Positions 1 through 22,017 of a DNA stretch of 22,017 nt are shown here, piece after piece. A program made the translations under genes and the position numbers. Source of the stretch: a virus. The notes beneath the pieces are model-generated. The model did no database searches and was not told the origin of the DNA. It was given only the letters and a program-made list of their open reading frames with translations. The stretch spans positions 1 to 22,017 of IMG/VR virus record IMGVR_UViG_3300021090_000448, one strand, 5' to 3'. How positions within the stretch are numbered: position 1 is the first letter of the stretch; each line of letters starts with the position of its first letter.

Positions 1-1155
1 GCCGCCACCCCCGGTGATCGAATTCGATCCGGTGTTCTGCGAGGTGATGGTGTTGTTCGCCGTGTTGCCGTTGACCGTGTTGTTGCCGGCGCCGAGCACG
101 ACATTGCGGATCAGGCAGCGGGCATCGCTGGCGCAGAGCCCATTGGCAATATTGCCCGGCGGGAATTCGCCGCCGCCGACACCATTGAGATTGGCAAGCT
201 GTGCTGAATCCGTGGTGGTCCAGGTACCGGGCGCAAGGTTCACAGTCATGTTGGTCGAGAACGCGGAGAAGTCGTAGGTGGCGACGCCACTACCGTCCCA
301 AATCGTCATGAACACTTTATTGGAATTCGTCCCGCTGCTGTTCTTTGGGACGCCCTGGCCGGTGCCGTTGATCGAATATTCCCCCGTGGTCGGGGACCAG
401 GCGTAGATGACCGGAATTCCATCTTGAGAAAAATTCGTGCCGTACATGAATTGGATGGCTGCGATGTCGTACATCATCAGCGTTTGCGGATAGCTGTCGT
501 CGGCGACGCTGATCGAATCAATGTCCGGGTCGCCGACATATGTCCTGTAGGCCATGACCGTGAACTGCATCGCATCGCCGTCCGCCGGCATCTTCGGGAA
601 CGATCCCAGGGCTCCCGCAAAAGGTCCAACGTGCGGATGTTTAAGTCCCAGTGTGTGGCCCATCTCGTGCCAGAATTCGATACGGGCATAGGTCCCAACG
701 TGTTGCGGATTGTTCCACAAGCCAGGATGAAACCAGGCATCGCCGCCTGATGGCTGGTCGCTGGGTGAGTGTCCAATCGCCTGCCCGCCGAAACTACCAC
801 CTGAAAAGGCGTAGCGCAGAACGGCATGCAGTGACGCGCTCTCGGTCAATTCTGTGAAGACGAGGCCCGAAATCTTCGCGTATGCTGCGGCACCGTCGAG
901 CATCGCGGTACGCTGTGACGCGCTAAAGGCTGCAAAGCTGACCGATGGATAGTTCGGCGGGTTGTATCCATCGTAAAATGAGCCGTCTGTCGGGAAGCTG
1001 ATGGTGAGTTCAGGCGAAGTCCACTTGATGCCTCCGGTAAACATCGCGTCGAGATAGTCGTCGCCGGTTGGCGCGAAACTAGTGGTCTGCGCGCCGGCAG
1101 GCGCAACACCGATGCCGAGCGCGACCAGCGCCGCGAGGAGAAGCCGTTTGATCAT
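1..1155 (-). CDS. Serralysin-like M10 zinc metalloprotease with Sec signal, cut by left window edge
   Basis: This frame stays open from an ATG at 1155 to base 1 (385 codons), so the C-terminus is missing. Residues 1-22 form a Sec signal (MIKRLLLAALVALGIGVAPAGA). The zinc site HEMGHTLGLKH has H163, E164, H167 and H173, the HExxHxxGxxH pattern of metzincins. A Met-turn (VMAY, M201) follows at the expected distance. Next come a serralysin-type MYDIAAIQFMYG segment and, at the edge, Gly/Asn-rich repeat-like sequence (VVLGAGNNTVNGNTANNTI) resembling degenerate RTX repeats. Its ATG overlaps the stop of the upstream GH9-like gene as ATGA, suggesting translational coupling. Two features are odd. Serralysins normally lack a Sec signal and leave by type I secretion, and here the Asp residues expected in calcium-binding repeats are mostly Asn. 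The family call is strong; the substrate is unknown. Confidence 0.88.
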   Translation of the reverse strand, partial: MIKRLLLAALVALGIGVAPAGAQTTSFAPTGDDYLDAMFTGGIKWTSPELTISFPTDGSFYDGYNPPNYPSVSFAAFSASQRTAMLDGAAAYAKISGLVFTELTESASLHAVLRYAFSGGSFGGQAIGHSPSDQPSGGDAWFHPGLWNNPQHVGTYARIEFWHEMGHTLGLKHPHVGPFAGALGSFPKMPADGDAMQFTVMAYRTYVGDPDIDSISVADDSYPQTLMMYDIAAIQFMYGTNFSQDGIPVIYAWSPTTGEYSINGTGQGVPKNSSGTNSNKVFMTIWDGSGVATYDFSAFSTNMTVNLAPGTWTTTDSAQLANLNGVGGGEFPPGNIANGLCASDARCLIRNVVLGAGNNTVNGNTANNTITSQNTGSNSITGGGG

Positions 1156-4100
1156 GCCGCCCGCCTATCGATCAGAACGTGGTTGTCGTTGGAGCCAAAG
1201 CGCGGCCGCCAGCCAGGCACCGGGTCCGTGCCGGTCGGCGCTCCTCCCAACGGATCGTTGCCGTCCCACGCGCTCAGGTACATCGCGATGGTATATTTTG
1301 GAACCTCGGTGCCGCCGATCGTGAACTCCATGCAGTGAATGATCAGCGACGCCTCGACGGGCGGCTCATAGAGCGGCCACGAATGGCGATAGGGCGTGAA
1401 GGTCTTGTGGACATCGTTGACGGCATCAGCCGTGCCGGTGATGTCCGGGAGATCGACGGTCTGCACCAACGGCCCGTTCGAATAGTTGAACACCACGGCG
1501 CCGAAGGCATAGCCCAACCAGCCCTGAAGATAAAATGTGCCGGTGCCATCGGGCACGATACCATCGCCGTATTCTTTCCTGTTGTTGTGCAGCTGTCCGA
1601 CGACATAGCGCGTGCCGATCCCCACGGTCAGCGATTGCCCGGCCGGGTTCGCCCCGTGATTGAAGGCCATCCCGCCGACGAGCCACTTGAGCGGCGCCGG
1701 ATCATAGGTCCCGGTCTTGATGAAACTGCGCATGTGCAGATGCACGCACATCCATCCGTCACCCAGCAGCGTTGTCCCCGAGTATCCGAAGTTCGCAGGA
1801 GAGAGCGCCGACTGAATATTGTCGTAAGCTTTCGGCGACACCGGATTGCCGAGATAGTTGGTCCCTTCCATCGAGGCGCGGATCGCGCCGTAGGCGTTAT
1901 CCCACTGGAAATCGTTGGCGTTGACCATGGTGGTGCCGGCACCCGAGTGCGGCGCCATGTACATCTCCCACATGGCACGAGCCGCTTCATTGATGAGCCC
2001 AACGCCAGAGGGGTACGAAGCGACAAAAGCATCTTGATACGCAATGTCGTTAGTCAGCCTGAACAGACAGGCGGCAGCCATGGCACGATAGCTGTAGTTC
2101 TGAGCACTCGGCGCCGAGGCCCCGTTCAACACCCCCGAGATCGTGACATCCATCGAGTCCTGGAGCTTTTTGTATTGATCGTCGGTCCACTGCGTCGCCG
2201 CCTGCATGCCGAGATCAGTTTTGTAATAGACGTCGCGAGCGCCGCCAGTGTTCGGCGCCGACCAATAGATTTCTTCGCTCCGATTCCATGCAAGGATAGC
2301 TGCCGACTCAAAGGCTGCGGCCTGCACCGGGCAGTCGGCCTTGGTCAAACAACTCGACATTTTTGCGAAATTGGCGGCGCAGATGTAGTTGGATAGGTGG
2401 TCACCAGCCGCCGCAATGTTGGTGCCCGACGCGATGAACGACGGCTCGAACGGGAAGTTGCCGACGTCGCCGTAGGTGGGATCGGAGCTCGCCCATTGGC
2501 CGCTGATGCACATGCCGCTGGCGTCTTGCGACTGACGATACACGTCAAGGGCGTGAATAGCCGAGCGCAGCAAGTCGCCGAGCTTGGCGGCCGTTCCGTT
2601 CCAGAACGACCCTAGATATGATTCAGGAGACGGAAGATTGAACGAAGTGTTTCGGGCGGCAAGGCACCATTCCCAAACATCCATCGGGTCCATGCACGTC
2701 GCCATCAAGTGCTGGAGCGCGTAGGAGTCGAGATCGGCGGCGTCCATGTGGGCGCCGCGAACGTTGATCCTCATCTTTGTGATCCAGGGCGGCGACCCGG
2801 CGGCGCCCTGCCGTGGCCACTCAAGCCCCGTGCCGTTCGTCGAGATGCTGCCATTCTGGCTTGAGAAGGCGGCCGGAAGATTGCTCCTGAAGACTTTGCA
2901 CCCGTCGACCCCGTCCGCATAGGTCATGTAGGGATAGGTCGTGTTGAAGCGGCCATCGATCGGGCAGCCGATGCGCTGGTGATACTCACCGCGCGCCATC
3001 ACGCTCGCCATGTTGTAGTAAACGTTGTCATTGATGCTGAAAGCATCGCTGACGCCGAGGCCGGGCACGTACCACCGATAGGTGCCCGGCGTGGTGAAAC
3101 CCGGCGCGTCGATGTCATAGACGTAAGTGCCATGAGTGCCCGCAAGATTGATCCTGATGATCTTGGCGGTCTGCCCTGATTGCCACGGGTTAGCCTTTTC
3201 CGACGCATTAACGGCCACCGCATCGCTGTCGAGCAGGTCGACAGTATCGCTGTCGATCACCAGCGCCGTGAACACCCCGCGGATGTTGCTGGTGTTGCCG
3301 GCATGCTCGAGCCATGTCGGGCCGCGCGCCGTCAGAGGCGTGATCGATTTGTTGGCACCGATGTAGCCGAGGCGGAACAGATCGCCGCTACTGAGTCCAT
3401 GACCAGGTGCCGTCACCCGGCACGGAATCTGGGTAATGTCGATGTTTGTGACGGCAATTTGCGCTTGGGTCGTGCTGTCATAGGGGATGCCCATGACGAT
3501 GCCGATGGGGGCATTATTCCAAGCCCCCGAGAACGTGGTGCCCTGGAGATCAAACTCGGTGTTGCTGATGCGGTTGACGATGTGGTGGCCTTGCGTGCCC
3601 GGTACCCCGACCGACGTTGCACCCTGCGCGTAAAGCAGCACCTTCATCCCGGAGCGCAGCACACAGTTCCGGGGACGATCCTGGATCGTCAGCCGGATGA
3701 CGCCGCCGGCTCCACTGCTGATGGCAGTGACATTGCCGATCCCATCGTTCATGTTCCCGAACCAAAATATTTTGGTCCAATCGAGATCGGTAGGAGAGCA
3801 TCGCAACGTCAGGTCCGTTGTGTGAACGACGGCCTTCGTCGTCGCGTTGATCAGATGCGCAGCATTGGTGCCGACCGCCCAGGAATAATCCATCGCGCCT
3901 TCGGTGGCATAACCGGGCACCCACAGCGACACCTTGCATCGCTTGTGGGTGTCGCCGGGACGGAAACCGGCTTGCGACGTGTGCAGCGCGACCGATCGCG
4001 TCGTCTTGTCATCGAACGTGAAGTTCTGAACTCCGAGCCCGAGGAAGGTCAGGTCGATCGAGTGCGCGGCCTGTGGAAGGCTGCCGCTCAGCTTCAAGAA

Positions 4101-4217
4101 TAGATAGTGTCGGAACTGACTGAGCCGCCCGAACAGGTTTGTTTGCTGCTGATGCGGCATCGACTTGCGATACACGGCCTGGACGATGAGGCCGCTGATC
4201 TCGGGCCAATTGGCCAC
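1152..4217 (-). CDS. C-terminal part of a split GH9-like (cellulase-fold) secreted hydrolase
   Basis: This 1021-codon frame opens with GTG at 4217, but meaningful sequence in the same frame reaches back to about 4313 (GWTALRIGRNNNFIRF, then NYLDRAAADNVANW). It is therefore most likely the downstream part of the gene starting at 5329, displaced by a one-base frameshift. Residues near 85-110 (LHTSQAGFRPGDTHKRCKV) and the segment ending YHQRIG resemble the Ig-like N-terminal domain of GH9 cellulases. HMDAAD (H490-D495) matches the GH9 WHDAGD motif. NHGANPAGQS (853-862) followed by H877 and R880 matches the GH9 signature that ends in HHR. I could not place the catalytic acid with certainty; Glu in CMEFTIGGTE is a candidate. 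The substrate is probably a glycan, but cellulose is not shown. It is coupled to the downstream protease gene by ATGA. Confidence 0.75.
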   Translation of the reverse strand: MANWPEISGLIVQAVYRKSMPHQQQTNLFGRLSQFRHYLFLKLSGSLPQAAHSIDLTFLGLGVQNFTFDDKTTRSVALHTSQAGFRPGDTHKRCKVSLWVPGYATEGAMDYSWAVGTNAAHLINATTKAVVHTTDLTLRCSPTDLDWTKIFWFGNMNDGIGNVTAISSGAGGVIRLTIQDRPRNCVLRSGMKVLLYAQGATSVGVPGTQGHHIVNRISNTEFDLQGTTFSGAWNNAPIGIVMGIPYDSTTQAQIAVTNIDITQIPCRVTAPGHGLSSGDLFRLGYIGANKSITPLTARGPTWLEHAGNTSNIRGVFTALVIDSDTVDLLDSDAVAVNASEKANPWQSGQTAKIIRINLAGTHGTYVYDIDAPGFTTPGTYRWYVPGLGVSDAFSINDNVYYNMASVMARGEYHQRIGCPIDGRFNTTYPYMTYADGVDGCKVFRSNLPAAFSSQNGSISTNGTGLEWPRQGAAGSPPWITKMRINVRGAHMDAADLDSYALQHLMATCMDPMDVWEWCLAARNTSFNLPSPESYLGSFWNGTAAKLGDLLRSAIHALDVYRQSQDASGMCISGQWASSDPTYGDVGNFPFEPSFIASGTNIAAAGDHLSNYICAANFAKMSSCLTKADCPVQAAAFESAAILAWNRSEEIYWSAPNTGGARDVYYKTDLGMQAATQWTDDQYKKLQDSMDVTISGVLNGASAPSAQNYSYRAMAAACLFRLTNDIAYQDAFVASYPSGVGLINEAARAMWEMYMAPHSGAGTTMVNANDFQWDNAYGAIRASMEGTNYLGNPVSPKAYDNIQSALSPANFGYSGTTLLGDGWMCVHLHMRSFIKTGTYDPAPLKWLVGGMAFNHGANPAGQSLTVGIGTRYVVGQLHNNRKEYGDGIVPDGTGTFYLQGWLGYAFGAVVFNYSNGPLVQTVDLPDITGTADAVNDVHKTFTPYRHSWPLYEPPVEASLIIHCMEFTIGGTEVPKYTIAMYLSAWDGNDPLGGAPTGTDPVPGWRPRFGSNDNHVLIDRRAA

Positions 4218-5329
4218 GTTGTCAGCTGCAGCGCGATCCAGGTAGTTGAGATTGGCAGTGTAGTTATCGAAACGGATGAAATTGTTGTTGCGGCCGATGC
4301 GAAGGGCGGTCCAGCCGGCGTGCCGTTGAACGGATTGGTGGCGGTCATGAACCCGCCCACCGAGACGGTGCCGCCGCTCGTGTAGACGTTCGCCTTTTGC
4401 GGGACGCCCCAGGTGTTATAGGTCGCAGCCGACCCAAACCCGTACTTCGCATTCCATGCCCAGAAATTCGCGATGTCGAGGGTGCTGCTATCCCAGACGG
4501 CGCCCCAGAACCACTGCGCATTCAATTCGTCGCCGAGGGTGCCAGCCACGCCGCGGATGTGCATGCGGGTGTTCGCCAAGATCGAGGTGCCGCCGCTCCA
4601 GCCGCCGCCGACGTAACCGCCATTGGTGTAGCCGGAGGCGCCGAGCGTCGCATAACTCGATCCGTTCAGAGTGACGTGCGTGCTGTCGGTGACTGTGACC
4701 GTCCAAGTGTTTTCAATGTCGTGAGCACCGGTCATGTTGTTGACCATCATGCTCGCGCCAGTAGTGATCCCCATTCCCGTCAACAGACCAGCGCCGAATT
4801 CCAGGCAGACCAGGCCGCCTACATTCGTGACGCCGTGAATGGCCAACATCCGCGCATATGTCGTGGCCGTGGCCGTGGACAGGCTGAGCCTGAACCCGCC
4901 GGATGGATTGGTCTGGATGTCAGTGACGGTCGCGCCGGCCGGCGGCGTGGACTCGACCATGGGGAACTGGCTGATCGAACTATCGCGGACCTCGATGCAG
5001 ATCATGTCGCGATCCGCCATCATGATCTCTTGCACTTGCAGCGGCGCCGCGTTGACGGTGCCGGGGAAACTCGCGGCAATGGCGACGACCGCCGAGGCTG
5101 CGAACCCCTTCAGGAGAGAGCGGCGGGTGATGTTAAATTTTCCGCCGCGCGCTTGCCACTTCATGCTCTCTTGTGCTGGAGGCGCCGACCGGAAGCGCGC
5201 CATGAGCTTGAATCGAAGGTGCGCCGCCGCATCTTTTTCGAGTAGATCGTAAGTCTGTGTAGTCAGGTATCGTTGCTGCTCAAGGCTGTGCTTGAGTTTC
5301 CCGACAAGCCGATGATCATGAAATGACAT
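4094..5329 (-). CDS. N-terminal part of the split GH9-like protein, with Tat signal
   Basis: I start this at the ATG at 5329. The GTG at 5437 is in frame but has no ribosome binding site and would add Pro/Cys-rich sequence. An ATG at 5164 (MKWQARGG) also has a weak purine tract and would place the Tat signal at the very N-terminus. The Tat motif is TRRSLLKGFAASAVVAIAAS, with cleavage likely near VNAAP. After it comes Gly/Thr-rich beta sequence up to NPFNGTPAG. From there to the stop at 4094 the frame reads low-complexity Ser/Thr and then basic sequence, which looks like out-of-frame translation, while the -1 frame continues sensibly into the 1152-4217 ORF. The intact protein would be about 1390 residues. 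The frameshift could be a sequencing error, a mutation or, less likely, recoding. Confidence 0.7.
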   Translation of the reverse strand: MSFHDHRLVGKLKHSLEQQRYLTTQTYDLLEKDAAAHLRFKLMARFRSAPPAQESMKWQARGGKFNITRRSLLKGFAASAVVAIAASFPGTVNAAPLQVQEIMMADRDMICIEVRDSSISQFPMVESTPPAGATVTDIQTNPSGGFRLSLSTATATTYARMLAIHGVTNVGGLVCLEFGAGLLTGMGITTGASMMVNNMTGAHDIENTWTVTVTDSTHVTLNGSSYATLGASGYTNGGYVGGGWSGGTSILANTRMHIRGVAGTLGDELNAQWFWGAVWDSSTLDIANFWAWNAKYGFGSAATYNTWGVPQKANVYTSGGTVSVGGFMTATNPFNGTPAGPPFASAATTISSVSITTLPISTTWIALQLTTWPIGPRSAASSSRPCIASRCRISSKQTCSGGSVSSDTIYS

Positions 5330-5352
5330 TCTCGTAACCCCGATTAATTTGT

Positions 5353-5369
5353 GGCCCCCAATGGGGGCC
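5353..5369. other. Perfect GC hairpin upstream of the GH9-like gene
   Basis: GGCCCCC, loop AAT, GGGGGCC forms a perfect 7-bp stem 23 bases before the ATG at 5329, inside one of the few real intergenic gaps (5330-5583). On the minus strand it is followed by ACAAATTAATC rather than a T run, so it is not a typical intrinsic terminator. It could be an RNA-stability or translation-control element for the GH9-like gene, or part of a long 5' leader of the plus-strand small ORF at 5430. The structure is visible; the role is unknown. Confidence 0.5.
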
Positions 5370-5429
5370 GGCGGCGGCGATAAGCACGCGCCCCTTGCGC
5401 GCACCGCTAGGTTGTGATTGGCTTGGGAA

Positions 5430-5576
5430 ATGCACACTACCGAAATGACCAGCGCACCTCACGATGACCGATCGAAGACGACGCGCTCAACCGTGCTCAA
5501 GCTGGCGCTGGCCATATATTTCCTGACCACCGTCCCGGCCGGATTTATGTTCGGTCTTTGGCTGTGCGGAGGATGA
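5430..5576 (+). CDS. Candidate plus-strand single-TM microprotein (48 aa)
   Basis: A short ORF in the 254-base gap between the two Tat-signal genes, in the opposite direction to its neighbours. The N-terminal half is polar and charged. The C-terminal half, LKLALAIYFLTTVPAGFMFG followed by LWLCGG, is a plausible transmembrane helix ending at the stop. An internal ATG (Met6) is an alternative start. Against it: the ribosome binding site is poor (TTGGGAA directly before ATG) and I see no convincing promoter. In its favour: it sits where no minus-strand gene lies, and the coherent hydrophobic segment is hard to explain as a shadow. A 40-codon minus-strand ORF over the same bases looks random by comparison. 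Confidence 0.35.
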   Translation: MHTTEMTSAPHDDRSKTTRSTVLKLALAIYFLTTVPAGFMFGLWLCGG

Positions 5577-5583
5577 CGCATGG

Positions 5584-6345
5584 TCACGGCCCCCATGTCG
5601 CAAATATGCCTACGGGATCAGTGCCTGCATCTTGGTCAGCAGTTAAAACAGTATTTCCTCCAGCAGTGAAATCAGCACACGCACCGCTGTGATAAGATAT
5701 GTTTTCGATAAACTCGTCGAAGCTTTCAATCAGGTTCGTCCAGCCAAAACTTCCCCCAGGCTGTAGATAGGCACAGTACCCAATTGCAGCACCATTTGCC
5801 GGAATAGTCAGCGTCACCGAAATTGGGTCAGCAGTCGAAGAATCTGTATCACTAGCAGTCGAACTAGCCGCCCCAGTCATTGCCCAAATACCAATACCGC
5901 ATCTCACGACTGCGGCGCCCGGCACCACAACAACATCACCGGTCGCTCCCGTTGGAACATCGGCGATAAACAACCCGACTCTATGATTTGTCCCGCCGAC
6001 CGCCTGAATTACAGAGGTAGCGGTTACGCCCCCGATGGTGACGCTCGAAAATGTAGGCGAGCCATTTCGGACCACTGCACCGACTATGATCTTACGATCA
6101 GCCGAGGCAGTTCCGAACGAACGTCCGCTGAATGTGTATGAGGACGCATTCGTGATATCGATCGCATGATCGGTTGCAACAATTGCAACGGAACCGCCCC
6201 CTCCACCGCCGCCGGGCTTCTTGCCGGCACCGGTCTGCATCAGCTGCGCGGCCGCCGGCCGGATGATCGCCGGCGCAGCCGGAATGAATAGCGTTGCGGC
6301 GGCGCCGAGAAGAAACCGGCGCCGGGGGATCAGCAGCTTGGCCAT
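5584..6345 (-). CDS. Tat-exported beta-rich protein with poly-Gly linker
   Basis: This 253-aa protein opens with a twin-arginine signal, IPRRRFLLGAAATLFIPAAP (Arg8-Arg10), with cleavage likely at AAAQ near residue 33. A run of seven Gly (45-51) separates the signal and stalk from a beta-sandwich-like domain (about 52-253) rich in Thr, Val and Gly, with elements such as VTIGGVTATSV and DVPTGATGDVVV. Similar domains occur in phage appendage proteins of rhizobial hosts; this is family-level recall, not a search. The start is supported by AAGGA nine bases upstream and lies 15 bases after the preceding stop. Its codons are visibly richer in A/T than its neighbours, which hints at separate acquisition. 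The function is unknown; binding to host-surface glycans is one possibility. Confidence 0.8.
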   Translation of the reverse strand: MAKLLIPRRRFLLGAAATLFIPAAPAIIRPAAAQLMQTGAGKKPGGGGGGGSVAIVATDHAIDITNASSYTFSGRSFGTASADRKIIVGAVVRNGSPTFSSVTIGGVTATSVIQAVGGTNHRVGLFIADVPTGATGDVVVVPGAAVVRCGIGIWAMTGAASSTASDTDSSTADPISVTLTIPANGAAIGYCAYLQPGGSFGWTNLIESFDEFIENISYHSGACADFTAGGNTVLTADQDAGTDPVGIFATWGP

Positions 6346-6360
6346 CTGATTAAATCCTTC

Positions 6361-7158
6361 TCAGGGCGTCTTGAAGTAGTGGACCATCGCCTGCACGGGG
6401 ACGCCGGCCGACGTGTTGATGCAAAGCGCATTGCTGGCCGCCGTCGCCAGGGCTGCCGGCGGCACATTGGGTTGCACTAAGCCGACCTGAGCGGTGAGCT
6501 GCCAAGCCGGGGTCATATTGGCGGCACCCGTCGCGCAGGCGGTGCCAGTGCCGTAGATGAGCTTCACATTGGCGGTGCCGCCAGACAGGATCGAAAGACC
6601 GCAGACATAAATCGTCTTGCCCGATGTCAGCGCGACAAGCTCCGTGGAGCCGTTGGTCGAGGCGTCATAGATCGCGGTGGCGTTGCAGGGTGACTGCACC
6701 GACAGCACGTTTGTCGTGCTCGGCACCCCCGGCGTCCCGACAGCCACAATCCCGGAGGTGAGATTCTGGTTGGTGCGCTTCTGCAAGGCGATCAGCGAGC
6801 AGGTGCCGTTGTCGCTGGCGCAAGCGGTATCGGCCTGGGCGCCGAGATCGACCATGGCGCCAGACGCGACAGCACCCGAGGCGATGCCACCCGACGCAAT
6901 ACCGCCCGAAGCCACGTTGACCTTGACCGCCGTGGCGTTCGCCCCGGTGTTCGCGACCGTGACCTGGATCGGATTGCTCGACGTGCCAACCTCCGTTCCC
7001 GATGAATTGATCAACACCTTGCCGAGGCAGGTCTTCGTGGTCTCGCATGTGAATCCCTTGAGCGTCGCGCCGGTACCGGGCGTGACCGCAAGGTCTTGTG
7101 CGTGCGCTGTCGCGGTCAGCGCCAACAGCAACGCGATGACGTAGCGGAAGTGCGTCAT
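6361..7158 (-). CDS. Secreted conserved phage-associated protein with ASG pentapeptide repeats
   Basis: A 265-aa protein with a clear Sec signal (MTHFRYVIALLLALTATAHA, then Q). It is preceded by a near-perfect Shine-Dalgarno AAGGAGGA, and the upstream stop lies four bases before the ATG. Residues about 80-102 contain four tandem five-residue units (ASGGI, ASGGI, ASGAV, ASGAM), a beaded motif seen in phage structural proteins. The rest is Thr/Ala/Gly-rich with several paired cysteines (for example ACASDNGTCSLIALQKRTNQ and TIYVCGL), compatible with a disulphide-stabilised extracellular beta fold. I recognise the general type as phage-associated but cannot assign a function. An appendage-related or periplasmic role is equally open. 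Confidence 0.8.
   Translation of the reverse strand: MTHFRYVIALLLALTATAHAQDLAVTPGTGATLKGFTCETTKTCLGKVLINSSGTEVGTSSNPIQVTVANTGANATAVKVNVASGGIASGGIASGAVASGAMVDLGAQADTACASDNGTCSLIALQKRTNQNLTSGIVAVGTPGVPSTTNVLSVQSPCNATAIYDASTNGSTELVALTSGKTIYVCGLSILSGGTANVKLIYGTGTACATGAANMTPAWQLTAQVGLVQPNVPPAALATAASNALCINTSAGVPVQAMVHYFKTP
6853..6912 (-). repeat. Four tandem 15-bp units encoding ASG(G/A)x
   Basis: Read on the minus strand, four consecutive 15-base units encode ASGGI, ASGGI, ASGAV and ASGAM. Ser codons TCG/TCT and Gly codons GGC/GGT alternate, so the amino-acid repeat is kept better than the base sequence. It lies in the 265-aa secreted protein and probably forms an extended or beaded segment. Copy number could vary between related phages. 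Confidence 0.75.
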
Positions 7159-7162
7159 GGCT

Positions 7163-7420
7163 TTAGTCCTCCTTCTTGGATTCGGGGTCCGGCGCCGGGG
7201 GCGGCGGGGTTGGCTTATCTTGCGCGGCGATTTGCGCCTGCAATTGCTGGATCAGCACGGCGACGTCCTTGTAGGGAAGCTCGGCGAGCGCCCGACCGAT
7301 CGTCTGCACTTGTGGCGAGGTCACGGTCAGCGTGAAGGTCTTCTCTTGCGCGAGCACCGGCCCACTGAGCAGCAGAGGCAGCACCACGAGCGCGACGCTT
7401 GTCACCTTGGTCGTTCTCAT
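7163..7420 (-). CDS. Small secreted protein with phage-type LAELPY/LIQQLQAQ helix motif
   Basis: 85 aa starting at MRTTKVTSVALVVLPLLLSG. The start ATG overlaps the preceding stop as TGATG, and a longer in-frame ORF upstream is a shadow of the microprotein gene. The Sec signal ends near PVLAQ. The mature part, FTLTVTSPQVQTIGRALAEL then PYKDVAVLIQQLQAQIAAQ, is a two-helix motif I recognise from small phage proteins of rhizobial hosts, which usually lack a signal peptide. The tail is Pro-rich and then charged (PTPPPPAPDPESKKED). The function is unknown; its presence in an exported form is the unusual point. Confidence 0.75.
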   Translation of the reverse strand: MRTTKVTSVALVVLPLLLSGPVLAQEKTFTLTVTSPQVQTIGRALAELPYKDVAVLIQQLQAQIAAQDKPTPPPPAPDPESKKED

Positions 7421-7602
7421 CAAAGTGCTCCGAGATACTGGCTGTTGCAGGGATCGGTGAAGTCGAGCGCGTTGCTGCAGGATGGCGGCGAGCCGTTCGA
7501 CCCGCCTGGCCCGACTCCCAGGAGCAGCAATTGCGCCGATGCTCCGCACGCGGCGGCAATCAAGATGCCGGCCACGGCGATGACCTTGACGAACCGCGTC
7601 AC
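7420..7602 (-). CDS. Secreted microprotein, paralogue 2 of the CNSQYLGA pair
   Basis: 60 aa from a GTG start at 7602, chosen because GAGGG lies about eight bases upstream and the hydrophobic signal (VTRFVKVIAVAGILIAAACG) then begins at residue 1. An upstream ATG at 7641 is in frame but lies inside the previous gene. After a Gly/Ser/Pro spacer the protein ends in SCSNALDFTDPCNSQYLGAL. The protein at 8047-8256 ends almost identically, so the two are paralogues. The stop overlaps the next start as TGATG. Two conserved Cys could form a disulphide. The AAC preceding GASAQ could alternatively be read as a weak lipobox. The function is unknown. Confidence 0.7.
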   Translation of the reverse strand: MTRFVKVIAVAGILIAAACGASAQLLLLGVGPGGSNGSPPSCSNALDFTDPCNSQYLGAL

Positions 7603-7612
7603 GGTGTAGCCC

Positions 7613-8047
7613 TCACTTCGTGCTGTACGAGATGGTGACACCCGCAGCGGCGGACGAATTGTCGTTGTCCGCGATGCCGCCGGTCAGGCAGAGCCCGATG
7701 CCGTAGGCATAGAATTCACCGAACGGTCCAAGGGGGATCGCGATGCCGGCGCCACCGGTCGCGGCCGGTACGGCGTAGACTGCTACCGGCTCCACGCTAT
7801 TGCAGGCCGGAGCCGTCGCGACGTCGTAGAACTTAAGGTAGTAGATCGTCGCCGTGGTGTTGATCACGACCAGCTTGCAAAGCGTGCCGGTCGAACCCTT
7901 GATGCTCTTCGCGTTCGTCGATGCCGTGCTCAAGTGTTTTCCCGGCGTGCAGCCGATGGAGGGCTGCACGACAAGGACCTGCGCCATTCCCACGTCGGCA
8001 AAGAGGATCGAACCGCAGGCCAGGATGGCCGCTCTTATTTTCCACAT
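7613..8047 (-). CDS. Secreted conserved phage-associated beta protein (CLTGGIADND family type)
   Basis: 144 aa starting at MWKIRAAILACGSILFADVG; the ATG overlaps the preceding microprotein stop as TGATG. The signal probably ends at MAQ. The mature domain contains CTPGKHLSTASTNAKSIKGS, CKLVVINTTATIYYLKFYD and LCLTGGIADNDNS. I recognise these as a compact conserved domain of phage structural or accessory proteins in proteobacteria, usually annotated hypothetical. Four Cys are in positions typical of that type. A signal peptide on this domain is noteworthy. It may be a virion decoration or tail-associated protein adapted for export; that is inference. Confidence 0.78.
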   Translation of the reverse strand: MWKIRAAILACGSILFADVGMAQVLVVQPSIGCTPGKHLSTASTNAKSIKGSTGTLCKLVVINTTATIYYLKFYDVATAPACNSVEPVAVYAVPAATGGAGIAIPLGPFGEFYAYGIGLCLTGGIADNDNSSAAAGVTISYSTK

Positions 8048-8256
8048 CAGATCGCTCCCAAGTATTGGCTGTTGCAGGCGGCGGTGAAGTCGAGGCTGTT
8101 CGAACACGATGGGTCGACTGGCGGCGATCCACCCGAGAAACCTTTGCTGCCGGTGACGATCCGGCGCTGCTGTGGCGTGATCGCGTCGGCGAGCTGCGCG
8201 CCCCAGATCGCCAGCATCGCGAGCACGGCGAGCGCCGCGATCAGTTTCATTCGCAT
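8047..8256 (-). CDS. Secreted microprotein, paralogue 1 of the CNSQYLGA pair
   Basis: 69 aa with a Sec signal (MRMKLIAALAVLAMLAIWGA, cleavage near ADA). A short polar linker with GSKGFSGGSPPVDP leads to the C-terminal motif SCSNSLDFTAACNSQYLGAI. The start lies 11 bases after the preceding stop. The stop overlaps the next ATG as TGATG, exactly as in the paralogue at 7420-7602, so the unit 'microprotein then coupled secreted protein' occurs twice. The function is unknown. The motif is conserved while the spacer has diverged, suggesting that the C-terminus is the functional part. Confidence 0.72.
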   Translation of the reverse strand: MRMKLIAALAVLAMLAIWGAQLADAITPQQRRIVTGSKGFSGGSPPVDPSCSNSLDFTAACNSQYLGAI

Positions 8257-8267
8257 GATGCGTCCGA

Positions 8268-8762
8268 TCAGGGGATGACGATCAGCGTGAGGGTGCGGGG
8301 CGCGGCCTGGCTGACCGGCACGCCTGATGTGCCTGACCTGATCTTGATGAAGCGGTGGCCGATGAAGTCGGCCAGCGGCACAATGATGTCGCTGCTGGCT
8401 GCGGCCGTGACGACGTATTCGCTGCCGTCCGAGCCTACAGTCACGTTGTTGTAGGTCCCGCCCGAAGCGCTCGCCGCCTGGAACGTGAGGTTCGCCGCCG
8501 TCCAGCTCGACGGGATGATGACGCGGACAAGTTTGCGGCCGTTAAGGTCGATCTCGGACGTGATGCTATTCGTCGCCTGATCGATCACGGCGCTCTGCGG
8601 CTTCGGCATCGCGAGCAGGACGCGGAGCTGAGACTCGCTCGTCGTCCCGGCCGAGTTGCAGGGATAGTCCGCGGTGTCGTCGCAGGCGATGGCTGGCGCC
8701 GCCAGGGCGAACAGCGCGAACGCGACGCCGCAACCGGCGAGAAGGCGGCGGAAATTCTTCAT
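8268..8762 (-). CDS. Secreted beta-rich protein of unknown function (164 aa)
   Basis: Starts at MKNFRRLLAGCGVAFALFAL, with GGAGG five to six bases upstream; a longer reading from 8801 would enter the previous gene's 3' end. The signal peptide ends around PAIA, just before CDDTADYPCNS. The mature part contains beta strands (VRVIIPSSWTAANLTFQAAS, GTYNNVTVGSDGSEYVVTAA, PRTLTLIVIP) and the segment VPLADFIGHRFIKIRSGTSG. This pattern resembles small phage-borne proteins annotated as hypothetical. It is the first of eight consecutive genes with export signals, directly after the lysis region. Confidence 0.78.
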   Translation of the reverse strand: MKNFRRLLAGCGVAFALFALAAPAIACDDTADYPCNSAGTTSESQLRVLLAMPKPQSAVIDQATNSITSEIDLNGRKLVRVIIPSSWTAANLTFQAASASGGTYNNVTVGSDGSEYVVTAAASSDIIVPLADFIGHRFIKIRSGTSGVPVSQAAPRTLTLIVIP

Positions 8763-8776
8763 GGTAGCCTCCGATG

Positions 8777-9019
8777 TCAGGCGAAATGCTTTGCGAGCCA
8801 AGTCGCAATCCCGCCCGCGATGGCGCCCGTGATCGCGCTGATCACGGAGTTGGCGCCGGCTTGGTGGGATTGCTTGATTTCGACGCGCGAAAGCCGTGTG
8901 TCGTGCCCGTCCATGCGTTCGGTGCCGCGCTCCATGCTCTCCTTGATCGAGTTCACCGTCCCTTCGATGTTGCCGAGGGCGCGGTTAATTTCGGCAAGTT
9001 GTACGTGGAGCTCGGACAC
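8777..9019 (-). CDS. Coiled-coil protein with C-terminal TM (holin-associated, XhlA-like in form)
   Basis: 80 aa from a GTG start with AAGGAG about nine bases upstream; the upstream gene's stop falls within that ribosome-binding region. Residues 1-55 are polar with heptad-like spacing (VQLAEINRALGNIEGTVNSI, MDGHDTRLSRVEIKQ). Residues 57-77 form a transmembrane helix (NSVISAITGAIAGGIATWLA). The layout matches small phage membrane proteins next to holins, such as haemolysin XhlA-like proteins, and the neighbouring gene is holin-like. A role in lysis is inferred from context. Confidence 0.72.
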   Translation of the reverse strand: MSELHVQLAEINRALGNIEGTVNSIKESMERGTERMDGHDTRLSRVEIKQSHQAGANSVISAITGAIAGGIATWLAKHFA

Positions 9020-9026
9020 GACGCGC

Positions 9027-9218
9027 TCACTCCTTGCTGAAGACGGACGTCTTGGTGACGACGCGCAGCGCGACGGTGAGCCCGCCCGAGATCATCAGCG
9101 CGGTGTTGCCGCTCACGTACTGCGTCCAGTCGACGCCAGCGAGGTACGAGAGACCGGGGACGCCAACGGCGATGGCGAGACCGGTCAGGATCGTGCGCCA
9201 GCCTTGAAGCTTCTGCAT
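9027..9218 (-). CDS. Holin-like small membrane protein (63 aa)
   Basis: It begins MQKLQGWRTILTGLAIAVGV with AAGGAG eight bases upstream. There are two hydrophobic segments (about 8-26 and 40-54), separated by GVDWTQYVSGN. The WRT...GVDWTQYV pattern is one I associate with small phage membrane proteins in alphaproteobacterial phages that sit beside endolysins. Its size, topology and position between the SH3b protein and the coiled-coil membrane protein fit a holin. Direct evidence for pore formation cannot be read from sequence. Confidence 0.68.
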   Translation of the reverse strand: MQKLQGWRTILTGLAIAVGVPGLSYLAGVDWTQYVSGNTALMISGGLTVALRVVTKTSVFSKE

Positions 9219-9269
9219 GTCAGTTCTCCTTGTCGCGAGGGGTTGTGTCCGGAAGCCGCCGGACGCGGG

Positions 9270-9566
9270 TCAGAGTAGAAGTGCGCCGAAGAGCAGGCCC
9301 GCGAGCGCGATGGCGCCGAAGATCCATGGCCACGACGGGACGTCGACCGGCTTCGGTGCCGGCTGCGCCGCGATGCTCACGTATTCGCCGTGGACGTAGC
9401 CGCGCTGTGCGGTGCGATGCACCTCGACATAGAGCCACCCGTCTTGCTCGCTGCGGATCACATCGACCTGCTCGCCCTTGCCGAGCTGGTCGACGACGGC
9501 GCCGGTCATGCGCGGGGTGTCGCGCAGGTTCAATCCGTCGGAAATGACGGTTCCGATCTGAGGCAT
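9270..9566 (-). CDS. SH3b-domain protein with C-terminal membrane anchor
   Basis: 98 aa starting at MPQIGTVISDGLNLRDTPRM, with AAAGGA seven bases upstream; a longer in-frame ORF from 9698 overlaps the upstream gene and is rejected. Residues 3-65 form a bacterial SH3 (SH3b/SH3_3) domain: LNLRDTP, then VVDQLGKGEQVDVI, DGWLYVEV, GYVHGEYVSI. A short Pro linker follows, then a TM helix (WPWIFGAIALAGLLFGALLL) that reaches the C-terminus. SH3b domains bind peptidoglycan, so an envelope-tethered partner of the endolysin is plausible. A 51-base gap with a weak GTCCGG/CCGGAC stem follows it. Confidence 0.82.
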   Translation of the reverse strand: MPQIGTVISDGLNLRDTPRMTGAVVDQLGKGEQVDVIRSEQDGWLYVEVHRTAQRGYVHGEYVSIAAQPAPKPVDVPSWPWIFGAIALAGLLFGALLL

Positions 9567-9589
9567 GGCAAATCCTTTTTGGTTGGGGC

Positions 9590-10087
9590 TTAGCGCTTGG
9601 CGAGGCAGGCCCGCGCCTGCCGTTTCTGTTTTTCCGTAAGGCCACGGCGTTCGCCCTCGGCCTCGAGGTATTCCTTCGTAAACATGGCGGTCGCCCATCG
9701 GACCTTTGCGCAGGAGTACGGAAGGTCGAGCCCGTCATCGGCCGAGCGCGTTTGTGGCTTCGCTTGCGTCTTTCCTTGCGGCTTCGCCTTCGGCGTTGCC
9801 TTTGCCTTGGCCTTTGGCCTGGCCTTCGGCAGCGGCACACGCTGCGCGACCTCGGGCGCTTTCTGCGCCGCAGGCGGGATCGCATGGTGCCGCTCGGCTA
9901 CGGGCTCCAGCTTCGGCCGCGACGGAGGGAGCGGGACCGCAACAGATGCCGGCGCCGGCTTGTGATGCGGCCAAAGCCATTGCCGCAGTCTGGTGACGGC
10001 CTGCTCGATCCTGATGTCGGTCGCTGCATCGGCGGCCGAGCACGCGCCCAGCAACAGCAGGGCCGCGACAAGCGCGGCGTGTCTCAT
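9590..10087 (-). CDS. Lys/Pro-rich lipoprotein in the lysis region (spanin-like candidate)
   Basis: 165 aa starting at MRHAALVAALLLLGACSAAD. The ATG overlaps the endolysin stop as ATGA, and the longer ORF from 10153 is only a run-in over the endolysin. LLGAC is a good lipobox (lipidated Cys at residue 17). The middle is a Pro-rich and then Lys/Ala/Pro repeat-like linker (PKARPKAKAKATPKAKPQGK). The C-terminal module, LPYSCAKVRWATAMFTKEYL to RQARACLAKR, has two Cys. A Pro-rich lipoprotein right after an endolysin is the layout of an outer-membrane spanin (Rz1 type), but no inner-membrane spanin overlaps it, so the role is tentative. Confidence 0.75.
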   Translation of the reverse strand: MRHAALVAALLLLGACSAADAATDIRIEQAVTRLRQWLWPHHKPAPASVAVPLPPSRPKLEPVAERHHAIPPAAQKAPEVAQRVPLPKARPKAKAKATPKAKPQGKTQAKPQTRSADDGLDLPYSCAKVRWATAMFTKEYLEAEGERRGLTEKQKRQARACLAKR

Positions 10088-11235
10088 CTCTTGGGCGGCG
10101 CCGCGGCGAACGCGCCAAGGAGCCTCAGGCCAAGGTTCACGGCCGCGCCCCACCCGCCGGTCATACCGACCAGGCCGGTGAGAATGGGCGCGGCGGTGGC
10201 GATTGTCCCAATTGTGGTCGGCGCCTCGCCCATGCCGCCGGGCGTCCCGACCACGCCGAGTATCTGCAGGAGCGTCGATGCCGCGAAGGCGAAGGCGCTG
10301 AGTTGCACGCTCGGCTTTTCCCGCGCCGGTGTCGGGAGCACGGGCGCCGACGGTGCGGGCGCGGTCTCAACAACGGCGGGCGGCGGCTCGGCCGGCGCCT
10401 GACGCCCGCCGAGCAGGATGCCAACGATCTGGGTCAGGACCGCAATGGCGCGCGGGTCGAGCCCTGTTGCAGTTGCGGCCGGCGTTGCCGAACTGGATTG
10501 CGTTTCAGCCATCAGTCTCTCCAGGGTTGGCCTTAACATCGCGAGGAGCGAGGCCAGGGCGTGCAGGGTTTGGGCGACGTCCGCGGCCGAGCTCGGCAGC
10601 GCGGCCGTGGGCGCTGGCGCGATTGGCGCGGCCGGGCTGTCCTTTTCGGCCAGGTCCGCCGCGATGTCAGGGCGCAATTGCGTGAGCCGCTTGATCACGG
10701 TCATCACGCCGATCTGCGGGTCGTCGAACAATTCGTCCCATTCGTGGTCGGCAACGTACTTGCCGGTCTGCTCGTGGTTCGAGCCGGCCCAGACATACGG
10801 GCTGTTGACGCCCTTGCCGACGTAGCCGATGCCGTTAAAAATCTCGGCGGTGTAGCCCATGTACGCGGCGGACCAGTCCTGAATGAGATCAAGGTCCTTC
10901 AGCTTAAGCGCGTCGACCGCCGACTCTTCCCAAGTGAACGGCGGCGATCCGGCCTTCGGATGGCCGGCCGGCACGTGCACCGTTCGGGCTGTGAGCGGGT
11001 CACCGTTGTGCAGGTGCGTCGCGAAGTTGCATGAACTTTCGCGCATGTGCAGCGCGCCAATGAGATACCAGGGCACGCCGGTCTTCGCCTGCACCGATTT
11101 GTAACGCTGCTCTGCCGCAATGATCTTGCTCGCAAAGCGATCGGCGTTAGCGGCATCGTCGCCGCCTTTGATTGTGATGCTGCGCCACAGGTTCGCGTAG
11201 CCACGGGCGGTGGCTTCGAACGTCCAGCTGGTCAT
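10084..11235 (-). CDS. Endolysin, COG5526-type lysozyme, with long hydrophobic C-terminal extension
   Basis: 383 aa; GAGGA lies six bases before the ATG. Residues about 30-185 match the COG5526 'lysozyme family' fold: WYLIGALHMRESSCNFATHL with probable catalytic Glu66, followed by HNGDPLTARTVHVPAGHP and PPFTWEESAVDAL. These enzymes cleave peptidoglycan glycan strands. Residues about 200-320 are Ala/Pro-rich linkers with short hydrophobic stretches. Residues about 320-383 are hydrophobic (STLLQILGVVGTPGG, TAAPILTGLVGMTGGWG), so the protein may be membrane-associated after synthesis. No N-terminal signal is visible, so release probably depends on a holin. It is coupled to the downstream lipoprotein by ATGA. 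Confidence 0.88.
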   Translation of the reverse strand: MTSWTFEATARGYANLWRSITIKGGDDAANADRFASKIIAAEQRYKSVQAKTGVPWYLIGALHMRESSCNFATHLHNGDPLTARTVHVPAGHPKAGSPPFTWEESAVDALKLKDLDLIQDWSAAYMGYTAEIFNGIGYVGKGVNSPYVWAGSNHEQTGKYVADHEWDELFDDPQIGVMTVIKRLTQLRPDIAADLAEKDSPAAPIAPAPTAALPSSAADVAQTLHALASLLAMLRPTLERLMAETQSSSATPAATATGLDPRAIAVLTQIVGILLGGRQAPAEPPPAVVETAPAPSAPVLPTPAREKPSVQLSAFAFAASTLLQILGVVGTPGGMGEAPTTIGTIATAAPILTGLVGMTGGWGAAVNLGLRLLGAFAAAPPKR

Positions 11236-11251
11236 GAGTGTCCTCGATCGA

Positions 11252-11566
11252 TCAGGAGTTGGGAGGCGGCCCGATCAGGCAGCGGGTCTTGCCGGCATTC
11301 TCGCCATGCATGAACCGGCAGCGCCACCACAGGCCGTCCTGCGACTTCCAGATCACGCGCTCTTTCGCGATGACCTCTCTAGTCTCCGCGATGAAGTAGC
11401 CGTCTTGCTGTTCGGCAACGCCGCCGGCCGGCACCGCTTCGCAATCCATGTCGTTGCAGCACCACTGCCCGCTCATCGGATCGGTCAGCCGGAGCTGGTT
11501 GATCCACGAATCATGGGCAAGCGCGGACGATGTAAGCAGCACGCTCGCGAAAACGATCAAGCGCAT
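11252..11566 (-). CDS. Small secreted Cys-rich protein (HDSWIN...CCNDMDC type)
   Basis: 104 aa with a Sec signal (MRLIVFASVLLTSSALA, then HDSW) and AGGA eight bases upstream. Conserved-looking features are HDSWIN, WCCNDMDCEAV (Cys36, Cys37, Cys42), ERVIWKSQDGLWWRCRF (Cys83) and a C-terminal RCLIGPPPNS (Cys96). I recognise this as a widespread hypothetical secreted family in rhizobial genomes and their phages, without known function. It sits between the tail-fibre genes and the endolysin with 9- and 16-base gaps, so it belongs to the same transcript. Confidence 0.8.
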   Translation of the reverse strand: MRLIVFASVLLTSSALAHDSWINQLRLTDPMSGQWCCNDMDCEAVPAGGVAEQQDGYFIAETREVIAKERVIWKSQDGLWWRCRFMHGENAGKTRCLIGPPPNS

Positions 11567-11575
11567 GACGGGGTC

Positions 11576-13186
11576 CTAATAGATCAGGCCGGAGAGCGAG
11601 AACTGATGATCGGTGCCCGCTGCCCGCCAAGTTCCGGTGCCCGAGACAACGCGACCAAAAATGGTGGCGTAGTGATAGTCTTCCGACAGGTTGGTCTTCG
11701 CGATGGCGCTGTGGCCGCTGCCATTGTAGTTGGCGGCGCCGAACGTGAACGCGACGCCGGACAGAATTTCGCCGGCGCCATCGAACGCGATGCGGCTGAA
11801 CATCGTAAAAACGCCGTCGCCCTGCAGCGCGCCACAGGCCTGCACCTGCCAGGTCTCGCCCGCCCAAAGCAATGCCTCCAGCCTGATCTCGGTGTTGATC
11901 TCGGTGAAGCTGGTCCCGGCCGTGCTGCGGTCGGTCGCGAAGTTGTTGAGCTGGCCCGCAACCGTCGGATTGAACCAGGAGCGCACGAAGCGCTGCGCCA
12001 TGGTGTCCTGCCAAGCCGGGCCGGTGATGATACGGCCCTGCCCGACCAGCACGCGGGTGGCGTCGCCGGTCTTGATCTTGTTGCCCCAGGTCGCGTCGAC
12101 CACAGGAGCGGTTGTCGAAGCCTCCAGTGACGTGACGACGCCCGCGGTGGCGACGGCATAGATGTAGTAGCGCGTGCCCGGCGTCAGGCTGGTCGCGGCC
12201 AGCGTCACGCCCGCCATCGGGACCGTGCACAAGACGCCGTTGATAAGCAGGAAGTGGCCGTTCTTCGGCAGCAGGATCAGGTTCGCCCCCGACTTCTGCA
12301 GCATACATTGACCGAACGCGGCGTGAAGGCTGAGCAGGCGCTCGATCCCGTCATCCGCCTTCGAGTAGTAGAGCCCGTCGGCCTTCGGATAGATCGCGAC
12401 CTTGTTGGCCGGCGGCGTAGCGGGTGCCGCCATCTCGGTCATTCGCACCGAGCCATCATCTTCGAGGGTCGGTATCGACCCCTGCACCTGCGTGCCGCCG
12501 ACGCCGTCGGTGCGGACGATCACGTTGTCGGTCGCGCCGACGTTGCCTGAGACCGTTCCGGCGTCGCCCGTGCGGGTGAACGCGAAGATAACGCTGTCGC
12601 CGTTTTGAAACGGGCTCGCCGTGCTCGACCCCGTGACCGTGACGACGAGCTTGCGATAGCCGGCCGCGTTCGTGACAGCCGAGAGCGTACCGACGAGACG
12701 CTTCGAAGACTCGCCGATCTTGAACAGGCTCCATTGCCCCTTGACGGCCGCCGAGCTGTCGTCGAGGGAGTCGAGCGCCGTGGTCCAGGTCATCCCTGCG
12801 GTGTCGGCGAGGTCGACAAACAACGTCGTCGCTACATTCTGCGCCGCATTGTTGAAGCGCAACTTTCCGTTGCCGGGGTCGGCATCGGCGATCGACGACA
12901 GGTCAACAGTGTAATTGATCGAATAGCCGGCGCCGGCCTGGCTGATCGAGTTGATCAACGCTTGCAGCGTCATGCGGTTGTAGATGCCGGTCTGGGTATT
13001 GCGAACCCAGACTTCGACATTCGCGCCATCGCTCACGGCCGCGAGCTGGATCAGATCTTCCCATTTCGGCTGGATGATCCAATAGCCGTTGACCTTCACC
13101 ACCGTAATGCCGCCCGCACCGACGGCCCGGCTTGGGAACCTCGACAGCACCTGAAGCTTGAGCGCGGAGCGCGACGAAATGGCCAT
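11576..13186 (-). CDS. Phage tail fibre / appendage structural protein (536 aa)
   Basis: Starts at MAISSRSALKLQVLSRFPSR. The ATG overlaps the preceding stop as TGATG; the in-frame extension to 13405 (Arg/His-rich) is a shadow of the previous gene. The N-terminus, ending in VKVNGYWIIQPKWEDL, is a short attachment-type motif common in rhizobial phage tail proteins. The middle is beta-rich with GSSTASPFQNGDSVIFAFTR. The C-terminal part contains LLLPKNGHFLLINGVLCTVP and TRYYIYAVATAGVVTSLEA, typical of receptor-side beta domains. No enzymatic motif is visible. It probably forms part of the host-recognition apparatus with its two upstream neighbours. Confidence 0.78.
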   Translation of the reverse strand: MAISSRSALKLQVLSRFPSRAVGAGGITVVKVNGYWIIQPKWEDLIQLAAVSDGANVEVWVRNTQTGIYNRMTLQALINSISQAGAGYSINYTVDLSSIADADPGNGKLRFNNAAQNVATTLFVDLADTAGMTWTTALDSLDDSSAAVKGQWSLFKIGESSKRLVGTLSAVTNAAGYRKLVVTVTGSSTASPFQNGDSVIFAFTRTGDAGTVSGNVGATDNVIVRTDGVGGTQVQGSIPTLEDDGSVRMTEMAAPATPPANKVAIYPKADGLYYSKADDGIERLLSLHAAFGQCMLQKSGANLILLPKNGHFLLINGVLCTVPMAGVTLAATSLTPGTRYYIYAVATAGVVTSLEASTTAPVVDATWGNKIKTGDATRVLVGQGRIITGPAWQDTMAQRFVRSWFNPTVAGQLNNFATDRSTAGTSFTEINTEIRLEALLWAGETWQVQACGALQGDGVFTMFSRIAFDGAGEILSGVAFTFGAANYNGSGHSAIAKTNLSEDYHYATIFGRVVSGTGTWRAAGTDHQFSLSGLIY

Positions 13187-13560
13187 CAGGTCACGATCCC
13201 TTCGAGCACCGGCACGGTGCCGATGATGAGTTGCACAACTTCGCCATCGTCCTCGAGCGTGAGCCCGACCTGATAGGTCTTGGCCGCAAGCGCGCGCATT
13301 TGGTCCTTGGTGAAGGTCCATTCGAGGACGCCGGTCTCGACCAGCACGACCTGACCGCCGGTGAGCGTGGCTGTCAGGACCGGTGTGGGATTGGTCCCGA
13401 AGCAATAGTCGGATGGCCGCGAGTTCGTGTCGCGGACGGTGATCGTGATCTCATCCGCGCTCGAAAGATCGATCGCCTCGCCAGTCTCGCCATCGGTGAC
13501 CGACAGCGCTTCCGTCCAGGTCGCCTTGTTCGAAATTGGGAGAAGCGGTCCGATCAACAC
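13186..13560 (-). CDS. Small beta-sandwich appendage protein (BppU N-terminal-like in pattern)
   Basis: 124 aa from a GTG start at 13560. GAGG lies about eight bases upstream, and the upstream stop is one base before the start. The pattern LLPISNKATWTEALSVTD, DEITITVRDTN, VLTATLTGGQVVLVETG, LEWTFTKDQMRALAAKTYQV and GEVVQLIIGTVPVLEGIVT is that of small beta-sandwich adaptor proteins that decorate phage baseplates or fibres. It lies between two fibre genes and is coupled to the next by TGATG, which supports a role as adaptor or head domain for the fibre. Confidence 0.7.
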   Translation of the reverse strand: MLIGPLLPISNKATWTEALSVTDGETGEAIDLSSADEITITVRDTNSRPSDYCFGTNPTPVLTATLTGGQVVLVETGVLEWTFTKDQMRALAAKTYQVGLTLEDDGEVVQLIIGTVPVLEGIVT

Positions 13561-13561
13561 G

Positions 13562-14542
13562 TCAGAGCCTCATGTACCAGGTGCCGAGGAAGAACGGCGG
13601 CATCTTGTTGACCGGCGTTCCCGATCCGCCCAACGGCACGTTGCCGCCGAAGGTCGCACTGAGCGTGCCGGTGCTACCGTCGGAAGTGACCACGCGCGTT
13701 GCACCGCCGCCGGGCAGGTTGATGTTGCCCACGTAGTTCAATTTCTCGAGCGTGAAATTGCCTGCCGTTATGTTGATGGTCAGGCTGCCGGCACTCAGCG
13801 TCACGTTCGGCAAATTGGGCTGCCCCAGGGGCACGTCGTCGTCGCCGCCGGACGATCCGCCTTTCGTCGGCAGCCCGGTGATGACATAGGCCGTGGCGAT
13901 CCGCGCCGAGTCCGGCGCGCCCATGTCGGTCACGCCGAAGAAGGCGCGGCCCTTCGCGTCGATCAGCGTGAGCTTCTTATTGGCGGCCCAGTCGGCGGCG
14001 GCATTCGCGCCGCGACCGTCGACTACTGGGCAGATCGTGTCGTCGAAGTTTTGGTAGCAATGCAGGAACAACTGCTCGCAATCGCTGTTCGCGCGCTCAG
14101 ACGCGCCCGAGTTGGCCGAACCGATCGTCAAGCCATTGAGGCGGACCCAGCCGCTCTTGATCCCGCCCGCCGGTCGACACAGCACGTCGCCCGTCGTAAG
14201 GGTCGAATTCGGATCGACCGTCGATCCCCCGCCGCCACCGCCCGATGAAGGTCCGATCGACGGCACCTGGAGCAGATCGAAGCCGCCGTTCGACGTGTCG
14301 CCTGTTTCATCCGTGAGAATGAGCCGATAGGTGCCGTCGGCGACATAGAACAACGGGATGCGACCGCTATCGTCGGCGGTGAGCGGGTTCTGCGCTGTGA
14401 TCAGCAGGTTGATGTCCTGGAACGTCTCGGCGAAGTCGCCGATGACGCCGCCCGCATAGACGGAGAGCTTCCCGCCCTTGAGCGGCCGGCCATCCAGATC
14501 TTGCTGCTGGGTGTTGCACACACCCGGGAACGTTCCAGCCAT
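13562..14542 (-). CDS. Tail fibre protein with collar-type C-terminus (326 aa)
   Basis: The ATG at 14542 is preceded by TTGAGGACAGA, a good ribosome binding site. Residues 1-95 (FPGVCNTQQQDLDGRPLKGG, DSGRIPLFYVADGTYRLILT) are a beta domain recurrent at the N-terminus of fibre or neck-appendage proteins. A Gly6 linker near residue 105 leads to a region with LTTGDVLCRPAGGIKSGWVR and DAKGRAFFGVTDMG, ending in NKMPPFFLGTWYMRL. That last segment is the characteristic end of phage tail-collar/fibre-tip domains. It is the first gene after the terminator at 14559-14582. Confidence 0.85.
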   Translation of the reverse strand: MAGTFPGVCNTQQQDLDGRPLKGGKLSVYAGGVIGDFAETFQDINLLITAQNPLTADDSGRIPLFYVADGTYRLILTDETGDTSNGGFDLLQVPSIGPSSGGGGGGSTVDPNSTLTTGDVLCRPAGGIKSGWVRLNGLTIGSANSGASERANSDCEQLFLHCYQNFDDTICPVVDGRGANAAADWAANKKLTLIDAKGRAFFGVTDMGAPDSARIATAYVITGLPTKGGSSGGDDDVPLGQPNLPNVTLSAGSLTINITAGNFTLEKLNYVGNINLPGGGATRVVTSDGSTGTLSATFGGNVPLGGSGTPVNKMPPFFLGTWYMRL

Positions 14543-14558
14543 TCTGTCCTCAAAACGA

Positions 14559-14582
14559 AAGGGCGGCCCGTGGACCGCCCTT
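14559..14582 (-). terminator. Intrinsic terminator of the ejection-gene block
   Basis: On the minus strand AAGGGCGG pairs with CCGCCCTT (8 bp) around an 8-base loop, followed by TTTCGTTTTG. It lies about 170 bases after the stop of the last ejection gene (14754) and 17 bases before the next ATG. The tract after the stem lies inside the leader of the tail-fibre gene, so readthrough or an antiterminator would set the fibre/lysis ratio. The plus-strand side has no T run. Confidence 0.72.
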
Positions 14583-14598
14583 GAAGGGAATTCACCCG

Positions 14599-14627
14599 TT
14601 GCGAGAGATCGCCGGGGCGCCTATCTT
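14599..14627 (+). promoter_or_regulatory. Sigma70-type promoter for the plus-strand membrane ORF
   Basis: TTGCGA (14599-14604), 17-base spacer, TATCTT (14622-14627): close to the alphaproteobacterial housekeeping consensus. Transcription would start near 14634, and a GAGGGAA ribosome binding site follows at 14642-14648, eight bases before ATG 14655. It faces opposite to the late genes. Confidence 0.55.
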
Positions 14628-14654
14628 GGATGTACCGATCCGAGGGAACGCCTC

Positions 14655-14990
14655 ATGGGCTGGTACATCCTGCAAGTCCTGGTCGCTGTTGCGATGCTGG
14701 TCGCTTTCGTCGAGCTCCGCTGGACGTCCAGCGCCGAGGTCGCGACCGTCGCATCAATTGCCGTCACCTTTGCCGTCACCTTTCTGCTGTCCCGTCTGAT
14801 CGACTTTGGCCGGCGTATCGCCGTGCGTTGCAGCTTTGTTGGCCATCAACACCAGGCGGGCGGCGACGGCTTGAGCCTCCCGGGAACCTTGGGGCATGGT
14901 CGCTATTTGCCGGAACCGGTTCGCCGCCTCAGGGCTCGTCAGCAGGGTCGCGATTTCGTGCGCGCCCTTCCCCAGCCGCCAGCGCTCTAG
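14655..14990 (+). CDS. Small two-TM membrane protein on the plus strand, convergent with the ejection gene
   Basis: A 111-aa frame from ATG 14655. The first 55 residues look real: MGWYILQVLVAVAMLVAFVE forms one TM, and TVASIAVTFAVTFLLSRLID forms a second, ending in basic FGRRI. A good ribosome binding site and promoter lie immediately upstream, and bases 14583-14753 contain no minus-strand gene. From 14754 the frame overlaps the 3' end of the 738-aa ejection gene on the other strand, and its composition becomes shadow-like (Arg/Gln/Pro-rich). The functional part may therefore be the N-terminal half, with the original stop lost. Holin or superinfection-exclusion type roles fit small phage membrane proteins but are not shown. 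Confidence 0.55.
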   Translation: MGWYILQVLVAVAMLVAFVELRWTSSAEVATVASIAVTFAVTFLLSRLIDFGRRIAVRCSFVGHQHQAGGDGLSLPGTLGHGRYLPEPVRRLRARQQGRDFVRALPQPPAL

Positions 14991-16970
14991 TGTGTCCTTG
15001 ACCTTGGTCGGCAGCTTGATGCCGCCGGTCGCGACCGCAGTCCCAGCCTCCTGAACCGGCGTGCCGCGGCGCAAGTCCGCCAGCACTTCGGTATTGAACG
15101 CCGTCTGCGATCCGATCTTCTGGCGCGTGCCTTGCGCCTCGACGAATTGCAGGAAGCGATCGAGGCCGGTCCAGACATGGTCGCCATTGGGCAGCGTACG
15201 CACGGCCGCCTCGAGATTCGCCGCCTGTTGCGGGTTGCCGCGGATGACGGCCGCGAACTTCGCCCCGCCGAACTGGTTGGGGCCGCTCACAAGGTTCTGC
15301 GTCGCCTCGTTGAACACGCTCTCGACGTAAGCGCGCACCAATTCGCGAGCGGCGGCCGGCCTGCGCCGAGCCAGCGCGGTCACCGCCGTGGTGATTTCAT
15401 CGGCGCTGTTCGGCAGCGGGTTTGCCGGGAACAGCGCTTCGATCGCGGCCTTCGTGGTCGTGTCCTTCGACGCTATCTTGCCGAGCGGACCGTCGAGCAG
15501 CGGCTGCAGGAATCGCTCCCGGCCAAGCCTCTCGATGTCGAGCGCGGTCTCGTAGTCGCGCGAAGCACGCACGCCGGCATCGCGCACCACCGTGGCGTCT
15601 GAGCCAAGGCCCGACGACACCTGCATGTTGCGCTGCGCGTTGACCGGTGCCGACGCGTTCTCGGCCATCTGGTTGAGTTGCTTCTTCACCTCATTCAGAA
15701 AGCCGACGCTGTCCTCCGGCAGGCCCTGGACGTAGCGCGCGAGCTGCGGGTTGTCCTGCACCGTAGCGCGCGCCTCATCGTAGCCGGGCAGCGCCCGGAC
15801 CCGCTGCATCTCCTGTTGTGAGAGCCGGACCAGCGCGGCGCGATCGTAGTGTGGCTCCGCGACGGTATTGATCGCCTGGCGGACGCCGGTGACCTCCTCC
15901 TCCGCCGCTCGGCCGACAGCGGGCCCGATCGAGGACGGAGCATTGGTCGCTGGCGCCACCTCATCGAACGCGCTACGGCCGGCCGCCTCGACCTGGCCGG
16001 CGCGCTGCGCAAAGAATGGCTTGAGCTCGCCCGCACCCTCGACCACGCGCTGGAGGTCGGAAAGCTTGGTCGCGCCGTTAGAGACGTAGTCGATCGCTTC
16101 CGCACGCGTGATCGGCACGCGCGCTATGCGGGCCTCCTGAAACAGGTTCTCGGCCGTGTCCAGCATCGCATTGTCGACATGCTCGGGCATCGCGGACCGA
16201 ACAGCCGACGTCGCGCTCTTCGGCCGCGCGACCATCGCGGCGCCGCCGCCGGTCAGCACCGCAGCTGCGGGCCGGACATACGGCTCGGCCGCGGGCGCGA
16301 CTTTCTGCGCCGCCTGGCCGGCCGCTTCGGAAGCGACACCGGGCAGGAGCGCAAACTTCAAGAACCGACCGAGCGCGCCGCCACCGCCGGGCAACATGGC
16401 GCCCGCCGTGAATTCGCCGACGGTCTCGCCGTAGTGGCCGAGCGTCGACTTCGGCTTGTAGAACTCGCCGGTGTGCTCCTCGATCTTGCCCTGGATCTCG
16501 GCCGAGGTCGGCGGCGCTCTGCCGACCACCTTGGACGCGGCGAACAAGGGCGCGAGATGAGGAACGTTCCGCAGGCTCTCGACGATGACCTGCTTGATCC
16601 GCGCCTGCGTATCGCCGTTGCCTTTGTCCCCGGCGATCAGCGAAGACAAATTGCGATCTTGCTTGATGTGCGGGGCAAGAGTGGCCGCGAGCTTGTCGAT
16701 GCCGGCGTCCGCGACTTGGGCGATGTCGCCGGCCATGCCGGCGATGCCGATCGCGCCTTTCACGCCGCCGATCCCAACCGACTTGGCGGTGTCGATCGTG
16801 ATGTCACCGGCGCTCATGTCCTGGCCAGTCGCGGCCGGCGCTGCTGGAGCGGCAACCGGAAGCGCGCCCCATGCCGCCGGCCCGTCTGCCGCAGCCGGGC
16901 GCCCTGCGGGCGCGGGCGCCGTGACGCGCTCGGCGCCCCAGTCAGCGGGGTTTACTCCGGCTTGCGCCAT
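14754..16970 (-). CDS. Large Ala-rich internal virion / DNA-ejection protein (738 aa)
   Basis: The ATG overlaps the previous gene's end by 19 bases. Residues 1-50 are Ala/Pro-rich. Residues about 60-130 include a Gly/Ala helical hydrophobic stretch (IGGVKGAIGIAGMAGDIAQV). Another stretch at about 180-245 (GEFTAGAMLPGGGGALGRFL) could be membrane-active. The rest is long amphipathic helix with no enzymatic motif I can identify, ending in charged GQQKGDGKGDGN. Its position as the third of three genes after gp10 corresponds to P22 gp16, an ejection protein delivered into the host envelope with the DNA. The assignment rests on context, length and composition, not on direct similarity that I can read. 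Confidence 0.72.
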   Translation of the reverse strand: MAQAGVNPADWGAERVTAPAPAGRPAAADGPAAWGALPVAAPAAPAATGQDMSAGDITIDTAKSVGIGGVKGAIGIAGMAGDIAQVADAGIDKLAATLAPHIKQDRNLSSLIAGDKGNGDTQARIKQVIVESLRNVPHLAPLFAASKVVGRAPPTSAEIQGKIEEHTGEFYKPKSTLGHYGETVGEFTAGAMLPGGGGALGRFLKFALLPGVASEAAGQAAQKVAPAAEPYVRPAAAVLTGGGAAMVARPKSATSAVRSAMPEHVDNAMLDTAENLFQEARIARVPITRAEAIDYVSNGATKLSDLQRVVEGAGELKPFFAQRAGQVEAAGRSAFDEVAPATNAPSSIGPAVGRAAEEEVTGVRQAINTVAEPHYDRAALVRLSQQEMQRVRALPGYDEARATVQDNPQLARYVQGLPEDSVGFLNEVKKQLNQMAENASAPVNAQRNMQVSSGLGSDATVVRDAGVRASRDYETALDIERLGRERFLQPLLDGPLGKIASKDTTTKAAIEALFPANPLPNSADEITTAVTALARRRPAAARELVRAYVESVFNEATQNLVSGPNQFGGAKFAAVIRGNPQQAANLEAAVRTLPNGDHVWTGLDRFLQFVEAQGTRQKIGSQTAFNTEVLADLRRGTPVQEAGTAVATGGIKLPTKVKDTLERWRLGKGAHEIATLLTSPEAANRFRQIATMPQGSREAQAVAARLVLMANKAATHGDTPAKVDQTGQQKGDGKGDGN

Positions 16971-18802
16971 GGCTGTCCATCAGCGCCGATGAAGCGCTTG
17001 CCCGGTTCGAGTTTGTCGTAATCCGCCTTGTTGTTGACGCGCGGCAGGCCGGCGTTCGCGGGATCTTGCTGTACGCGGAACGTGTTGAAGGCGGCCATCG
17101 GATTTTCCAGCGCTCGCATCTCTCTGATCGCTTGCGCAGGCGTGATGTCTTTGTTGAGCACGCGAGCGGCGATGTCGGCGCGACCTTCGTGGCTGCGGGC
17201 GAGCGCCTCGATGGTGTTGAGGATGATCTCGTTACCGCCTGGCGTGTTCATGAGCGACGGCAACGACGCCTTGAACATCTTGGCGTCGAAGTCCGAGGTC
17301 GCGCCCGTGCCGGGGACGCGTTGGGCCGGCGTCAACTTGTTGATCAGCGCGTCCATTGCTTCGATGTCGCTGATCCCTTCCGTCTTCACGCCGACCTGGC
17401 CGAGATATTTCTTGATGACCGCGGCCGCGCCGGTATCGATCTTGCCACCGAGCCGGCGCAATTCCCCAACCAGGCCGATGTTCTCGCTGGCCTGGATGCC
17501 GTCCTCGAGCACCTTGGCCCAAAGGTCTGCCTGCTTACCTCCGGCGTGTTTCGCGAACTCGGTTTCCTGTTTCTGGTCGATGCTGACCTGGGTGGCGCCG
17601 GCCTTCTTGCGATCCGAGTCCCACTCGCTGAAGGTCCGCGTCTCGCCCTGCGTCCGGGAGTAGAGGTACATCTTCACCGGGTTGGGCAACCGGAACATAT
17701 CGAACGAGAGCGGCTGGCGACCGGCGGCCTGCTCTTGCTGCACATACGCCTGATAGTTCTTCATGTCGGGCGTCGGCTCCGACACTTTTTGCATCGCGTC
17801 CGCGACCGTCGAGGCGGTCTTCTCGGCCGCCTCCTTGGTGTTGGGCGGAATGCCGGGACTGGCCGCGACGCCGCGCAGATAGCGCATGTAGGCGCCCGGC
17901 GCGTCGGGCCCGAACTTGTCGACCCACGGCTTCGGCACGATGCCGCCAAGGCTCGGATCGCCGATGCTCGCCGGGCCCCGTCCTGGTCCTTGCGGACCTG
18001 GCGCGGCGGCAGGAATTGCGCCGGCCGGCGCGGCCGTGGGCGCCGCTGGCGCGCCCGGCGCACCGGGCGTTGCAGCCGGAGCCGCGTTCGTTGCGGGCGC
18101 CGGGGCGGTGGTGGCGGGTTGACCGCCGCCCTGCCCTCGCTCCGCGAGAACCTGGCGCTCGAGCTGCGCGGCCTGCGTCAGGCTCAAGGGCTGGTTCGGG
18201 TCGACACCGAGCTTCGCGGCGGCCGCATTGATCGCCGGCCCCGCCAATTCCTCCGGCATGTACTTGGTGACGACGCTCGCCACCGTGTTGAGGCCGTTGT
18301 CGCCGCCACGGTAGCCGTTGGTGGGCGTCTTCGCGCTCGCCGGTGTCGCGCCAGGCGTCGAGGCCCCGACCGGGAAGGCGGGCCGCGGCGCCGGTTGTGC
18401 CGCGCCTGCCGGCGCCGGCAGGCTTGCGGGCGTTGCGCTGGTCGCCGAACCAGGCGAGCCCGGCAAGGATCCGGTGCCGATCACGCCAGCGGCCTCCCGG
18501 CCGGCCGCCATCCCGGAGCGCTGGATGTCGAGATTGGACAGATTGGTGCCAGTGCCGAAGTCGCCGAGACGATAGAGCCGATCGGCCATCGCAGCATAGT
18601 CAGGCTGGCCGGCCGCGTTCTTCGGCACGCCCTCCTTGAAGGCGTTCTGCTTCTCCAGCTCGCGCTGTTGCTGCTGGTCGCCGAACGCGCTGGTGCGGCC
18701 TTCGAAGTACCGATCGCCCAGCCGCGACAACGGCGTGAAGTCAAGCAGAGGCGCCGCGTAATTAGCACCGCCTGGTCCGTTGACGATGAACGGGTACGCC
18801 AC
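16952..18802 (-). CDS. Internal virion / ejection protein with Ala-Pro linker (616 aa)
   Basis: GTG start at 18802 overlapping the preceding TAG by one base. Residues 1-80 include SRLGDRYFEGRTSAFGDQQQ, a common opening of podoviral ejection-type proteins. Residues about 105-265 are low-complexity Ala/Pro/Gly linker. The C-terminal half contains GTGATSDFDAKMFKASLPSL followed by MNTPGGNEIILNTIEA and ends FIGADGQPWRKPE. I recognise both from large structural proteins of alphaproteobacterial podoviruses. Order and size correspond to P22 gp20. No lysozyme or transglycosylase motif is visible. Confidence 0.72.
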   Translation of the reverse strand: MAYPFIVNGPGGANYAAPLLDFTPLSRLGDRYFEGRTSAFGDQQQQRELEKQNAFKEGVPKNAAGQPDYAAMADRLYRLGDFGTGTNLSNLDIQRSGMAAGREAAGVIGTGSLPGSPGSATSATPASLPAPAGAAQPAPRPAFPVGASTPGATPASAKTPTNGYRGGDNGLNTVASVVTKYMPEELAGPAINAAAAKLGVDPNQPLSLTQAAQLERQVLAERGQGGGQPATTAPAPATNAAPAATPGAPGAPAAPTAAPAGAIPAAAPGPQGPGRGPASIGDPSLGGIVPKPWVDKFGPDAPGAYMRYLRGVAASPGIPPNTKEAAEKTASTVADAMQKVSEPTPDMKNYQAYVQQEQAAGRQPLSFDMFRLPNPVKMYLYSRTQGETRTFSEWDSDRKKAGATQVSIDQKQETEFAKHAGGKQADLWAKVLEDGIQASENIGLVGELRRLGGKIDTGAAAVIKKYLGQVGVKTEGISDIEAMDALINKLTPAQRVPGTGATSDFDAKMFKASLPSLMNTPGGNEIILNTIEALARSHEGRADIAARVLNKDITPAQAIREMRALENPMAAFNTFRVQQDPANAGLPRVNNKADYDKLEPGKRFIGADGQPWRKPE

Positions 18803-19749
18803 TAGACGAACTCCGCGAGCTTCGATGCAAACTCTGTCGCGCGCCGATAGTCGACGGCCTTGAAGCCGGCGATGTCGGCGACGGCGTCGGGCTCGACGTC
18901 CTCCACCTGCTGGGCAATGAGGCCGATGTGCGTGGTGTTCGGATCATCGACGTATTTGTAGCGATAGATCTCTTGCCCGTCGTAGAGCTTGCCGACCGGT
19001 TCGATATCCGTCTTCAGGTCTTCATCCGAGAAGATGAAGGAGCCGAGCGTGGTCGCGATGTCGCCAAGGCCGGACATGGCCGACGATCCGGCCTTGCTGC
19101 CGAGCGTGTTGCTGCCAAGCCCCGCGATGCTCTGACCGAAGTTGAGCAGGTTGGCGCTGGCATTGTTGCCGGCGAGCGCCGCGTTCGCCGCGGCGGCGCC
19201 CTTCTGCACTTCGGTCGAATATCCGAGCTCCGATTGCTTCCCGAAGATCCCGCTCTGCAGGTTGGCCAGGTTCGAATACATGCCTCCGATGCCGCCCGCG
19301 GCCGCGTTCGATTGCTGCAGGAAGGGCATGAGATTCTGGCCGTATTGATCCCACCGCTGGTTGGCCATGCCCTGGCCGTAGTTCAGCAGGTCGATGTTGG
19401 TCCCGCCCGACGCGAGCTGTCCCGTACGCGATTGGTTGCGCAGGATGTTTTCGTTGCCCTGGTTGAGCGCAAATTGGTAGCCGGGCCCGGCCTGGAAATT
19501 CTGAAGAGCGCGCGTGTTGCCTTCGGTGCCGTTCGCTCCGGCGAAGTCGGCATAGGCCTGCTGGCCCTGGTTGGCGGTGGTGTAATTCGTCAAGAACGGC
19601 TGCAGGCCCGCCGTCAGGCTATTGGTGCCGTACTCCAGCCCCTTGTTGAGATAGGCCGAGCCGATGTCCTTGCCTTTGTCGAGCGCGGCCGTCTGCAGCA
19701 CTGCGGCCTTGTCGGCGTTCTTGGTCGTGAATGCGTCGAAGATGCCCAT
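18802..19749 (-). CDS. Ejection-type protein with C-terminal S74 autochaperone domain (315 aa)
   Basis: The ATG lies one base after the preceding stop. Residues 1-235 are Gly/Ala/Asn/Gln-rich with repeats of the YQFALNQGNENILRNQSRTG and LASGGTNIDLLNYGQGMANQ type, typical of proteins annotated as DNA-transfer or ejection proteins in podoviruses (P22 gp7 position). Residues about 240-315 form a short intramolecular chaperone: FSDEDLKTDIEPVG, YRYKYVDDP, THIGLIAQQVEDVEPDAV. Ser241 of SDEDLK is the expected self-cleavage residue of peptidase S74 domains, with Lys246 following. S74 domains usually trim trimeric fibres, so cleavage here would suggest trimeric assembly of an ejected or tail-tip protein. 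Confidence 0.82.
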   Translation of the reverse strand: MGIFDAFTTKNADKAAVLQTAALDKGKDIGSAYLNKGLEYGTNSLTAGLQPFLTNYTTANQGQQAYADFAGANGTEGNTRALQNFQAGPGYQFALNQGNENILRNQSRTGQLASGGTNIDLLNYGQGMANQRWDQYGQNLMPFLQQSNAAAGGIGGMYSNLANLQSGIFGKQSELGYSTEVQKGAAAANAALAGNNASANLLNFGQSIAGLGSNTLGSKAGSSAMSGLGDIATTLGSFIFSDEDLKTDIEPVGKLYDGQEIYRYKYVDDPNTTHIGLIAQQVEDVEPDAVADIAGFKAVDYRRATEFASKLAEFV

Positions 19750-19750
19750 G

Positions 19751-19987
19751 TCACGTCAACCTGATCTGCACGGCGTTGCCGTTTCGGTACAAGCCATTGA
19801 TCGCGACGCCCGCCGCGGCCGCGGCGATATCGTTGGCCGCGTTGGTCAACGGACCGATTTGGTTTGCGTTGAGCAGCCGCACCACGGCGTCGAGCGACAG
19901 CAGGTAGCGGGCAAAGTCGAGCTGCGCTGGCGTGTTGCCGACGATCGGCTGTACCTGCGAATAGCTCCGAAGCACTTTGTCCGTCAT
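19751..19987 (-). CDS. Small conserved protein between tail hub and ejection genes (78 aa)
   Basis: The ATG overlaps the gp10-like stop as ATGA. The sequence is largely helical: SYSQVQPIVGNTPAQLDFAR, YLLSLDAVVRLLNANQIGPL, NAANDIAAAAAGVAINGLYR. There is no signal peptide or TM helix. It occupies the place where P22 has the tail-needle/scaffold genes, but it is far too short for a needle. It may be a chaperone or minor virion protein for the ejection complex. The function is unknown; that it is a gene is supported by its tight fit between neighbours. Confidence 0.72.
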   Translation of the reverse strand: MTDKVLRSYSQVQPIVGNTPAQLDFARYLLSLDAVVRLLNANQIGPLTNAANDIAAAAAGVAINGLYRNGNAVQIRLT

Positions 19988-21441
19988 GGCGCTCTCGCGT
20001 TGATGCTTTGCGTACCGCCCATCAGCGCGGCATAGACGTCATCGGAGACGTCGAGGCGCCAGCGGTGGCCGATCGGCTCCGCCTGGCCGGCATTGGTGAC
20101 GAACACGCGGCGGCGGCCTTGCGCTTGCTCGCCAAGCTCGCGCAACAGCGCGTTGCCCCAATGGACGCCGCCGTCGCGAGACCACGATACGGCCACGCGC
20201 GGATTTCGTTGCGAGGCCGTGCCCGACGCCTTGCCGACGCCGGCTACGAAATTGAAGTCGGCGCGCGCGACGCGCTGCCGCACCGGGAAGCCCTGGACGA
20301 GCCCGCTTTCCAACCGCATGCGCAGCGGGCTTCCGAGCTCATTGAACACGGTGTCGTCGATCGCGGCGAGGTTGCCGGTCTGCAGATCGCCGGCAATCCA
20401 CTTGCCGAAGGCATTGAGGCCGCCGGTTGCGCGCCAGCGAGTGAACAGGCCCGCGCTGAAGCTGTCGCGCTCGTTCCACTTCTCGGTCGAGAGGTTGAAT
20501 TCCCACGACCAGGTCGGCGCCGAGAGTGCCCAGAACAAATGCCCGGCGTGAACGTAGCAAGAGGCCTCGATGCCGTCCGGATTGGTCTTGCCGGTCGCTG
20601 CGATGAGTCGATCAAGATCGGGTGGCGAGACCTTTTCGGGCTCGAGCCCGTTGAGCCGATAGACCGCGAAGTCGTCGCCGACCCAGTGCGGCCGCGCGAA
20701 GCCGTCTTCCCACCCCGCAATCGCGTTGCGGCCCAGCAGCCCGCGATCGATCACCTTGAGCCGGCTGTAGGGGAACTTCGGCGCCGTCTCGGCGGTGTTG
20801 TGATAGACCTCGATCGACTTCTGCTTCAAGAACAGCGCAACGCCCAGATAGGGCACGCCGCGCAACAGCGTGTCGTTGCCGCGGCTGCGGATCGTGGTGA
20901 AGGTCTGAGTGTTGACGGTGACCGAATTCGGCCCCGCCGCGAAGGCCCGGCCGTCCGCGATCGTCCAGAAGAAATAGTCGTCCTGGCCGAAGACGGAATT
21001 CGGCACCGGCAGGTTGCCGCCGCCGTTGAACGTCGTGACGCTTCCGGTCGTGACGGCGAAAGCGCCATTGTCCGGGTCCACGCACTGGATCTCCGGTGTC
21101 GGCGTCGTGTTGTTGCGCGCGAACGTGACACGCTTGGTGCCCGGCAGGTTGCCGACCACCGTGACGACACCCGCGTTGTCGACGGTGACGAGCTTTCCCG
21201 AGAAGGCCGCAAAGACGAGATTGTTGACCAGGATGCCACCGCGAAAGCCGGTCTGTCCGGACGTCGCGAACAGCGCGAGGCCTGGCGAGCGCCGCCACAC
21301 CACGGATTTGCCTTCACTGTCCTTCGGCGCTGCGTCGCCAAGCGGCTCGGTGTAGCAATTGATCAGCCGACCGCCCGATTCCTGGGCGCTCGCCCCCGGC
21401 GCGCTCGACAACGCAAACGGGATCGGAACCGTGGGACGCAT
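19984..21441 (-). CDS. P22 gp10-like tail hub / packaged-DNA stabilisation protein
   Basis: 485 aa, close to the 472 aa of P22 gp10. It opens RPTVPIPFALSSAPGASAQE then SGGRLINCYTEPLG, the conserved start of the Phage_stabilise family (PF11134), in which structural genes are 'harvested' into an N-terminal beta region. Further landmarks are FLKQKSIEVYHNT, LIDRG-type VIDRGLLGRNAIAGWEDGFA, GLEPEKVSPPDLDRLI, and WSWEFNLSTEKWNERDSFSA near residue 320. gp10 forms the hexameric hub that plugs the portal with gp4 and gp26 after DNA packaging. Its ATG overlaps the preceding stop as TGATG, so it is coupled to the gp4-position gene. Confidence 0.9.
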   Translation of the reverse strand: MRPTVPIPFALSSAPGASAQESGGRLINCYTEPLGDAAPKDSEGKSVVWRRSPGLALFATSGQTGFRGGILVNNLVFAAFSGKLVTVDNAGVVTVVGNLPGTKRVTFARNNTTPTPEIQCVDPDNGAFAVTTGSVTTFNGGGNLPVPNSVFGQDDYFFWTIADGRAFAAGPNSVTVNTQTFTTIRSRGNDTLLRGVPYLGVALFLKQKSIEVYHNTAETAPKFPYSRLKVIDRGLLGRNAIAGWEDGFARPHWVGDDFAVYRLNGLEPEKVSPPDLDRLIAATGKTNPDGIEASCYVHAGHLFWALSAPTWSWEFNLSTEKWNERDSFSAGLFTRWRATGGLNAFGKWIAGDLQTGNLAAIDDTVFNELGSPLRMRLESGLVQGFPVRQRVARADFNFVAGVGKASGTASQRNPRVAVSWSRDGGVHWGNALLRELGEQAQGRRRVFVTNAGQAEPIGHRWRLDVSDDVYAALMGGTQSINARAP

Positions 21442-21800
21442 CAGAAATACTCAACCACAAGCCGCTCGTAAGTCGGCCGGCCGCTGTTCATGACCTTTAG
21501 CTTGCCGATCCCGTCATCACTCTGGATGCGCAGCTTGTCTTCTTCTTCACCGGCGACGCCGAACGCGCCACGGCACTCGAAGGCCACCATCGCGGCCAAG
21601 GAATTGAACCATTCCTCCGGGATTGCCTCGATGTCGGCGATATAGACGATTTCGCGCCGGGCAACCTCGGCCATCAAACCGAGGAGCTTGCTGTTGACGC
21701 GGTTGCTGTCCTCGATCTCGACCGTTTGGCCAGCCGCCGCCACGCCGAGCCTCTCCAAGACGTCGAGGACGAGCTCGGCGCGCGTGCGGGTGGTGGCCAT
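21441..21800 (-). CDS. Head-completion / tail accessory protein at gp4 position (119 aa)
   Basis: It begins MATTRTRAELVLDVLERLGV, a start I recognise from small alphaproteobacterial phage proteins encoded just before gp10. The body is helical (NSKLLGLMAEVARREIVYIA, PEEWFNSLAAMVAFECRGAF) and the C-terminus is RPTYERLVVEYF. P22 gp4, which binds the portal and starts tail assembly, is larger (166 aa), so this is positional and partial family evidence. It is coupled to gp10 by TGATG. A 27-base gap separates it from the upstream gene. Confidence 0.72.
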   Translation of the reverse strand: MATTRTRAELVLDVLERLGVAAAGQTVEIEDSNRVNSKLLGLMAEVARREIVYIADIEAIPEEWFNSLAAMVAFECRGAFGVAGEEEDKLRIQSDDGIGKLKVMNSGRPTYERLVVEYF

Positions 21801-21827
21801 GGGTCAATCCAGTTGAGCGGCTTCGGG

Positions 21828-22017
21828 TTACCCCTGGTCCGCGCCTTCCTTCTCGGCCTTGCGCAGCGCCTCAATCTTCGGATTGAAGAACGGTGCGATG
21901 TAGTCGAGGTCATCGGAGCCCACGCCGATCACCTGACGCATCGCTTCGTCGCCGTTCCACCATTCCTGCATGTCTTCGCTGTCGTCGGCAGCGTTGATGT
22001 ACGCGAGCGCGTAGGCA
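21828..22017 (-). CDS. C-terminal end of an unidentified phage gene, cut by right window edge
   Basis: An open frame enters from the right edge and ends with TAA at 21828. It gives 63 residues: acidic helices (YINAADDSEDMQEWWNGDEA), then RQVIGVGSDDLDYIAPFFNP and a charged tail KIEALRKAEKEGADQG. The codon choice and acidic composition match the neighbouring genes. In P22-type order the coat or a small head protein would lie here, but 63 residues are not enough for identification. Confidence 0.65.
   Translation of the reverse strand, partial: AYALAYINAADDSEDMQEWWNGDEAMRQVIGVGSDDLDYIAPFFNPKIEALRKAEKEGADQG

What the first reader, a model, noticed from the sequence alone, without database searches (positions are those of the whole stretch)
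14599..14990. Plus-strand membrane protein with its own promoter inside the late operon
Promoter (TTGCGA-17-TATCTT), ribosome binding site and a two-helix ORF line up correctly on the strand opposite to all neighbours, next to the minus-strand terminator. It could be a moron-like gene expressed in the lysogen, or an early/regulatory membrane protein. Its transcript would also be antisense to the 3' end of the ejection gene.
Basis: partly seen in the sequence, partly recalled or inferred. Interest (0 to 1): 0.68.

Follow-up and report, generated by a model that had tools for sequence, protein, structure and literature searches.

The report
Antisense membrane gene opposite phage ejection gene
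The odd backwards gene is real: it belongs to an undescribed family of tiny membrane proteins that many integrating (temperate) short-tailed phages of Alphaproteobacteria carry back-to-front against their DNA-ejection genes, the place where Salmonella phage P22 keeps the gene that stops rival phages injecting DNA, so it probably does that job.

Summary
The ORF (14655-14990 +, 111 aa) starts in the only large gap (211 nt) of a minus-strand late operon and overlaps the 3' end of the putative ejection gene (14754-16970 -) antisense. Its promoter candidate (TTGCGA-17-TATCTT) is the best sigma-70-like site in the window. It is not a chance ORF. A profile built from 49 relatives, without the window protein, scores it at 38.9 bits (E 1.4e-10); no shuffle exceeds 17.6. 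Among 75 ejection-gene clusters (90% identity), 56 carry the family at this junction on the opposite strand, 9 carry it at the next ejection-gene junction, and 10 lack it. The part outside the overlap is under purifying selection in relatives (dN/dS 0.06-0.31). All eight host-genome loci have it beside the ejection gene, and 23 of 24 tested phage records have an integrase hit. The model is a two-helix hairpin with an invariant Gln. No Pfam, PHROG, NCBIfam or PADLOC family describes it. P22 keeps sieA in the same slot and orientation, without sequence homology. Best explanation: a prophage-expressed inner-membrane superinfection-exclusion protein aimed at ejection proteins (about 0.5). That it is a conserved protein-coding gene is about 0.97. 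Expression and phenotype are untested.

The parts
14599..14627 (+). promoter candidate, TTGCGA-17-TATCTT; expected transcript start about 14634
   Evidence: Read directly. Best sigma-70-like site of the window on either strand by weight matrix; p 0.015 against local shuffles; fails the strict consensus scan. Activity not tested.
14642..14645 (+). ribosome binding site GAGG, 9 nt before the ATG
14655..14990 (+). the gene: 111-aa two-helix membrane protein of the new family (here 'family A')
   Evidence: Held-out profile match 38.9 bits, E 1.4e-10; relatives at the same junction
14658..14723 (+). first membrane helix (residues 2-23), with W3 and the invariant Q7
   Evidence: AF2 model; Q in 39 of 39 members, W in 29 of 39
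14733..14843 (+). second helix (residues 27-63, membrane part about 31-50, then basic RR), with T42; mostly antisense to the ejection-gene tail
   Evidence: T42 in 33 of 39, RR at 53-54
14844..14987 (+). tail, residues 64-111, predicted disordered; lies wholly inside the antisense overlap and is probably dispensable
   Evidence: low pLDDT; relative L184 ends at 80 aa with only 1 nt of overlap
14754..14990 (.). antisense overlap of the two genes; the two sets of codons are exactly in register
   Evidence: coordinates; same register in 71 of 72 loci
14559..14582 (-). operon-strand intrinsic terminator between ejection gene and tail-collar gene
14754..16970 (-). putative ejection (DNA-transfer) protein, 738 aa; convergent neighbour and suggested target
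   Evidence: Conserved order S74 - 616 aa - 738 aa - collar; all-helical model with disordered last 30 residues; assignment inferred, no family match
16952..18802 (-). second putative ejection protein; in 9 clusters the membrane gene sits at the 3' end of the gene in this position instead
13562..14542 (-). tail-collar / tail-fibre protein
   Evidence: phrog_8763, E 3.5e-28

Best explanation
The gene encodes a small inner-membrane helical hairpin, both ends probably in the cytoplasm. It is carried by temperate short-tailed phages and expressed from its own promoter in the lysogen. Its most likely job is superinfection exclusion: in a lysogen it sits in the inner membrane and disturbs the DNA-transfer conduit that an incoming related phage builds from its ejection proteins, as SieA does for P22. 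Shown here: a real, conserved, protein-coding family under purifying selection, tied to ejection genes, in integrase-bearing phages and prophages. Predicted: the membrane hairpin and the promoter. Inferred: expression in the lysogen, exclusion, and the ejection proteins as target. One inference step: ejection proteins act in a new cell before any gene of the incoming phage is expressed, so a membrane protein from this gene can meet them only in a cell that already carries the phage.
For: Family: held-out profile E 1.4e-10; best of about 3700 scored shuffles 17.6 bits against 38.9. Position: 56 of 75 clusters at this junction, 9 more at the next ejection-gene junction; hits in 2.78 Mb fell only at these junctions apart from one weak exception (L187). 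Coding: dN/dS 0.06-0.31 outside the overlap; substitutions by codon position 52/31/142 in selected pairs. Lysogeny: eight bacterial-genome loci, 8 of 8 with a strong copy at the ejection gene, one genome with an extra weak hit; integrase hit in 23 of 24 tested records, 22 over the Pfam cut-off. P22: gene 16 (+), sieA (-) with own promoter, tailspike 9 (+). [quoted passage not shown] escape mutations lie in the C-terminal regions of gp16 and gp20; SieA comes in three types under 30% identical (PMC10883804), as this slot holds at least three protein families here. Family distance follows the ejection gene (partial Mantel r 0.54) more than the collar gene (0.14). Lysis candidates lie elsewhere.
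Against: No expression or exclusion data. No sequence similarity to SieA, and two helices instead of three. The ejection assignment of the neighbour rests on position, helical content and weak fold hits, not on a family match. Promoter-like signals upstream of relatives are only weakly enriched (7 of 40 with p < 0.05). The correlation with the ejection gene is partly forced by the overlap. dN/dS could not be measured for the window gene itself, which has no close relative (best identity about 30%).
Confidence: 0.5

Rival explanations
1. A lysogen-expressed membrane moron with another purpose: it changes the host envelope or blocks unrelated phages, and sits beside ejection genes because that gap tolerates insertions.
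For: Moron-like features; unrelated families share the slot.
Against: The gene has moved, but only to another ejection-gene junction; its divergence tracks the ejection gene.
Confidence: 0.25
2. A lytic-cycle membrane protein such as a holin, antiholin or lysis timer.
For: Two helices and small size.
Against: Opposite strand to the late genes of the window; holin-like 8777-9019 and amidase/SH3-like 9270-9698 lie elsewhere; no lysis PHROG matches any of 39 members.
Confidence: 0.08
3. The transcript, not the protein, matters: an antisense RNA that damps the ejection gene in the lysogen.
For: Antisense overlap retained in the same register in 71 of 72 loci.
Against: Protein-level selection outside the overlap; overlap shrinks to 1 nt in L184.
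Confidence: 0.08
4. A host-takeover or early lytic membrane protein with no role in the lysogen.
For: Opposite strand to late genes.
Against: No early gene recognised near it; the tie to ejection genes is left unexplained.
Confidence: 0.07
5. A chance ORF: the reverse complement of a hydrophilic, GC-rich gene tail reads as hydrophobic.
For: The overlap is in the codon register that turns hydrophilic codons into hydrophobic ones; long antisense ORFs are common in this window.
Against: First helix lies outside the overlap; held-out homology, dN/dS and position.
Confidence: 0.02

Closest known systems
SieA of Salmonella phage P22 (phrog_7745)
   Same: Same slot between last ejection gene and tail-fibre/spike gene, convergent with the ejection gene, own promoter annotated, small multi-helix inner-membrane protein of a temperate short-tailed phage; several unrelated sequence types in the slot.
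   Different: No sequence similarity; 2 helices and usually 80-135 aa against 3 helices and 162-164 aa; here the gene overlaps the ejection gene antisense, while P22 sieA ends 22 nt past it; hosts are Alphaproteobacteria.
gp15 of Escherichia phage HK97
   Same: Predicted inner-membrane exclusion protein blocking DNA entry, encoded as a moron (as cited in PMC10883804).
   Different: Long-tailed phage; [quoted passage not shown] no sequence comparison made here.
Overlapping exclusion genes olg1 / gene 10 of Pseudomonas phage Fc02
   Same: Genes on opposite strands overlap and both affect superinfection (PMC9936078).
   Different: Lies in the repressor region of a Mu-like phage, not at ejection genes; no sign of kinship, not compared by sequence.

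Membership tests
SieA (phrog_7745) | sequence homology to SieA | tested here: not met
   family profile against P22 SieA scores below zero; no PHROG match for the window protein
SieA (phrog_7745) | between ejection gene and tailspike/fibre gene, opposite strand | tested here: met
SieA (phrog_7745) | integral membrane protein with three helices | tested here: not met
   two helices in the model; SieA shows three hydrophobic segments by hydropathy scan
SieA (phrog_7745) | blocks DNA injection in a lysogen | not testable with these tools
   needs plating and DNA-entry assays
SieA (phrog_7745) | own promoter active in the prophage | tested here: inconclusive
   best promoter-like site in the window, activity untested; strict scan negative
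Phage moron | extra gene between conserved genes, absent or elsewhere in relatives | tested here: met
   56 at slot 1, 9 at slot 2, 10 without, of 75 clusters
Phage moron | own promoter and terminator, expressed in the lysogen | tested here: inconclusive
   promoter candidate only; a terminator-like site at 14811-14830 lies inside the ORF; no RNA data
Holin | late expression within a lysis cassette | tested here: not met
   opposite to the late strand, away from the lysis-like genes
Temperate phage gene | carriers have integrase or lie in bacterial chromosomes | tested here: met
   the window record itself is a 22-kb piece and was not tested for an integrase

The most novel reading that the evidence does not exclude
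Exclusion gene and target are locked together. The membrane protein is read from the strand opposite the C-terminal tail of an ejection protein, in exact codon register, so recombination cannot easily separate an exclusion protein from the ejection protein it must match, and each shapes the other's sequence. It would be an antisense pairing of a phage's exclusion factor with its target.
Probability: 0.12. Interest if true: 0.78.

Novelty: new variant of a known kind. Interest (0 to 1): 0.57.

Why it matters
[quoted passage not shown] If this family does the same, the strategy reaches far beyond enterobacterial phages, into Bradyrhizobium, Nitrobacter, Methylobacterium, Sphingopyxis and relatives, with a smaller protein and one invariant membrane residue to mutate. 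The gene was not annotated in the phage record where this was seen (OP596614) and has no model in the four family libraries searched, probably because it is short and lies antisense to a longer gene. Other genes of this kind are probably being missed.

Tried and rejected
Direct homology search with the window protein alone found nothing in the viral contigs or phage records; relatives came only through neighbouring genes. A first pairwise alignment with L004's slot gene suggested kinship, but L004 belongs to a separate family B. Chance-ORF and antisense-hydropathy artefact: rejected. RNA element: no Rfam match. tRNA: none. Known families: none for the family (single-member weak hits only). Homology to SieA: rejected. 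The 738-aa neighbour has no solved-structure relative by sequence and no significant PDB fold match. A conserved promoter across relatives: only weak enrichment. The ORF list's longer form (TTG at 14478, 170 aa) was set aside because the family start matches ATG 14655. I expected 10084-11235 to be a lysozyme; no tool supported that.

Full report
What is in the window. The window is a 22-kb virus record. Its likely genes run on the minus strand: head closure Hc3 (19984-21441, phrog_578 E 2.5e-71), an S74-type tail or ejection-region protein (18802-19749), two large proteins (16952-18802 and 14754-16970), a tail-collar protein (13562-14542, phrog_8763 E 3.5e-28) and further tail genes. These are packed with gaps of at most 51 nt, apart from one gap of 211 nt between 14542 and 14754. 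A minus-strand terminator lies at 14582-14559. The strict promoter scan finds nothing (8 of 12 matches), but by weight matrix this is the best site on either strand of the window. Codon-position GC in the non-overlapping part is 67/42/85%, as expected for a coding frame.

Is it a gene? The protein alone finds no relative in the viral contigs or phage records. I therefore collected relatives of the neighbouring genes and read the same junction in each. Many carry an opposite-strand ORF with two hydrophobic helices that starts about 90-190 nt downstream of the ejection gene's stop and overlaps it antisense. A profile from 49 of these, without the window protein, matches the window protein with 38.9 bits and E 1.4e-10. 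The best of about 3700 scored shuffles reached 17.6 bits; those include shuffles keeping each helix's own composition. A six-frame search of 2.78 Mb finds the family at the ejection-gene junction in 72 of 97 loci. In ten more loci it sits at the junction before the last ejection gene, again antisense to the 3' side of an ejection gene. Clustered at 90% ejection-protein identity, 56 of 75 clusters have it in slot 1, 9 in slot 2, and 10 lack it; those ten are mostly the most distant homologues. Outside the overlap, dN/dS in related pairs is 0.06-0.31, and substitutions fall 52/31/142 on codon positions 1/2/3 in the selected pairs (chi-square p 7e-21). The chance explanation is excluded. These selection figures come from relatives; the window gene has no close relative to test.

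What the protein looks like. The AlphaFold2 model has helices at residues 2-23 and 27-63 with pLDDT mostly 75-90, and a low-confidence tail from 64 on (mean pLDDT 71, pTM 0.36). Gln 7 is the one invariant residue in 39 members; Trp 3 (29 of 39) and Thr 42 (33 of 39) are common, and Arg-Arg follows the second helix. The loop averages 0.5 basic residues and the stretch after helix two averages 4.1, which by the positive-inside rule suggests both ends in the cytoplasm. The tail is probably not essential: in L184 the protein is 80 aa and overlaps the ejection gene by one base. In 71 of 72 loci the two genes overlap in exact codon register. That register turns hydrophobic codons into hydrophilic ones on the other strand, and the ejection protein's last 30 residues are predicted disordered. 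Since the loci are related by descent, the shared register shows an old overlap, not repeated choice.

Who carries it. Eight bacterial-genome contigs with the ejection gene were found, from Rhizobiaceae, Rhodospirillaceae, Sphingopyxis, Methylobacterium/Methylorubrum and Nitrobacter. All eight have the gene at the ejection junction, and in whole-genome searches the strong match is single-copy in each (one genome has a second, weak hit). In the Methylobacterium group 19 of 99 genomes have it, and 14 of 15 inspected copies lie opposite an ejection homologue. In Bradyrhizobium phage ppBeUSDA76-2 it lies in a stretch without annotation. Of 24 tested phage records, 23 have an integrase hit, 22 over the Pfam cut-off. 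One of the 24, L004, carries the family B gene instead of this family, and one (L205) was only a weak match to this family. The window record itself was not tested for an integrase.

Same slot, other proteins. Related phages with other ejection genes carry two further small membrane-protein families on the opposite strand at the same junction: family B (motif WPWNvWL, 26 loci including duplicates) and family C (3 loci). None of their representatives has a PHROG match.

Likely function. Phage P22 has the same layout: ejection gene 16 (11484-13313 +), sieA (13336-13830 -) with its own promoter, then tailspike gene 9. [quoted passage not shown] escape mutations fall in the C-terminal regions of gp16 and gp20, and three SieA types share under 30% identity (PMC10883804). 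The new family shares no detectable sequence similarity with SieA and has two helices instead of three, so it cannot be filed as a SieA. It fits the same role: temperate phages, small membrane protein, always beside ejection genes, moving only between ejection genes, diverging with the ejection gene more than with the collar gene (partial Mantel r 0.54 against 0.14; partly forced by the overlap). Ejection proteins act before the incoming phage expresses anything, so a product of this gene can meet them only in a cell that already carries the phage. I put the exclusion reading at about 0.5. Lysis is less likely, because holin- and amidase-like genes lie at 8777-9698 on the late strand. A purely antisense-RNA role does not explain the protein-level selection.

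Limits. There are no RNA, protein or phenotype data. 'Ejection protein' for 14754-16970 is inferred from gene order, an all-helical model and weak fold similarity to phage proteins, some with a transglycosylase domain and one named injection protein; no family model matches it. Promoter signals upstream of relatives are only weakly enriched. Literature searches covered open-access papers only; none that came up describes this family.

Verdict. This is a new, unannotated protein family that probably works like P22 SieA: a new variant of a known kind. The most novel reading not excluded is that exclusion protein and target are coupled through the antisense overlap.

Noticed in passing
L004:16952-17377 and 25 other loci listed: A second small membrane-protein family (motif WPWNvWL) occupies the same opposite-strand slot in related phages with other ejection genes; a third (family C) is in L074, L108, L127.
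   Followed up: partly
window 14559-14582 (-) and upstream of the slot gene in L090, L094, L139, L149, L159, L163, L165, L178, L189: A hairpin followed by T on the operon strand sits just before the tail-collar start in the window, and similar hairpin/A-run sequence is visible in many relatives; late transcription would need antitermination to pass it.
   Followed up: partly
window 6361-8801 (-): Run of small proteins with signal-peptide-like starts; the proteins at 7420-7641 and 8047-8256 end in almost the same motif (CSNsLDFTxxCNSQYLGA).
   Followed up: no
window 5584-6345 (-) and 4094-5437 (-): 5584-6345 begins with a twin-arginine-like signal (MAKLLIPRRRFLLGAAATLF); 4094-5437 has a weak TAT signal match, which looks unusual for a phage tail region.
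   Followed up: no
L193, L164, L189 upstream of the slot gene: On the operon strand the start of a short protein with a signal-peptide-like N-terminus lies divergent from the membrane gene, before the collar gene.
   Followed up: no
window 10084-11235 (-): 383-aa protein conserved in many related phages with no match in Pfam, PHROGs or PDB sequences.
   Followed up: partly
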